From a virus, in the IMG/VR virus record IMGVR_UViG_3300046777_002030, positions 1 to 26,218 of that record: a stretch of DNA of 26,218 nt. One strand, written 5' to 3'. Both the position numbers and the translations under genes were made by a program. The notes beneath the pieces are model-generated. The model did no database searches. It was not told the DNA's origin and saw nothing but the letters and a program-made list of their open reading frames with translations. Positions 1 to 26,218 of this stretch are shown piece by piece (within the stretch, counting starts at the first letter, position 1; every line of letters begins with the position of its first letter).

Positions 1-1
1 C

Positions 2-73
2 CTCAGCAGGGATATGAGAGGCGTATTTTACATGGATAGCCCCGGTAAGGTGGTTAGACCCGTTTCTCCATGA
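2..73 (+). CDS. C-terminal fragment of an unidentified plus-strand gene
   Basis: An open frame enters from the left edge and ends with TGA at 71-73, giving 23 residues that end in RPVSP. It is the only plus-strand coding signal I can support, and it converges with the minus-strand block. The family cannot be recognised from this length. A phage gene is likely from context. It could also be a chance open frame, because nothing upstream is visible. Confidence 0.35.
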   Translation, partial: LSRDMRGVFYMDSPGKVVRPVSP

Positions 74-155
74 TTCAATATTACGAAAGATTAAAATCTC
101 GTAACATTTGTTTACCTATTTATCATACTACGGTTTCCCGTAGGAGTCAAGAGCC
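74..155. other. Convergent intergenic region with two small hairpins
   Basis: This short non-coding gap separates the plus-strand gene end from the terminator of the minus-strand block. It holds an imperfect hairpin at 81-104 (TTACGA pairing with TCGTAA, inner GATT/AATC) and a 6-bp stem with a TTTC tetraloop at 128-143 (CTACGG/CCGTAG). The first is followed by a T-rich but broken tract and may end transcription of the plus-strand gene. No promoter is evident. Confidence 0.4.
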
Positions 156-180
156 AAAAAAAAATCCCCCTTTCGGGGGA
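156..180 (-). terminator. Rho-independent terminator of the hli-prx transcript
   Basis: Read on the minus strand, a stem TCCCCC/GGGGGA with a GAAA tetraloop (165-180) is followed directly by nine T residues (complement of the A run at 156-164). It lies just past the peroxiredoxin stop codon. The plus-strand reading lacks a T run, so it works in one direction only. Confidence 0.85.
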
Positions 181-185
181 GGAAA

Positions 186-722
186 TCAGACAACCACTGC
201 AGGAGTAGAAGTCTTTACATATTCCAGAAGTTTTTCTGGAGTTGACCACTCATAAGGGTCTTCCGAAGCATTATCAGTAATACCATCTTCCATAAAGATC
301 TGTTCAATCACACCGTTATTAATGACGGCTGCATAACGCCAGGAACGAGATGCAAAACCAAGATTAAACTTCTTCACAAGCATACCCATGGCACTAGTGA
401 ATTCACCGTTACCATCAGGAATCAGTTTGACATTAGAGATCATTTGATCTTTAGCCCATGCATTCATTACAAAGGCATCATTTACAGACAGGCAATAGAT
501 TTCATCAATACCTGCTTCTTTAAATTCGTAGTACTTCTCTTCATAACCAGGAAGTTGATAGGCACTACAAGTAGGAGTGAAGGCACCAGGAAGTGCAAAC
601 AGAACTACTTTCTTTCCGTTGAAGAGTTCTTCACTAGAACGAGTTACAAACTCACCGTCTTCACGGAACATAAAGTCCACTGAAGGGACTGTAGATTTTT
701 CTTCAGGAGCAAGTTGAGGCAT
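186..722 (-). CDS. PrxII/Prx5-type peroxiredoxin
   Basis: 178 residues, normal for single-domain PrxII/Prx5 enzymes, which reduce H2O2 and organic hydroperoxides with electrons from thioredoxin or glutaredoxin. The active-site signature PGAFTPTC is at 45-52: Cys52 is the peroxidatic cysteine and Thr49 its usual partner. Cys77 lies 25 residues later, the spacing of the PrxII resolving cysteine. Arg129 in SWRYA matches the conserved active-site arginine. The fold appears complete with no signal peptide, so a cytoplasmic enzyme is expected. It is the last gene of the unit led by two hli genes and ends at a strong terminator. The ATG has no clear Shine-Dalgarno but sits 4 nt after the preceding stop, so coupling is likely. 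Role inferred: detoxifying peroxide formed while host photosynthesis runs during infection. Confidence 0.9.
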   Translation of the reverse strand: MPQLAPEEKSTVPSVDFMFREDGEFVTRSSEELFNGKKVVLFALPGAFTPTCSAYQLPGYEEKYYEFKEAGIDEIYCLSVNDAFVMNAWAKDQMISNVKLIPDGNGEFTSAMGMLVKKFNLGFASRSWRYAAVINNGVIEQIFMEDGITDNASEDPYEWSTPEKLLEYVKTSTPAVVV

Positions 723-726
723 AATT

Positions 727-1014
727 TTAATTACTAGAATGTTGTTGTTTAAGTTCAGGATTTGGTTGAGAAGGAATTACAGGATTCTTGGATTTATTTT
801 TGATAACAATAAATGCATCACTTTGATAAGATACAGTTCCAAATGGTTTAGCCCATTTTGGATTTGCATCTGGATGAGTTGCAGTTCCTGTTACTGCAAC
901 TCCACCAATCTCAACTGAAAGTTGATCACCATTATCCCAAGTTCCAGTTTCTACCAATGTTTGTAGGGCAATAGAAAGTTGCCCTAACATATCATGATGA
1001 GGATGTTCTGTCAC
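727..1014 (-). CDS. Hypothetical protein, 95 aa, GTG start
   Basis: I do not recognise the family. The frame begins with GTG at 1014, which overlaps the stop of the upstream hli gene in a GTGA arrangement, so translational coupling explains the non-ATG start. An in-frame ATG (codon 9, about 990) is the alternative. The protein is soluble-looking: a His-rich start, a central Gly/Thr/Val-rich stretch suggesting beta structure (SVEIGGVAVTGTATHP), and a polar Pro/Gln/Lys tail. No metal-binding or catalytic motif is clear. Being between hli and a peroxiredoxin suggests a role in the same light or oxidative response, but this is only context. Confidence 0.7.
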   Translation of the reverse strand: MTEHPHHDMLGQLSIALQTLVETGTWDNGDQLSVEIGGVAVTGTATHPDANPKWAKPFGTVSYQSDAFIVIKNKSKNPVIPSQPNPELKQQHSSN

Positions 1015-1133
1015 AGAATACCAGGAATAATTTGACCAGTGGTAAGATAAGCACCGACGCCTGCAACGAATCCGATCATTGCAAGACGAGCATTGAGGAT
1101 CTCAGCCTCAGGGGTAAAACCAAATTTGTTCAT
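1011..1133 (-). CDS. hli: High-light-inducible protein (Hli), 40 aa
   Basis: A 40-residue single-helix member of the Hli/ELIP family, which binds chlorophyll and carotenoid at photosystem II and dissipates excess light energy. The family core ExxNxRxAMxGF is present as AEILNARLAMIGFVAG, with the Glu-Arg pair and Asn that ligate pigment, followed by a helix ending in a short C-terminus. The ATG at 1131-1133 is preceded by AAGGAG at good spacing, partly formed from the stop region of the upstream 28-residue gene. Its TGA overlaps the GTG start of the next gene. Phage-borne hli genes are common in cyanophages and are thought to protect photosynthesis during infection. Confidence 0.92.
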   Translation of the reverse strand: MNKFGFTPEAEILNARLAMIGFVAGVGAYLTTGQIIPGIL

Positions 1134-1144
1134 TTGTTTTCTCC

Positions 1145-1231
1145 TTAGTAAGTTTCAGATAATTTTTCTACAGAATAACTCAGAAGCACAAAGAAGGCAA
1201 CTGAGGTAACGGTGAAAAGAACTTCAGTCAT
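1145..1231 (-). CDS. Small single-helix membrane peptide, 28 aa
   Basis: A 28-residue frame starting at ATG 1229-1231. The A of this ATG is also the last base of the preceding hli stop (TGATG), and the frame ends at TAA 1145-1147, just before the Shine-Dalgarno of the next hli. Residues 4-19 are hydrophobic (VLFTVTSVAFFVLLSY), enough for one membrane span, with a short acidic and polar tail. The precise fit between two hli genes argues that it is translated. It resembles the size class of low-molecular-mass photosystem and cytochrome b6f subunits, but I cannot match it to PsbT, PsbM, PsbI, PetN or PsaM. Confidence 0.55.
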   Translation of the reverse strand: MTEVLFTVTSVAFFVLLSYSVEKLSETY

Positions 1232-1434
1232 CAGAAGACACCGAAGAAGAGTTTGCCAGTGAGAGCATAAGAAATAGCCCCAGCAATAATACCGACCATT
1301 GCCCAGCGCCCATTGTACATCTCCGTAGTTTGCATAGGAGTCAGAAGACCCTTGCGATTGTATTCTTGGTAGACCATCTGGGGTTCTTTAGCCCACATGT
1401 TCTGTTGACCAAGTTCGTTAGTTGTTACAGTCAT
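1231..1434 (-). CDS. hli: High-light-inducible protein (Hli), 67 aa
   Basis: A 67-residue Hli protein with a longer N-terminal part than its 40-residue neighbour. The pigment-binding core TTEMYNGRWAMVGIIAGAISYALTG (residues 36-60) carries the conserved Glu, Asn and Arg of the chlorophyll a/b-binding motif and a single transmembrane helix. The N-terminal part (AKEPQMVYQEYNRKGLLTP) resembles the stroma-facing segment of phage and host Hli proteins. I place the start at ATG 1432-1434. A longer frame to 1494 would run into the promoter and terminator and is unlikely. No good Shine-Dalgarno is visible. It is the first gene after the consensus promoter at 1462-1490, so it is expected early in infection. 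Confidence 0.92.
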   Translation of the reverse strand: MTVTTNELGQQNMWAKEPQMVYQEYNRKGLLTPMQTTEMYNGRWAMVGIIAGAISYALTGKLFFGVF

Positions 1435-1461
1435 TTTCGTTTTATTACGAATTGTTACACA

Positions 1462-1490
1462 ATTATATAGGAAAAATAAAGGGGTGTCAA
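1462..1490 (-). promoter_or_regulatory. Perfect-consensus sigma70 promoter for the hli-prx unit
   Basis: On the minus strand, TTGACA (1485-1490), 17 nt, then TATAAT (1462-1467). Both hexamers and the spacing are the exact bacterial consensus, typical of early phage promoters read by host RNA polymerase. The start codon of hli is about 28 nt past the -10. The -35 lies inside the pstS terminator hairpin. Confidence 0.85.
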
Positions 1491-1498
1491 GCACCCCT
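1471..1498 (-). terminator. Rho-independent terminator of pstS, overlapping the hli promoter
   Basis: A 7-bp stem (AGGGGTG/CACCCCT) with a 5-nt loop, followed on the minus strand by TTTATTTTT. It lies 38 nt past the pstS stop. The loop and 3' arm contain the -35 of the next promoter, and the T tract forms part of the promoter spacer. Confidence 0.8.
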
Positions 1499-1536
1499 CA
1501 GTATTATTTGATACTTATTTTGTTAGGAAATGCAAA

Positions 1537-2514
1537 TCACTTCTCGCCCAGACCGACTTGTTGGACTTTCAGACGGGCACGGTTCAGAACCGAACCAGCA
1601 AGAGGAACATAACCTAGATCATCGGCAATTGATTGTGCCTTAGAACTCAGAGCATAGTTCAGAGCATCACGAACAGCAGATGCCTTACCAGGAGCATAAC
1701 CACTCTTATAGGCAATAATCCAAGTCAGAGTGGAGATAGGATATGCCTGAGCACCTGCGGGATTGGGGTCTTCACCTGCAAGAGTCACAGGATCCAGTTT
1801 GATTCCGTTCAGAGCAGCAGCACCAGTCACAGCAGAAGGTCCAACGAACTTACCTGCCTTGTTCTGAAGTACAGCAGCTTGGAGTTTATTAGGACGAACG
1901 AATCCAGTGTTCACATAACCAATGGCACCAAGAGTATTCTTGATTGTACCAGACACACCTTCGTTACCCTTGGCACCAACACCAGTAGGCCAGTTCACAG
2001 ACTTACCAACACCAGGAGCCCAACCACCAAAAGCATCCAGAGAATTGGTGAATGCATAGGTAGTTCCAGAACCGTCAGAACGGTGAACAACAGTCATCTT
2101 ACCAGCAGTACAACCAACTTGTTTGTAGTCAGTAATACGACCAGAGAAAATATCAACAACTTGTTTCTGAGTCAGTTTCAGTTTGCAACCAGGTTTGTTA
2201 TAGGCAACGGCAATCGTGCCACCAACCATAGGAATCTGAACGACACCACGCTTAACCTTTGCGGCTTCTTTTGCCTTGATAGGTTCATCGGAAGCACCAA
2301 AGTCTACAGTTCCAGCAACGAACTGGCGAATACCAGCACCAGAACCAACGGACTGATAGTTTACTTTTTCACCAGTGACAGAAGAATAATCAACGAACCA
2401 GCGTTGGTAGATGGGGGCAGGGAAGGTAGCACCTGCACCATTAATAGCAGGTCCAGCAAATGCAGTAGTAGGGGCAAGAGCAAGACCGATTGTAGCAATG
2501 TGTTTGAGTTTCAT
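1537..2514 (-). CDS. pstS: Phosphate ABC transporter substrate-binding protein PstS
   Basis: 325 residues, the usual length for PstS, the periplasmic phosphate-binding subunit that feeds the host PstCAB importer. A signal peptide (MKLK, hydrophobic core, cleavage after AFA at about 20) leads to the mature start GPAINGAGATFPAPIYQRW, the hallmark PstS N-terminus. Phosphate-binding loops are visible at GSGAG (57-61), ASDEP (74-78) and HRSDGSGTT (144-152). Two cysteines (110 and 135) may form a disulfide. No transporter membrane genes are present, so it must work with host PstCAB. The gene has its own Pho box promoter and a terminator, so it can be expressed apart from the porin. Cyanophage pstS is widely interpreted as supporting phosphate uptake during infection of starved hosts. 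Confidence 0.95.
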   Translation of the reverse strand: MKLKHIATIGLALAPTTAFAGPAINGAGATFPAPIYQRWFVDYSSVTGEKVNYQSVGSGAGIRQFVAGTVDFGASDEPIKAKEAAKVKRGVVQIPMVGGTIAVAYNKPGCKLKLTQKQVVDIFSGRITDYKQVGCTAGKMTVVHRSDGSGTTYAFTNSLDAFGGWAPGVGKSVNWPTGVGAKGNEGVSGTIKNTLGAIGYVNTGFVRPNKLQAAVLQNKAGKFVGPSAVTGAAALNGIKLDPVTLAGEDPNPAGAQAYPISTLTWIIAYKSGYAPGKASAVRDALNYALSSKAQSIADDLGYVPLAGSVLNRARLKVQQVGLGEK

Positions 2515-2537
2515 TGGGATTAAAAAACTTCGTAGTA

Positions 2538-2570
2538 ATTTTACTTGATTAAAGTTAACGGAAGGTTAAA
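2538..2570 (-). promoter_or_regulatory. Pho box and -10 of pstS
   Basis: The minus strand reads TTTAACCT-TCC-GTTAACTT (2570 to 2552), two 8-bp half-sites with 3-nt spacing as in the cyanobacterial PhoB box, then 8 nt and TAAAAT (2538-2543). The pstS ATG follows about 24 nt later. The arrangement matches an activator site replacing the -35. Host PhoB control is inferred. Confidence 0.75.
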
Positions 2571-2583
2571 TATGTCCATTTAC

Positions 2584-2611
2584 TGAAAAACCACCCCAGA
2601 AAGGGGTGGTT
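2584..2611 (-). terminator. Rho-independent terminator of the porin gene
   Basis: A 9-bp stem, AACCACCCC/GGGGTGGTT (2589-2597 with 2603-2611), and a 5-nt loop, followed on the minus strand by a T run. It lies 24 nt past the porin stop and just upstream of the pstS Pho box, separating the two Pho-type units. Confidence 0.85.
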
Positions 2612-2634
2612 CCACTCAACTTATGAGTAGTTTA

Positions 2635-4137
2635 TCAGAAACGGAAGGTTGTCTGAATCACACCACCATAGTTATCGGAAGCTTGCTTCAGACCTTGGTT
2701 GTTAGACACATAGAAGACAGCAGGAGTCACGCTGATCGCATCGCTAACCTTGTAACGATAGAATGCTTCCCACATAATTGCCTTCTGATCAGCAGCGAGA
2801 GAAGCAGCATTACCAGGAGCACCGATGGCGAAACCAGCGGCATTACCCTTAGCGAATACATCACTCCACTGAAGACCTGCCATCCAAGTTTGTGAATCGG
2901 TAGCAGCGTTAGGAGTCGTGCGGTTGTTAGACAGACTTACGGTGTTCCAACCATAAGCACCACTCACAGAAGGAATGATACCAGACTTCTTGGGTTGCCA
3001 ATAAGCATTCAGAGCATAACCATTGGATGTTTGGTTAGCGCCAAGAGCACCAGAACCACCACCGATAGCATTGAAGTTACGAACACGAGTTCCTTCCGTG
3101 CCGTAACGGTAACCGAAAGCAATACCATACTGAGGAGCACGGTAACCAATCTGAGCAAGAGTGTTCAGAGAACCATCTTCATCAAACTGACCTTTGGTAG
3201 AATCGTTTCCGTTCTGGGCAACATAGTTGATACCAGCAACGAAACCAGGCTTACCTTTCTTGGTAGGTTGAACCCACTGAGCACCGAAACCAGAACCAGT
3301 TGCCTTGTTATAGACGCCAGGAGCACCAGCAACAGAGAAGAAATCAAGAATGTCCGAACGATAGGCAGTAGGAACCCATGCCATCTCAGTGTTACGAACC
3401 AGAGCACCAGCAGTCAGAGTCAGACCTTTGGTAAGGGCAGGGAAACTGTAGTACAGGCGGTCAAGAGTAACTTGGTTAGCATAGGTTTCTGCTTTGTCCA
3501 GTTTGAACAGTGACGAGGAAGAACCGAAGGGTTGACTGGAGAAGTTACCAGAACGCAGACGGGTCTTGAGCAGATCCTTACCAGTGAAGGAAGTATCAAA
3601 ACTGAGGCGGAGGTCATAGTTGAAAGCAGTGTTTCCAACATTAGTGCTGTTAGCAAGACGAGCACCATCTACACCACCCAGAACGAAGGTTGCTTCACCC
3701 TTGAGTTTGGTAGTGGTAGAGAACTGTTGTGCCTGAAGAGCAGCAGTTTGCTTCTCCAGTTTAGCAACACGACCACGAAGAACTTGAAGTTCATTGGCGA
3801 ACTCGGTAGCAAGACGCTGGAGTTCATCGGTGACTTCAGTTACGCGATCAAGGCAAGCATTCAGAAGTGCTGCTGCTTCAAAACGGGTCATTGCCTTACC
3901 ACCAAGGTAAGTTCCGTTTTCATAACCAGCAACGCAACCATAACGCTCAACAAGATTGCTGAGTGCCTGATAAGCCCAATCCGTAGGTTGGACATCAGAA
4001 AGTTGTTTGATACTTGAGACTTGTTCCGAGGAAGTGTATTGGTTGACTGCTGCCATATTAAGGTCTGCGGCATTCGCAGCAACAGGAGCAACCATTCCCA
4101 GAGCAACAGGTGCAAGCATCAGTTGTTTGAGTTTCAT
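2635..4137 (-). CDS. SLH-domain outer membrane porin (SomA/OprB type)
   Basis: 500 residues from the preferred start ATG 4135-4137, which begins with a signal peptide (MKLKQLMLAPVALGMVAPVAANA, cut before ADL). A start at 4167 would put ten polar residues in front. After the signal comes an SLH domain at about 41-98 (QLSDVQPTDWAYQALSNLV, MTRFEAAALLNACLDRV), which in cyanobacterial porins contacts peptidoglycan. A heptad-rich segment follows at about 100-135 (ELQRLATEFANELQVLRGRVAKLEKQ), then an OprB-like beta barrel ending in TTFRF with the terminal Phe used by the outer membrane assembly machinery. It would form a passive channel. A Pho box upstream and pstS downstream suggest a role in phosphate entry, but channel selectivity cannot be read. 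Its length and domain order match host porins, so it is probably host-derived. Confidence 0.9.
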   Translation of the reverse strand: MKLKQLMLAPVALGMVAPVAANAADLNMAAVNQYTSSEQVSSIKQLSDVQPTDWAYQALSNLVERYGCVAGYENGTYLGGKAMTRFEAAALLNACLDRVTEVTDELQRLATEFANELQVLRGRVAKLEKQTAALQAQQFSTTTKLKGEATFVLGGVDGARLANSTNVGNTAFNYDLRLSFDTSFTGKDLLKTRLRSGNFSSQPFGSSSSLFKLDKAETYANQVTLDRLYYSFPALTKGLTLTAGALVRNTEMAWVPTAYRSDILDFFSVAGAPGVYNKATGSGFGAQWVQPTKKGKPGFVAGINYVAQNGNDSTKGQFDEDGSLNTLAQIGYRAPQYGIAFGYRYGTEGTRVRNFNAIGGGSGALGANQTSNGYALNAYWQPKKSGIIPSVSGAYGWNTVSLSNNRTTPNAATDSQTWMAGLQWSDVFAKGNAAGFAIGAPGNAASLAADQKAIMWEAFYRYKVSDAISVTPAVFYVSNNQGLKQASDNYGGVIQTTFRF

Positions 4138-4311
4138 AAAAGATTTGTGTTTTGTACTAAACGACATTGTACACTAGGGGTCAATGAACCCTGTGTGTTT
4201 TGGGATACATGATAACGCGAGTAGTTGGGGCGTCTCTCATGCGTTTGTATTTAGAGCGTCTTAAGTAATTCTTAAGATTGCGTATATATTACTACGATTC
4301 TATGAGGAAGT
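4138..4311 (-). other. Long 5' leader of the porin gene
   Basis: About 170 nt separate the Pho box from the porin start with no convincing gene. The leader holds the -10 at 4297-4302, the palindromic repeat CTTAAG-TAATT-CTTAAG at 4260-4276 (11-bp period, as in Pho boxes) and a late-promoter motif at 4248-4254. I see no known riboswitch. Confidence 0.5.
4248..4254 (-). promoter_or_regulatory. Candidate T4-type late promoter of the porin gene
   Basis: CTAAATA on the minus strand resembles the -10 late promoter element of T4-like cyanophages (NATAAATA class). It lies about 110 nt upstream of the porin start. A 7-bp match alone is weak. Confidence 0.35.
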
Positions 4312-4330
4312 CAACTAAGGGAAGGTTAAG
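4297..4330 (-). promoter_or_regulatory. Pho box and -10 of the porin gene
   Basis: The minus strand reads CTTAACCT-TCC-CTTAGTTG (4330 to 4312), followed by 9 nt and TAGAAT (4297-4302). The first half-site is an exact consensus copy and the second is degenerate. The layout copies the pstS promoter almost base for base, including the TCC spacer. The TAA stop of the dioxygenase gene (4326-4328) lies inside the first half-site. Confidence 0.65.
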
Positions 4331-5393
4331 ACATTGCAATGTGCAGGTTATTCATATCAATTATTCGCCTTTCAGCAAAGTCTTCTTGCAAGAAAGGTTG
4401 ATATTGTTCTCCAATCAATCTATCATAATCAAACTGAATCCTATATCCCAACCTGTTTGGGGCAGTTCCATTTTCTACAGACCTATTATGAAGAGTAATA
4501 CTATTATCAAATAATAATAAGTCATGATCAGTTTGATACTTATGATCGTAAATATATTCTTCAGTAAATAACTCTTCACTAATTTTAACTAAAAGTTTAT
4601 TACTTTCTTCTTTACTCATACCTTTAATATAATCAATAGTCCATGGAGTATAATGCAATCCCTTGATTCCTCCAGGACTTTTAATTACTAAAGGAAACTC
4701 TGAATCATTTTTTGGACACTGATTGCTATGATAATATGATGTTTGAAGTTCATCATATTCAATCATTTTTTCTAAATGCAATCTGTTTTTATCATCAAAC
4801 TCTCTATGTTTTGTTCTGAAGTTGTGAACCAAAATCATTTCATCTAATTCACTTCTAAAAGATTCTGATTGTTTTTCGTACCAATCAACTGTTGTGCAGA
4901 ATCCTGTGGAACTCCCTACCATATGTTCCACACCCATCAAAGAAACCCCAGGAGTGAAAGCTAAACTACCACATTCATTACTATGCCAGTAGAGTTCTCC
5001 ATCACCAAAAAGTCCAAGAGATTGACCCTTTTCATCTTTCTTAGGAGTGATTCTAAGCATTCCAGGGCATTTTCTATCAACAACCCACCTCTTATCATTT
5101 AAAAGATCTCTACGATCCGACTCATCCAAAAGTCTTTTTAACAGAAGTTCTTTTACTGGTTTCCCATACTTTTGATACATCTGTAAGGGTTTGACCCAAC
5201 GAGGATCTCCAAACTTAAGAATTAAATTATAATAAGTTGTATGATCTATTTTACTTCCACGAATAATAGTCACCAAAGAATTAAGATGGATTTTACCAAT
5301 TTCCATCCATTCTTCTTCGGTGATATTGTTTAAATCTATGTCATCAATAAAAACCCCAAATCTACCTAGACCAGGAATTTTAGATATCTTCAT
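4326..5393 (-). CDS. TauD/TfdA-like 2-oxoglutarate Fe(II) dioxygenase
   Basis: 355 residues with the layout of TauD/TfdA-type non-haem iron dioxygenases, which couple 2-oxoglutarate decarboxylation to hydroxylation of a small substrate. The proximal iron motif is LYWHSNE (His137), the distal histidine is in LHNRS (His302) and a 2-oxoglutarate-binding arginine is likely Arg318 in YRIQFD. The usual HxD/HxE is here HSNE, so the carboxylate ligand is either absent (Asn139) or supplied by Glu140. The N-terminus lacks a signal peptide. It is the last gene of the glycan operon, 5 nt after the GT25 stop and the only non-overlapping junction there. Substrate unknown; a sugar or lipid modification is suggested only by neighbours. 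It is visibly more AT-rich than pstS and the porin. Confidence 0.75.
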   Translation of the reverse strand: MKISKIPGLGRFGVFIDDIDLNNITEEEWMEIGKIHLNSLVTIIRGSKIDHTTYYNLILKFGDPRWVKPLQMYQKYGKPVKELLLKRLLDESDRRDLLNDKRWVVDRKCPGMLRITPKKDEKGQSLGLFGDGELYWHSNECGSLAFTPGVSLMGVEHMVGSSTGFCTTVDWYEKQSESFRSELDEMILVHNFRTKHREFDDKNRLHLEKMIEYDELQTSYYHSNQCPKNDSEFPLVIKSPGGIKGLHYTPWTIDYIKGMSKEESNKLLVKISEELFTEEYIYDHKYQTDHDLLLFDNSITLHNRSVENGTAPNRLGYRIQFDYDRLIGEQYQPFLQEDFAERRIIDMNNLHIAMS

Positions 5394-5398
5394 CTTGT

Positions 5399-6205
5399 TT
5401 ACTCTTGGGGTTGTTGGGCTTCAGAAGTTCTACCTAGGTATGGATCATAATCCATAAGTTTCTCAAGTTCCAAATCAGAACCACGATTTTGCCAAAGTTC
5501 TCTTAAACCATCATGAGATCCTCTGTGGAAAATCTCAATATGTTCTGGGTGAATCGAAGAACCAAGTTCAATCTTATATAGGAAAAGAGGAATAGCAAAA
5601 CTATTCCCAGAATTATAAATCAAATCATCAGCAACTGCACGAGGTTTGATATTATAATCAAGTTTATATTTTTCTCCGCGACAATGAAATCTAACAACTT
5701 TCTCTGCATGATGTCTGGTAATGACATAACATGCAGTAGAAAAATCATTTACAAATCTACGATGTAGATTTACATGCAAAGTTCCTGGGCAAATAATTGC
5801 AAGTTGAACTACATCATAGTCGTAAGGAAGTCGTGCAACAAACTGATTCCAGGTAAAGTTCCAATACTTTGCAATACTAATATCGACATCATCTTCCATC
5901 ACCACACAATATGGTGCGTCAGAATTTTCCAAGAAATGTTTAAGAAGTTTGAGGTGAGAGGTTACGCAACCAATCTCACCCGAACTCATATTACTTGGAT
6001 ATCTGCCATGAATAATATCACTTAGGTCATCATTTCTGCCATCATAGGCAGAAATTCTTTCATAGTTATCAATCTCCCAATAAGAAAACATCTCTTCCAT
6101 GTATTCTTTTCTTTCTGGTTGGTCATCCAAATTAATATAATAAATGGGACCAATACCTTTCAATTTATAGGCAGATTTATTCTTATCCATAACTGCAACT
6201 TCCAT
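5399..6205 (-). CDS. Family 25 (LPS-type) glycosyltransferase
   Basis: 268 residues from ATG 6203-6205, which shares its A with the previous stop (TGATG). Later ATGs, such as that at 6190, are possible. GT25 enzymes transfer galactose or glucose in lipooligosaccharide synthesis and collagen modification. Visible hallmarks are the N-terminal IYYINLDDQPER (about 21-32), GEIGCVTSHLKLLKHFL (about 76-92), and the metal-binding acidic motif CVVMEDDVDIS (about 100-110). Downstream are ADDLIYN and the family-typical late His-rich segment. No membrane segment is visible, so a cytoplasmic enzyme acting on a nucleotide-sugar donor is expected. Donor and acceptor are unknown. It is embedded in the glycan operon after a GT11 gene. 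Confidence 0.85.
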   Translation of the reverse strand: MEVAVMDKNKSAYKLKGIGPIYYINLDDQPERKEYMEEMFSYWEIDNYERISAYDGRNDDLSDIIHGRYPSNMSSGEIGCVTSHLKLLKHFLENSDAPYCVVMEDDVDISIAKYWNFTWNQFVARLPYDYDVVQLAIICPGTLHVNLHRRFVNDFSTACYVITRHHAEKVVRFHCRGEKYKLDYNIKPRAVADDLIYNSGNSFAIPLFLYKIELGSSIHPEHIEIFHRGSHDGLRELWQNRGSDLELEKLMDYDPYLGRTSEAQQPQE

Positions 6206-7059
6206 CAGAGAACTTCCCAACCCTCACAATAAAGATCACTGGTGTCCTTATCAGCATAAGCAGGACCAAACCACATCTTAGGTGCTACGATCTTACCAGC
6301 ACCATTTTGCAACCATGCTCCCCACCAAGAAAGTGTAGAGTTTGCAATGATGCCACCTTTGCAATTGGCCATAATACATAGATCAACATAAGGAGTATAA
6401 GATCCGTCAGGATACTTCTCTTCGGGAGTAGAAACATAGAAACGATCTGGTTTGAAAAGTTCTTGTTCAAGAACCCACTCAGGAGAATCGGAAACAACAA
6501 CTACTTCCTGATCCTCAGGGAAGAGTTTAAGAGCTTCTTCATAGTACTCCAGAGGTTGTGGAGGATGTTGTTCAGAACACTGAGTATAAGACCACTTAAA
6601 TCCACGAGCATCTACAAGATTGGGATCACCACGGCGAACATGAAGGAAGATAGGATCTTTCAGTTCATCCAGGAATCCTTTTACAGGGATTGTGAGGTCA
6701 TCATGGAAAGTAAAATCTTTACGAATCTCATCCTTGATGTGTGCAAAATACTTTTCCGATTGAAAAAATCCATGAAGAGATACATCATTTGGACAAAGGT
6801 TAAGTAATTCTTCATCAAAATGAAAGTCCTTTTCCATTACAATAGGTGCAAATCCACGATCAAGAATATATTGATTAGTGGACTTTACACTTTCCATAAG
6901 GAAACAATTTGCAAGACTATAGTTATCCACCCTAGGAGTAGAAAATGGTGGGATACACCACTCATATCCTTTGTGTGCAGCAATCCCTCTAAGTGCTGCA
7001 TACTGGAACATCTGATTTCCCAGACGACCATTATTACCTAATTCATTAAATGCTAACAT
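6205..7059 (-). CDS. GT11 glycosyltransferase, copy A (fucosyltransferase fold)
   Basis: 284 residues, the usual length for GT11 alpha-1,2-fucosyltransferase-like enzymes. The N-terminal family motif GRLGNQMFQYAALRG is at 11-25, the GDP-sugar-binding motif HVRRGD at 140-145, and the C-terminal motif NSTLSWWGAWLQ at 240-251. All three are intact. This copy keeps the canonical donor motif, unlike the other two paralogues in this operon. The start overlaps the previous GT gene by 14 nt and the stop overlaps the GT25 start by one base. GT11 enzymes normally use GDP-L-fucose; with a GDP-mannose 3,5-epimerase at the operon head, GDP-L-galactose is a plausible alternative donor (inference). Confidence 0.88.
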   Translation of the reverse strand: MLAFNELGNNGRLGNQMFQYAALRGIAAHKGYEWCIPPFSTPRVDNYSLANCFLMESVKSTNQYILDRGFAPIVMEKDFHFDEELLNLCPNDVSLHGFFQSEKYFAHIKDEIRKDFTFHDDLTIPVKGFLDELKDPIFLHVRRGDPNLVDARGFKWSYTQCSEQHPPQPLEYYEEALKLFPEDQEVVVVSDSPEWVLEQELFKPDRFYVSTPEEKYPDGSYTPYVDLCIMANCKGGIIANSTLSWWGAWLQNGAGKIVAPKMWFGPAYADKDTSDLYCEGWEVL

Positions 7060-7864
7060 TTAGTTGTTCCCTCCGTTCTTTTAGATATGGTTGCAGTGAA
7101 TAATAAGCTTTTACATCATCACGGCCAAATGTTCTTATTTTTTGCCAGAGATTATGATTATCCATAAACTTTGGATTATGATAATGTGAGTTAAAAGTTC
7201 TACCGTGTTCAAAGTGATAGATGTCATCATTGACTCTACCTACTTTATAACCTAAACAATTTAGGCGGAAATAAAACTCACAATCTTCGGCACCCCAAGA
7301 AATAAAGTTTTCATTCCAAAGACCCATTTCAATTTCAACTGATCTCTTAATCATTTGACCCCAACCAATAGAAGAGGCAACTCTATATCGTAGTCCATCA
7401 AGAACATTAATATTAAAATTGGAATCAAGAAATTGATTAAAAATAGGCTCTGGATAATTTACAGCCCATTGATATACCCCACATCCAAAAGGATAGACAG
7501 CATCTGCATGGTCTTTGATTGCATTATAAGCAGTTTTTACACTATTGGTTGGTAAAATAACATCCACATCATGATTATAAACGATCTCAGTATCAGAAGC
7601 AACTAGAAGATCATTTAAGATGCGAGTTTTGTGAAAAAACTTTTCATCACTTTCTTCATATATGTGAGTTAATTGTTTTGTATCAGCATACTTACTAATT
7701 ACAGGAAGTGCTCTGAACTTAAAATGAGAATGAGAATCTACTTCTTTAACTATTACTTTTGATTCTGGATAATTTTTTAAAATAAAAGTAACAGAAGTGA
7801 CTACATTTCGGAGTCTATCTTCGGACTCAATGCGACAGGGTAATAAAAATGTTAAATCTTTCAT
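7046..7864 (-). CDS. GT-A glycosyltransferase (GT2/GT7-like)
   Basis: 272 residues from ATG 7862-7864, which overlaps the previous stop in an ATGA. A longer frame to 7909 is less likely. The N-terminus (LTFLLPCRIESEDRL) is typical of a GT-A beta-alpha-beta nucleotide-binding start. The metal-binding motif is HDVDVILP. The C-terminal half has WGAEDCEFYFRLNCLG followed by HFEHGR, the pattern of the galactosyltransferase/chondroitin-synthase C-terminal domain (Glyco_transf_7C type). It therefore probably transfers a UDP-linked sugar by inversion. It sits between two GT11 paralogues, apparently inserted into a GT11 tandem array, and is more AT-rich than them. Acceptor unknown. Confidence 0.8.
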   Translation of the reverse strand: MKDLTFLLPCRIESEDRLRNVVTSVTFILKNYPESKVIVKEVDSHSHFKFRALPVISKYADTKQLTHIYEESDEKFFHKTRILNDLLVASDTEIVYNHDVDVILPTNSVKTAYNAIKDHADAVYPFGCGVYQWAVNYPEPIFNQFLDSNFNINVLDGLRYRVASSIGWGQMIKRSVEIEMGLWNENFISWGAEDCEFYFRLNCLGYKVGRVNDDIYHFEHGRTFNSHYHNPKFMDNHNLWQKIRTFGRDDVKAYYSLQPYLKERREQLNVSI

Positions 7865-8757
7865 GTTTCTGCAGGAACTGGAGACGGATCGTTGTGAATT
7901 TTGATCCACCTTTCAGGGATCATATCTTTCATATTGTAATGAGCGTAAGCAGGTCCGAACCAAGGATCGGGAGCAACAACTTTACCCGTATCATTCTGCA
8001 ACCATGCACCCCACCAACTCAGAGAAGAGTTAGCAATAATTGCACCACCACATAGACTCATGAGGCAAAGATCAATATAGGGGACGGCAGCACCATCTCC
8101 AAAGGTCTCATAAGAAGAATCGGAGAACTGGAATCGTTCACCTTGAAGCCAATCTTGACGCTTACACCAATCAATAAGATCTGATACAACGATCACATTC
8201 TTATCTTCTGGGAATTGTTTTAGAGCTTCAAGATAATAATCAATTTTACAAAGTGGGTGGTATTCTTGTACCATCTGATAAGACCACTTTTCACCTCTCC
8301 GACCAGTAAGATTTGGAGAACCGCGACGAACATGCAAAAAGATGCAATTGTCACGACCACCAAGCGAATCAACAAACTCTTGACAAGGTTCAAGATATGC
8401 TTTCTTAAAAGTGAAATCCTCACGGATAGACGAGGCAATGGCCTCAAAGTACCTCTCCGTTTGGAAGTTACCCGAAAAATTCGTATTGTCCTCGCAATTG
8501 TTGAAGATATCTTCATTGAAATGCATATCCCTATACTCTACAGTTTTGTAGAAGGGTTCTCCAGTGTTCTTATTTAGATCACAGTTAGTGAGTTCAAATG
8601 CATCAAACAACCCATAGTTATCCAGACGATCCGCTTCTGGTCCAGGAATTACCCAATCAAATCCACGATTCGCAGCAAGACCACGGATAAATGCGTATTG
8701 AAACATTTGGTTTCCGAGGCGCCCCTCGTTACCAAGTCCTTTAAATGATACAGCCAT
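7861..8757 (-). CDS. GT11 glycosyltransferase, copy B
   Basis: 298 residues with GT11 hallmarks: GRLGNQMFQYAFIRG at 12-26, the donor motif HVRRGS at 142-147 and NSSLSWWGAWLQ at about 243-254. The final Asp of the usual HxRRGD is Ser here. Like copy A it has a short insertion after this motif containing RRGEKWSY (copy A: ARGFKWSY), so A and B are closer to each other in this region than to copy C. The ATG at 8755-8757 overlaps the previous stop by one base (TAATG). Cytoplasmic transfer from a GDP-sugar is expected. The altered donor motif could mean changed donor choice or reduced activity. Confidence 0.87.
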   Translation of the reverse strand: MAVSFKGLGNEGRLGNQMFQYAFIRGLAANRGFDWVIPGPEADRLDNYGLFDAFELTNCDLNKNTGEPFYKTVEYRDMHFNEDIFNNCEDNTNFSGNFQTERYFEAIASSIREDFTFKKAYLEPCQEFVDSLGGRDNCIFLHVRRGSPNLTGRRGEKWSYQMVQEYHPLCKIDYYLEALKQFPEDKNVIVVSDLIDWCKRQDWLQGERFQFSDSSYETFGDGAAVPYIDLCLMSLCGGAIIANSSLSWWGAWLQNDTGKVVAPDPWFGPAYAHYNMKDMIPERWIKIHNDPSPVPAET

Positions 8758-9617
8758 TACTTACTCCACTCTTGAATAATCCAACGATCAGGTACGATGT
8801 CTGAAGTATCTAGGTGAGTCATTGCAGTACCAAACCACTTCTTAGGATCTGGAGCAACTACCTTACCACGATCATTTTGCAACCAAGCTCCCCACCAAGA
8901 GAACGATGAGTTTGCAACAATAGCACCAGAACACAGACTCATCAGACACAGATCAACCTGTGGTAGAAGAGTATTCTGCATTTGTCCAGTACCATCAATG
9001 GTACGATATGTATATCTACCATTACTTTCATTAAACAGGAAACGATCCTGTTTAAAAAATTCCTGAGACTTACACCACTCAATGTCGTCCGTAAAGACAA
9101 AACAAGGAGTGTCTTCTGGGAATTGTTTTAACGCATCTTCAAAAAATCTAATCGGGAGGATGGGATGGTATTGTTCTCTCCCAATATTGTCACTTTGTCT
9201 AATATGCAAAAAGATAGGATTAACGCCCAGAGAATCAATGTACTCCTTACAAGGATCAAGATAATCTTTTCTAAAAGTGAAGTCCTCACGGATCTCCTCT
9301 GCAATGTGGCTGAAATATTTTTCAGTCTGGAAATATCCATCAAGACTCACATTATCGGGACATTCTTCAAAAAACTCTGGAATAAAACAATGGTCATTCT
9401 CTTGTATATATTGTCCATCAACAAATCCAATGTTGGATTCCTTAACATTTGTAAGTTCAAATGTTTCAAAGAGACCATAGTTGTCTTTATGGTCATAAGT
9501 ATCTGGAGGAATACACCAATCATATCCTCGTTTTGCAGCAATTCCTCTGAGTGCTGCATACTGAAACATCTGATTTCCCAGACGACCATTACTTCCTAGT
9601 CGGTTATATCCAATCAT
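8757..9617 (-). CDS. GT11 glycosyltransferase, copy C
   Basis: 286 residues with the N-terminal motif GRLGNQMFQYAALRG at 11-25 and a C-terminal NSSFSWWGAWLQ, so clearly GT11. The donor motif is HIRQSD (138-143), where the second Arg and the Gly of HxRRGD are replaced, although the first Arg and the Asp are kept. It lacks the KWSY insertion of copies A and B. Its start overlaps the UDP-sugar dehydrogenase stop by four bases (ATGA), so the two are translationally coupled. It is probably an active enzyme because the fold-defining motifs are intact, but donor use may differ. Confidence 0.87.
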   Translation of the reverse strand: MIGYNRLGSNGRLGNQMFQYAALRGIAAKRGYDWCIPPDTYDHKDNYGLFETFELTNVKESNIGFVDGQYIQENDHCFIPEFFEECPDNVSLDGYFQTEKYFSHIAEEIREDFTFRKDYLDPCKEYIDSLGVNPIFLHIRQSDNIGREQYHPILPIRFFEDALKQFPEDTPCFVFTDDIEWCKSQEFFKQDRFLFNESNGRYTYRTIDGTGQMQNTLLPQVDLCLMSLCSGAIVANSSFSWWGAWLQNDRGKVVAPDPKKWFGTAMTHLDTSDIVPDRWIIQEWSK

Positions 9618-10759
9618 AACTTAATTGCAAATGTATTAATTTTTTCTGGTGGTTCGCCAAAGTGTATTCTATCACCATATTGGTCGGTTAACAACCCTTC
9701 TACTTGTTTAATAATATGTGGATTGTCTGAAACATAGACTTCATAACCTGCATCCAAAAGATCAAGGCAAAGTTTATATTGTTGACTTTCGGTTAAAATA
9801 TCAGTACCTTTCTTATATGAAATATAGTCAAAGTGGAAGGGAAGTCTGTCAACATTTTTATTGATGAAATAATTTTTCAAGAACTTTGCATGTTCATTAT
9901 TGAAATCATCAGTAGTTGTACCAAGATTATACTTCAGTCCAAGTCTTTCTGCATACCTACCGAATGATCTATTATCTCTAGGCAAACAAGGGCCACCAAA
10001 TCCAAAACCAAATTTTAGATACTTACTTCCAATTCTAGAATCACTTGCAATAGATGCAAGAACGGATTCAATTTCATTTTCAAGTCCAGAAAGAATGAGA
10101 ACCTCTCCGATCATATTTGCAAAACTAATTTTAGTTGTCATGAAACAGTTGACTGCAATCTTAACTATTTCTGCAGCCGTAGACGACATAATAGAGATGA
10201 CTGGTTTAGTAACTTGAATTTTCTTGTAGATTTCAGACAGAGTTTCCAAAACCTCTGCATTGTCTCCACCAATCAGAACCATATCTGCATGAGTCAGATC
10301 CTTAATGATAGATCCTTGTGCAATAAATTCAGGATTATAAACAACACTTACTCCATAAGACTTAAGTTGTTCTTGGAATCTTGCACAATCGCCTGGATTC
10401 GTAGTACATCCAACAACCAATGTTTTACCTTCAACATTAGGAGATTCTTGGAAGTCACGAACAACATCCCATACAGAACTTACATCATAAGAACCATCGT
10501 CTAAAGATGGAGTTGCAACTAAAGTAAAGATAATATCACATTCTGCAATCACTTTTTTATTATCAGTGGTTGCTTCAAGATACTTAGCTTGTTTCAGATG
10601 TTCTTGTACAAATGGTTCTGTACTAGAAATGATTTTTTTGTTGAGGTTTTCTACATAATCCTCACGAATGTCAGAGACCAGGACATCATATCCTGCATTC
10701 TCCATGAGAAGTGCAAGACAAATTCCTAGTCTTCCTGCGCCGATTAATCCAATTTTCAT
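9614..10759 (-). CDS. UDP-glucose/GDP-mannose 6-dehydrogenase family enzyme
   Basis: 381 residues, consistent with bacterial UDP-glucose dehydrogenases, which oxidise a nucleotide hexose to its uronic acid using two NAD+. The NAD-binding motif GAGRLG is at 7-12. The catalytic cysteine is Cys258 in FGFGGPCLPRDN, with supporting Lys200 and Asn204 in AEIVKIAVNCFMTTKISFANM. The C-terminal UDP-binding domain is present (YISYKKGTDILTESQ). UDP-glucose, giving UDP-glucuronate, is the likeliest substrate, but GDP-mannose or a UDP-HexNAc cannot be excluded by eye. It overlaps the NAD synthetase gene upstream and copy C of GT11 downstream by four bases each. The product would be a uronic acid donor for the operon's transferases. 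Confidence 0.88.
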   Translation of the reverse strand: MKIGLIGAGRLGICLALLMENAGYDVLVSDIREDYVENLNKKIISSTEPFVQEHLKQAKYLEATTDNKKVIAECDIIFTLVATPSLDDGSYDVSSVWDVVRDFQESPNVEGKTLVVGCTTNPGDCARFQEQLKSYGVSVVYNPEFIAQGSIIKDLTHADMVLIGGDNAEVLETLSEIYKKIQVTKPVISIMSSTAAEIVKIAVNCFMTTKISFANMIGEVLILSGLENEIESVLASIASDSRIGSKYLKFGFGFGGPCLPRDNRSFGRYAERLGLKYNLGTTTDDFNNEHAKFLKNYFINKNVDRLPFHFDYISYKKGTDILTESQQYKLCLDLLDAGYEVYVSDNPHIIKQVEGLLTDQYGDRIHFGEPPEKINTFAIKL

Positions 10760-11547
10760 AGCTTAAATGTCGGAATTTCTACCATCTTGTGTTTGTTTTG
10801 CATGTGGAACTTCTGGTACACATTGATTGCATTAGTTTGTTCTTCATTCAAGAACAATGGATCTTCAGAAAGTCCCTTTTCCATAACCCATTCTAACATT
10901 GCATAAGAAGTTCCAATCTGATCTTCATCAGTTCTACCATCATCCCAAAGACCATCGGTAGGTGGTGCAGAAATAATTCTCTCATCAACACCTAGATGTT
11001 CACCAAGTCTCCACACTTCAGTCTTATAAAGATCTGCGATAGGAGCAATGTCAATGCCACCATCACCATACTTAGTGTAAAATCCTACACCATAATCTTC
11101 AACCTTATTACCAGTTCCAACAACAATACCATTTACTGTTGTGGCAACTTGATATAAAGTTACCATACGGATACGGGAACGAGTATTGGCTTGTGCAAGT
11201 TTATTTGTTGCAAAGTTTTCACCAATATCATTAGAGATGGTTTGAAGGAAAGAATCATAGACCGAGCTCATATCAGTCTTGATAAACTTTACATTATTAA
11301 ACTTGGATTCCAACCACTTACCATGAGCATCAGAAAGAGACTCCTGATTCTCAAGTTGGTTGATGGGCATTCCAACCACATAAGTTGGCATACCAGTCAA
11401 AGCACAAAGAGTAGAAACCACAGAGGAGTCAATTCCTCCAGAGATTCCTACTACAAGACTCTTGATTTTGGGATGAGTAAGACAATACTCAGAAATCCAT
11501 CCCACAATCCTATCTTCTAATTCATCATAGTCTTTGATACGATTCAT
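10756..11547 (-). CDS. nadE: Ammonia-dependent NAD+ synthetase
   Basis: 263 residues, the size of the NH3-dependent NadE form without a glutaminase domain. NadE makes NAD+ from nicotinate adenine dinucleotide, ATP and ammonia. The PP-loop motif SGGIDSS is at 36-42 (VVGISGGIDSSVVSTLCALTG), followed by the deamido-NAD/ATP-binding part ARSRIRM-like NTRSRIRMVTLYQVA, then GTGNKVEDYGVGFYTKYGDGGIDIAPIADLYKTEV, all typical. It overlaps the sugar dehydrogenase gene by four bases, so the two products are probably made together; that enzyme consumes NAD+. Another possibility is topping up host NAD against NAD-depleting defence systems. It is unusual inside a glycan operon. Confidence 0.9.
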   Translation of the reverse strand: MNRIKDYDELEDRIVGWISEYCLTHPKIKSLVVGISGGIDSSVVSTLCALTGMPTYVVGMPINQLENQESLSDAHGKWLESKFNNVKFIKTDMSSVYDSFLQTISNDIGENFATNKLAQANTRSRIRMVTLYQVATTVNGIVVGTGNKVEDYGVGFYTKYGDGGIDIAPIADLYKTEVWRLGEHLGVDERIISAPPTDGLWDDGRTDEDQIGTSYAMLEWVMEKGLSEDPLFLNEEQTNAINVYQKFHMQNKHKMVEIPTFKL

Positions 11548-12323
11548 GATTCCTTTACCTTGGCGAGAATTACAGTGTTTTCGTAATCTTTATTTGTAGT
11601 GAACTCAAAACGCTCACCCATTCTTTCGGTAAACTTATTATAGTAGAAATCATTAAAGTTGACAAGATTGTAAATGATATAACCATACTTGGCATCAGAT
11701 ACCAACTTATCATAATAGTTCACCTGAGTATCATAATCACATTCGGAAAGAGCATAATTACTGATAAACAGATCAACATCCTTTACTTCTTCAACATCAT
11801 CACAACTAACGAACTTACACTTTGCATAAAGTTCTGGGAAGTTCTTAAGATACTTTTCTTGGACTGCAACGGCTTCTGGAAGATCTACAAGAATATATTC
11901 ATCAAAATCACAGACAACACTCAAGGTCTTACAAAGTCCGCCATACCCACCACCAACTTCTACTACACGACTGATGGGTGCATCACCGAGAAGAGTCGCC
12001 ATCTCAAATACATTCTTGATATATCGGATCGTAGTGGGAGAGATTTTACCCGTTTCTGGATAAGAGAATTTATCGGGGGTTCCGATAGTATCATTCTCTT
12101 TAAATCCTTCCAAATTTTCTAGAAGTGCATCTCCAGCCATTTCCATAGCAACTTGAAGATACTCTGCACCCTGACGAGGAGTAACATGTTCTAGAATATT
12201 CTTATACCCTTGCAAAGATTTAAACTTCGCAAAGATATCATCATCTTCAACTGCACTACGACAGGTTTCCAGATAATCAACTGCAATCTGTTCTTCGGCT
12301 TCCCAGCCTTTATAAGTACTCAT
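11544..12323 (-). CDS. Putative sugar O-methyltransferase
   Basis: 259 residues from ATG 12321-12323, which overlaps the upstream stop as ATGA. A TTG-type longer start is not needed. The SAM-binding motif VVEVGGGYGGLC is at 120-131, followed by ILVDLPEAVAVQEKYL, a pair seen in the putative sugar O-methyltransferase family, where VVEIGGGYGG and a DLPE-type segment recur. FISNYALSEC forms the later SAM-fold strand. No membrane segment. The likely role is capping or decorating a sugar hydroxyl in the glycan made by this operon. The family assignment is from memory of motif order. Confidence 0.75.
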   Translation of the reverse strand: MSTYKGWEAEEQIAVDYLETCRSAVEDDDIFAKFKSLQGYKNILEHVTPRQGAEYLQVAMEMAGDALLENLEGFKENDTIGTPDKFSYPETGKISPTTIRYIKNVFEMATLLGDAPISRVVEVGGGYGGLCKTLSVVCDFDEYILVDLPEAVAVQEKYLKNFPELYAKCKFVSCDDVEEVKDVDLFISNYALSECDYDTQVNYYDKLVSDAKYGYIIYNLVNFNDFYYNKFTERMGERFEFTTNKDYENTVILAKVKES

Positions 12324-13123
12324 TTCCAGTAATTCTCGTATAGGTAATCTTCTGCTACAGGCCAATCCATAGCTCGTTCAAAGTTATCCTTGATAGCATC
12401 CATTTTAGAATAATAAAGATCTTCTGTCAATGTAGAAATATCAAAGTCATCGTCCAAGAATATAATTCCATCCTCGTTGAAATACTCTGTTACTCCTCTA
12501 CATCCGTAGAAGATAGGAATTGTTCCTGTGGCAAAACAATCCGTTAGTTTCTCTGTAAAGTATGTATCATACACGGCATTCTCTACGGCCACGGAGAACA
12601 TATAATCCCTAAGACCCTCTTCTTTACAGGAAATATCTTTAAATCCCCTACCATAAAGATCTACGGAATCTTTAAACTTATTCACAAACTCAAGTCTCTT
12701 ACGATGTCCTGGCACATAAGACTTATTGGATGAGATCATTGAAACCAATTTTGTCTTTTCAAAGATTTGTCTATCTTCTACCCAAGGAGCTGCATTACTG
12801 ATAGTGTATTTAAATGCATCACTATTGACCTCACAAAGTTTTTTATCGCAAGTAAAAATTGCTTCAGTTCTATAAGATAGAAATGGATAATTCATTTTGA
12901 CAAAATCCCAAACATCGGCAATAACTTGTTTAGATTCCAAAAGCCAAATATATTTGGGTATTTTTTCAATATCTTCCATTACTTTTGGAATTAAGTTATT
13001 AACATATAACTTAATTTGGCCTGATCCATCACGAACCCATTCAACATGTTTTGCAACATTTTTATCTGAAGTAGATGGAAGAAGGGAATCGTTACAAAAA
13101 AGATTTACTTTAAATTTGTTCAT
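12320..13123 (-). CDS. GT10 glycosyltransferase (alpha-1,3/4-fucosyltransferase fold)
   Basis: 267 residues. The GT10 signature is clear: YGRGF (157-161), then FSVAVENAVYDTYFTEKL (176-193) followed by DCFATGTIPIFYG (195-207), where Glu181-Asn182 and Glu191-Lys192 correspond to the conserved donor-site residues of alpha-1,3-fucosyltransferases. The N-terminal acceptor half is short and unlike eukaryotic enzymes, as in bacterial GT10 proteins. No heptad-repeat tail or membrane anchor is present. Overlaps: 14 nt with the SDR gene upstream and 4 nt with the methyltransferase downstream. The normal donor is GDP-L-fucose; GDP-L-galactose from the operon's epimerase is an alternative. Confidence 0.85.
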   Translation of the reverse strand: MNKFKVNLFCNDSLLPSTSDKNVAKHVEWVRDGSGQIKLYVNNLIPKVMEDIEKIPKYIWLLESKQVIADVWDFVKMNYPFLSYRTEAIFTCDKKLCEVNSDAFKYTISNAAPWVEDRQIFEKTKLVSMISSNKSYVPGHRKRLEFVNKFKDSVDLYGRGFKDISCKEEGLRDYMFSVAVENAVYDTYFTEKLTDCFATGTIPIFYGCRGVTEYFNEDGIIFLDDDFDISTLTEDLYYSKMDAIKDNFERAMDWPVAEDYLYENYWK

Positions 13124-13961
13124 TCTTCATAGCCTCAAATACTTTGGCAATACCCTGTTCAATTGTAGTTTTTGGAGTCCACCACTTCATCAAATAAGTG
13201 TCTGGTCGATTCCTTTTATCAAGTTGAACACTATCCTTTTCAGTTGATGGTTGCACCTTAACATCATACTTACCCATCAAATTAAATTGACCGCAAATCA
13301 TGCTCGCAATATCAATGACCTTTGTAGAGTGGAAACTGGTGATGTGAAGATTGTCTTCAGAAGTAAAGTCATCGTAGTTTTCCATGATTGTTTCAAGCGC
13401 TTCGCAGCAGTCCTCTGCGTATAGAAACTCTCGTTCCTCTTGACCATCAGTAAGCATGTCAATAACACCAGTTTCAAAACCTTTGCGGATGAAGTCCGTA
13501 ATGACATGGGATTTTTCGTGATCCTTTTCAATTCCATAAACATTCCAAAACTTAACAATCAATCCATTCAATGACTTAGTATAAAGTTCACCTACATTCT
13601 TGAGAACTCCATATGGAGAGTAACTCATGTTACTCATTTGAGATGATGCGAAAATGAATCTCTTATTATACTTCTTAAGAAGTCCAAATGCATTGACCAT
13701 CAGACGACCATTGTTATCAATGAATTGGAAAGTATGTTGATACTTCTTGAGATAACGAGATCCACCTACATCAAATGCAAGGAAAAATACAAAGTCACTA
13801 TCCATAATTACCCGATGAAGTTCGGGATTAGGAATAATTGTCATGTCTTGGTGTTCACCATTCACAACATCAAACTCGTGAACTTCATGACCCTTACCAC
13901 GAAGATATTCTGTTAGGTAGGCACCAATCTGCCCACTTGAACCTAGTACTGTAATTTTCAT
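13110..13961 (-). CDS. Extended SDR nucleotide-sugar epimerase/dehydratase
   Basis: 283 residues of the extended short-chain dehydrogenase family. The NAD(P)-binding motif GSSGQIG is at 7-13. The active site has Ser106/Ser107 and the YxxxK pair Tyr117-Lys121 (SPYGVLKNVGE), followed by the typical NVYG segment (FWNVYGIEKD) and an EFLYAEDCCEAL strand. It is shorter than most epimerases of about 310-340 residues, but no key residue is missing. The substrate cannot be read; the family includes 4-epimerases, 4,6-dehydratases and reductases on nucleotide sugars. It could act after the GME at the operon head. The ATG overlaps the previous stop by one base (TGATG). Confidence 0.82.
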   Translation of the reverse strand: MKITVLGSSGQIGAYLTEYLRGKGHEVHEFDVVNGEHQDMTIIPNPELHRVIMDSDFVFFLAFDVGGSRYLKKYQHTFQFIDNNGRLMVNAFGLLKKYNKRFIFASSQMSNMSYSPYGVLKNVGELYTKSLNGLIVKFWNVYGIEKDHEKSHVITDFIRKGFETGVIDMLTDGQEEREFLYAEDCCEALETIMENYDDFTSEDNLHITSFHSTKVIDIASMICGQFNLMGKYDVKVQPSTEKDSVQLDKRNRPDTYLMKWWTPKTTIEQGIAKVFEAMKNEQI

Positions 13962-14530
13962 CAGACAATAGTAATTTCGTGTGCGTTTCCAAAATTGACG
14001 ATACCAGTTCCACTCATATGAGCAATCTCAGTAACATCAAACTTTTCTTCGGGAATCTCATCCCACATCAGTTGAATGTCAGGCCAACCAGGACCGATAT
14101 CATCATGAATCAAAATACCTTTCCAACCTTTGTCACGCAACCAATCCATCATGACTCTTTCCTGAGCTCCATCATGGGGATCTACATCAATCATGACGAT
14201 AGGAATATTATCCCAATCAAGAGTTTCATCTTCCATGAAATCCATGATCTTCCAGGTAATGTTATCTTTCTTGATAGAACTTGCACCCTGTTCTACAAGA
14301 TCATAACTAATTACTTGATTAGTCGGATTATAAGAAAGAGCGAGAGCGGATCCACCAGTACGAGTACCAACATCCAGAATAGTGGCTTTATTAAAGAAAG
14401 TGGAGAGGTAGGCATAAAGTCTATACTCGCTTTGACCTGCAGGAAGCCAGTCATTTTGATTGAGAGACATATCTCTCAGATGACTAACATCCAAATCTTT
14501 TACATGTTGTTTTACAATTTCAATTTTCAT
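13961..14530 (-). CDS. SAM-dependent methyltransferase (class I)
   Basis: 189 residues from ATG 14528-14530, which overlaps the GME gene by 11 nt. The longer frame to 14557 has no better context. The SAM-binding motif ILDVGTRTGG is at 51-60, and the catalytic or metal-proximal strand IVMIDVDPHDG at about 111-121, with ILIHDDIGPG later. This resembles small O-methyltransferases of the Methyltransf_24 type found in glycan and natural-product loci. No membrane segment. Probable role: O-methylation of a sugar; acceptor unknown. Confidence 0.78.
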   Translation of the reverse strand: MKIEIVKQHVKDLDVSHLRDMSLNQNDWLPAGQSEYRLYAYLSTFFNKATILDVGTRTGGSALALSYNPTNQVISYDLVEQGASSIKKDNITWKIMDFMEDETLDWDNIPIVMIDVDPHDGAQERVMMDWLRDKGWKGILIHDDIGPGWPDIQLMWDEIPEEKFDVTEIAHMSGTGIVNFGNAHEITIV

Positions 14531-15581
14531 TATTCTTCTTAGCAATTTGTTCAGCAATCCATGCGTATGTCTTACGAATACCTTCTTCTAGAGTCTGAGA
14601 ATAATCCCAACCGAGTTCTCTGCGAACCACATCATTGTTGGAATTACGACCGCGAACACCCAGAGGAGCATCAAGTTTGTGCTGTCTCTGGACATTTTTA
14701 CCAGAAACTTTTGCAGCAGTTTCAACAAGTTGATTAATGGTTACCATTTCCTCAGAACCAATATTGACTGGTCCTATGAAATTAGAATCCATCATTCTAC
14801 GGGTTGCTTCGATGCATTCATCAATATACAGGAAGGAACGAGTTTGTAAGCCGTCTCCCCACACCTCGATGGTTCCACCTTCCTCTGGAAGGTAGGCGAC
14901 CTTGCGGCAGATTGCTGCAGGGGCTTTTTCTCTTCCACCTTCCCAGGTCCCTTCGGGGCCAAAGATATTATGATAACGAGATACGCGAACAGGTATGCCG
15001 TAGTTCCGATGATAAGCAAAGTATAGTCGTTCTGAAAAAAGTTTTTCCCAACCATATTCCGAATCGGGGTTAGCAGGGTAAGCGGATTCTTCACGGCAAT
15101 CAGGGTTATCGGGATCTAGTTGATTATGTTCTGGATACATGCAAGCAGAACCAGAATAGAAAATCTTAGTAGTGTTCTTACCAACTCGTTCATTCATCTG
15201 ACGCTGCATCTCAAGCACATTCAGATTAATCGTGACTGAATTGTGCATGATATCCGCATCATTTTCGCCAGTGAAAACAAATCCCGCACCGCCCATATCA
15301 GCAGCGAACTGATAGATCTCATCAAAAGACTGGATATAACGATAGGGAACTGACTGATAGAAGTTACCACGATCCCCTTTGTACTCAAGTACACGACGAA
15401 CAAACTCCACATCCCGAAGATCTCCCTGAATGAATTCATTAGCTTCGGTAGGAGAAAACTCTGGACGCTTGAGGTCTACACCACGAACCCAATAACCTTC
15501 AGATCGCAGTCTCTTAACCATATGACTTCCGATAAAGCCACCGGCACCAAGTACAAGTGCCTTCTTAATATATTGACTCAT
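14520..15581 (-). CDS. GDP-mannose 3,5-epimerase
   Basis: 353 residues from ATG 15579-15581. It closely follows the plant GDP-mannose 3,5-epimerase, which makes GDP-L-galactose (and GDP-L-gulose) from GDP-mannose. The NAD-binding motif GAGGFIG is at 12-18, then FAADMGGAGF. The active site has SGSACMYPE (Ser145, Cys147), Tyr176-Lys180 in YGWEKL, and Lys219 in GTWEGGREKAPAAICRK. GDGLQTRSF and GVRGRNSNND are also diagnostic. Relative to the plant enzyme, as I recall it, Cys145, Tyr174, Lys178 and Lys217 are each shifted by exactly two. The in-frame extension back to 15869 runs through the promoter and terminator and is not coding. It is the first gene of the glycan operon and is preceded by a terminator-promoter module. 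Confidence 0.92.
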   Translation of the reverse strand: MSQYIKKALVLGAGGFIGSHMVKRLRSEGYWVRGVDLKRPEFSPTEANEFIQGDLRDVEFVRRVLEYKGDRGNFYQSVPYRYIQSFDEIYQFAADMGGAGFVFTGENDADIMHNSVTINLNVLEMQRQMNERVGKNTTKIFYSGSACMYPEHNQLDPDNPDCREESAYPANPDSEYGWEKLFSERLYFAYHRNYGIPVRVSRYHNIFGPEGTWEGGREKAPAAICRKVAYLPEEGGTIEVWGDGLQTRSFLYIDECIEATRRMMDSNFIGPVNIGSEEMVTINQLVETAAKVSGKNVQRQHKLDAPLGVRGRNSNNDVVRRELGWDYSQTLEEGIRKTYAWIAEQIAKKNNEN

Positions 15582-15615
15582 ATTTTGATCAAAAATAATA
15601 ATCTCTTTAGTATAT

Positions 15616-15644
15616 ATTATACTAAAAAAGGTGGGTTTATGCAA
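15616..15644 (-). promoter_or_regulatory. Sigma70-type promoter of the glycan operon
   Basis: Minus strand: TTGCAT (15639-15644), 17 nt, TATAAT (15616-15621), about 35 nt before the GME start. The -35 spans the loop of the upstream terminator hairpin and the spacer contains its T tract. It is the only clear promoter seen for the 13-gene operon. Confidence 0.75.
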
Positions 15645-15651
15645 CCCACCT
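15622..15651 (-). terminator. Rho-independent terminator overlapping the glycan operon promoter
   Basis: A 9-bp stem, AGGTGGGTT/AACCCACCT (15629-15637 with 15643-15651), and a 5-nt loop, followed on the minus strand by TTTTTTAG. It ends the upstream unit that starts at 17936. Confidence 0.85.
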
Positions 15652-15803
15652 CTGTAACTCAGGCTCGCCACCAATTTTGAGTACGAGAAAATTGGAAACT
15701 CGGCGGGGTTTCCCCATCCACACCAGTCGGCATATTTAATGTCCAGTCCGACGAGGACATAAGGGGTCATTTTGACTCCACCACTTGGTTTTAAGAAACC
15801 AAG
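15652..15803 (-). ncRNA. Structured untranslated region, possible small RNA
   Basis: About 140 nt with no good gene lie between the 75-residue membrane protein and the terminator. On the minus strand they can form CTTGGTTT/AAACCAAG (15784-15803, around the stop codon), ATGTCC/GGACAT, GGGG-AAA-CCCC, and CCAATTTT/AAAATTGG inside an outer CGCC/GGCG pairing. With the terminator at 15629-15651 this looks like the body of a structured 3' RNA. All three reading frames give short peptides. No named RNA family is recognised. Confidence 0.4.
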
Positions 15804-16018
15804 AAAAGTTGGGTTAACTTTGATATCTCGGTAATACCAAAGAATGCACATAAGAATAGTACATCCCAAAGTTTGAGTTTAATAGCAAAAGGTACTGTAA
15901 GAAAACCTCCAATACACTTTAACAATAAACCGTTTTTGAAATCTCCCCATAACATGATTTGATAACCAATTATAAGGAAAAGGTTCCCAAGATATCTTAG
16001 GACACTTGTTTTAGACAT
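15791..16018 (-). CDS. Small membrane protein, 75 aa
   Basis: A 75-residue, strongly hydrophobic protein with two or three membrane segments (YLGNLFLIIGYQIMLWGD; LLLKCIGGFLTVPFAIKL; WDVLFLCAFFGITEISKL). A GGGAG Shine-Dalgarno lies about 13 nt before the ATG. It resembles conserved short hypothetical membrane proteins that I associate with cyanomyoviruses, but no function is known to me. It follows the 2OG oxygenase gene after a 51-nt gap containing a perfect 8-bp hairpin (16045-16067). Confidence 0.7.
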   Translation of the reverse strand: MSKTSVLRYLGNLFLIIGYQIMLWGDFKNGLLLKCIGGFLTVPFAIKLKLWDVLFLCAFFGITEISKLTQLFLVS

Positions 16019-16044
16019 AAGGGGTTTGCTCCCGACCAGTACTG

Positions 16045-16067
16045 TTATAGTCCATCCGTGACTATAA
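16045..16067. repeat. Perfect 8-bp inverted repeat
   Basis: TTATAGTC and GACTATAA flank a 7-nt loop in the gap between the oxygenase stop and the 75-residue gene. No T run follows on the minus strand, so it is not a standard terminator for these genes. It could stabilise or process the mRNA. Confidence 0.5.
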
Positions 16068-16069
16068 AA

Positions 16070-16729
16070 TTATTTTTTAAATCCCGTTCCACTAGTATCA
16101 GTAAAAATTGGAGTTTGCGTGGTAAAATTAATATTTAAAATAATTCTGAACGGACTTTCCTTTGGATGCGAAGATGCATGAAACTGGTGTCCATTAAAAA
16201 TTAAAATTTTATTTTTTTGTGGAGTAACTCTTTTTTGTATTGTATATTCTTTTCTATTTCTACCTAAATGCCATCTTTGTTCTACAGTTAGTCCACAATT
16301 TGGATCATCATATTCATTAAACAAAAATGTGTCTCCATCAGAGTCATTTAGATAATAAATTGCAGAATAATGATCATCTTGATAATCTGTATGAGGAGTA
16401 TTATGTAGATCGGCATCTGGAGTTTTTGGATGCAACGCTAATCTAAGTCTTGTAAAATTACAAGGAGTTTTTACTAAATCTTGAATGTCATCTAAAAGAG
16501 GAACAAATAAATTTAAATACTCCGTAATTTGACCTTCCAATAATAGACTATGAGTAAATCCTATTTTATTTTTAGTAGGATCTACAGGATTATCTCCATA
16601 GGTTACATCCAAGGGATTAAAGTTCCAAGGAAAGCCGGTTGGACCAGAAACCAATTTATACATTCTGTCAGAATAACTTGTCCCAACAAAATCTTCAACA
16701 ATAATTGATGGATGAATTTTATTTTTCAT
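16070..16729 (-). CDS. 2OG-Fe(II) oxygenase (prolyl-4-hydroxylase-like)
   Basis: 219 residues with the double-stranded beta-helix ligand set of the 2OG-FeII_Oxy_3 group: His113 and Asp115 in HTDYQDDHYSAIYYLN, distal His184 in NGHQFHASSHP and the 2-oxoglutarate-binding Arg195 in PFRIILNINF. The segment GDTFLFNE between them is typical. Such genes are frequent in T4-like cyanophages, but their substrates are unknown. It follows a methyltransferase with a 2-nt gap. Coding sequence is very AT-rich, like the methyltransferase and unlike the glycan operon epimerase. Confidence 0.85.
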   Translation of the reverse strand: MKNKIHPSIIVEDFVGTSYSDRMYKLVSGPTGFPWNFNPLDVTYGDNPVDPTKNKIGFTHSLLLEGQITEYLNLFVPLLDDIQDLVKTPCNFTRLRLALHPKTPDADLHNTPHTDYQDDHYSAIYYLNDSDGDTFLFNEYDDPNCGLTVEQRWHLGRNRKEYTIQKRVTPQKNKILIFNGHQFHASSHPKESPFRIILNINFTTQTPIFTDTSGTGFKK

Positions 16730-16731
16730 TA

Positions 16732-17412
16732 TTAAGCCTGAACAGTGTATATTGGGGTATTATCTACTTTACGAATTACAGTAAAACTATTTTGTACTAC
16801 TTTATGTGGTTCAAAGAAAGAAATTAACTCAAAATCATTTCTATTTTTTTGTTCCAATTTTAGTTCTGTAACAAACAATCTCCCAAGTAAATTTGATAAA
16901 GTAGAGTGAATAATTAGTATTCCACCTAAAGAAAGTTTATCAAAAAATGCATTGAAAACTTCCATGTATTTTTGCCCACTACCAAAATCTAACCAAATAA
17001 AATCATATTCAATATTTTTATCTTGAATTTGATTCATAAAATCATAAGCAGAACAAAAATTAAATTTTACATATTGATCTAAATTTTGTTCTTGGAGAAC
17101 ACTTAAAACATTTTTGTAATTTTCTCCACAAAGTTTGTCTGATCCATCTTCAATAATTTCAAGAGATGGGTTATATTCTTTTTCCCAAAATTCTTGATTT
17201 GCAATTTGATAGTGTTGTTTTGTATTGATTTCTTTTTTAATATCTTCAATTGCTTTGGTTAAGAAAATAGTGGAGTATCCACATCCAACTTCAATCAATT
17301 GTTTTGGTCTACAACATTTTATCAATGAATATAAAAATATTGATACATTTTCAGTATCAAAATCATTATTAATCAGTGATTGAAATTTTGTATTTGCAAA
17401 TTCCTCTTTCAT
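16732..17412 (-). CDS. SAM-dependent methyltransferase (class I), unknown substrate
   Basis: 226 residues with the SAM-binding motif LIEVGCGYST at 39-48, an acidic motif II region (LEIIEDGSD) and the motif IV/V strand DFIWLDFGSG at about 137-146, followed by GGILIIHSTLSN. This is a Rossmann-fold methyltransferase, probably acting on an O or N of a small molecule or sugar. It has no recognisable substrate domain. AT-rich codon use and a 2-nt gap to the 2OG oxygenase suggest that the two were acquired together and act on one substrate. Confidence 0.75.
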   Translation of the reverse strand: MKEEFANTKFQSLINNDFDTENVSIFLYSLIKCCRPKQLIEVGCGYSTIFLTKAIEDIKKEINTKQHYQIANQEFWEKEYNPSLEIIEDGSDKLCGENYKNVLSVLQEQNLDQYVKFNFCSAYDFMNQIQDKNIEYDFIWLDFGSGQKYMEVFNAFFDKLSLGGILIIHSTLSNLLGRLFVTELKLEQKNRNDFELISFFEPHKVVQNSFTVIRKVDNTPIYTVQA

Positions 17413-17426
17413 AATAAGAGATTAAA

Positions 17427-17666
17427 TTAATCTTTTACATAACAGGGAACGCGATCTGGATCTAACCATTTCGCATACTCAATATCCTCCATTGCAGTAG
17501 AACATTGTAGCACATTATCAAAAAGATAAATGTCATTCCATCGTTTAGTGTAATGATCTTTCTTTTGCATTCTATAATCAGGCATACCATTGAGTTCAAT
17601 GATACCCTTTTGAACAAATCTATATCCTTCTCGTTCAAGAAGAATTTTAGGGAGTGTTTCAATCAC
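17427..17666 (-). CDS. Hypothetical protein, 79 aa
   Basis: No family is recognised. The frame overlaps the upstream gene by four bases (ATGA, 17663-17666), a strong sign of a real coupled gene. It is a soluble protein with a basic middle (MQKKDHYTKRWND) and an aromatic and acidic C-terminus ending in VPCYVKD. There is no signal peptide or membrane segment. Confidence 0.65.
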   Translation of the reverse strand: MIETLPKILLEREGYRFVQKGIIELNGMPDYRMQKKDHYTKRWNDIYLFDNVLQCSTAMEDIEYAKWLDPDRVPCYVKD

Positions 17667-17884
17667 GATACGAGAACTCCTTCAGCTTCAAGATCATTAT
17701 AGATATACTCCATAAGAATGTCATAATCATCCAAAGGATCTCCAGAGAAGATCGCACCATTAGATTCATAAAACTTACGGACTTTCTTGAAGAGTTTTGG
17801 ATTCTTTACATCAAGATAAGATTCTCCGTTCGCAGCAGACTTCAAAGTTTGAATGTCTTTTTTGAATTTAGCAGTGAGTGACAT
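17663..17884 (-). CDS. Hypothetical protein, 73 aa
   Basis: No family is recognised. It is a small soluble protein with a basic helix at the N-terminus (MSLTAKFKKDIQTLKSAANG) and an acidic C-terminus (LDDYDILMEYIYNDLEAEG). It is the first gene after the near-consensus promoter at 17908-17936, with an AAGG element upstream of the ATG, and is coupled to the 79-residue gene by a 4-nt overlap. Probably expressed early. Confidence 0.7.
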   Translation of the reverse strand: MSLTAKFKKDIQTLKSAANGESYLDVKNPKLFKKVRKFYESNGAIFSGDPLDDYDILMEYIYNDLEAEGVLVS

Positions 17885-17907
17885 TTGATTGTTTTGTTTA
17901 CCTTGTT

Positions 17908-17936
17908 ATTATAGGGTTTGGACTTGAAAAAGTCAA
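17908..17936 (-). promoter_or_regulatory. Sigma70-type promoter of the 73-aa gene unit
   Basis: Minus strand: TTGACT (17931-17936), 17 nt, TATAAT (17908-17913), 24 nt before the ATG. The -35 lies inside a small CTTGA/TCAAG hairpin. The unit downstream runs to the terminator at 15622-15651. Confidence 0.8.
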
Positions 17937-17960
17937 GAAGGACAATTTGAGAAGTGTCCA

Positions 17961-18033
17961 TGCTGGTTGCGAGGATCGAACTCGCCTCCCATCGATTATG
18001 AGTCGATTGCATTCGCCAGATTGCTAAACCAGC
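17961..18033 (-). tRNA. tRNA with CAT anticodon (Met, or Ile2)
   Basis: Cloverleaf read on the minus strand: acceptor GCTGGTT/AACCAGC, anticodon stem ATCGA/TCGAT with loop CTCATAA, T loop GTTCGATCC. The anticodon is CAT. Elongator Met and lysidine-modified Ile2 cannot be separated by eye. The 3' CCA is not encoded. Confidence 0.9.
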
Positions 18034-18037
18034 AAAG

Positions 18038-18109
18038 TAGGACTGCAGGGAATTGAACCCTGTTCACACCGTTATAAGCAGTGGGCTTTAACCAATAAGC
18101 AACAGTCCC
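18038..18109 (-). tRNA. tRNA-Ile (TAT anticodon)
   Basis: Acceptor GGGACTG/CAGTCCT with a terminal G-U pair, anticodon stem CACTG/CGGTG with loop CTTATAA, T loop GTTCAATTC. It reads AUA, a codon common in AT-rich phage genes but rare in GC-richer hosts. Only 4 nt separate it from the CAT tRNA. Confidence 0.9.
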
Positions 18110-18121
18110 ATAAAAATTAAA

Positions 18122-18289
18122 TCAACAACCTTCTTCGTGATCTGTATAGATGCGTATGAGTTCCTCATCCGCAGGAACCATTACACATGTATTTTTTCCG
18201 TCTGATATTCCTATATGTTCACCGTTCTCAACTCTCTCAATCATTTCGTCCCAGCGTTCTTGAAACTCTTGCACTGTGTAGATTTCCAT
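18122..18289 (-). CDS. Phd/YefM-like antitoxin, no toxin partner seen
   Basis: 55 residues from ATG 18287-18289. A longer frame would start inside tRNA-Pro and is rejected. The pattern IYTVQEFQERWDEMIERVENGEHIGISDGKNTCVMVPADE matches the Phd/YefM antitoxin fold: a TVQEF start, an amphipathic helix with IERVENGE, then two strands ending in VMVP. In Phd-type systems this N-terminal domain binds operator DNA and the tail neutralises a toxin. Here the C-terminal tail is short, and no RelE, Doc or VapC-like gene lies beside it. It sits between tRNA-Pro and tRNA-Ile in the same transcript. Neutralising a host toxin is one possible role; simple regulation is another. Confidence 0.65.
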   Translation of the reverse strand: MEIYTVQEFQERWDEMIERVENGEHIGISDGKNTCVMVPADEELIRIYTDHEEGC

Positions 18290-18297
18290 AGTTTTTG

Positions 18298-18305
18298 TAT
18301 TTATA
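18298..18305 (-). promoter_or_regulatory. Candidate T4 late promoter of the antitoxin-like gene
   Basis: The minus strand reads TATAAATA, the exact T4 late consensus, in the 18-nt gap between tRNA-Pro and the antitoxin ATG. With the usual start-site spacing, the mRNA leader would be only a few nucleotides, which weakens the case. Confidence 0.35.
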
Positions 18306-18307
18306 AG

Positions 18308-18381
18308 TCGGGCATGAGGGATTTGAACCCCCGACATCCTGCTCCCAAAGCAGGCGCGCTACCAAACTGCGCTAATGCCCG
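18308..18381 (-). tRNA. tRNA-Pro (TGG anticodon)
   Basis: Acceptor CGGGCAT/ATGCCCG, anticodon stem CCTGC/GCAGG with loop TTTGGGA, T arm GGGGGTTCAAATCCCT. Discriminator A. First transcribed gene after the promoter at 18393-18421. Confidence 0.92.
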
Positions 18382-18392
18382 ATTACTAGTAT

Positions 18393-18421
18393 ATAGTAAC
18401 ACTAATGATCCTTCTTGTCAA
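18393..18421 (-). promoter_or_regulatory. Sigma70-type promoter of the tRNA-Pro unit
   Basis: Minus strand: TTGACA (18416-18421), 17 nt, TACTAT (18393-18398), 11 nt before the tRNA-Pro 5' end. The -35 overlaps the TGA of the halogenase gene. No terminator separates them, so halogenase transcripts may read into the tRNAs. Confidence 0.75.
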
Positions 18422-19998
18422 GTGTAAAATTTTTTTTGTAAATATTCAAAAAGTGTTGGAGAATTTTCAGCGACTTGATTCCATTTGACTTTTAATTGAT
18501 CCCAAGAATTATCAATCTGATTAACCAATTCCACAGGATTAAATGTTTTATTGTAAAAATTTTGATTTAAAATATGTTCTTTTGATAAGAAATTATAATT
18601 TAATCCATTAGATATACATGCAACACCATTAAAAGCATCATGTTGGTGGATTAAATTTTTTCTTACAACTGCAGAATAAAATGTATCGTACATATCTCCG
18701 TCTACAATTCTGTTGGAAGTAGAAATTTTTGAAACATATTTCCAATATTCACTATCATCTCTTTGAGAAAGTAAATAGTGCAATGAAACAAATTTACAAA
18801 ATCCATCATATTTTCTCTTACATACTAAATTATATCCATCGACATCCCATTGATTTACATTTTCTCTTTCAATAATATTTACTAATTGCATTAAAAATTC
18901 ATGTACAGTAAAAAGACCATTACTTTCTAATGGTTCTATAAACCCTGCAGATAGTCCTATAGCTACTACATTTTTAACCCAAGTTCTTTCATGAATACCT
19001 ATCCTCATTTCAATATCTTTAAAAGATAAATCTTCAGTTATTCTTTCTTCACATGAAATTGTAGTCTTTGTTTTCAAGAATTGTTTAAACTCCTCCAAAG
19101 CATCTTCCTTAGAAATAAATTTATCGCTGTAAACATATCCGGTTCCAATACGAGACCATAAAGGAATATTCCAAACCCATCCATTAGAAATAGCTGTGCA
19201 ATTAGTATAAGGTTCTAATTCTACTTTTTTATCAATATAGGGGATTTGTGTAGCCCATGCCCTATTATTTGGAATAATGTCATTATATGAAATAAAAGGT
19301 TCTTTTAAAGATGAACCAATCAATAAACTTTTCCAACCAGTACAATCAATAAAAAGATCAGCAAAAAGTTCTGTACCATCATCTAATATAACTTTTTCCA
19401 CTCCATCATCATTTACACATACTTTTTTTATTTCAGATCTAATTCTCTGTACTCCTTTAGGTTGACAATAATTATTAGCTAACCACTCAGCAAAAAGAGT
19501 TGCATCAAAATGATACGCTGAATCAGTTCTTAAACAAAAATTTTCAAGTTCCCCATTATCATTTTCATTTATTTTATTTTTTTCAATCAAAGAAACTATT
19601 GGATAGTGACATAAAGCATAATCACTTGCAGGAGTTTCTGGTTTAAATATTTTTTTATACAACCAACTTTTGGATCCCAACATAAAACAAGGGCCCATAA
19701 ATGGATTACCAAATGGATAATGAAAACTACCAGAATTTTTTTTATAAAAGTCAGTAAATTTTATACTTAACTTCAACGAAGCATTTGTATATTTAAAAAA
19801 ATCTTTTTCATCTATACCCAAACAATCTACCCAAAATTTAATATAACCCAATGTACTTTCACCTACACCAATAATTGGAATATTGGGACTTTCTACTACT
19901 GTAATATCTTTATTAGGAAAAAATTTAATTAAAGTTGAAGCTGACATCCAACCAGCAGAACCTCCACCTACTATAACAATTTTATTTGACTTATACAT
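18418..19998 (-). CDS. Flavin-dependent halogenase (tryptophan halogenase family)
   Basis: 526 residues from ATG 19996-19998, the full length for PrnA-type halogenases, which use FADH2, O2 and halide to chlorinate or brominate an aromatic substrate. The FAD motif GGGSAGW is at 11-17 and GVGESTLGYIK near 45. Lys76 in NASLKLSIKF matches the catalytic Lys79 of PrnA. WVWNIP at 274-279 is the halogenase WxWxIP signature, and FIEPLES includes Glu355 equivalent to PrnA Glu346. So the reaction core is intact. The segment that contacts tryptophan in PrnA (YETFDYEFKNFW) is poorly matched here (YDTFYSAVVRKNL), so the substrate may not be tryptophan. A flavin reductase is not encoded nearby. The gene is strikingly AT-rich: 15 G/C in the 60 bases 18421-18480, against 31 in 20761-20820. 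It has its own promoter. Confidence 0.9.
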   Translation of the reverse strand: MYKSNKIVIVGGGSAGWMSASTLIKFFPNKDITVVESPNIPIIGVGESTLGYIKFWVDCLGIDEKDFFKYTNASLKLSIKFTDFYKKNSGSFHYPFGNPFMGPCFMLGSKSWLYKKIFKPETPASDYALCHYPIVSLIEKNKINENDNGELENFCLRTDSAYHFDATLFAEWLANNYCQPKGVQRIRSEIKKVCVNDDGVEKVILDDGTELFADLFIDCTGWKSLLIGSSLKEPFISYNDIIPNNRAWATQIPYIDKKVELEPYTNCTAISNGWVWNIPLWSRIGTGYVYSDKFISKEDALEEFKQFLKTKTTISCEERITEDLSFKDIEMRIGIHERTWVKNVVAIGLSAGFIEPLESNGLFTVHEFLMQLVNIIERENVNQWDVDGYNLVCKRKYDGFCKFVSLHYLLSQRDDSEYWKYVSKISTSNRIVDGDMYDTFYSAVVRKNLIHQHDAFNGVACISNGLNYNFLSKEHILNQNFYNKTFNPVELVNQIDNSWDQLKVKWNQVAENSPTLFEYLQKKFYT

Positions 19999-20025
19999 TA
20001 ACAACGCATACTATGATATAAAAAA

Positions 20026-20054
20026 ATTATACTATTTTTTATGCCCTCTGTCAA
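20026..20054 (-). promoter_or_regulatory. Perfect-consensus sigma70 promoter of the halogenase gene
   Basis: Minus strand: TTGACA (20049-20054), 17 nt, TATAAT (20026-20031), 28 nt before the ATG. The -35 and spacer lie in the last codons and stop of the 50-residue membrane protein gene. Confidence 0.85.
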
Positions 20055-20184
20055 ACGGAGCCCAATGTTGCCAGTTGTATTTGTGAATTGCCCAGATACC
20101 CATAATAGGCAGCACAATCAAAATATATCCAAGAAATCCAAGTGTATAAGGGTTTTCAAGAACCCATCGTGCGAAGTGTCCCAT
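20032..20184 (-). CDS. Small membrane protein downstream of PTOX, 50 aa
   Basis: 50 residues (ATG 20182-20184, TAG 20032-20034). One hydrophobic span (YTLGFLGYILIVLPIMGIWAI, about 13-33) is followed by an aromatic and basic tail (HKYNWQHWAPFDRGHKK). It begins 1 nt after the PTOX stop, so it is coupled to PTOX and may assist or anchor it in the thylakoid membrane. That role is inference from position only. The last codons carry the halogenase promoter. Confidence 0.65.
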   Translation of the reverse strand: MGHFARWVLENPYTLGFLGYILIVLPIMGIWAIHKYNWQHWAPFDRGHKK

Positions 20185-20185
20185 T

Positions 20186-20686
20186 TCAGATCATCTCCAT
20201 CGCTCTTTCTAATTCTATGTAATGATTCATTTCATCCACTGCGATCTCTGCAATCTTTGCATCATCCTGATGATCCCAGAAGTACTCTAAGTAAGTTTCT
20301 GTTGCGTGAAACTCAATACCTGAGTTCAAGTGATAAGCAGAAACAGGAGCAAGAAAATAATAACCCACCATAGTCCAATAATAGATGAGAACCAAATGAT
20401 AAGCGAAAAAGCGATCAACCCAGCGATCTGCTCCGCCACGCGACTCCATTTCTCTGAGGTGTTCGGTTTCATTAATTGTCTGTGCGAAGTGTTCTTTCAT
20501 TAAGTAGTAATGTTCTTCTGTTCGGAGACCTAATGATTCTCTGAGATGAAGGACACTGAGAAAAGCGAAGTAGGGTGCTCTGGCGATTGTTTCCAGAACC
20601 CAGAATCTTTGGATTGGTAGATCACGGTAGAGGAAGTCAATGATAGCTACCGTGATTGATAGAACTACATCATTGAACTTTCTCAT
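20186..20686 (-). CDS. Plastoquinol terminal oxidase (PTOX, alternative oxidase family)
   Basis: 166 residues, shorter than plant enzymes and typical for cyanophage PTOX. It oxidises plastoquinol and reduces O2 to water at a di-iron centre on the thylakoid surface. The six expected iron ligands are present: Glu32 in LETIARAPYF, Glu73 and His76 in NETEHL, Glu125 in IEFHATETY, and Glu152 and His155 in VDEMNHYIEL. GGAG precedes the ATG, and the start overlaps the upstream gene by four bases (ATGA). Placed after talC, zwf and gnd, it fits the known cyanophage strategy of keeping electron flow while carbon fixation is held back. Confidence 0.92.
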   Translation of the reverse strand: MRKFNDVVLSITVAIIDFLYRDLPIQRFWVLETIARAPYFAFLSVLHLRESLGLRTEEHYYLMKEHFAQTINETEHLREMESRGGADRWVDRFFAYHLVLIYYWTMVGYYFLAPVSAYHLNSGIEFHATETYLEYFWDHQDDAKIAEIAVDEMNHYIELERAMEMI

Positions 20687-20850
20687 AGGAATACTCCTGG
20701 TTGATAATTTACCAACTTTTGAATCTCAGCAAGAAGTGTGCCATATTCTTTAAACTTTCTGTCTCCAGCAATATGGTGTCTTTGTCTAACCCACACCGCA
20801 TCTGCAAGCAGACGCAACTCATACTCTGAAAAATCTTTGAATCGTTCCAT
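20683..20850 (-). CDS. Hypothetical protein between gnd and PTOX, 55 aa
   Basis: 55 residues. I choose ATG 20848-20850 because AAGGAGG lies 5 nt before it, inside the gnd stop region (20856-20862); the longer frame to 20883 would start inside gnd. It is soluble and helical (FSEYELRLLADAVWVRQRHH, FKEYGTLLAEIQKLVN), with a basic centre. It does not look like CP12, because the paired cysteines are missing. Family unknown. Confidence 0.75.
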   Translation of the reverse strand: MERFKDFSEYELRLLADAVWVRQRHHIAGDRKFKEYGTLLAEIQKLVNYQPGVFL

Positions 20851-20860
20851 TGAAACCTCC

Positions 20861-21895
20861 TTATCTGACATGGTGGCCGCCAAACATAAATCTCATACCA
20901 TTTAAAACTTTGGACGCGAAAGCACCCAAACCGCGAGAATTAAATCTCTCATAAAGCGCAGTGGTGATGACAGGAGCGGGAACCCCCAGATCCACAGCGG
21001 CAGTAACCGTCCAACGACCCTCACCGCTGTCGGATACACCTCCAGAGAACTGTTTAAGCTGAGGATCGCGGCGTAACACATCAGCAGTAAGATCAAGTAA
21101 CCAAGAACCAACAACGCTACCACGACGCCATAGCTCAGCCACCTCAGCAACATCAATATCATAACAATAACTTTCTGGATCAGCCATTGGGGCGACCTCT
21201 GCATCTCCTTCTCTGACATACTGGGCACCTGCATTGGCGTTCTTAATGATGTTGAATCCTTCTGCATACGCCTGCATTATACCATACTCAATTCCATTGT
21301 GAACCATCTTTACAAAGTGGCCTGCACCTGGGCCTCCACAATGCAACCACCCATGTTCTGCAGAGGTTATGTCCGAGTCAAATTGAGTCCTGGGGGCAGC
21401 ACTGATTCCTGGGGCAAGGGCATCAAAAATGCGCGAACAAGAGGCGACCGCAGTATTTCCCCCGCCAACCATAAGACAGTATCCACGATCCAAACCATAA
21501 ACACCGCCGCTAGTGCCACAATCAATATATTGGATACCAATCTTTGCCAAGCGTTCTGCTCTTTTCCGACTGTCTTTAAAATTGCTATTGCCATGATCAA
21601 TAATAATATCTCCTTCACTACAATATCGTAGTAGCTCATTGATCGTCTCCTCTACTGTTTCGGCAGGAACCACCATCTGGAAAATACCAGGTTGTGTTCC
21701 ACCAGTTTTTGTTTGTTTAACTACTTGAACAAGGCCTTGTATAGAAGTTGTAACACCATTAACATATCCGTTTTCGTATGCTTCCTGAGCCTTTTCATAA
21801 TTCCTCCGATAACCCCAGACTTCTATTCCAGCTTTCATCATGCGACGGGACATTCCTTCTCCCATTCTTCCTAAACCGATTAATCCTACTTTCAT
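20861..21895 (-). CDS. gnd: 6-phosphogluconate dehydrogenase (decarboxylating), short form
   Basis: 344 residues, the short monodomain form seen in cyanophages and some bacteria. It oxidises 6-phosphogluconate to ribulose 5-phosphate and CO2. The dinucleotide motif is GLGRMG (7-12). Substrate and catalytic residues appear in DCGTSGG (125-131), Lys196 in GAGHFVKMVHNG, His199-Asn200 and Glu203 in HNGIEYGIMQAYAEGF. The C-terminal all-helical domain is present but short. A GGAGAGAG element precedes the ATG. It follows zwf by 9 nt, so the oxidative branch is in reaction order. Short forms often prefer NAD+, so cofactor choice is uncertain. Confidence 0.93.
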   Translation of the reverse strand: MKVGLIGLGRMGEGMSRRMMKAGIEVWGYRRNYEKAQEAYENGYVNGVTTSIQGLVQVVKQTKTGGTQPGIFQMVVPAETVEETINELLRYCSEGDIIIDHGNSNFKDSRKRAERLAKIGIQYIDCGTSGGVYGLDRGYCLMVGGGNTAVASCSRIFDALAPGISAAPRTQFDSDITSAEHGWLHCGGPGAGHFVKMVHNGIEYGIMQAYAEGFNIIKNANAGAQYVREGDAEVAPMADPESYCYDIDVAEVAELWRRGSVVGSWLLDLTADVLRRDPQLKQFSGGVSDSGEGRWTVTAAVDLGVPAPVITTALYERFNSRGLGAFASKVLNGMRFMFGGHHVR

Positions 21896-21904
21896 AACTC
21901 TCTC

Positions 21905-23236
21905 CTATTTGAGCTTGAGTGGATAATCCCACTTCGTAATAAGTTCCGTTTTAGATAAAGGTCCCCAAATACCTTCATTATAAAGATATGGTAGCGTCAT
22001 AATGCGACATTGATCCCCAGTACATAAGAGATCATCAACAATTCTCCAAGACTCCAACACTTCATCCGCATGAACAAAGTGCGATTGATCTTCATTTATA
22101 GCATCATAAAAGAGTTTCACATAACCATCAATTGCTTTCTCTACAGGATAATGATACTGAAGAATTGCGGGTTCTACCATATCATTTAGTCCAGGAGATT
22201 TAATGTCAATACGCATATCCAGATGGGGATCTGGTTGCAATCTCATTACGATTCGGTCATTACAATCATGTCCATCAAAGAGTTGTTGTGGAGGTGCTTT
22301 AAATTTAATCACAACCTCTACACAACCAACCGGCATTTTTTTACCAGTCATAAAGTGAAAAGGAACACCCTTCCATCTCCAGTTATCAACATACAAATCA
22401 CCAGCAACAAATGTTGGTGTCTGTGAATCTGGTTTTACACCATCCTCATTCTTGTATCCATCATATTGTCCAAGAACTACATTATCACCAAGTCTAGTTG
22501 CAGCAAGAACTTTAACCTTCTCTCTACGAATCTCTTTAGCATCATTCCTACAAGGGGGTTCCATTGCAATCAATGCAAGCACCTGAAGCATATGGTTCTG
22601 AAGCATATCTCTGACGGCACCAGCAGTATCATAATACTGGGCACGACCTTCGCAACCGATTGTTTCAGTTGCAAAGATTTGAACTTCTTCTACATACTGT
22701 CTGTTCCAAAGTGGTTCCAATAATATATTGCTAAAGCGGGTGGCAAGGATATTATTAACAGTATCTTTACCGAGATAATGGTCAATGCGATATACTTGTT
22801 TCTCGCGTAAATATCCAGCCACCACAGATTGTAGATAATTAGCAGATTGAAGATCGGTGCCAAAAGGTTTTTCAATAATGACTCTTGATTTTTCTGCGTC
22901 ATCTAACTTACCTGCTTCTTTGAGGTTTGTAATTGCATCGGCATATCTTTCTGGTGGAACAGAAAGAAAATAAGTTGTATCTTCAGATGAATCTAATAAC
23001 TTAAGAGACTCTGCATCACTCAAATCACAAGGAACATATTCAAGTCTTTTAATAAACTCTTGAGAATAATTACCAAGAACTTCCACCCAACTATCCTTAG
23101 AATGTTGAGTTCTGGAAGCACCAATAATCTTGAGTCCTTTTGGTAAAAGACCTTTCTTATGAAGAGTATGTAGTGCAGGTATAAGTTTTCTGCGACACAA
23201 ATCTCCTGTCGCACCGAAGATTACAATGTTTTTCAC
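21905..23236 (-). CDS. zwf: Glucose-6-phosphate 1-dehydrogenase
   Basis: 443 residues, slightly shorter than the about 490-510 of bacterial enzymes, as in other phage versions. First step of the oxidative pentose phosphate pathway, making NADPH. The coenzyme motif GATGDL is at 8-13, EKPFG at 122-126 and the substrate motif RIDHYLGK with catalytic-site His at 150-157. DMLQNHMLQVLALIAMEPP and the C-terminal domain to KWDYPLKLK are intact. The start overlaps the talC stop by four bases. NADPH would feed nucleotide synthesis and PTOX-balanced redox. No OpcA activator is seen in this window. Confidence 0.95.
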   Translation of the reverse strand: MKNIVIFGATGDLCRRKLIPALHTLHKKGLLPKGLKIIGASRTQHSKDSWVEVLGNYSQEFIKRLEYVPCDLSDAESLKLLDSSEDTTYFLSVPPERYADAITNLKEAGKLDDAEKSRVIIEKPFGTDLQSANYLQSVVAGYLREKQVYRIDHYLGKDTVNNILATRFSNILLEPLWNRQYVEEVQIFATETIGCEGRAQYYDTAGAVRDMLQNHMLQVLALIAMEPPCRNDAKEIRREKVKVLAATRLGDNVVLGQYDGYKNEDGVKPDSQTPTFVAGDLYVDNWRWKGVPFHFMTGKKMPVGCVEVVIKFKAPPQQLFDGHDCNDRIVMRLQPDPHLDMRIDIKSPGLNDMVEPAILQYHYPVEKAIDGYVKLFYDAINEDQSHFVHADEVLESWRIVDDLLCTGDQCRIMTLPYLYNEGIWGPLSKTELITKWDYPLKLK

Positions 23237-23895
23237 TTCTTTTTAACAGAATTCAATACTTCTTCCCAGTCCTTCTGGAAAAGATCTAGACCTTTATCGG
23301 TCAAGATGTTCTTGTACATTCCCCAGAAAACAACTGGAGGAATTGTAACCACATCTGCACCATTGAGTGCAGCCTGTTCTACTTGTCGTACATCACGAAT
23401 AGATGCAGCAAGAATCCGTGTGGATGTTCCAGAATAATCAAATGCTTTGCGAATGTTTTTGACAATCTCAACACCATCAATTGAATTATCCATCCATCTT
23501 CCTACAAAAGGAGAGATGAATGTTGCACCCGCTTTGGATGCAAGAATTGCTTGTGCAACCGAGAACACCAAAGTTACATTGGTTTGAATTCCTTTATCAG
23601 AAAGAAACTTACAAGCCTTGAGTCCTTCTACCGTGCAAGGAACCTTGATAGTAACTGCAGGTGCGATTGAGTAAAATTTTTGTGCTTCTGAAAGCATTTC
23701 TTCTGCGGTGTCTGCAACAACTTCTGCAGAGATACTTTGTAAGTTCCCAAACTTAGAAAGTTCAGTAATGACTTCTAGAAGTTGTCTACCGCTTTTGAGA
23801 ATGAGTGATGGGTTTGTAGTGACTCCATCAATTAACCCTGTCTCGTAAGCCGGTTGAATAAACGATACATCAGCCGTATCTAAAAAAATCTTCAT
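23233..23895 (-). CDS. talC: Transaldolase, TalC type
   Basis: 220 residues, the small fructose-6-phosphate-aldolase-like transaldolase of cyanophages, not the about 330-residue cyanobacterial TalB. It begins MKIFLDTADV and carries GVTTNPSLIL (24-33), the Schiff-base Lys84 in VTIKVPCTVEGL, and a complete TIM barrel to the Lys-rich end. GGGAGAGAG precedes the ATG. It heads the talC-zwf-gnd series and would recycle pentose phosphate carbon. Upstream are overlapping micro-ORFs that may share its transcript. Confidence 0.95.
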   Translation of the reverse strand: MKIFLDTADVSFIQPAYETGLIDGVTTNPSLILKSGRQLLEVITELSKFGNLQSISAEVVADTAEEMLSEAQKFYSIAPAVTIKVPCTVEGLKACKFLSDKGIQTNVTLVFSVAQAILASKAGATFISPFVGRWMDNSIDGVEIVKNIRKAFDYSGTSTRILAASIRDVRQVEQAALNGADVVTIPPVVFWGMYKNILTDKGLDLFQKDWEEVLNSVKKK

Positions 23896-23910
23896 TTGTC
23901 TCTCTCCCGT

Positions 23911-23997
23911 TTATGGATAAGCGTGCCCTAGTCCCCAAATAACAAATAGTCCAATTGATCCAAATACACAAATACTAGAAAAAGCGAGTTTAGTCAT
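23911..23997 (-). CDS. Micro-protein with one membrane span, 28 aa
   Basis: 28 residues with a GGAGGGG element right before ATG 23995-23997 and a central hydrophobic stretch (SSICVFGSIGLFVIWGLG). Its ATG overlaps the stop of the 41-residue frame upstream (ATGA), so coupling is likely. Family unknown. Confidence 0.5.
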   Translation of the reverse strand: MTKLAFSSICVFGSIGLFVIWGLGHAYP

Positions 23998-24119
23998 TCC
24001 CCTCCGTCTCTTCGTCCGTACATATAACCTATGATAAGACCACACATAAACACAACAAAAATTAAAAGTTGTTTTGTGACGAACTCAATAAGTTCGTTCC
24101 ATTCCGTAATCATCATCAT
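23994..24119 (-). CDS. Micro-protein with one membrane span, 41 aa
   Basis: Up to 41 residues, beginning at one of three tandem ATGs (24119, 24116 or 24113). A hydrophobic span (QLLIFVVFMCGLIIGYMYG) is followed by a basic and Gly-rich end (RRDGGE). Its stop overlaps the next start as ATGA. It overlaps the end of the acidic 43-residue frame in a different phase by about 30 nt, so only one of the two may be well expressed. Confidence 0.45.
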   Translation of the reverse strand: MMMITEWNELIEFVTKQLLIFVVFMCGLIIGYMYGRRDGGE

Positions 24120-24216
24120 CCTCATAGGTAGATGGTTCTTCAAAAAGTTCTTCCATTTTTTGTTGTAGAACTCTTTCTTGTAGTTCTTTTAAGTCTTCTT
24201 CTGTTAAAACAATCAT
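24085..24216 (-). CDS. Acidic micro-protein, 43 aa
   Basis: 43 residues, strongly acidic (LTEEDLKELQERVLQQKMEELFEE, then YEDDDDYG), probably an amphipathic or coiled-coil helix with no membrane span. AAAGGA lies 4 nt before ATG 24214-24216. The start overlaps the upstream 59-residue gene as ATGA. Family unknown. Confidence 0.55.
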   Translation of the reverse strand: MIVLTEEDLKELQERVLQQKMEELFEEPSTYEDDDDYGMERTY

Positions 24217-24392
24217 TTGTCCTTTAGTAGTTCCTCTATCCGTTTACGCATATTGTTGCTGTCCTGTTTCAAATAGTCTCTGAGAGAATAGCCTCGTTGA
24301 CCTCGCATAATACAAGTTCCTTGATAGAACATCGTCGCAGCAAATACTAAAAGAAAAACAATTCCTATTATTTCAGGGTAATGTTGAGCCAT
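24213..24392 (-). CDS. Small membrane protein, 59 aa
   Basis: 59 residues: an N-terminal hydrophobic span (IIGIVFLLVFAATMFYQG, about 8-25), then a basic and charged tail (MRGQRGYSLRDYLKQDSNNMRKRIEELLKDK). Its start lies inside the preceding 67-residue gene (25-nt overlap) and its stop is coupled to the acidic gene. Family unknown. Confidence 0.55.
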   Translation of the reverse strand: MAQHYPEIIGIVFLLVFAATMFYQGTCIMRGQRGYSLRDYLKQDSNNMRKRIEELLKDK

Positions 24393-24571
24393 GGTAGTAC
24401 TGGTGGAATAACTCCAATAAGTCTTAGCAGTCCTTCAGCAAATAAAGCAAGAACCACCCAACCAACACACATAGAAATAATGGAAGCATTCCTATTGTGC
24501 CTTCGTATAGCAGCATCAATCATCTCCTGAACTTCAGAACGACTTACAAGTTCATCGTGTTCTTTATCCAT
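24368..24571 (-). CDS. Small membrane protein, 67 aa
   Basis: 67 residues: a charged N-terminal helix (DKEHDELVSRSEVQEMIDAAIRRHNRN), then a hydrophobic span (ASIISMCVGWVVLALFAEGLLRLIGVIPPVL). The start overlaps the upstream gene by 8 nt. Family unknown; the coiled-coil-then-span layout suggests an anchored oligomer. Confidence 0.65.
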   Translation of the reverse strand: MDKEHDELVSRSEVQEMIDAAIRRHNRNASIISMCVGWVVLALFAEGLLRLIGVIPPVLPWLNITLK

Positions 24572-24788
24572 TTTTGATCTCCCTTAGATAACGGCGATAC
24601 ATTTCCAAAGTTTGATTGTCACATTCATTTTCATCTGAAGGGGGATTCCATCCCTGACTCAAAGTAAAATCACAAAACTCATAAACATCTTGAGTGATTA
24701 CAATTCCAACTCTAACTAAAGAACTAAGGAGGTATGCTCTTTTTTGAAAGCATTCATCTTTAAATCTCCAGTCATGAGTTGTAGTCAT
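24564..24788 (-). CDS. Hypothetical protein, 74 aa
   Basis: 74 residues from ATG 24786-24788, with GGAG about 7 nt upstream; a TTG start 12 nt earlier is less likely. The protein is soluble, with three Cys (DECFQKR, EFCDF, ENECDNQ) not arranged as a zinc ribbon. It overlaps the upstream 53-residue gene by 17 nt. Family unknown. Confidence 0.65.
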   Translation of the reverse strand: MTTTHDWRFKDECFQKRAYLLSSLVRVGIVITQDVYEFCDFTLSQGWNPPSDENECDNQTLEMYRRYLREIKNG

Positions 24789-24933
24789 CTTTATCTCCAA
24801 GAAACTTTGCTAGAGGATCTTTTTTTGTTTTGACGATCTCACATGCTCTTTTATAGAACATATTCTCCACATTACCGGAGGCTTCAAAAGTAGCCTTGAT
24901 CTTAACCCAATTACTATAGGTGTGATCGTCCAT
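24772..24933 (-). CDS. Conserved cyanophage hypothetical protein, 53 aa
   Basis: 53 residues from ATG 24931-24933. The sequence MDDHTYSNWVKIKATFEASG and NMFYKRACEIV looks like a short protein I have seen repeatedly in T4-like cyanophages, always without known function. It is soluble with mixed charge. It is the first gene after the candidate promoter at 24955-24981 and may head the long unit running down to talC, zwf, gnd and PTOX. Confidence 0.7.
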   Translation of the reverse strand: MDDHTYSNWVKIKATFEASGNVENMFYKRACEIVKTKKDPLAKFLGDKDDYNS

Positions 24934-24954
24934 AGTGTTATTGAATTGTACATA

Positions 24955-24981
24955 ATTATATACTAATCACGGAAGCCTCAA
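24955..24981 (-). promoter_or_regulatory. Candidate promoter of the micro-ORF/talC-zwf-gnd unit
   Basis: TATAAT (24955-24960) on the minus strand, with TTGAGG (24976-24981) at a short 15-nt spacing. The -10 is perfect, the -35 and spacing are weak. It lies 22 nt before the 53-residue gene, in a 114-nt gap (24934-25047) with no other feature seen. Confidence 0.5.
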
Positions 24982-25047
24982 CGGCAACCTTATGTGTTCA
25001 ACTCGTAACACTCATTAAGCAATAATTAAATTTGTAGTAATTCTAAA

Positions 25048-25133
25048 CGGAAAGGGTGGGATTTGAACCCACGGAGGCTACTAACCTCGCCGGTTTTCAA
25101 GACCGGTGCCATAAACCACTCGACCACCTTTCC
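25048..25133 (-). tRNA. tRNA-Ser (TGA anticodon)
   Basis: Acceptor GGAAAGG/CCTTTCC with discriminator G, anticodon stem CCGGT/ACCGG with loop CTTGAAA, a long variable arm as expected for Ser, and T loop GTTCAAATC. 86 nt; reads UCA and UCN codons. Confidence 0.92.
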
Positions 25134-25135
25134 AA

Positions 25136-25227
25136 CGGAGGATGTTGGATTTGAACCAACGGATGCACTTAAAGTACATCGGGGGATTAGCAATCCCCTG
25201 CATTAAACCTAACTCTGCCAATCCTCC
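25136..25227 (-). tRNA. tRNA-Ser (GCT anticodon)
   Basis: Acceptor GGAGGAT/ATCCTCC with discriminator G, anticodon stem GGGGA/TCCCC with loop TTGCTAA, long variable arm, T loop GTTCAAATC. 92 nt; reads AGC/AGU. Its first base (25227) is also the last base of the zinc-ribbon gene's TAG stop. Confidence 0.92.
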
Positions 25228-25478
25228 TATCGGATTTCAAAATCCAGTTTACGAACTTTGCGAGCTCGTCTGGACTCTTGGAAAGCAAGTTCAGATGGAC
25301 TGAATAGACTATCTTTCTTGTTTTCCTTTATTGAGTTTAACATAACAACTTGATTTAGGTCAACAGCAGTGATAGTGTCTCCCTTTACAAGTGTCATATT
25401 ATCACATCCACAACATACTGATTTTGTTGGATGCGACTCCAACTCGGTGTTACACACCTTACATCTTACTTTTAACAT
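25227..25478 (-). CDS. Zinc-ribbon hypothetical protein, 83 aa
   Basis: 83 residues with a likely zinc knuckle near the N-terminus: Cys6-x2-Cys9 (RCKVC) and Cys22/Cys25 (VCCGC). It is followed by a short beta stretch (MTLVKGDTITAVDLNQVVML) and a basic tail (ESRRARKVRKLDFEIR). I recognise it as a type of conserved short protein common in cyanomyoviruses, with no assigned role. RNA or DNA binding is plausible but unproven. It lies between a Dps-like gene and tRNA-Ser, whose 5' end abuts its stop codon. Confidence 0.75.
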   Translation of the reverse strand: MLKVRCKVCNTELESHPTKSVCCGCDNMTLVKGDTITAVDLNQVVMLNSIKENKKDSLFSPSELAFQESRRARKVRKLDFEIR

Positions 25479-25494
25479 TGTTCAATACCTTAAA

Positions 25495-26013
25495 TTAATC
25501 TTCAGTTGTTTCTTCTTCAGTTTCTAGAATAATTTCTTCCTCAGTTTCTTCATTAGTTTCTTCCTTTAATCCAGAAGATGACTCAAGATACGATCTCAAC
25601 ATCCAAACAAATTTTCCATGTGACTCATTCAAATCATCTGCAAGATTTGAAGTTGCTCTGGACTTCTGAGCATCTGCTTCCTCAGCAACTTCAGTAAATA
25701 GATCACAAAGATCTTGATTAGATTTCAACAGATCTTTTACCATTTTATGGCAATCTGTTGTACTTTGTCCAGTTTTGACTTTGGAAACTTCTACAACTCT
25801 CTCTAGACTATTGAGTGGTTTTACATTTAGAAATCTCATGTGTTCAGAGATACGATCAATCTCTTCAAACATGGTTTCATACTGATCACCAAATAGAGTA
25901 TGAAGTTGTGGAAAATCTTCTCCAACTACATTCCAATGATAGGCCCATGTCTTATGGAATAAGACAAAAAGAGATGCCTGTGCATCACTCAATAGTTTAA
26001 AAAGTTTTTCCAT
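25495..26013 (-). CDS. Dps/ferritin-like protein with acidic tail
   Basis: 172 residues. The N-terminal two-thirds follow the Dps four-helix bundle: YHWNVVGEDFPQLHTLFGDQYETMFEEIDRISEHMR. His26, His38, Asp53 and Glu57 have the spacing of the E. coli Dps ferroxidase ligands (His51, His63, Asp78, Glu82); the residue matching Asp67 is Gly42, with Asp43 next to it. Dps proteins store iron, remove peroxide and sometimes bind DNA. Here a Glu/Thr-rich acidic tail (about 147-172) replaces a basic DNA-binding tail, so DNA binding is unlikely. No Shine-Dalgarno is visible; a late-type CTAAATA element is 21 nt upstream. Confidence 0.82.
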   Translation of the reverse strand: MEKLFKLLSDAQASLFVLFHKTWAYHWNVVGEDFPQLHTLFGDQYETMFEEIDRISEHMRFLNVKPLNSLERVVEVSKVKTGQSTTDCHKMVKDLLKSNQDLCDLFTEVAEEADAQKSRATSNLADDLNESHGKFVWMLRSYLESSSGLKEETNEETEEEIILETEEETTED

Positions 26014-26034
26014 TATACCAAAAATACTTTGAAG

Positions 26035-26041
26035 TATTTAG
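26035..26041 (-). promoter_or_regulatory. Candidate late promoter of the Dps-like gene
   Basis: CTAAATA on the minus strand, 21 nt before the ATG and just past tRNA-Val. It lies inside a weak inverted repeat (AAATAC/GTATTT) that is followed by five T, so the same bases could end the tRNA transcript. Confidence 0.4.
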
Positions 26042-26044
26042 TAA

Positions 26045-26116
26045 TGGGAAATACTGGATTTGAACCAGTGACTTACTGCTTGTAAGGCAGCCACTCTACC
26101 GCTGAGTTAATCTCCC
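26045..26116 (-). tRNA. tRNA-Val (TAC anticodon)
   Basis: Acceptor GGGAGAT/ATTTCCC with one G-U pair, discriminator A, anticodon stem GCTGC/GCAGT with loop CTTACAA, T loop GTTCAAATC. 72 nt; reads GUA/GUG. Only 3 nt separate it from tRNA-Gly. Confidence 0.92.
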
Positions 26117-26119
26117 GAG

Positions 26120-26190
26120 AGCGGGTAACCGGATTTGAACCGGTGAGAACAACTTGGAAGGATGTCATGTTACCGCTACATCATACCCGC
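26120..26190 (-). tRNA. tRNA-Gly (TCC anticodon)
   Basis: Acceptor GCGGGTA/TACCCGC, anticodon loop CTTCCAA, T loop GTTCAAATC. 71 nt. The anticodon stem (ACATC/GTTGT) has one T-T mismatch. Reads GGA/GGG. Confidence 0.9.
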
Positions 26191-26200
26191 TTATGAGACA

Positions 26201-26206
26201 ATTATA
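26201..26206 (-). promoter_or_regulatory. Candidate -10 of the tRNA-Gly/Val unit
   Basis: TATAAT on the minus strand, 10 nt before the tRNA-Gly 5' end. A -35 at the usual spacing would lie at or beyond the right edge of the window, so the promoter cannot be confirmed. Confidence 0.45.
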
Positions 26207-26218
26207 ACTTATGTAGTT

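Follow-up and report, generated by a model that had tools for sequence, protein, structure and literature searches.

Promoter-early stem-loops (PeSLs), which Arbiol in 2010 and Comeau in 2014 are said to have described, are reportedly composite terminator-promoter cassettes of T4-like phages. When PeSLs were searched for in S-PM2, few were found, according to the passages of that study that deal with them (PMC4503421). The wcaG RNA (RF01761), a candidate riboswitch since 2010, is described in the wcaG passages of three papers as acting in cis to regulate the genes that it precedes (PMC2864571, PMC9602691, PMC9964418). In cyanomyoviruses, sigma-70 -35 and -10 motifs and a hairpin have been placed upstream of the auxiliary gene psbA (PMC5931967), and a terminator near a promoter is known to let released RNA polymerase restart nearby (PMC11347151). 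The locus analyzed here lies in a viral sequence of 26,218 nucleotides (IMG/VR record IMGVR_UViG_3300046777_002030), which is referred to as the window throughout. It joins a terminator hairpin and a promoter in one short unit, beside a wcaG RNA.

Anatomy of the composite and its surroundings

The minus-strand sequence 15653-15616, AGAGGTGGGTTGCATAAACCCACCTTTTTTAGTATAAT, comprises 38 bases in which a terminator and a promoter share nucleotides (Table 1). An earlier note on this DNA had proposed a fused layout at 15616-15651, with TTGCAT across the hairpin loop, a T tract in the spacer and TATAAT at 17 nt; every one of these parts is found there, on the minus strand. Folding of the hairpin yields -17.2 kcal/mol (z -5.2), a value that none of 200 shuffled sequences reached. 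As a -35 box, TTGCAT is weak, matching three of the six consensus bases (TTG), and promoter-like matches in the whole window number 65, against 62.9 expected by chance. Both of these figures favor a chance overlap between an ordinary terminator and an AT-rich promoter-like match, a reading that is weighed below against the behavior of the unit in related phages. A hairpin that stabilizes a 5′-UTR is an unlikely interpretation, since transcription is predicted to start 3′ of the structure.

Table 1. Coordinates of the two composites and of the features around them, in window positions.
Feature	Positions	Strand	Remarks
Terminator hairpin	15627-15653	-	11 bp, loop of 5; terminator scan, fold, compensatory changes in relatives
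-35 box TTGCAT	15639-15644	-	TT paired in the stem, GCAT in the loop
Promoter spacer	15622-15638	-	17 nt
Terminator T tract	15624-15629	-	within the promoter spacer
-10 box TATAAT	15616-15621	-	17 nt past the -35 box
wcaG RNA (RF01761)	15657-15760	-	directly 5′ of the hairpin; 57.3 bits, gathering score 42
Weak wcaG-like unit	15769-15848	-	overlaps the end of the 75-aa ORF; 22.3 bits, below cut-off
Upstream 75-aa ORF	15791-16018	-	phrog_2318, function unknown
NAD-dependent nucleotide-sugar epimerase gene	14520-15581	-	first gene of the glycan operon
Glycan operon	about 4326-15581	-	tightly packed, mostly overlapping genes on one strand
First composite	1462-1499	-	GAGGGGTGCTTGACACCCCTTTATTTTTCCTATATAAT; TTGACA-17-TATAAT, 12/12; conserved before hli in relatives
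Hairpin of the first composite	within 1462-1499	-	GAGGGGTGCTTGACACCCCTT
hli (high-light-inducible protein) gene	1231-1434	-	3′ of the first composite; phrog_178

The unit had also been assigned to the head of the glycan operon, correctly so, as the epimerase gene starts just 3′ of it. In relatives whose first gene encodes a cytidylyltransferase, the module still stands at the operon head. Products encoded by the operon include epimerases, GT10 and GT11 glycosyltransferases, an NAD synthase, a UDP-sugar dehydrogenase and a TauD-like dioxygenase. The epimerase frame (14520-15869, minus strand) stays open for 96 codons 5′ of the ATG, across the hairpin and the wcaG RNA, which is probably due to chance.

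The first composite of the window, located between a pstS-like gene and the hli gene, shares the layout of the glycan-operon unit and differs from it in sequence, again as had been claimed. Adjoining the pstS-like gene, the phage carries a gene whose product is an SLH-domain, OprB-type carbohydrate porin (2635-4167, minus strand). Elsewhere in the window, a perfect TTGACA-17-TATAAT (20054-20026) is found upstream of an AT-rich, tryptophan-halogenase-like gene (18418-20004, minus strand; Pfam E 6e-108).

Recurrence and conservation of the fused layout

The frequency of the layout was assessed in 1.76 Mb of cyanophage contigs by pairing each terminator with each promoter scoring at least 10/12 within 100 nt, and a pair was counted as fused when no more than 4 nt separated the -35 box from the centre of the hairpin. 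By this definition, 64 of the 108 distinct terminator/promoter pairs were fused, compared with 0.5 in shuffled sequences, although the contigs had been chosen by epimerase or hli and the 64 pairs are consequently dominated by two homologous places. A broader view is provided by five long phage sequences analyzed end to end (944 kb), which contain nine fused units, 0-4 in each genome where shuffles give about 0.05, with two of the nine representing a single weak match that is repeated. Host DNA (1.14 Mb, largely from Prochlorococcus) contained no fused unit, a result that argues against a host origin of the module.

Fused pairs fall into two registers, at about -1.5 (the wcaG/epimerase type) and about +1.5 (the hli type), the hairpin centre of the latter being about 3 nt further upstream. 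The genes 3′ of the modules are most often those for epimerases (53), hli (36) and cytidylyltransferases (6). Single modules precede a CatB-like acetyltransferase gene, psbA and an RlpA-like gene, and others stand before small genes of unknown function. Clusters with TTTCCA, TTCAGA or TTCTCA, apparently chance matches inside genes, were left out of the evidence. The fused module before hli constitutes a second, independent register, kept at 33 or so hli loci. There, the last base of the -35 box is pulled into the stem and covaries with it (TTGACA, TTGACC or TTGACG), making the conflict between stem and promoter visible.

The earlier note had taken two cases in one window as a sign of a recurring module and not of chance, to be given up if the frequency did not exceed that in shuffled sequence. 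Both counts lie far above the shuffles and the stem covaries, so the recurrence is borne out. However, the units are confined to a few defined loci, and with so few per genome they do not mark operon borders in general. This is a genuine module that recurs at low density.

Conservation was followed in 80 epimerase relatives encoded on viral contigs. A strict script recovered the composite upstream of 48 of them, with a spacer of 17 nt in 45; the other three have the same spacer if TTGCAC is taken as the -35 box. The -35 variants in these relatives are TTGCAT, TTGACA, TTTACA and TTGTCA. The core of the stem is paired in all distinct sequences of both sets (31/31 and 14/14), with as many as four kinds of Watson-Crick pair at one position, counts for which the detector itself requires a hairpin, a bias from which loci selected by wcaG are free. 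The TT of the -35 box and the -10 box remain fixed while the stem bases change. Compensatory stem changes combined with fixed promoter boxes indicate that selection acts on an RNA-type structure and on a promoter sequence in one place. An operator centred on the -35 box and recognized by its sequence was considered and rejected, because the stem sequence varies freely as long as pairing is kept.

The wcaG RNA beside the unit

The RNA immediately 5′ of the hairpin was absent from the earlier note, and its presence changes the meaning of the module. Its covariance-model score lies well above the family's gathering score, and it begins about 30 nt past the stop codon of the upstream 75-aa ORF. 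At 41 of the 48 epimerase loci that bear the composite, a wcaG RNA ends 6-19 nt before the hairpin. Conversely, all 41 wcaG-bearing epimerase loci carry the composite, compared with 7 of the 39 others (Fisher p 7e-16); at an additional locus (L045), wcaG is degenerate and no such hairpin is present. Searches with the Rfam model identified wcaG in 34 of 50 phage records, including the isolate SynMITS9220M01, in which 8 nt separate the end of the RNA from the composite at 147738. Among 26 distinct wcaG loci for which the Rfam model was the sole criterion, a hairpin directly follows the RNA in 24, a promoter lies inside it in 21 and a T tract is present in 18. A search of 20 cyanobacterial genomes for wcaG returned no match, and neither did its positive control.

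The association with wcaG completes the case against the chance overlap introduced above. Set against the weak -35 box and the chance-level count of promoter-like matches are the enrichment over shuffles, the covariation of the stem, the composite at every wcaG-bearing epimerase locus and the empty host sample. The histogram of offsets and the conservation of the unit already refute coincidence, the probability of which is negligible.

The position of the promoter bears on what kind of element wcaG is. In a 5′-UTR riboswitch, the promoter of the downstream gene lies 5′ of the RNA. Yet none of 50 wcaG loci has a promoter of at least 10/12 in the 150 nt 5′ of the RNA (a weaker or more distant one may exist), whereas 27 of the 50 have one within 90 nt on the 3′ side. 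With a promoter 3′ of wcaG and no strong one just 5′ of it, the predicted start of the glycan operon falls 3′ of wcaG, which would then end the upstream RNA. This arrangement suggests that wcaG is a 3′-terminal structure of the upstream transcript and not a leader of the genes downstream of it. As a promoter almost always lies no more than about 20 nt past wcaG, the RNA would no longer open one message but close another.

The same proximity can be read in terms of attenuation. According to this alternative, wcaG senses a ligand and thereby sets termination or read-through into the glycan operon at the hairpin, and the promoter inside the hairpin offers a second, unregulated entry. The wcaG passages of PMC2864571 rank the RNA as a probable riboswitch, and a location 6-19 nt before a terminator is the usual place of an aptamer ahead of its expression platform. 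In addition, the 5′ arms of the hairpins pair slightly better with their own wcaG than with that of other loci (permutation p 0.022), but the effect is small and the permutation ignores relatedness. Moreover, transcripts started from a strong promoter within the hairpin would escape the switch, and no fixed alternative pairing is visible, given that the stem varies freely and wcaG is conserved. The absence of the T tract at the tRNA-gene loci described next also speaks against attenuation, which appears unlikely overall.

At six loci (L174, L177, L186, L187, L189 and L190), wcaG precedes tRNA genes and is followed by a hairpin whose loop holds TTGACA, with TATAAT 17-18 nt further on. These loci retain wcaG, hairpin and promoter without the T tract, and termination is therefore not the sole role of the unit everywhere.

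A further observation concerns the sequence upstream of wcaG. In the window (minus strand, 16062-15660) and upstream of wcaG at loci L169-L198, wcaG apparently corresponds to the final two units of a tandem array. In each unit, TGGT[C/G]G or TGGCG stands between a variable hairpin on its 5′ side and a short one on its 3′ side, and the units are spaced about 45-59 nt apart. The arrays reach four to five units and are strand-specific, TGGTGGAGTCA and TGGTGCGGATGG each occurring 69 times on one strand and never on the other. This hairpin-UGGU array is possibly an undescribed repeated RNA module.

Proposed working and comparison with known systems

The unit is probably a fused terminator-promoter at which one transcript hands over to the next. 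Coming from the upstream unit, host RNA polymerase would transcribe wcaG, make the hairpin and come off at the T tract. As a sigma-70-type promoter with its -35 box in the loop, a 17-nt spacer and TATAAT, this stretch of DNA would be bound by the next polymerase, or by the same one, and would start the glycan-operon transcript with a short leader of about 27 nt. As judged from sequence patterns, both termination and initiation would thus take place at the unit in the cell, and the composite may insulate operons from read-through. Phage genomes read in one direction could in this way mark operon borders for only 38 bases, and the fused unit, as a compact natural insulator, could be tried in cyanobacterial engineering.

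A more speculative extension is that stopping on top of a promoter reloads the polymerase, because the bacterial enzyme, once it has terminated at a hairpin, can remain on the DNA and initiate again from the closest promoter (PMC11347151). Having just finished the wcaG RNA, a polymerase would then start the auxiliary genes, and the fused layout would represent an extreme form of recycling. In its fullest version, wcaG is no 5′ leader riboswitch but closes a hairpin-UGGU array with which the upstream transcript ends or which is set free as a small RNA, the terminator of wcaG is also the promoter of the next operon, and polymerase is reloaded on the spot for auxiliary genes. We put this version forward tentatively and with considerable doubt.

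Another explanation is that the unit is kept mainly as a short stretch of homology for swaps between phages, a mobile PeSL-like recombination cassette whose regulatory activity makes the swaps viable. The wcaG RNA and hairpin do precede different genes in different phages, and PeSL-mediated shuffling has been reported for other T4-like phages, as cited in the PeSL passages of PMC4503421. However, the widely differing stem sequences offer little homology, the units are scarce in each genome, and the same passages (Puxty et al.) judge PeSL-driven shuffling unlikely in S-PM2. Recombination as the main reason for retention is therefore improbable, even more so than attenuation.

Compared with the systems introduced at the outset, the fused terminator-promoter shows both parallels and departures. 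Polymerase recycling was described for separate terminator and promoter sites and for the Escherichia coli enzyme, not for cyanobacteria (PMC11347151), whereas the bases are shared here. The cyanomyovirus psbA motifs likewise combine sigma-70 boxes and a hairpin upstream of an auxiliary gene, and a fused module lies 169 nt before psbA in one contig (L113). In contrast, the hairpin of that study was placed in the 5′-UTR and joined neither to the promoter nor to termination (PMC5931967). As for wcaG, the window provides a member in a T4-like cyanophage before exopolysaccharide-type genes, in accordance with the description of the family (wcaG passages of PMC2864571). The catalogued RNA is a cis-regulatory leader; here, a promoter intervenes, so that the RNA is predicted to be the 3′ end of the upstream transcript. 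The wcaG passages of PMC2864571, PMC9602691 and PMC9964418 make no mention of a terminator-promoter after the RNA.

The likeness to PeSLs is broader, comprising a short unit in which an intrinsic terminator is joined to an early promoter of the sigma-70 type, in one orientation, at the border of a gene cassette in T4-like phages. For comparison, the PeSL layout was taken from the RB49 sequence (99 kb) and not from PeSL descriptions. RB49 has eight tandem units, with the promoter centre 29-45 nt past the hairpin centre, and no fused ones, whereas cyanophage units are mostly fused, with the -35 box in the hairpin loop and the T tract serving as promoter spacer. A 50-kb piece of KVP40 contained no fused unit. 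Instead of the high density of PeSLs in variable genome regions, the cyanophage genomes hold 0-4 fused units each, and the unit is tied to the wcaG RNA. Should PeSL descriptions include fused layouts, the novelty would shrink to the occurrence in cyanophages and the coupling to wcaG. With its layout compared with the RB49 sequence only, the cyanophage module is predicted to belong with the PeSLs, as a fused variant that would work like one.
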